In this document: one piece after another, positions 1 to 21,112 of the stretch | Layout: the number at the start of each line of letters is the position of its first letter | Numbering within the stretch: position 1 is the first letter of the stretch | From: a virus | Length of the DNA: 21,112 nt | IMG/VR virus record: IMGVR_UViG_3300035224_000386 | Location: 1 to 21,112 of that record | Reading direction: 5' to 3' (one strand) | Program-made: the position numbers and the translations under genes | The notes under the pieces: generated by a model | Database searches by the model: none | Told to the model about the DNA's origin: nothing | Seen by the model: the letters and a program-made list of their open reading frames with translations, nothing else

Positions 1-1
1 T

Positions 2-145
2 GGATCTACTACTCAATTAATTACTCCAGGTGTCATTGGTTTTAGTTCAATTCAAAATAATACTACTTATGTTTCCTTAACTAATCTTAGTGGTTCTCAA
101 GTTAATCTACAGATGACATTAACATTTGTGCCATTGGAGTCTTGA
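2..145 (+). CDS. 3' end of a structural-type protein (partial)
   Basis: Only the last 47 codons are in the window; the frame is open from base 2 and stops with TGA at 143-145. The visible peptide is rich in Ser, Thr, Asn and Gln with alternating hydrophobic residues and ends TLTFVPLES, a beta-rich composition like the structural genes that follow. The stop lies one base before the ATG of the protease gene, so the two are probably cotranscribed and translationally coupled. No specific function can be assigned from this fragment; calling it a virion component is inference from composition and position. Confidence 0.6.
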   Translation, partial: GSTTQLITPGVIGFSSIQNNTTYVSLTNLSGSQVNLQMTLTFVPLES

Positions 146-146
146 T

Positions 147-2150
147 ATGGAAGATCAAATTTACATAGTAACTCTCTATAATAGAGAAGACTTGCAAAAA
201 TTTTATAATGAGATGCAGCTTACTGGATTTCCTTTAGTGTTGAAGCGTCCTATGAGTAGGAACACACACTATATGATGACAGCAGAACAGGCAGAAAGAT
301 TACGTCAAGATCCTAGAGTGTGGGGTATTGAACGTGCTGATGATTTACATGTTAGATCTCAAAACAATATTAGTATTAATAATGAACCATATTCTGTCGA
401 TGGGAATTTTTCAAAGAGTTCAGCGAATCCTTCTTATTTTCAATGGGGACATTTGCATTGCGCTGGAACACAAGCGCAAAGACGAAAAGGTTCCTGGGGA
501 TCTGGTATTATTAACGATGATGTAAATGTTTTTAACAGTGGAAAACATGTTGATGTTGTTGTTGTTGATGATCCAATGGGATATGATGCGGAAGAGTGGT
601 ATAGTCCTTCGACTGGAGCAACGAGATTTGTTCAGTATCAATGGTTTAATGAACTGAATACTATTGTCAATAGTATTGATGACGACTTCCAATCAGAACC
701 TACTGGAACAATTATCTATCATGAAACTTCTACTAATCCAAAATATCATGGAATGCATGTTGGTGGAACCGTAGCAGGTCAGCACTATGGGTGGGCAAGA
801 GAAGCAAACATTTACAATCTGGCAGTTACTGGAAGTTGGCAGTCTGGACAATCAGTGGGTCCTTATCTCATCTATGATTATCTTAGAGCATTTCATAAGT
901 ATAAACCAGTAAATCCTGAAACTGGAGAGAGGAATCCAACTATTACTAATCATAGTTATGGTGGAATTTACTATACTCCTAATGAAAATCTTCAACTGTC
1001 TGATATTAATAATGTTGTGTGGCAAGGTGTGACATATACATCTGGCAATCCTGGTCCTAGTGGATGGACTACTTCTGGATTGTCAGCAGACTTTGGAATA
1101 CGATTTGGGGTGGATACTATTCCCGCATACTCAGCGGGTATTGCTGCTGATGTTCAGGATGCTATTGATGACGGTGTTGTGATTATTGGTGCTGCTGGAA
1201 ATGATAACATGCTAATAGCAGCACCAGGTGATGATAACTGGAATAATACAGCAAATATTGGTGGTTCAACTCGGTATCTTTGTAGGGGAGCATGGCCTAA
1301 TACTCCTGATACTGATGTAATTAATGTTGGAGCACTTGATAAAAGTAGTAATTTTAAAAGAGCAACATTCACACAGTTTGGTCCCGGTGTAGATGTTTTT
1401 GCTCCTGGTGTTTATATACTTTCCTCTTTTAATAACACGGGATTTAATGATACTAAGTACACTCAAGGTACTGGCAACTATTACTATCCTATTCAAGGAA
1501 CAAGTATGGCATCTCCGCAAGTATGTGGAGTGATGGCATGTCTTGCTACTGGAAAAAGAAGATTTACAAATGCAGATGTGAGAGGTTATCTTGAAAAAAT
1601 GTCAATCAAGGGGGACATGACATTTGATATTAATGGTGGTGGATTGGGTGATAATACTTGTAGACAGGGAAGTCCCAATATGTATCTACATATGGAAAAT
1701 CCAAGACAAGCATCTGGATTTATTAGTGATGACTTAAGAGGAAAACGCACGACTGGAATGACTTTTCCCAGAAAAGCGATGTATTATCAGGCACCATTTA
1801 CTGATGGTTCGCAAACTTATGAGATTGTTGTAGGTAATGCTGGAGCAAGTCATTACACAATGACGGGAAATCATTCAAATGGTTCCTTTGTAAATCAGAA
1901 TGATCCACCAATATATCTGTCTGTTGGAGACACTGTAATATTTAATGTAACCGCTAGCGGACATCCATTTTGGATAAAAAATAGTCCTTCGACCGGAGTT
2001 TCTAATGGTGTGACTGCAGGAACAGTTACTGGTCAAGGAACTGTCAATGGACCAGTTACTTGGGACACTACTGGAGTTCCATCCGGAACATATTATTATA
2101 TTTGTCAGTACCATGGTTCTATGTACGGTCCTATCATTATCTCTGCTTGA
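147..2150 (+). CDS. Subtilisin-like serine protease fused to a C-terminal cupredoxin domain
   Basis: 667 residues. I chose ATG 147 over an upstream in-frame TTG at 126 because GGAG at 136-139 sits seven bases before it and it directly follows the upstream stop. Residues 1 to about 75 resemble a subtilisin propeptide (I9-like). The S8 catalytic set is visible: Asp141 in VVVVDDP, His201 in HGMHVGGT, oxyanion Asn352 in AAGNDN and Ser453 in GTSMASP. Residues about 557-667 form a cupredoxin-like domain with a complete candidate type-1 copper site: His606 (GHPFW), Cys653, His656 and Met659 (ICQYHGSM). There is no signal peptide, so it is probably a cytoplasmic product or a virion component. It sits among tail-fibre genes, suggesting it processes structural proteins or acts on the host surface. 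The protease assignment is strong; copper binding and virion location are inference. Confidence 0.9.
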   Translation: MEDQIYIVTLYNREDLQKFYNEMQLTGFPLVLKRPMSRNTHYMMTAEQAERLRQDPRVWGIERADDLHVRSQNNISINNEPYSVDGNFSKSSANPSYFQWGHLHCAGTQAQRRKGSWGSGIINDDVNVFNSGKHVDVVVVDDPMGYDAEEWYSPSTGATRFVQYQWFNELNTIVNSIDDDFQSEPTGTIIYHETSTNPKYHGMHVGGTVAGQHYGWAREANIYNLAVTGSWQSGQSVGPYLIYDYLRAFHKYKPVNPETGERNPTITNHSYGGIYYTPNENLQLSDINNVVWQGVTYTSGNPGPSGWTTSGLSADFGIRFGVDTIPAYSAGIAADVQDAIDDGVVIIGAAGNDNMLIAAPGDDNWNNTANIGGSTRYLCRGAWPNTPDTDVINVGALDKSSNFKRATFTQFGPGVDVFAPGVYILSSFNNTGFNDTKYTQGTGNYYYPIQGTSMASPQVCGVMACLATGKRRFTNADVRGYLEKMSIKGDMTFDINGGGLGDNTCRQGSPNMYLHMENPRQASGFISDDLRGKRTTGMTFPRKAMYYQAPFTDGSQTYEIVVGNAGASHYTMTGNHSNGSFVNQNDPPIYLSVGDTVIFNVTASGHPFWIKNSPSTGVSNGVTAGTVTGQGTVNGPVTWDTTGVPSGTYYYICQYHGSMYGPIIISA

Positions 2151-2152
2151 GG

Positions 2153-2160
2153 CATAAATA
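2153..2160 (+). promoter_or_regulatory. T4-type late promoter (CATAAATA)
   Basis: CATAAATA lies directly after the protease stop codon and 34 bases before the ATG of the fibre gene. T4-like phages, including cyanomyoviruses, use an extended -10 element of the form NATAAATA read by the phage late sigma factor gp55, with no -35 box. The same octamer recurs before 13481 and, on the other strand, before 16955. Confidence 0.7.
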
Positions 2161-2194
2161 AACACGAGCACTAGTACCCATTTGGTTTAGTTAG

Positions 2195-5100
2195 ATGTCT
2201 GATAGATTTCCTCTTATTGTTAATGCCGTATCAAAGAAAATTGAAGAGCTTGTATCGGGAGACAATCTAGAATTAACTGGAAATGGAATTGTTATTAGTG
2301 GTGATAGTGGTTCTGGTAAATATCTTACGAGTGATGGAAATAATGTTGCTTGGGGAACTCCGGGTGATGTCTTCCTTGATGCGACTCAGAATATATCCAA
2401 TAAGACATTACAACTATGTACTATTTCTGGATCCAATAATTCTATTACGAATATCCCTAACAGCTCCTTAGTTAATTCTGGTTTTGTTGTTAATGGTGCA
2501 ACCGTTTCTCTTGGTGGATCTCTTACTCTTTCTGATACCAATACAACTTATAGTATTTCAATTCAAAATTCTGTAGTTACTACAGAGAAAATTATTAGAC
2601 TGCTTGATAGCGATGATAATAATGATGACATTAAAATTGCAGTTGGTCCTCCTGCGTCTGTACCTAGTGGATACAATGCGTTAGAATTATTTGTAGATAA
2701 CGTTAGCGATACTATTACTATATCTGGGTATGTACCAGATAATAATACCATTACTACTATTGAGTCTGCTACCGGCGGTAGTGCTGTAAGCGGTGCTGTA
2801 ATTTTAACTGCTGGTAATTTCACTACCATTAGTCAAACAGGTAATACGATTACAGTTTCGGGTCAAGATACTGATACGATTACAAGAATTAGAGCAACTA
2901 CAGGTCAAACCGCTCTTTCTGGAAACTTTACATTCTTGGCAAGCGGTGCATCTTCTGTATCACAGGGGGTAGATTCTGGTGGTGATCCTACTATTACAGT
3001 GGGATCTACAAATACAGTGACTAGAATAAAAGGTGGAGCTTCTGGATCTCTTACTAGTGGAGATATCGATTTTACTGGTGGTACTAATGTAACAGTTTCG
3101 CAATCTGGTAATAGTATTACAGTTGAGTCTACCGATACAAATGATGTAACTAAACTTGCTGCAAACTCAGAGACACTGGCATTCGGTGATTTTAGATTAC
3201 TTGCTGCTGGTGCTGCTAATATCACTACGGCAACAAATGGTGGTGTAAAAGAGATTACTATTAGTTCTGTTAATACTGATACTGGTGCTAGTCTAACTGC
3301 ATCGGGTGGTGTTGTTAAAACTTTGGAAGATTTTTCTCTTAAAAATAATACAAATTTTGTTGGTAATACTGTTATTAAATGGGATAGTGGAAATAATCAA
3401 TTATCTAATAGTATTATTCAGGACGATGGCAGTACTGTAACTATTGGTGGTGATCTGTTAATAACAGGAACTCAAACTATACTAGAGACACAAACTTTAA
3501 TTGTTGAAGATAATATTATTGAGATGAGAAGGGGTGCAAATCTTACTTCTACTGATGGTGGTATCCAAGTTAACTTAACTACCAATTCTAATGGCGATGT
3601 TATTTCATATAAACAACTTCAATGGAATAACTCTGGTGGGTATTGGAGATCGTGGGACGGATCAGTTGATAATAGATTTGTAACAGAAACTGAAACTCAA
3701 ATTCTATCAAATAAAACATTACAAAACCCCACACTAAATTCTCCAACTCTTGGAAATGCTACAGCAACTGCTATTAATGGACTTGAAATTGTTAGCACTG
3801 CATCAGCAACTTTAGATATTGCATCTGGAAAAACGCTCGATGTTAATCGAGATCTTGTTTTAACTTCTGATAATAATAGTGGATCTGTAACTGTTAACGT
3901 TAGAAACGGAGGCAATCTTGCAATGACCTCTGATACATTGGCAACGTTTGCATCTACTACATCTACACAAATGCGTGGTGTTGTTTCTGATAGTACAGGA
4001 ACTGGATCACTTATGTTTAGTACTAATCCAAGTATTGTTAGTGGACTTACAACTGGATCATCTGGATTAACATTATTCAATGCTAATGCTACTTCTATTA
4101 CTGCATTTGGTGCAGCAGATCAATTAATAATTGGCAATGCTGGGGGAATTACAAAACTAAATCAAGATCTTCATGTGTACGAAGATCTTGAAATCGGTGT
4201 TAATGACAGCGGAACTATTACAGATGGTAATGTGATTGTTCATGGGCAATTAGATTTAAGAGAGAATGATCTTCTTATTCGTGGCACTGCTACGAACCCT
4301 ATGAGAATAGGAAGAGGAATTGGTGAGGTTAACACTAACACTGCTGTTGGTGTACGATCAATTAATTCTGTTTCTAGTGGATCTCAGAACACTGCTTTTG
4401 GATTTGAGACATTATTAACAGCAAATACTGGTGCATCTAATACTGCTATTGGTAATAGAGCATTAAGAGCATGTGGTATAGGATCTAGGAACGTTGCTCT
4501 CGGTAAAGATTCTCTTCTTACAAATCTTTCTGGTGATAATAATGTTTCTATCGGTGCTGATAGCATGGTTGGAAATAGTACTGGTTCTAATAATGTTTGT
4601 ATTGGATACTATGCTGGATATGCACTGACTGGTAATGGTAATGTTATTATTGGTCCTTCCGATGATGAAAATTCTACAAATGCTACTTATATTCCACCTG
4701 TTCCTGGTGGCAATAGACAGTTAGTTATTGGATCTGGAACTGAAGCATGGATTCGAGGAGATGATACATTTAAAGTTACTGTTCCAAATGATCTAAATGT
4801 ATCTGGGGATCTAGAACTTGGTGGATCACTTACAGTTAATGGTACTGTTACTACTATTAATTCAAACGTTGTGTCTGTTGATGATAAAGAGATTGAACTT
4901 GCTTCTGTTGGAGCAGCAACATTTACTGCAATCACGCAAAATAATAGTGATACAATTACTGCTGTCACTCCATCTGCAGGACTAATTCCTGGTATGGAAG
5001 TCACATCTTCTACTGGTGGAATTAGTGTTCCTCCTAATACTATTATTTCATCTATCTCTGGAAACACTGCCATTCTTTCTGCATCTGTTACTGGTGAAGG

Positions 5101-5764
5101 AACTGCAACGTTTACATCTCCTGGTGCTACAGATTTGACAGCAAATGGTGGAGGTATCCGTATCTTGGGAACCTCTGATAAGAGAATTTACTATGATCAC
5201 TCAAGAACTGATAAGTATTGGGTGATGACCGAGAACCTTGAGATTCCTTTCGGTAAAAAGTTTGTTATTGGAAATCAACTAGCACTCAGTGCAAGTTCAC
5301 TTGGTTCTACAATTGTTAACTCTTCTCTGACATCGGTTGGAACACTTACTAGTTTGGAGGTTGATGGATCTCTTACTATCGGTGGTGTGGTCACTGAGAA
5401 AGTATTTAATAATTACAGTACTGTACTTACTCCATCTGCTAGCGTTCTTACAGTTAATGTTGCTGGTGCTAACACAATTTGTGGAACACCTGCAGCAGCG
5501 CAGATTGATGAGTGGGCATTCACTGGAGTTGGATTAACCAACGGTCAATCTAAGACTATTACATTAATCCTTTCAGCAAATACTGCTGCTATATATGGTG
5601 ATGATTGTAGTGTTGATGGCACAGCAATTACTAATGGTGTCCAGTGGTCTGGAGGTTCTCCTCCAATTGCAACATCAAACACTGATATACTTACTTTTAT
5701 TATAGTAACCGATAACTCTGGTGTAACTAAAGTATTCGGACAAGGCAATACGGACTTTAGCTGA
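2195..5764 (+). CDS. Large tail-fibre-like structural protein with YadA-head-like repeats
   Basis: 1189 residues, rich in Gly, Ser, Thr, Asn and Val and almost without Cys, as in trimeric beta fibres. Residues about 183-362 hold three to four degenerate repeats of about 45 residues with motifs such as TRIKGGASG and NSITVESTDT. NISNKTL and ILSNKTLQNPTL near residues 70 and 505 are typical of phage tail fibres. Residues about 714-821 contain a 22-24-residue period (NTAFGFETL, NTAIGNRAL, NVALGKDSL, NVSIGADSM) like the YadA adhesin head. A small beta module is inserted at about 907-978. The final 110 residues look like a separate tip domain. No clear ribosome binding site precedes ATG 2195; a late promoter does. 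It is probably a distal or accessory fibre in host recognition. No T4 homologue can be named from sequence alone. Confidence 0.75.
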   Translation: MSDRFPLIVNAVSKKIEELVSGDNLELTGNGIVISGDSGSGKYLTSDGNNVAWGTPGDVFLDATQNISNKTLQLCTISGSNNSITNIPNSSLVNSGFVVNGATVSLGGSLTLSDTNTTYSISIQNSVVTTEKIIRLLDSDDNNDDIKIAVGPPASVPSGYNALELFVDNVSDTITISGYVPDNNTITTIESATGGSAVSGAVILTAGNFTTISQTGNTITVSGQDTDTITRIRATTGQTALSGNFTFLASGASSVSQGVDSGGDPTITVGSTNTVTRIKGGASGSLTSGDIDFTGGTNVTVSQSGNSITVESTDTNDVTKLAANSETLAFGDFRLLAAGAANITTATNGGVKEITISSVNTDTGASLTASGGVVKTLEDFSLKNNTNFVGNTVIKWDSGNNQLSNSIIQDDGSTVTIGGDLLITGTQTILETQTLIVEDNIIEMRRGANLTSTDGGIQVNLTTNSNGDVISYKQLQWNNSGGYWRSWDGSVDNRFVTETETQILSNKTLQNPTLNSPTLGNATATAINGLEIVSTASATLDIASGKTLDVNRDLVLTSDNNSGSVTVNVRNGGNLAMTSDTLATFASTTSTQMRGVVSDSTGTGSLMFSTNPSIVSGLTTGSSGLTLFNANATSITAFGAADQLIIGNAGGITKLNQDLHVYEDLEIGVNDSGTITDGNVIVHGQLDLRENDLLIRGTATNPMRIGRGIGEVNTNTAVGVRSINSVSSGSQNTAFGFETLLTANTGASNTAIGNRALRACGIGSRNVALGKDSLLTNLSGDNNVSIGADSMVGNSTGSNNVCIGYYAGYALTGNGNVIIGPSDDENSTNATYIPPVPGGNRQLVIGSGTEAWIRGDDTFKVTVPNDLNVSGDLELGGSLTVNGTVTTINSNVVSVDDKEIELASVGAATFTAITQNNSDTITAVTPSAGLIPGMEVTSSTGGISVPPNTIISSISGNTAILSASVTGEGTATFTSPGATDLTANGGGIRILGTSDKRIYYDHSRTDKYWVMTENLEIPFGKKFVIGNQLALSASSLGSTIVNSSLTSVGTLTSLEVDGSLTIGGVVTEKVFNNYSTVLTPSASVLTVNVAGANTICGTPAAAQIDEWAFTGVGLTNGQSKTITLILSANTAAIYGDDCSVDGTAITNGVQWSGGSPPIATSNTDILTFIIVTDNSGVTKVFGQGNTDFS

Positions 5765-5774
5765 GGATAGATAA

Positions 5775-8700
5775 ATGCCAGTAGGTTTTAATAGTCCTGC
5801 CAGAAACCTTTTCCTTTTAGGTTCCTCCGGGCAGCAAGTTGTAACAAATTTCTTTGAGGCAATTGATAAGTCGGCAAGCACTGATGGTGTCTATATTCCT
5901 GACGAGATTAGATATGTTGCCTCTAATCAAAAGTATGCTCTCGCTGGAACTGCAGCAGACAGCAACTCGAAAAATTTTGGGTGGTTTGAGAGACAAGATT
6001 ATGACTTAGAAACAGGATCTCTCACTACAGATTATTCTAATAAGATTGAATCAACCCAATCGGGTGTTAATACAACTCTACGTGCTATGGAGTTGGATTC
6101 TAATGACAATCTAATTGTTGTTGGTAAAACAGGAACAGTTCCTTGGATTGCAAAGTATACTAATGGCGGTGCAATTGCGTGGTCATCAACAACCAACTCT
6201 GCTGATGTAGAATATTTTGATGTTGCATCGGATAGTTATGGAAAATATTATGCTTGTGGTAGAACACCTTTAACTGCTACTGATACGCAAGCATTTATAG
6301 AGAGTTTTGATCAAAATGGAAACCCTGGTTGGGGTAAGCAAGCTTTCATGTTGGGTAGAGAGGTTACTACTATTGCTATTGATGCCAATAACCAAGGACA
6401 TGTTGTTGCTGTTGGATATCTAGAAGACGATACTAGAGACAAAGGATATATTATTAAGATTGACACTGCCACTGGTAATATTATGTGGGACAGAACATTA
6501 AGTTCTGGCGTAGACTTAAAATGCACAGATGTTTTTATTGACAGTAAAGATCAGATTTATGTTATTGCAAATGATGATACTAATGGATATCTTGTAAAGT
6601 ATACTGCTGCAGGTAATATGATATGGCAGAAGAAAACTAATCAATCTGTTGGTACGTTATCCCATCTTCAAGTACAATCTGATGGTGAGACTGAACAAAC
6701 CATTGTCTTTGGAAATTATGAATACAATGGAGATCAGTCTGGAGTACTGAGTAAGTATGCAAAGGATGGCAGACTAGTCTTCCGAAGAACTATGGTTAGT
6801 TCTAACAATAATTCTGATACATTTGATAATATTTGTTTAGATGCTGACGCATCATTTTACTACTTCATGTATACTGATCAAACTGAAAGTGGATTTGCTG
6901 GAACACCAGATGCATATACTTTTGGTAAAGTAAGTAGTTCTGGCAATGGTCTTGGTGCATTCCAATATGAAGATGGAACAGGAACAACTATTGACTACGA
7001 GATTCTTAATGCGGGAGATACTATTGGTAGACTATCAGATGGTTCTGTGAGGAATGACACAAGTGATCTAATTACTTATCCATTTACTGCTAACAAACTA
7101 GTCTTTGATGACCTTGCTACTCATGTCTCTAACAAGAGGAGACAGATGGATGGTCCTGATAGCTTTGAGTACAGTGGTAGTCCTGCTATTAGACCTGCTG
7201 ACTTCCCAGAAATGAATCTTGGAACAGAAGCTAGTAGTATTCAAACTGAAGTAACTACTTCTGGTGATTATGTAGGTCAGGCAGAATTCACAACTACTGG
7301 ATCTTTCAGTTGGACTGTTCCTACTGGTGTAACTTCAGTAAGTGTTGTTTGCGTTGGTGGAGGTTCTAATGCTGGAACTGGTGACAACCGTAGAGGTGGT
7401 GGTGGTGGAGCTTTAGCTTATGTGAATAATATAAGCGTTACTCCTGGTGAAGCATTGACAGTAGAGGCTGGTACTTGGGGTGGATACACAGCCGGGTCCG
7501 GCTATGTTGCGGCAGGACATTCAGATCTTAAGAGAGGTGCTACAATTTTATGTAGGGCAAACGGTGGAGAATCTGGATCCACTGGTTCATCTGGTTCATC
7601 TGGTAGAGGTGGTCTTGGAGGAACTGTTGACACAGGAACTGGTGGTTCTGGTGGTACTGGTGGCGGTTACCAGAATCAAAGCCACGGTGGTGGTGGTGGT
7701 GCTGGTGGTTACTCTGGCGATGGTGGTGATGGTGCCATGGGGTCATTGAGCACATCATCTACTACTTACTCTGGAGGTACTGGATCTGGTGGCGGCGGTG
7801 GAGGTGGTGGCAGCAAAAATCTCTCCGCCAGTAGTGGTGCTGGCGGTGGTGGTGTAGGACTTTATGGTGAGGGTGCTTCAGGTGCTGGTGGTGGTAGCGG
7901 ACTCAATCAACCTGGATTTGGCGGTTCGGGTGGCAGTGATGGAGGAACTGACGCTAATGGTAATGTATCTTCTGGTGGTTTATATGGAGGTGGTGCTGCT
8001 GTTGGAGGAAGTGTTGAAGCAGGTAGAGGTGCTGTTCGTATTATTTGGGGCCCTGGAAGATCATTTCCATCTACATTGACAGCAGATCAAACTCCTAGTG
8101 ATGGCGAAGATATTAATACTACAATTACTACATACACAGCTTTAGATCAATCAGGTAAAGGTAATGATGGCACAGTAAATGGTGCTACTCTCAATGCTGA
8201 TGGATACTGGGAGTTTGATGGAACGAATGACACTATTGATCTAGGGACAACGCCGTTGATTGCTAGTAATTCTGACTTCACGGTTGAAGGATGGTGTTGG
8301 GTAGATGCCTTGACAAATGAATGTAGTATATTTGAAGTGACATCTGACACTACAAGTGCTGCTATTCTATTATCTGCTGGTAGCACTACTGATGGCACTG
8401 TAGGTGGTCGTTTCGTTGTTAGAAAAGATAGTGGACAAGATCTTGGCATGAGAAATCCTCCTGGTCTGGGACATTCCACTGGAGAATGGCACCACTATGT
8501 TGGAACACATATTAATAGTTCAAACAAGTTGTTTCAAACTAAACTATATGTTGATGGAGTTAATGTGCAGTCTGCTGACACCTTTGCTGGTAATCATGAC
8601 TTCACTTTCTCTGGTGTTAACACTCAGAAACTTGGTGTGTCATCTGGAACCAGATTTTTGGATGGTAGAATTGGAGAGTTTCGTATCTATCCAAGAGCAC

Positions 8701-10076
8701 TAACACCAACACAAGTATTCCAAAACTACAACGCTACCAAGTCTAAGTATATCAACGAAGCACCTAATACAGCATCTAGGATTACTTCTGATGATATTGT
8801 AATTGATAGCAACCTGCTTCTGAACTATGACTTTGGAAACAGAGCAACCTATGATCGTGCTGAGAATTTAATTCCCGAATCAATTGTCTATGCTGATGTC
8901 ATAGCTGAGGGTCTTTTTTGGTCAAGAATAGGTGTGTTCACTAGAAAAAGAGTTGCTGATCCTTTCGGATCTAACAATGCATTTCAGTATCTTTCAGGTG
9001 GTGGTCCAAATATAAAGACCAGACTTATAAGTGCTCCTGATTCCAACCCATTACAACCAACGAGTCTAACAGGAGAACCATATGTTTTTAGCATCTTTGT
9101 TAAGGCAATAAATTATGATATTGTTCATTGGGGTTCTAGCGGACTTCCATGGACAACAGCTGGCACAGGAAATACCAGAATCAAATTTAATTTATCTACA
9201 GGCACAGTGGTAACGGACTTAACAACCATGGGGAGCGTATCATCAGCAAGTATGATACCTTATGGTGGTGGATGGTGGAGATTAGTAGTGGCAACTACTC
9301 CAGCAACGGACGATAGCGGAATAAGATTATATCTAGATCTTGGTGAAATACTTGGAGATGTACACACAAGGAAAGAAGGTTTTCAAGTATATGGTGCTCA
9401 AATGGAAGTGGGCACTACCGTTGGTAGACACGTCCAAACATATGGAACTGCTATCACACCACCAACCACAGTAAAGAACCTCTCAAGTAGTTCTTACCCT
9501 GGCACACTTGTTAGTGGTCTTACATTCAATAGTGATGGACACTTTGATTTTGATGGAGTAGATGGTAGACTGGAAACCACCCTTCCTGCATCAACGATTG
9601 GTCAAACTTTTACAGCAGAAGCATGGATCTATCCAACAGATTTTTCGGCACCTACAGGCGGTCCAACTGACGCATACCCTAGAAGAATTATGAGTTGTCA
9701 TCGATCAGTTGAATCTACTAAATGGTGTTTTGGTATTGACACTTCTGGAAGACTTGGATTTGGTGGTGCTCAAGGAATTGAAGAATCTAATGACAAAAAA
9801 TATCAATTGAGTTTGAATACTTACTATCATGTTGTGCTTGTTCATAATGGAACATCATATAAAATCTATGTAAATGGCACAGAACAAGTTGATCAAACCA
9901 CTTCACCAATAGATCCTAATAATCAATCTAATTTGGCGATAGGTGGAAGACCAGACGGATACGCAGATAGAGTTTTTGAAGGTAGAATTGCACAAGCTCG
10001 TATCTATAATGATGTATTAACATCAACTGAAATCTCTAAGAACTATAATGCTACCCGTACTAAGTACGGTGTCTGA
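5775..10076 (+). CDS. Multi-domain adhesin: beta-propeller, glycine-rich domain, two LamG-like modules
   Basis: 1433 residues. ATG 5775 has GAGGA at 5763-5767 overlapping the upstream stop, so translation is probably coupled. Residues about 40-420 carry blade-like repeats of the form DSNDNLIVVG...KY...G.I.W (for example GYIIKIDTATGNIMWDRT and GYLVKYTAAGNMIWQKKT), as in PQQ-like or SBBP propellers. Residues 505-765 start with SFSWTVPTGVTSVSVVCVGG and become a very glycine-rich run ending GAVRIIWGPG, a known phage and bacterial glycine-rich domain. Residues about 785-992 and 1220-1433 are LamG (concanavalin A-like) modules, each ending in a similar motif (QNYNATKSKY and KNYNATRTKY). Between them, at about 1010-1215, lies a carbohydrate-binding-like beta module containing GGGWWRLVV. 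The architecture suggests a glycan-binding receptor-recognition protein on the tail; that role is inference. Confidence 0.75.
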   Translation: MPVGFNSPARNLFLLGSSGQQVVTNFFEAIDKSASTDGVYIPDEIRYVASNQKYALAGTAADSNSKNFGWFERQDYDLETGSLTTDYSNKIESTQSGVNTTLRAMELDSNDNLIVVGKTGTVPWIAKYTNGGAIAWSSTTNSADVEYFDVASDSYGKYYACGRTPLTATDTQAFIESFDQNGNPGWGKQAFMLGREVTTIAIDANNQGHVVAVGYLEDDTRDKGYIIKIDTATGNIMWDRTLSSGVDLKCTDVFIDSKDQIYVIANDDTNGYLVKYTAAGNMIWQKKTNQSVGTLSHLQVQSDGETEQTIVFGNYEYNGDQSGVLSKYAKDGRLVFRRTMVSSNNNSDTFDNICLDADASFYYFMYTDQTESGFAGTPDAYTFGKVSSSGNGLGAFQYEDGTGTTIDYEILNAGDTIGRLSDGSVRNDTSDLITYPFTANKLVFDDLATHVSNKRRQMDGPDSFEYSGSPAIRPADFPEMNLGTEASSIQTEVTTSGDYVGQAEFTTTGSFSWTVPTGVTSVSVVCVGGGSNAGTGDNRRGGGGGALAYVNNISVTPGEALTVEAGTWGGYTAGSGYVAAGHSDLKRGATILCRANGGESGSTGSSGSSGRGGLGGTVDTGTGGSGGTGGGYQNQSHGGGGGAGGYSGDGGDGAMGSLSTSSTTYSGGTGSGGGGGGGGSKNLSASSGAGGGGVGLYGEGASGAGGGSGLNQPGFGGSGGSDGGTDANGNVSSGGLYGGGAAVGGSVEAGRGAVRIIWGPGRSFPSTLTADQTPSDGEDINTTITTYTALDQSGKGNDGTVNGATLNADGYWEFDGTNDTIDLGTTPLIASNSDFTVEGWCWVDALTNECSIFEVTSDTTSAAILLSAGSTTDGTVGGRFVVRKDSGQDLGMRNPPGLGHSTGEWHHYVGTHINSSNKLFQTKLYVDGVNVQSADTFAGNHDFTFSGVNTQKLGVSSGTRFLDGRIGEFRIYPRALTPTQVFQNYNATKSKYINEAPNTASRITSDDIVIDSNLLLNYDFGNRATYDRAENLIPESIVYADVIAEGLFWSRIGVFTRKRVADPFGSNNAFQYLSGGGPNIKTRLISAPDSNPLQPTSLTGEPYVFSIFVKAINYDIVHWGSSGLPWTTAGTGNTRIKFNLSTGTVVTDLTTMGSVSSASMIPYGGGWWRLVVATTPATDDSGIRLYLDLGEILGDVHTRKEGFQVYGAQMEVGTTVGRHVQTYGTAITPPTTVKNLSSSSYPGTLVSGLTFNSDGHFDFDGVDGRLETTLPASTIGQTFTAEAWIYPTDFSAPTGGPTDAYPRRIMSCHRSVESTKWCFGIDTSGRLGFGGAQGIEESNDKKYQLSLNTYYHVVLVHNGTSYKIYVNGTEQVDQTTSPIDPNNQSNLAIGGRPDGYADRVFEGRIAQARIYNDVLTSTEISKNYNATRTKYGV

Positions 10077-10082
10077 TAAATA
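10075..10082 (+). promoter_or_regulatory. T4-type late promoter (GATAAATA)
   Basis: GATAAATA overlaps the TGA stop of the adhesin gene and lies 35 bases before ATG 10118. It matches the NATAAATA late consensus, and the spacing resembles that of the copy before 2195. Confidence 0.6.
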
Positions 10083-10117
10083 GATAGAGCATAATAATAT
10101 TCCGAGGAACATAGGTA

Positions 10118-13100
10118 ATGGCAAGGAAATCCATTAAGAGTAACTACTACCTGTTTGATGCTTCAGCGCGTGAAGTTATCATCCCCGGTGGTATTCAAAG
10201 AGAGCAGTTAATTCTCATTACTAATGTTAATGCTAACAAAGTAATCTATAATTTCTCTGACCCGGAACTTACTGCTAGTACTTATACTATTCAAACTGAT
10301 ATTCGTAATGTCACCACGACTAGAGTAGTATTAGAATATGATACATCAAGTATGTCTGATTCAGACAAACTTCAAATTGTTTATGATGACTTTGAAGAGA
10401 CCATTCAACCATCGGAAACATATCATGATGCTGTAAACAAATCTAAAGTATCACAACCACAATCTCAGATTGATACTGACTTCGAGTATGGTACTCAGGA
10501 TACCAAGTGGGAAGCGTTGTCGATGATTAACAACAACCCATTCGCATACAAGTCTCAAGATCCTATTGTTATTACTGACGTTCAGGCAACACAAGGTTCA
10601 CGAGAAATTTTAGTATCTGTAAATACTAATGTTTCTACTAGACCTGCTGCTGGAACAGCTGTTTATATTCAAGATACAACATTCCCTGCTGCAAACGGTG
10701 TGTTTATTGTAGACAGTACTTCCGGTTCTACCGATTTTACATACACAGCAAAGTCTGAGTGGACTATTGGATCTGGTGGTATCTGGCAGAGTGCTAGAAC
10801 AGCATTATATACAGGAGTTCATTACACAGGATCTAGTATTGGTGGAAGTCTTACTATTTCCAATGGAACTGGAGTAATGCTTGGGTCACTTAAAATTGAC
10901 TGTTCTCAGGCACATGGTTTAGAAGTTGGTAATGAAATTGCTATTGCTGGATCTTCTGGTACTAATGTTAATGGATCTTGGACTGTTGCTAGAGTAGATA
11001 GTCCAACTAGTTTTTATTATTTTCCATCTCAATCACCATCAGGTGGTATCAATAGTGGTACTAAAAAATTATATCCAAGACCACAGGGTTCTTCTGTCCA
11101 CAGATCATTTGACGGTGGTGTAAAATTTTCTACAAATACTTTTTCTAAAAATAATCAGGCAATTAGACAGACCAAGAGATACTTCCGATATCAGTCTGGT
11201 AAAGGTGTGTCATTCTCCACTGGTTCTATTCTAGAACCTGCTATTGAAAATGTCGATAGTATTACTTCGTCTGGTACTACTATTACTGTAGTAACAGCAG
11301 ATGCACACAACTGTACTAGAGACGTGAGCATTGATGTTCGGGGTGTAGACGATAATTCTTATAATGGTGTATTTACTGTCACTAATGTAATTGATCCTTA
11401 TACTTTTCAGTATATAACATCCACTACTCCATCGAATACTACTGCTGGTGGTGAGTATACTATTACTCCTGTTAGTGGGTATGGAACAAACCTAGAAATT
11501 GGCATGCAAGACCAACAAAATGGTATCTTCTTTAGATATTCTAGTGGTATTCTTAGTTTAGTACGTAGATGTTCTACATATCAATTATCTGGGAGAGCAT
11601 CGGTTGCTTATGGAAGCACACTTGTTTCTAGTTTTACCGCTGCAAATGGACAGAGTACGAAGTTTAGTAAGCAATTAACTCCTGGTGATTACATTGTTAT
11701 TCGTGGTTCTTCTTATCGTGTTGATGGTATTATTTCTGATACTCAACTTGTTATTTTCCCAGACTATCGTGGTCCTAATGATGATGGACAACTCGCTTCT
11801 AACAATTTAATTATTACTAAGACTGTTGAAACTGAGTGGAGGCAATCAGACTGGAACTTGGATCGTTGTGATGGATCTGGTAAGTCTGGTTATACTATTG
11901 ATACAACCAAGATGCAGATGCTCTACATGGACTACTCTTGGTATGGTGCTGGTTTCATCCGCTGGGGATTCCGTGCTCTCGATGGTAATGTAATTTATGT
12001 ACATAAAATTCCCAATAACAACCAAAACACTGAAGCATATATGAGATCTGGTAATTTACCAGCTCGTTATGAAGTTAATACTATTCCACCATCAACCACA
12101 ACTACAAAAACAGTTTCCAATTCGGACACTACACTATTTGTTGCTGATGCTACAACAAGTTTCCCTGATGCTGGAGTTCTTCGTCTTAAGAGAACAACTA
12201 GTGGTACGGGTGGTGTTCAGGAATATCTAACATACTCCGGAAAAGAGGAATTTGTTCAAGATATTATTAATGTTTCAACTGGAAATTTAATTGAAGTACC
12301 ATCTACTACTGGATTGAGTCCTGGAGGACAGCAAACGATTAGATTTGATACTCCATTCTCTAATATTGTTGCGAACAAAACATATTATGTTGCTTCTATT
12401 TTTAGTGCAACAACATTTCAGATTACTGAGGTTCAGGGATCTTCGACAGGTAAAGCTTTAGATAATCAAATTGGTTCTGCTTTATCACCATTATCACGCG
12501 CATATTCCGGAAAATTTACTGGTTGTACTAGAGAACAATCAGGTGCTACCGGTGTAAATTTAACCATGTCAATAGGACAATCAAGTGGTTCTGTAAATTC
12601 TGCTACTGGTATTCAAGTAGGACAAAGAATTATTGGAAGTGGCGTTCCAGCAGATACTTATGTTCATTCTATTGTCGGTACAACTATTGAATTGAGTAAG
12701 GCAGTAATAAGTTCAAACCCAACTGGTCTTATTTTCTGTCCTCTTGGTTCAGCATCTGCACAAACATTTAACTATGATGAGACTCAACCAGTAAGTGTAG
12801 AACTATTGCAAGCGACAGTTGTTCCACAGATCTCACACTGGGGTTCATCTGTTATTATGGATGGTACTTTCAATGAAGATAGAGCATATGTTTATACGAT
12901 TGGTACTAGATTAAGAAGATCTATCGGTACAGGAGGTAATAAGCAACGTTCTGTTCTTGCGGTAAGATTAGCACCATCAGTTGATAATGGAATCATTGGT
13001 TCTTTTGGCAAAAGAGAACTTGTTAATAGAATGCAGTTGATTTTACGTAGTATGGACGTGCTATCAGAGGGTCAGTTTTTTGTTGAACTGGTATTGAATC

Positions 13101-13456
13101 CAATTCCAACTGCTACTGTTCCTTGGTTGCCTGTTGGTGGTACATCATTAGCAGAGTATACAAATATGAATGGTCAATCTAATATTGACTTTATCGGTGG
13201 GGAAGTTATTTACGGATTCTATGCTGGTGGATCAGATGGTAATGCTATTCCAGAAAGTTATAGTCTATCTGATGTTAAAGAAATCTCAAACTCTATCTTG
13301 GGTGGTGGTACTGACAACTATGAATTTACATCTGCGCCAAACCCATCTGGAATTTTCCCTGATGGACCTGAAATTGTAGGAATTAGGGTTACTAACATTG
13401 GTAGTAGTGCTGCTAAAATTGACGCACGTATCTCTTGGACAGAGGCACAAGCATAA
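10118..13456 (+). CDS. Large virion structural protein with repeated beta modules
   Basis: 1112 residues, ATG 10118 with GAGG ten bases upstream. The N-terminal 140 residues (MARKSIKSNYYLFDASAREV...) read as a compact attachment domain with a DTKWEAL motif. The middle has at least two and possibly three beta repeats with the pattern hydrophobic-G-x-x-V-x-I-x-G...NG.W.V..V....F.Y, at about 190-220, 265-305 and 395-440. A conserved-looking core at about 600-650 contains SWYGAGFIRWGFR and AYMRSGNLPARYE, which I associate with structural proteins of marine T4-like phages. A small module at about 808-876 resembles one in the fibre encoded at 2195. There are no catalytic motifs and no membrane segments. 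It is probably a tail or baseplate-associated structural protein; the exact location in the particle is not evident. Confidence 0.75.
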   Translation: MARKSIKSNYYLFDASAREVIIPGGIQREQLILITNVNANKVIYNFSDPELTASTYTIQTDIRNVTTTRVVLEYDTSSMSDSDKLQIVYDDFEETIQPSETYHDAVNKSKVSQPQSQIDTDFEYGTQDTKWEALSMINNNPFAYKSQDPIVITDVQATQGSREILVSVNTNVSTRPAAGTAVYIQDTTFPAANGVFIVDSTSGSTDFTYTAKSEWTIGSGGIWQSARTALYTGVHYTGSSIGGSLTISNGTGVMLGSLKIDCSQAHGLEVGNEIAIAGSSGTNVNGSWTVARVDSPTSFYYFPSQSPSGGINSGTKKLYPRPQGSSVHRSFDGGVKFSTNTFSKNNQAIRQTKRYFRYQSGKGVSFSTGSILEPAIENVDSITSSGTTITVVTADAHNCTRDVSIDVRGVDDNSYNGVFTVTNVIDPYTFQYITSTTPSNTTAGGEYTITPVSGYGTNLEIGMQDQQNGIFFRYSSGILSLVRRCSTYQLSGRASVAYGSTLVSSFTAANGQSTKFSKQLTPGDYIVIRGSSYRVDGIISDTQLVIFPDYRGPNDDGQLASNNLIITKTVETEWRQSDWNLDRCDGSGKSGYTIDTTKMQMLYMDYSWYGAGFIRWGFRALDGNVIYVHKIPNNNQNTEAYMRSGNLPARYEVNTIPPSTTTTKTVSNSDTTLFVADATTSFPDAGVLRLKRTTSGTGGVQEYLTYSGKEEFVQDIINVSTGNLIEVPSTTGLSPGGQQTIRFDTPFSNIVANKTYYVASIFSATTFQITEVQGSSTGKALDNQIGSALSPLSRAYSGKFTGCTREQSGATGVNLTMSIGQSSGSVNSATGIQVGQRIIGSGVPADTYVHSIVGTTIELSKAVISSNPTGLIFCPLGSASAQTFNYDETQPVSVELLQATVVPQISHWGSSVIMDGTFNEDRAYVYTIGTRLRRSIGTGGNKQRSVLAVRLAPSVDNGIIGSFGKRELVNRMQLILRSMDVLSEGQFFVELVLNPIPTATVPWLPVGGTSLAEYTNMNGQSNIDFIGGEVIYGFYAGGSDGNAIPESYSLSDVKEISNSILGGGTDNYEFTSAPNPSGIFPDGPEIVGIRVTNIGSSAAKIDARISWTEAQA

Positions 13457-13459
13457 ATA
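13452..13459 (+). promoter_or_regulatory. T4-type late promoter (CATAAATA)
   Basis: CATAAATA overlaps the stop codon of the 1112-residue structural gene and lies 21 bases before ATG 13481. It is identical to the octamer at 2153 and to the reverse-strand copy at 16981, and probably starts the four-gene envelope arm. Confidence 0.65.
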
Positions 13460-13480
13460 CTTGAGCCTTACTCTTTACTC

Positions 13481-13768
13481 ATGGAATCAAATCCAAAGAA
13501 AGAGGAAGCCAAAAAGGAAAACAAATTTGAGTGGGCGGATGAGGGTGTATCAACTCTCGTCCGAGTTATTATTCTTGGTTGGTCAGCAGCAATTCTGACC
13601 CTTAATTATGTAACTGTTCCTGGTATTCCTCAAAAAAACATCGATCCGACTTTTATCGCCAGCGTCTTCACGGGAACGCTTGCGACTTTTGGTGTCCTTC
13701 CCTCTAGGAAGAAGGACGAACAAAAACAAGCACCTACATTGGAGAAGAAAGATGCAAAAATTGATTAA
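13481..13768 (+). CDS. Small membrane protein, holin-like architecture
   Basis: 95 residues. The N-terminus is highly charged (KKEEAKKENK). A hydrophobic segment spans about 25-45 (VRVIILGWSAAILTLNYV), a short PGIPQK loop follows, and a second, weaker hydrophobic stretch at about 57-73 (TFIASVFTGTLATFGV) precedes a Lys/Glu-rich tail. Two hydrophobic segments, under 100 residues and charged ends fit the general shape of phage holins, but no holin motif is recognisable. It starts the + strand envelope arm and overlaps the next gene by 17 bases. No ribosome binding site is obvious. The ORF is convincing; the holin idea is only a hypothesis. Confidence 0.7.
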   Translation: MESNPKKEEAKKENKFEWADEGVSTLVRVIILGWSAAILTLNYVTVPGIPQKNIDPTFIASVFTGTLATFGVLPSRKKDEQKQAPTLEKKDAKID

Positions 13769-13991
13769 TGGTGTCGCGTTATTATCTGGTTTAGTTTCTT
13801 TAGCTGTCTTAGGGGGTGGTGCTTATCTTTACGTTCAAAAGGATACATTAATCGAGCAATCAAGGGAGAGAGTAACTGCTGCTATCACTGAAGCAATTAC
13901 AGAAGCACTACCATCACTGGTAGATGCTGCTATTCCAGGAGTCCCTGAGATGACTGGTCCTGTTATGCCTAGTCCCACTATGCCATTCTAA
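13752..13991 (+). CDS. Small membrane-anchored protein
   Basis: 79 residues from ATG 13752, chosen because GGAG at 13741-13744 lies seven bases upstream; the frame is open further 5' but those codons overlap the previous gene. One hydrophobic segment at about 5-28 (INGVALLSGLVSLAVLGGGAYLYV) acts as an uncleaved anchor. An amphipathic stretch rich in Ala, Glu and Thr (RERVTAAITEAITEALPSLVDAA) follows, and the protein ends Pro/Met-rich (GPVMPSPTMPF). The topology suggests an anchor with an amphipathic helix next to the membrane. Function unknown. It is coupled by overlap to the previous gene and lies two bases from the next. Confidence 0.65.
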   Translation: MQKLINGVALLSGLVSLAVLGGGAYLYVQKDTLIEQSRERVTAAITEAITEALPSLVDAAIPGVPEMTGPVMPSPTMPF

Positions 13992-13993
13992 CC

Positions 13994-14566
13994 ATGAATA
14001 AACTTAAGATCGTCGCCGCTTCAGTTGGTGGAGTATTTGTTGTAGCACATATAGGTCTGCTTGGATATGTTTTTAGGCAAGAACCTGAACCTGTGCTCCA
14101 ACCTCCTACATTTCACATCCCTCGTGGTCCTTATTCTTCTTATAAGATTAAGGCAGGTAAGGATGGTTATGAAATTGAATTTCGTGCTGACGATCCTAAG
14201 ATTTTAGAGTCTGAAAGGTCTCTAGATGTTGATAAAGAGAAGCGAGGATTGTTTGGTGGTGGATCTGAAGTTAGAAATGAATGGCGTCGTGATCAGTTCA
14301 CCCGTGAAGGCACCAGAAATCTGGGAGGTGCAACAGATGATGAGGGAAAGTTGACTGCAAAAGAAGCAGAGTGTCTCGTGGCGGACGCTGGAGCACGATC
14401 ACAAGGTGCGATGGCAGGTAGTGCCCTTGCTGCTGGAGTTGCTGTTCCTGCTCTTGCTAGCATCCCCTACGTGGGTTGGTTGGCAGGCGGATGGGCACTG
14501 CTTCTAGGACAGAAGGCAGGGTCTACGCTTGGTTCTACAGTTGGCACAGTATTTAATGATTGCTAA
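13994..14566 (+). CDS. Membrane-anchored protein with glycine-zipper-like C-terminus
   Basis: 190 residues. The N-terminal hydrophobic segment at about 4-27 (LKIVAASVGGVFVVAHIGLLGYVF) is a signal anchor. The middle is polar, with a conserved-looking GPYSSYKIKAGKDGYEIEFRADDP stretch and many charged residues. Residues about 139-187 are small-residue-rich and hydrophobic (SALAAGVAVPALASIPYVGWLAGGWALLLG, then GSTLGSTVGTV), like a glycine zipper or a second membrane segment. I believe similar proteins occur near structural genes in other cyanomyoviruses, but I cannot check. The stop TAA shares one base with the next ATG, so coupling is likely. Function unknown. Confidence 0.75.
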   Translation: MNKLKIVAASVGGVFVVAHIGLLGYVFRQEPEPVLQPPTFHIPRGPYSSYKIKAGKDGYEIEFRADDPKILESERSLDVDKEKRGLFGGGSEVRNEWRRDQFTREGTRNLGGATDDEGKLTAKEAECLVADAGARSQGAMAGSALAAGVAVPALASIPYVGWLAGGWALLLGQKAGSTLGSTVGTVFNDC

Positions 14567-15363
14567 TGGACATACCTATTATTACAGGCGGCGATATCAG
14601 CATTAGAGATATTCAAATCAATGATATACGTACCTATGACTTTAATAACACTTCAACATCACTACCACTAGCATCTCCAGTAGTTGTAAACATTGGCGTG
14701 CCTGTGGTTGATATACCAGGATGTGTTGAAGCGACTGAAACTAATAGTGCTAAAAATAATCAATTAAGAGAGGATGATTCCAATGGTTTGGTTACGTATT
14801 GCGATTCTGGGGTTCCCAATTTTAGCCCTATTTCTTATGAACCAAACCAGATGATTCTGACTGGTCCTCCTGTTGTTGGCGGAACCAATTCTCCTGACTC
14901 ACCTGAAGTGCCACCACCACCAAAAACAAACACACCACCTATTGCTAGTGCTGTCGTAGAATGTCCGACACCAGCACAGGAAGCAAAGGAACCTGTTGGT
15001 ACATACGTACAAGGATATAGAAAAAAAGTTATTGAATACAAACTAACTGGTAATGAATGTATTCAGATTACAGAAGCAGTAGGTCTACCTCAACAAATTA
15101 TTGCTGGTCTTCCTAGTGGTGGACAGGTAGCATCCGTTGGTGGTATTGCTGTCATCGCTACAACATCAGCACTATTAGCAAAACCGCTGGCAGATCTACT
15201 ATTGAAAGTAGTCAAACCAACGGTTAAAAAAGTTATTAAAAAGATTGCTGCGATTAGAGGTAAGACAGTTCCTATTCTGTCCCTAAAGGAGCGCCAAGAT
15301 CTTCAGCGCGAGAGGACAAAGGCGATTCGGGTGCTGAAGTCGGCACTGAAACCGAAGGGATAG
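14566..15363 (+). CDS. Cyanophage structural or membrane-associated protein
   Basis: 265 residues from ATG 14566, which overlaps the previous stop (TAATG) and is preferred over an in-frame TTG at 14560. The N-terminal half is polar and beta-like with VPVVDIPGCVEA. Residues about 110-126 are Pro-rich (SPEVPPPPKTNTPP). A hydrophobic segment at about 188-216 (ASVGGIAVIATTSALLAKPLADLLLKVV) is followed by a strongly basic tail (KPTVKKVIKKIAAIRGK, then RERTKAIRVLKSALKPKG). I recall this C-terminal pattern from T4-like cyanophage proteins of unknown function. The last 92 bases overlap a convergent gene on the other strand. It is probably a membrane-inserted or virion-associated protein; the role is unknown. 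Confidence 0.75.
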   Translation: MDIPIITGGDISIRDIQINDIRTYDFNNTSTSLPLASPVVVNIGVPVVDIPGCVEATETNSAKNNQLREDDSNGLVTYCDSGVPNFSPISYEPNQMILTGPPVVGGTNSPDSPEVPPPPKTNTPPIASAVVECPTPAQEAKEPVGTYVQGYRKKVIEYKLTGNECIQITEAVGLPQQIIAGLPSGGQVASVGGIAVIATTSALLAKPLADLLLKVVKPTVKKVIKKIAAIRGKTVPILSLKERQDLQRERTKAIRVLKSALKPKG

Positions 15364-16168
15364 AATGTACATGTGGATGCTTATGTCCTGGTGGATTGTT
15401 TACCACAACATCAGCACATACTTTATAGTAAGGACTCCTGGGATGGAATTGGATTCCTTTTAACTTCAACTCACCACAATTTTTCAAACGAGCTATCTCA
15501 AAATCTAATCTTTTATTGGCAGTTAACTGTTGAGTTAATCCTATCTGTGTTGATGCTGCTTTCTTACACAGATCTTGTAAATTTTTATCTATAGGTGTGC
15601 TCCATGTCATAGAGAAACCTACACCTAAACTATAGTTATCTTTCTGTCCTGTTCTAGTTCGTTTAAAGAAACTTACATCACCAGGATTATCTAAGACGCC
15701 ATCGCCTACTGGTTCTCCATCATCATTGAAGGCACCAAAGTTATCGGTGACATCATATACTGGGTCATCGTAGTAAGGTTCATATGGTTTAGAAGCAGAG
15801 ACACTTCCTGTTACATACGGTGTGAAATTGCGAGTGGGACCCTGACATTGAATCCCCCCTCCATACGTGTTTGTAATATATGGTCCTTGTAAAACCTGAA
15901 TGGCTTGGTTGGTAACTGAGCCTGAACTATTAGCCACAGGATTAGCAGTAGCAGACACACCACCAACAGTTTCAGCATAAGAAGGATTAGCAAATAATAA
16001 TGTTATTGAGAGAAGATACTTGTTGTATCGGTGAAACTTTCGACCTCGGTTACCCTTTGAATAATTGTTTGATTGCTTAAACCAGGTCCGCGATAAGTTT
16101 CTGTGAACTGAAACGCTGCTCCTGGTACTGTTTGTGTGAATTGTGGTTTGCTTGTTACTCCAGTCCAT
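15272..16168 (-). CDS. Probable exported protein with unclear start and His-rich tail
   Basis: The frame is open for 298 codons from ATG 16168, but its first 50 or so residues are out-of-frame sequence of the neighbouring exported-protein gene and are probably not translated. A good Sec signal appears only after the neighbour's final codons: KYLLSITLLFANPSYA followed by ETVGG. No ATG, GTG or TTG is in frame just before it, so the real start, probably between 16045 and 16000, is unresolved. The mature part contains YEPYYDDPVYD, DNFGAFNDDGEPVGDG, at least four Cys and a GHKHPHVH cluster that could bind metal. The 3' end overlaps the convergent + strand gene by 92 bases. Third gene of the reverse late arm. 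Function unknown. Confidence 0.6.
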   Translation of the reverse strand: MDWSNKQTTIHTNSTRSSVSVHRNLSRTWFKQSNNYSKGNRGRKFHRYNKYLLSITLLFANPSYAETVGGVSATANPVANSSGSVTNQAIQVLQGPYITNTYGGGIQCQGPTRNFTPYVTGSVSASKPYEPYYDDPVYDVTDNFGAFNDDGEPVGDGVLDNPGDVSFFKRTRTGQKDNYSLGVGFSMTWSTPIDKNLQDLCKKAASTQIGLTQQLTANKRLDFEIARLKNCGELKLKGIQFHPRSPYYKVCADVVVNNPPGHKHPHVHSIPSVSVPTSAPESPLSSRAEDLGAPLGTE

Positions 16169-16449
16169 GATGAAGTCACTCCATTAATAGTTACATTAGT
16201 CGCACCTGGTTGTGGTGATAAATTACCAGATGCTGATACACCAGAACCAGTAGCAGAATACTGATACCCAGTGTTATAGTCCATCGAATTGATGGTCTCA
16301 GTTATCTTTTGCGTCGTTTCCGTTCTTGAGGTCATTGATCCCTGGGTGAAATTTGGGACCACGGGGACCGCCATGACAGGAGCAAGTATGACACTTGCAC
16401 CCACCACAGACATCACAGACCAAGATATTGTCTTTCCAAAACGGGTCAT
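16003..16449 (-). CDS. Small exported protein with Sec signal peptide
   Basis: 148 residues. I chose ATG 16449 because GGAG lies eight bases upstream; an in-frame GTG at 16458 would sit directly against that GGAG. The signal peptide is about residues 1-27 (MTRFGKTISWSVMSVVGASV then ILAPVMA), with cleavage likely after VMA. The mature part is rich in Thr, Ser, Gly and Gln (YQYSATGSGVSASG, FTETYRGPGLSNQTI) and has no Cys, suggesting a beta-rich periplasmic or surface protein. It follows the 164-residue exported gene by 11 bases and may be a distant paralogue of it. Function unknown. Confidence 0.7.
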   Translation of the reverse strand: MTRFGKTISWSVMSVVGASVILAPVMAVPVVPNFTQGSMTSRTETTQKITETINSMDYNTGYQYSATGSGVSASGNLSPQPGATNVTINGVTSSWTGVTSKPQFTQTVPGAAFQFTETYRGPGLSNQTIIQRVTEVESFTDTTSIFSQ

Positions 16450-16460
16450 CTCTAACACTC

Positions 16461-16955
16461 CTAGTCAATGACAGTGATCTCACTTACGAATTGTCCCGTT
16501 GCTGTCGTACCAGCACCACCAGCCGTCACGGTTAGAGCACCTGAAGTATTTACAGTGCCTGCTAGAGAACCAGCAACACCAGCAGTGTAAGAAGTTACAT
16601 TACTGAAGTTAGGAATATCACCTGTAGTGGCAGCAGCAGTTGGGATTGCATCACCTTGAGTAAACGAGGTGCTATATGTAAAAGCATTTCCAGCAGTTGC
16701 TTGAGTTGCTGAGATAGTTCCAGGGGAATAGACCCCACTGGTGATAGCACCAGCAGAAATAGTTCCTGCTGTAGTACCATCAGTAGTATTAATACCACTA
16801 CCTGAAATACTATAGGAATTACCTACTCTTGTAGCAGTAGATCTAGCAGATTCAACAGTCAGTTGCACACTAGAAGAATGTTTTGATACAAGTCCGCCTG
16901 CATTTGCTGCAGAAGCGGTCATCAGTAGCATTGCGAGTGGTAATAACTTTTTCAT
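16461..16955 (-). CDS. Small exported protein with Sec signal peptide
   Basis: 164 residues. A classic signal peptide starts it (MKKLLPLAMLLMTASAANA, cleavage after Ala19). The mature part is very rich in Thr, Ser, Gly and Ala with little charge and no Cys (SYSISGSGINTTDGTTAG, TAGVAGSLAGTVNTSGALTV), as in secreted beta or fibre proteins. It is the first gene of the reverse arm, with the CATAAATA late promoter 26 bases upstream. Exported proteins are uncommon in lytic phages and this one is not a known lysis protein. Its role could be in the host envelope; that is inference. Confidence 0.75.
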   Translation of the reverse strand: MKKLLPLAMLLMTASAANAGGLVSKHSSSVQLTVESARSTATRVGNSYSISGSGINTTDGTTAGTISAGAITSGVYSPGTISATQATAGNAFTYSTSFTQGDAIPTAAATTGDIPNFSNVTSYTAGVAGSLAGTVNTSGALTVTAGGAGTTATGQFVSEITVID

Positions 16956-16980
16956 ATCACTCTCATTTAGGATCCATATT

Positions 16981-16988
16981 TATTTATG
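16981..16988 (-). promoter_or_regulatory. T4-type late promoter on the reverse strand (CATAAATA)
   Basis: Read on the reverse strand, the sequence is GCATAAATA, 25 bases before the start codon of the 164-residue exported protein. It matches the octamers at 2153 and 13452 exactly, so the three exported genes are probably transcribed late. Confidence 0.65.
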
Positions 16989-17001
16989 CTCGGGGTGGGG
17001 C

Positions 17002-17030
17002 TTGACAGATCTTAACGATTGCTATATACT
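17002..17030 (+). promoter_or_regulatory. Sigma-70-type early promoter of the hli-petF operon
   Basis: TTGACA at 17002-17007 and TATACT at 17025-17030 are separated by 17 bases, an almost perfect consensus for the host primary sigma factor. Transcription should start near 17037, leaving a leader of about 20 bases before the hli start codon. Confidence 0.8.
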
Positions 17031-17057
17031 ATGTAAAGATTCATTACGAAACGTATC

Positions 17058-17267
17058 ATGACCGTAACAACAGAAGATGGTGGACGCACAAACATGTGGG
17101 CTACAGAACCCCGCATGTATGTAGATCCCACAGAAGCAGAGCGTTATGGGTATGAGACTCATGCTGACCGTGCTGAAAAAGCAAATGGTCGCTGGGCAAT
17201 GCTCGGCATTATTGCTGGTTTCCTGTCATATGCCATCACAGGCAACTTCTTTTTTGGAGTAGCTTGA
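17058..17267 (+). CDS. hli: High-light-inducible protein (Hli)
   Basis: 69 residues. The C-terminal half is the single-helix chlorophyll-binding motif of the Hli/LHC superfamily: AEKANGRWAMLGIIAGF with Glu40, Asn43, Arg45 and Met48, then TGNFFFG. In cyanobacteria these thylakoid proteins bind chlorophyll and carotenoid and protect photosystem assembly and repair under light stress; cyanophages commonly carry them. The N-terminal 30 residues are polar. It is the first gene after a strong early promoter and lies two bases before the next start codon, so the photoprotection set is probably made from the beginning of infection. Confidence 0.93.
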   Translation: MTVTTEDGGRTNMWATEPRMYVDPTEAERYGYETHADRAEKANGRWAMLGIIAGFLSYAITGNFFFGVA

Positions 17268-17269
17268 CA

Positions 17270-17356
17270 ATGGCGGCATCATTCTTTACAATGGTAGGTG
17301 TCGTGTTCTTAGTAGCACTGGCATATTCTATAGAACAACTTTCTGAAACATACTAA
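17270..17356 (+). CDS. 28-residue single-span membrane peptide
   Basis: ATG 17270 to TAA 17354-17356 encodes [20 protein letters not shown] followed by [13 protein letters not shown] lies about ten bases upstream, and the stop shares one base with the ferredoxin ATG (TAATG). The peptide is one hydrophobic helix with a short polar tail, the shape of small photosystem or cytochrome b6f subunits, but it does not match PsbI, PsbJ, PsbM, PsbN, PsbT, PetG, PetL or PetN well enough for me to name it. Its place between hli and petF suggests a thylakoid role. Confidence 0.55.
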
Positions 17357-17649
17357 TGGCTTTTAATATCACTGCTAAGGCACCTGATGGAACTGAATCT
17401 GTTTTCACATGTGAGGACGATCAGTATATCCTTGACGCTGCTGAAGAAGCAGGTGTAGATATCAATTACTCTTGTCGTGCTGGTGCTTGTTCATCTTGTG
17501 CTGGTAAACTTGAGAGTGGATCTGTTGATCAAAGCGATCAATCGTTTTTGGATGACGATCAAATGGAGTCGGGATTTATTCTGACCTGTGTGTCTTATCC
17601 TACTAGTGATTGTGTAGTCTTGACCGAGCAAGAAGAGAGTTTGTATTGA
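17356..17649 (+). CDS. petF: Plant-type [2Fe-2S] ferredoxin
   Basis: 97 residues, the normal length for cyanobacterial PetF. The cluster ligands are all present: Cys40, Cys45, Cys48 and Cys78 in [13 protein letters not shown] and ILTCVSYP. The acidic surface and C-terminal EQEESLY also fit. Ferredoxin takes electrons from photosystem I and feeds NADP reduction, cyclic flow and ferredoxin-dependent bilin reductases; in phage infection it could supply any of these. The start overlaps the upstream stop, and the stop overlaps the next ATG, so translation is coupled on both sides. Confidence 0.95.
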
Positions 17650-17987
17650 TGAATCTTACACAGGATGAACTTTGGAATACGATTGCAACCCTTGGTTGGA
17701 ATGTCAGAGATGACAATATCGTAATTGAGATCGGTGGTACAGTAGTTTCTGGTATCCACCAAGGTGAGGAGTACAATAAAAAGTGGGCAACCCCTTACGG
17801 TACTCGCAAATATAATAAGGATGCGTTCATCGTCCTTAAAAATCTATCTAGAAATGATGACACTAAGTCTCAACCCATGGATAGACCACACGAACCTCAT
17901 CATTCAAAGACACCAGACATTGTTGTCAACATGGACGGCGGTGTAGGTGGTTCTTGGGAAGTTAAGGAGGAAGATGACAAATCCTAA
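17649..17987 (+). CDS. Conserved-type hypothetical protein, 112 residues
   Basis: ATG 17649 overlaps the ferredoxin TGA (ATGA) and is preferred to an upstream in-frame start at 17610. The N-terminal 70 residues look folded ([20 protein letters not shown], then EIGGTVVSGI and KWATPYGTRKYNKDAFIVLK). The C-terminal part is polar and probably disordered (MDRPHEPHHSKTPD, ending VKEEDDKS). No membrane segment, signal or metal motif is visible. It does not resemble a family I can name. Its operon position links it to ferredoxin and Hli, nothing more. Confidence 0.7.
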   Translation: MNLTQDELWNTIATLGWNVRDDNIVIEIGGTVVSGIHQGEEYNKKWATPYGTRKYNKDAFIVLKNLSRNDDTKSQPMDRPHEPHHSKTPDIVVNMDGGVGGSWEVKEEDDKS

Positions 17988-18123
17988 CGCTCTCTATGAA
18001 GACATGGAGAAACTGAATGCCCTATACGAAGAACTCTGCTGGGGGCATGATGATGAACTAACGTTCACTCACGAAAATGGCAGAGTTATTATCTACAACA
18101 AATCACAGGAGCAAATCAAATGA
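17974..18123 (+). CDS. Small hypothetical protein, 49 residues
   Basis: ATG 17974 follows a very good ribosome binding site, AAGGAGG at 17964-17970, inside the end of the previous gene. The protein is acidic and predicted helical at first (NALYEDMEKLNALYEELCWG), then a short strand-like end (ELTFTHENGRVIIYNKS). No known domain. The stop TGA overlaps the next ATG. The strong Shine-Dalgarno and coupling support real expression. Confidence 0.65.
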   Translation: MTNPNALYEDMEKLNALYEELCWGHDDELTFTHENGRVIIYNKSQEQIK

Positions 18124-18239
18124 AATTCGGATTCACACCTGAGGCAGAGATCCTCAACTCACGTCTAGCAATGCTTGGTTTCATCATCGCTGTTGGAACT
18201 TATGCAACCACAGGACAAATTATTCCAGGAGTATGGTAA
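18120..18239 (+). CDS. hli: Short high-light-inducible protein (Hli)
   Basis: 39 residues, nearly only the chlorophyll-binding helix: AEILNSRLAMLGFIIAVGTY then TTGQIIPGVW, with Glu10, Asn13, Arg15, Met18 and the typical TGQxxPG end. Ser14 replaces the usual Gly of NGR. It is the shorter type of Hli found in cyanophages and picocyanobacteria, expected in thylakoids next to photosystem chlorophyll proteins. ATGA overlap with the gene before and direct abutment with the gene after place it in the same operon as the first hli. Confidence 0.88.
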   Translation: MKFGFTPEAEILNSRLAMLGFIIAVGTYATTGQIIPGVW

Positions 18240-18380
18240 ATGGACACCAGTAACTTTCTAGCATTAGTAGTTGGATTCATGGTAGCAAATTTTTTATTAT
18301 ATCTTATCAAAGAATCTGATGATGATAATGGTGGAGGTGATGGCGGTATCATGACTCCTGTCATGGCACCTACAAATTAA
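18240..18380 (+). CDS. Small membrane protein, 46 residues
   Basis: ATG 18240 directly follows the hli stop. One hydrophobic segment at about 5-23 (NFLALVVGFMVANFLLYLI) is followed by an acidic and glycine-rich tail (KESDDDNGGGDGG) and a Met/Pro end (IMTPVMAPTN). It is the last gene before the operon terminator. Function unknown; it could be a thylakoid or plasma-membrane peptide. Confidence 0.65.
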   Translation: MDTSNFLALVVGFMVANFLLYLIKESDDDNGGGDGGIMTPVMAPTN

Positions 18381-18387
18381 ATAAATA
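18380..18387 (+). promoter_or_regulatory. Possible late promoter motif (AATAAATA)
   Basis: AATAAATA overlaps the stop of the 46-residue gene. It fits NATAAATA, but the site is AT-rich, so a chance match is possible. A transcript from it would run almost at once into the terminator at 18408-18446. Confidence 0.35.
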
Positions 18388-18407
18388 AAGACATATCGTC
18401 GCCCCTT

Positions 18408-18446
18408 AAAGGGACCTCTGCCACATAACAGAAGGTCCCTTTTTTA
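18408..18446 (+). terminator. Rho-independent terminator of the hli-petF operon
   Basis: AAAGGGACCT pairs with AGGTCCCTTT, extended by CTG with CAG across a one-base bulge, around a loop of about eight bases. The right arm runs into six Ts. It ends the early operon 13 bases before the dioxygenase start codon. Confidence 0.85.
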
Positions 18447-18458
18447 TTATCTAAATGT

Positions 18459-19016
18459 ATGGAAACTTTTATTGATGTTTATGATAATGTGCTGTCTACT
18501 GCACAGTGTAACACTATTATAGATTGGTTTGAAAAATCAACAGAAAAACAATTCCCTGGAGAGTGTGGTAATAATAAATTAATAGATACTAGAGTTAAAA
18601 ATTCGACAGATATTTCCCTGCAATTCAATTCCGAATGTGAAATATCTCAAATTATTTTTCCTCAGTTGAAGCATAATATAATTAAATATATTGAGACTTA
18701 CAATATTGCAAGTTTAGTTAGTGGTATTGAAAACGATATCTATTACACTCTACAGAAGTATAAACCTAACCAAGGATATTTTGGAGAACATTGTGAACAT
18801 GATACTGCATCTTCAAGTCGTGTGCTGGGGTGGACTTTATATTTAAATGATATCGCTGATGGTGGTGCAACATACTTTACAAAGTATGATTTGAAAATAC
18901 TAGCAAAAACTGGTAGACTTGCTATCTTCCCCGCGTATTGGACACATGCCCATAAAGGTTTGGTATCACTTACAGAAACAAAATACATATCAACAGGATG
19001 GTTCACATTAACATGA
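18459..19016 (+). CDS. 2-oxoglutarate/Fe(II)-dependent dioxygenase (prolyl-hydroxylase-like)
   Basis: 185 residues, ATG 18459. The C-terminal half has the family pattern: YKPNQGYFGEHCE, then RVLGWTLYLND with GGATYF, then FPAYWTHAHKG and TKYISTGW. Likely iron ligands are His111 and Glu113 (HxE rather than the usual HxD) and distal His165, with Lys175 ten residues later as the 2-oxoglutarate contact, the same spacing as in prolyl 4-hydroxylases. Such enzymes hydroxylate protein side chains or other substrates and are frequent in T4-like cyanophages; the target is unknown. The gene begins just after a terminator, and its own promoter is unclear. Its TGA overlaps the next ATG. Confidence 0.85.
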   Translation: METFIDVYDNVLSTAQCNTIIDWFEKSTEKQFPGECGNNKLIDTRVKNSTDISLQFNSECEISQIIFPQLKHNIIKYIETYNIASLVSGIENDIYYTLQKYKPNQGYFGEHCEHDTASSSRVLGWTLYLNDIADGGATYFTKYDLKILAKTGRLAIFPAYWTHAHKGLVSLTETKYISTGWFTLT

Positions 19017-19186
19017 AAACAAATCAAATGTTTCACATCTATGAGAAAGAAACTAATGAACCTGTCAAGGTTTGTATGACAGTTGAGGAACTGGAACAAA
19101 TGATCGCAAAAAGAGAGGTAGATTGGAAGCACTGGGAGGTAGAAACGTGCTATACTGATCTCAGTTCGGAAGACCCCTCTTACTAG
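19013..19186 (+). CDS. Small acidic hypothetical protein, 57 residues
   Basis: ATG 19013 overlaps the dioxygenase stop (ATGA); an earlier in-frame start at 18998 is less likely. The protein reads MKTNQMFHIYEKETNEPVKV, then a helix-like TVEELEQMIAKREVDWKHWE, and ends ETCYTDLSSEDPSY. It is soluble with no known motif. Translational coupling suggests that it works with the dioxygenase or is only cotranscribed with it. I believe relatives exist in other cyanomyoviruses, but cannot confirm. Confidence 0.7.
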   Translation: MKTNQMFHIYEKETNEPVKVCMTVEELEQMIAKREVDWKHWEVETCYTDLSSEDPSY

Positions 19187-19214
19187 TTGAGTATAATCAC
19201 TCATCTTTCAGGGG

Positions 19215-19248
19215 TTGACGGACATAGCACAACCTGCTATAATAAATA
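19215..19248 (+). promoter_or_regulatory. psbA promoter: sigma-70 box overlapping a late motif
   Basis: TTGACG at 19215-19220 and TATAAT at 19238-19243 are 17 bases apart, a strong host-type promoter. The -10 runs directly into AATAAATA at 19241-19248, which fits the phage late consensus. psbA may therefore be transcribed both early and late. Confidence 0.75.
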
Positions 19249-19249
19249 G

Positions 19250-19412
19250 GTCAGCAAGTTAAGGAACCAACACATTTCTTAACGCTTCTTAACACCCCAC
19301 AAACCAAGACCTCTAGGGTGTATAAAAACGTCTTTCATATCCCTGACTTAGGGTGTCTGGGAAATAGTAAAACCATCATCTCCCTGATGATCTTACTTTT
19401 TTGTTCAAAACA
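19250..19412 (+). promoter_or_regulatory. Long structured psbA leader
   Basis: About 160 bases separate the promoter from the psbA start codon. ACACCC at 19292-19297 can pair with GGGTGT at either 19316-19321 or 19351-19356, so two folds compete. A six-base hairpin (ATCATC with GATGAT, 19375-19391) is followed by six Ts at 19397-19402. No Shine-Dalgarno precedes the ATG. The leader could control psbA translation or early termination. Confidence 0.45.
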
Positions 19413-20492
19413 ATGGCAACAACTCTTTCAAGGCAACAACAAACCTCCGCGTGGGATTCGTTCTGCGAGTGGGTAACTTCTACCAATAACCGCCTCTATG
19501 TCGGTTGGTTCGGCGTACTGATGATTCCAACTCTGTTGGCAGCAACCATCTGTTTCATCGTCGCTTTCGTCGCTGCTCCCCCTGTGGACATCGACGGCAT
19601 CCGTGAACCCGTAGCTGGTTCACTCATGTATGGCAACAACATCATCTCTGGTGCAGTTGTTCCATCTTCCAACGCAATTGGTCTTCACTTCTATCCCATC
19701 TGGGAAGCCGCATCACTTGATGAGTGGCTGTATAACGGTGGTCCTTTCCAACTCGTAATCTTTCACTTCCTGATCGGCATCTTTGCCTACATGGGACGTG
19801 AATGGGAACTTTCATACCGCTTGGGTATGCGTCCATGGATCTGTGTAGCATACTCTGCTCCAGTAGCAGCAGCATCGGCAGTCTTCCTGGTCTATCCTTT
19901 CGGTCAAGGTTCATTCTCTGACGCAATGCCACTTGGCATCTCTGGTACATTCAACTACATGCTTGTCTTCCAAGCAGAGCACAACATTCTGATGCATCCC
20001 TTCCACATGTTGGGTGTCGCAGGTGTCTTTGGTGGTTCACTGTTCAGTGCAATGCACGGTTCTTTGGTTACATCTTCACTCGTCCGTGAGACGACTGAAA
20101 CTGAATCCCAGAACTATGGTTATAAGTTCGGACAAGAAGAAGAAACATACAACATCGTTGCAGCACATGGCTACTTCGGTCGTTTGATCTTCCAATATGC
20201 TTCATTCAACAATTCACGTTCACTGCACTTCTTCCTCGCAGCATGGCCTGTAGTTGGAATCTGGTTCACCGCACTGGGCGTAAGCACCATGGCATTTAAC
20301 CTCAATGGATTCAACTTCAACCAGTCCATCCTCGACGGACAAGGACGTGTCCTCAACACATGGGCAGACGTGCTCAACCGTGCCGGTCTCGGCATGGAAG
20401 TCATGCACGAGCGCAACGCGCACAACTTCCCGCTGGATCTTGCAGCAGCTGAGTCCACACCTGTGGCCTTGATTGCTCCTTCTGTTGGTTGA
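19413..20492 (+). CDS. psbA: Photosystem II D1 protein
   Basis: 359 residues from ATG 19413; the in-frame TTG at 19401 is not needed. All D1 landmarks are in register: Tyr161 and His190, Asp170 (Mn cluster), His198 (P680), His215 and His272 (non-heme iron), Ser264 (QB pocket), His332, Glu333, His337 and Asp342, and the processing site after Ala344. Position 130 is Glu, as in the high-light D1 form. The frame is uninterrupted, so there is no group I intron as in some cyanophage psbA genes. D1 sits in thylakoids and is the most photodamaged subunit; the phage copy is thought to sustain photosynthesis during infection. Its base composition is visibly C-richer than the structural genes, consistent with host origin. 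Confidence 0.99.
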
Positions 20493-20518
20493 TTCCAAAA
20501 TCCAATAGTTGATTCTAT

Positions 20519-20550
20519 AATACCCCGAAAAAAATTCGGGGTATTTTTTT
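20519..20550 (+). terminator. Rho-independent terminator after psbA
   Basis: AATACCCCGAA pairs perfectly with TTCGGGGTATT (11 base pairs) around a five-A loop and runs into a tract of seven Ts. It lies 27 bases after the psbA stop. Confidence 0.92.
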
Positions 20551-20570
20551 CCCTAATAATGTAAAGTTTT

Positions 20571-20801
20571 ATGTCTCACGATCTAATCGAACTGCTCACC
20601 TACTACGTGATCGGTGGTGCCCTTATCATAGGACCACCAGCAATCTTTCTCATTATTGCTATGATGGCAGCACTTCAAAATACTAAAGGTCGTATGGTTG
20701 GATATAAAGATCATAAAACTTATGGCGATTCATCTATCTACGATCCGGCATCAAAATTGCCAGTAGATCAAACAAAATTCTTTTTGGAACTTAATAACTA
20801 A
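20571..20801 (+). CDS. Small membrane protein between psbA and psbD
   Basis: 76 residues. A hydrophobic segment at about 9-34 (LTYYVIGGALIIGPPAIFLI then IAMMAAL) with an internal Gly-Pro-Pro is followed by a polar tail (QNTKGRMVGYKDHKTYGDSS then IYDPASKLPVDQ). It starts only 20 bases after the psbA terminator, with no clear ribosome binding site, and ends 11 bases before the psbD start codon. It does not match a known photosystem subunit that I can name. Its place between D1 and D2 genes hints at a thylakoid role; this is inference. Confidence 0.75.
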   Translation: MSHDLIELLTYYVIGGALIIGPPAIFLIIAMMAALQNTKGRMVGYKDHKTYGDSSIYDPASKLPVDQTKFFLELNN

Positions 20802-20812
20802 GGTAAATAAAA

Positions 20813-21112
20813 ATGACTACAAGTACACTAACAACACCAACTAGGGGGTGGTTCGATGTCTTGGACGACTGGGTTAAACGGGATCGCTTTGTCTTTGTGG
20901 GCTGGTCTGGACTCCTACTTCTTCCCACTGCTTATCTTGCCATTGGTGGCTGGCTTACTGGCACAGCTTTTGTTACGAGTTGGTACACCCATGGTCTTGC
21001 TTCTTCCTATCTTGAAGGTGCTAACTTTCTCACAGCAGCTGTCTCGACGCCTGCTGACGCTATGGGTCATTCTCTTCTGCTACTTTGGGGTCCTGAGTCT
21101 CAGGGGAATTTC
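20813..21112 (+). CDS. psbD: Photosystem II D2 protein (5' part, cut by window end)
   Basis: The first 100 codons from ATG 20813 are present; full D2 is about 351 residues. The start ([20 protein letters not shown]) and [20 protein letters not shown] are characteristic of D2, and the first transmembrane helix is included. D2 pairs with D1 to form the photosystem II reaction centre. Phages that carry psbD almost always carry psbA too, as here. The His and Tyr cofactor ligands lie beyond the window. AGGTAAATAA just before the start is a poor late-promoter match, so expression may depend on read-through or a promoter I did not see. Confidence 0.97.

Follow-up and report, generated by a model that had tools for sequence, protein, structure and literature searches.

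A type-1-copper-type cupredoxin domain joined to a predicted cyanophage subtilase recurs as a mobile module among predicted virion proteins of marine phages

Rusticyanin, amicyanin and plastocyanin are described cupredoxins with which the phage domain considered here shares its fold, the His…Cys-His-Met order of the copper ligands and the GH(P/S)F and GxYxYxC surroundings of those ligands; the C-X2-H-X2-M loop of the phage domain has the spacing of amicyanin. It differs from all three in that identity is about 20–25%, no Pro flanks the second His, and the domain is part of a large protein with no apparent secretion signal, for which copper is predicted. The best profile match in the PDB is the cupredoxin at the C-terminus of a multicopper oxidase from Nitrosopumilus (9cck). 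It is likewise appended to the end of an enzyme and also carries a C-X2-H-X2-M loop, but the enzyme in that case is an oxidase, which has further copper sites, and in the phage it is a protease.

Copper proteins and metal-bearing tails have both been described in phages. Cyanophages encode the cupredoxin plastocyanin, petE (PMC3037559); this is a stand-alone photosynthesis gene, whereas the cupredoxin reported here is a domain of a putative virion protein. For phage tail fibres, it has been proposed that iron held by HxH motifs acts as a ‘Ferrojan horse’ (PMC11705849). Such fibres, of which T4 gp37 is one, resemble the phage cupredoxin in placing a metal site in a tail protein (PMC11705849), but they differ in fold and in ligands, and hold octahedral Fe in a trimeric fibre. 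The phrog_9158 S8/S53 peptidase proteins of cyanophages such as ACG-2014e, S-CAM4 and S-H9-1 have the same two domains as the protein studied here, with 59–63% identity and the same gene order; they are annotated only as hypothetical or subtilisin-like protease, and the copper domain is unnamed in annotation. Cupredoxins, subtilases and cyanophage plastocyanin are known already, while a recurrent type-1 site in marine phage tail proteins appears to be undescribed; in the open-access literature we found no account of phage virion proteins with a type-1 copper domain. The metal sites so far known from phage tails hold iron; here the site is a constrained one of the type-1 copper kind, often fused or adjacent to a subtilase.

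The window, by which we mean the whole stretch of viral DNA analysed (21,112 nucleotides of IMG/VR record IMGVR_UViG_3300035224_000386), contains an uninterrupted ORF of 667 aa at 147–2150 (+ strand, stop codon counted), which encodes an S8 subtilase with a C-terminal cupredoxin. Its ATG at 147 lies 1 nt past the stop codon of the upstream gene (TGA, 143–145), a spacing that is equal or nearly equal in annotated homologues or related phages. The profile of phrog_9158, a family entered in the PHROG library without assigned function, covers the whole protein, matching residues 3–666 with an E-value of 1.7e-297. An earlier note on this DNA had called the fusion unexpected; it is no isolated case, since the protein belongs to a known phage family and its domain recurs as a mobile virion module.

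The same note had described the S8 protease as complete, and this reading stands. Pfam Peptidase_S8 (PF00082) matches residues 173–484 (E 1.6e-22), and the Asp-His-Ser triad, with the oxyanion Asn, is found in S8 order as D141, H201, N352 and S453. The catalytic domain spans about residues 121–500 (507–1646, + strand), as judged from the PF00082 match and from the subtilisin folds matched in a structure search with the full-length AF2 model, a model of modest confidence (mean pLDDT 63). Asp141 (567–569) and His201 (747–749) are each invariant in the 12 of 12 orthologues that cover them, and Ser453, within GTSMASP (1503–1505), in 14 of 14; all three lie on the + strand. Pro-subtilisin structures 3whi and 3afg were also matched by the full-length model, and residues 1 to about 75 (147–371, + strand) probably form a prodomain-like N-terminal region, to judge by their strand-helix-strand pattern in the AF2 model. 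No I9 prodomain was matched by Pfam in the 667-aa protein; I9-type prodomains are common in subtilases but not obligatory. No signal peptide or other secretion signal is apparent at the N-terminus. We conclude that the S8 part of this ORF is a predicted protease, its proteolytic activity being read from sequence.

The cupredoxin domain occupies about residues 556–667 (1812–2147, + strand). Searched on its own against Pfam and NCBIfam, the domain of the window protein had no match of use, but among 39 close relatives of the domain, 33 matched Copper-bind (PF00127; best E 1.7e-6) and 36 the NCBIfam amicyanin model. When the profile of the domain family was compared with the PDB, it matched 9cck (the multicopper oxidase cupredoxin), rusticyanin and plastocyanin at E-values of 4e-7 to 4e-6. 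An AlphaFold2 model of the domain, built with 39 sequences, reached a pLDDT of 96.8 and a pTM of 0.89; in a Foldseek search of the PDB, rusticyanins were its best matches (E 1.3e-6), and nearly all matches at E ≤ 1e-3 were cupredoxins or multicopper oxidases. The nitrosocyanin-like fold that had been suggested as a comparison was absent from the matches, the nearest relatives being rusticyanin, amicyanin, plastocyanin and the C-terminal cupredoxin of multicopper oxidases.

Aligned with rusticyanin, the domain places His606 (in GHPFWIK; 1962–1964), Cys653 (2103–2105), His656 (2112–2114) and Met659 (the end of the C-X2-H-X2-M loop; 2121–2123), all on the + strand, where the four rusticyanin ligands lie. 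From this ligand-by-ligand agreement, taken with the fold match to rusticyanin, the four residues are predicted to converge. The fold model, the family profile and the rusticyanin alignment thus agree on the cupredoxin and the four ligands that the earlier note had proposed, and we conclude that the C-terminal domain is a cupredoxin of the type-1 copper type with all four ligands; that it is occupied by copper is a prediction from sequence and model.

In order to count ligands, phage copies of the cupredoxin were grouped at 80% identity, which gave 77 clusters. The His-Cys-His-Met set is intact in 71 of these. Position by position, His606 is kept in 96% of the 77 clusters, Cys653 and His656 each in 98.6% of the 74 with a residue there, and Met659 in 98.6% of the 73 with a residue there. 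Among the six exceptional clusters, three have a Cys-His-Met loop that is uncovered in the alignment (two of them also being without the first His), one reads HCHQ, one reads HCH and is unaligned at the last position, and the most informative, from locus L024, reads Asn-Ser-Asp-Met. The ligand columns are among the most conserved of the family, while most other positions drift. In the protease orthologues, D141, H201, N352 and S453 and the four copper ligands are invariant wherever the sequence covers them, so that the conservation expected of genuine ligands is found. Pairwise dN/dS values for the cupredoxin of 0.45 (window versus L022) and 0.19 (L006 versus L007) indicate that the domain is under purifying selection. 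The strictness of the ligand set argues that metal binding is selected and that the metal itself probably matters, and copper is the metal suggested by the cupredoxin fold together with the Met ligand.

Two cupredoxin copies at L024 are unusual. The upstream gene of that locus (1230–3563) carries a degenerate copy in which Asn, Ser and Asp replace His, Cys and His; three of the four ligands have gone together, as expected if the metal site acts as one unit. The protease-borne cupredoxin of the same locus (6726–7952), unlike the degenerate copy, keeps its ligands. It is split into a His half (ORF residues 587–654) and a Cys-His-Met half (946–995), with about 290 residues inserted in the loop between them.

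The domain is often found with S8 proteases. The comparison took ORFs of 300 aa or more, made non-redundant, from loci retrieved by the cupredoxin alone, and the cupredoxin was excised before the S8 profile was run. S8 was matched by 39 of 73 domain-bearing ORFs as against 7 of 148 neighbouring ORFs, and by 30 of 73 as against 5 of 148 when the serine motif was also required, an association inflated because loci were ranked by how closely they resembled the window's own domain, which is borne on a protease. In many of the non-fused cases an S8 gene adjoins the domain gene, overlapping it or lying at most 9 nt away. Where the two are fused, the arrangement varies: the cupredoxin is C-terminal in the window protein, N-terminal to the protease at L101 and L021, on both sides of it at L017, and ahead of the last conserved segment of the protein at L053; it lies inside the catalytic domain at L012, where it separates the His of the triad from the oxyanion Asn, and at L042, where it separates that Asn from the catalytic Ser. 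On a tree of 83 cupredoxin copies, built from few columns and with many forks lacking resolution, the S8 label needs 17 changes, at least seven of which are forced by well supported branches. Fusion or loss has therefore been repeated, and the fusion is polyphyletic.

Full-length homologues are found in Synechococcus T4-like phages, among them S-CAM4, ACG-2014e, i and j, and S-H9-1, so that a search for the same fusion in other cyanophages, proposed in the earlier note, has a positive answer. In the S-RSM4 and S-WAM2 orthologues the protease stops before the cupredoxin domain, which indicates that the protease does not always require it. The same cupredoxin is carried by tail fibre-like proteins of P-SSM2, by a gp9/10-type baseplate connector of P-TIM68 and by a protein of podovirus P-SCSP2, and tandem copies occur among the phage proteins. 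Fold matches in the viral structure library (BFVD) were to cyanophage peptidases, tail fibres and baseplate connectors. We conclude that the cupredoxin is a mobile module found widely in predicted virion proteins of marine phages, among them proteases, a baseplate connector and tail fibres.

In the freshwater Actinomycetia phage DSL-LC01 (L011, 4122–5507) a YHYH domain (PF14240) is joined to the cupredoxin, and two further viral fold matches were YHYH proteins as well; the pairing may hint at a common metal role. A bacterial or archaeal origin, for which loci L052 and L053 were candidates, was rejected, both resembling phage contigs binned with bacteria or archaea. L053 was assigned to a Euryarchaeota MAG, but its subtilase with cupredoxin (913–3450) is of the cyanophage type, and the contig probably comes from a phage and was mis-binned. 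A search for a plasmid origin gave no match.

The nearest cellular relatives of the phage cupredoxin are Bacteroidota proteins; matches at E ≤ 1e-8 were present in 10 of 296 sampled Bacteroidota genomes. The relatives include a protein of 1279 aa that carries a T9SS sorting domain, an open frame of 8567 residues, and proteins with CHRD repeats whose N-termini resemble lipoprotein signals. They probably lie at the cell surface, in keeping with an extracellular role of the domain. In two of the Bacteroidota loci (L137, 259–1812; L138, 214–1809) CHRD repeats with HPAHIH-like motifs are followed by the same cupredoxin at the end of the protein, and one of the two proteins also has a sub-threshold Cu/Zn SOD match.

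Downstream of the protease gene, three genes at 2195–13456 (+ strand) match PHROG profiles of virion structural proteins (phrog_6002, phrog_8510 and phrog_5838). The neighbours of the protease gene are the same in isolated cyanophages and their order is conserved; in the S-RSM4 record the next genes are similar to structural proteins of S-PM2, one of which was identified by mass spectrometry. The PHROG families and the conserved neighbourhood together bear out the setting among virion structural genes that had been proposed, and from this structural gene operon we infer that the 667-aa protein is probably a virion, or tail, protein. In a 1433-aa virion protein encoded at 5775–10076 of the window, two lectin-like stretches match Laminin_G_3; a Gly-rich domain is also present, and beta-propeller profiles match weakly. 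Genes adjoining the protease thus also bear modules of the host-contact type.

Anchoring, copper sensing and participation in redox had been offered as possible roles for the domain. The first of these, taken as contact with the host, needs the fewest assumptions; on copper sensing the evidence points neither way. We infer copper, virion location and host contact alike, and propose with moderate confidence that the domain, loaded with copper, makes contact with the host and positions the tail-associated subtilase of a marine, T4-like cyanophage. On this proposal, each cupredoxin domain would most likely bind one copper ion, acquired during virion assembly or after release; the copper-loaded domain, at the distal tail, would serve as the host-contact module and hold the protease against proteins of the host cell surface, and the subtilase would trim these proteins, opening a path to the membrane. 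The partners of the domain, namely proteases, fibres and lectin-like domains, indicate the host-contact end of the virion and favour a contact module. Some weight must nevertheless be left to a redox or copper-specific role, because a simple adhesin need not retain the type-1 ligand set.

The near-absolute constraint on the complete His-Cys-His-Met set could be explained if the copper site were a redox module, shuttling electrons or reacting with superoxide at the cell surface, so as to protect the virion or modify groups on the host surface; the protease would then be an independent neighbour. Electron-transfer proteins such as rusticyanin and amicyanin indeed give the best fold matches, and some of the Bacteroidota relatives pair the domain with CHRD repeats, one of them with the sub-threshold Cu/Zn SOD match. 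However, nothing specific favours the electron transfer suggested in the earlier note: no redox partner domain was found in the domain-bearing ORFs scanned with Pfam, an electron source in the virion is not obvious, and the partners that are found are proteases, fibres and lectin-like domains. We consider a redox role unlikely. The same constraint weighs against a plain beta-sandwich spacer or adhesive domain, shuffled like the Ig-like or PPC domains of cellular subtilases, in which copper would be incidental; high mobility, tandem copies, varied positions and loss in two orthologues are all what a spacer would display, but frequent ligand loss would also be expected of it, and few residues of the family are better conserved than the ligands. 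This reading is distinctly unlikely.

Since tail fibres are known to hold metal ions, and by analogy with the hypothesis for iron (PMC11705849), the copper-loaded domain might mimic a copper carrier of the host and dock on a hypothetical metal-uptake receptor of the host, as a copper Trojan horse. Its location in tail and fibre proteins would suit such a role; nevertheless, the proteins that bear the domain vary in their location and probably in the host of their phage, that of the Actinomycetia phage included, and we regard docking of this kind as unlikely. Alternatively, the subtilase might cut virion proteins, or itself, during assembly, with copper met outside the cytoplasm acting as a location switch. 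The prodomain-like N-terminus without apparent secretion signal, the coupled structural operon and the frequent presence of a protease as the next gene are compatible with maturation, but the domain is also found where there is no protease, and its position relative to a protease varies, which does not suit a dedicated switch, and we judge this highly improbable.

Beyond the host-contact reading of the window protein, the recurrence of the domain with intact ligands suggests that virus particles may carry copper. It is conceivable, and we put it forward tentatively, that marine phage particles are cuproproteins, in which a mobile type-1 module, joined time and again to tail proteases and fibres, loads copper and uses it at the host surface for recognition or chemistry. 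If so, phages would constitute a copper-binding pool and copper would be a factor in infection. Were copper present, the trace-metal chemistry of the ocean would be linked to phage adsorption, and a set of ‘hypothetical’ cyanophage structural genes would acquire a named function.

The far end of the window (17058–21112) holds a photosynthesis-type cluster typical of cyanophages. It comprises a possible hli gene (17058–17267), with a chlorophyll-binding match below the Pfam cut-off, a 2Fe-2S ferredoxin (17356–17649), a 2OG-Fe(II) oxygenase (18459–19016), psbA (19401–20492) and a second reaction-centre gene, psbD by our reading, which runs off the end of the window at 21112.
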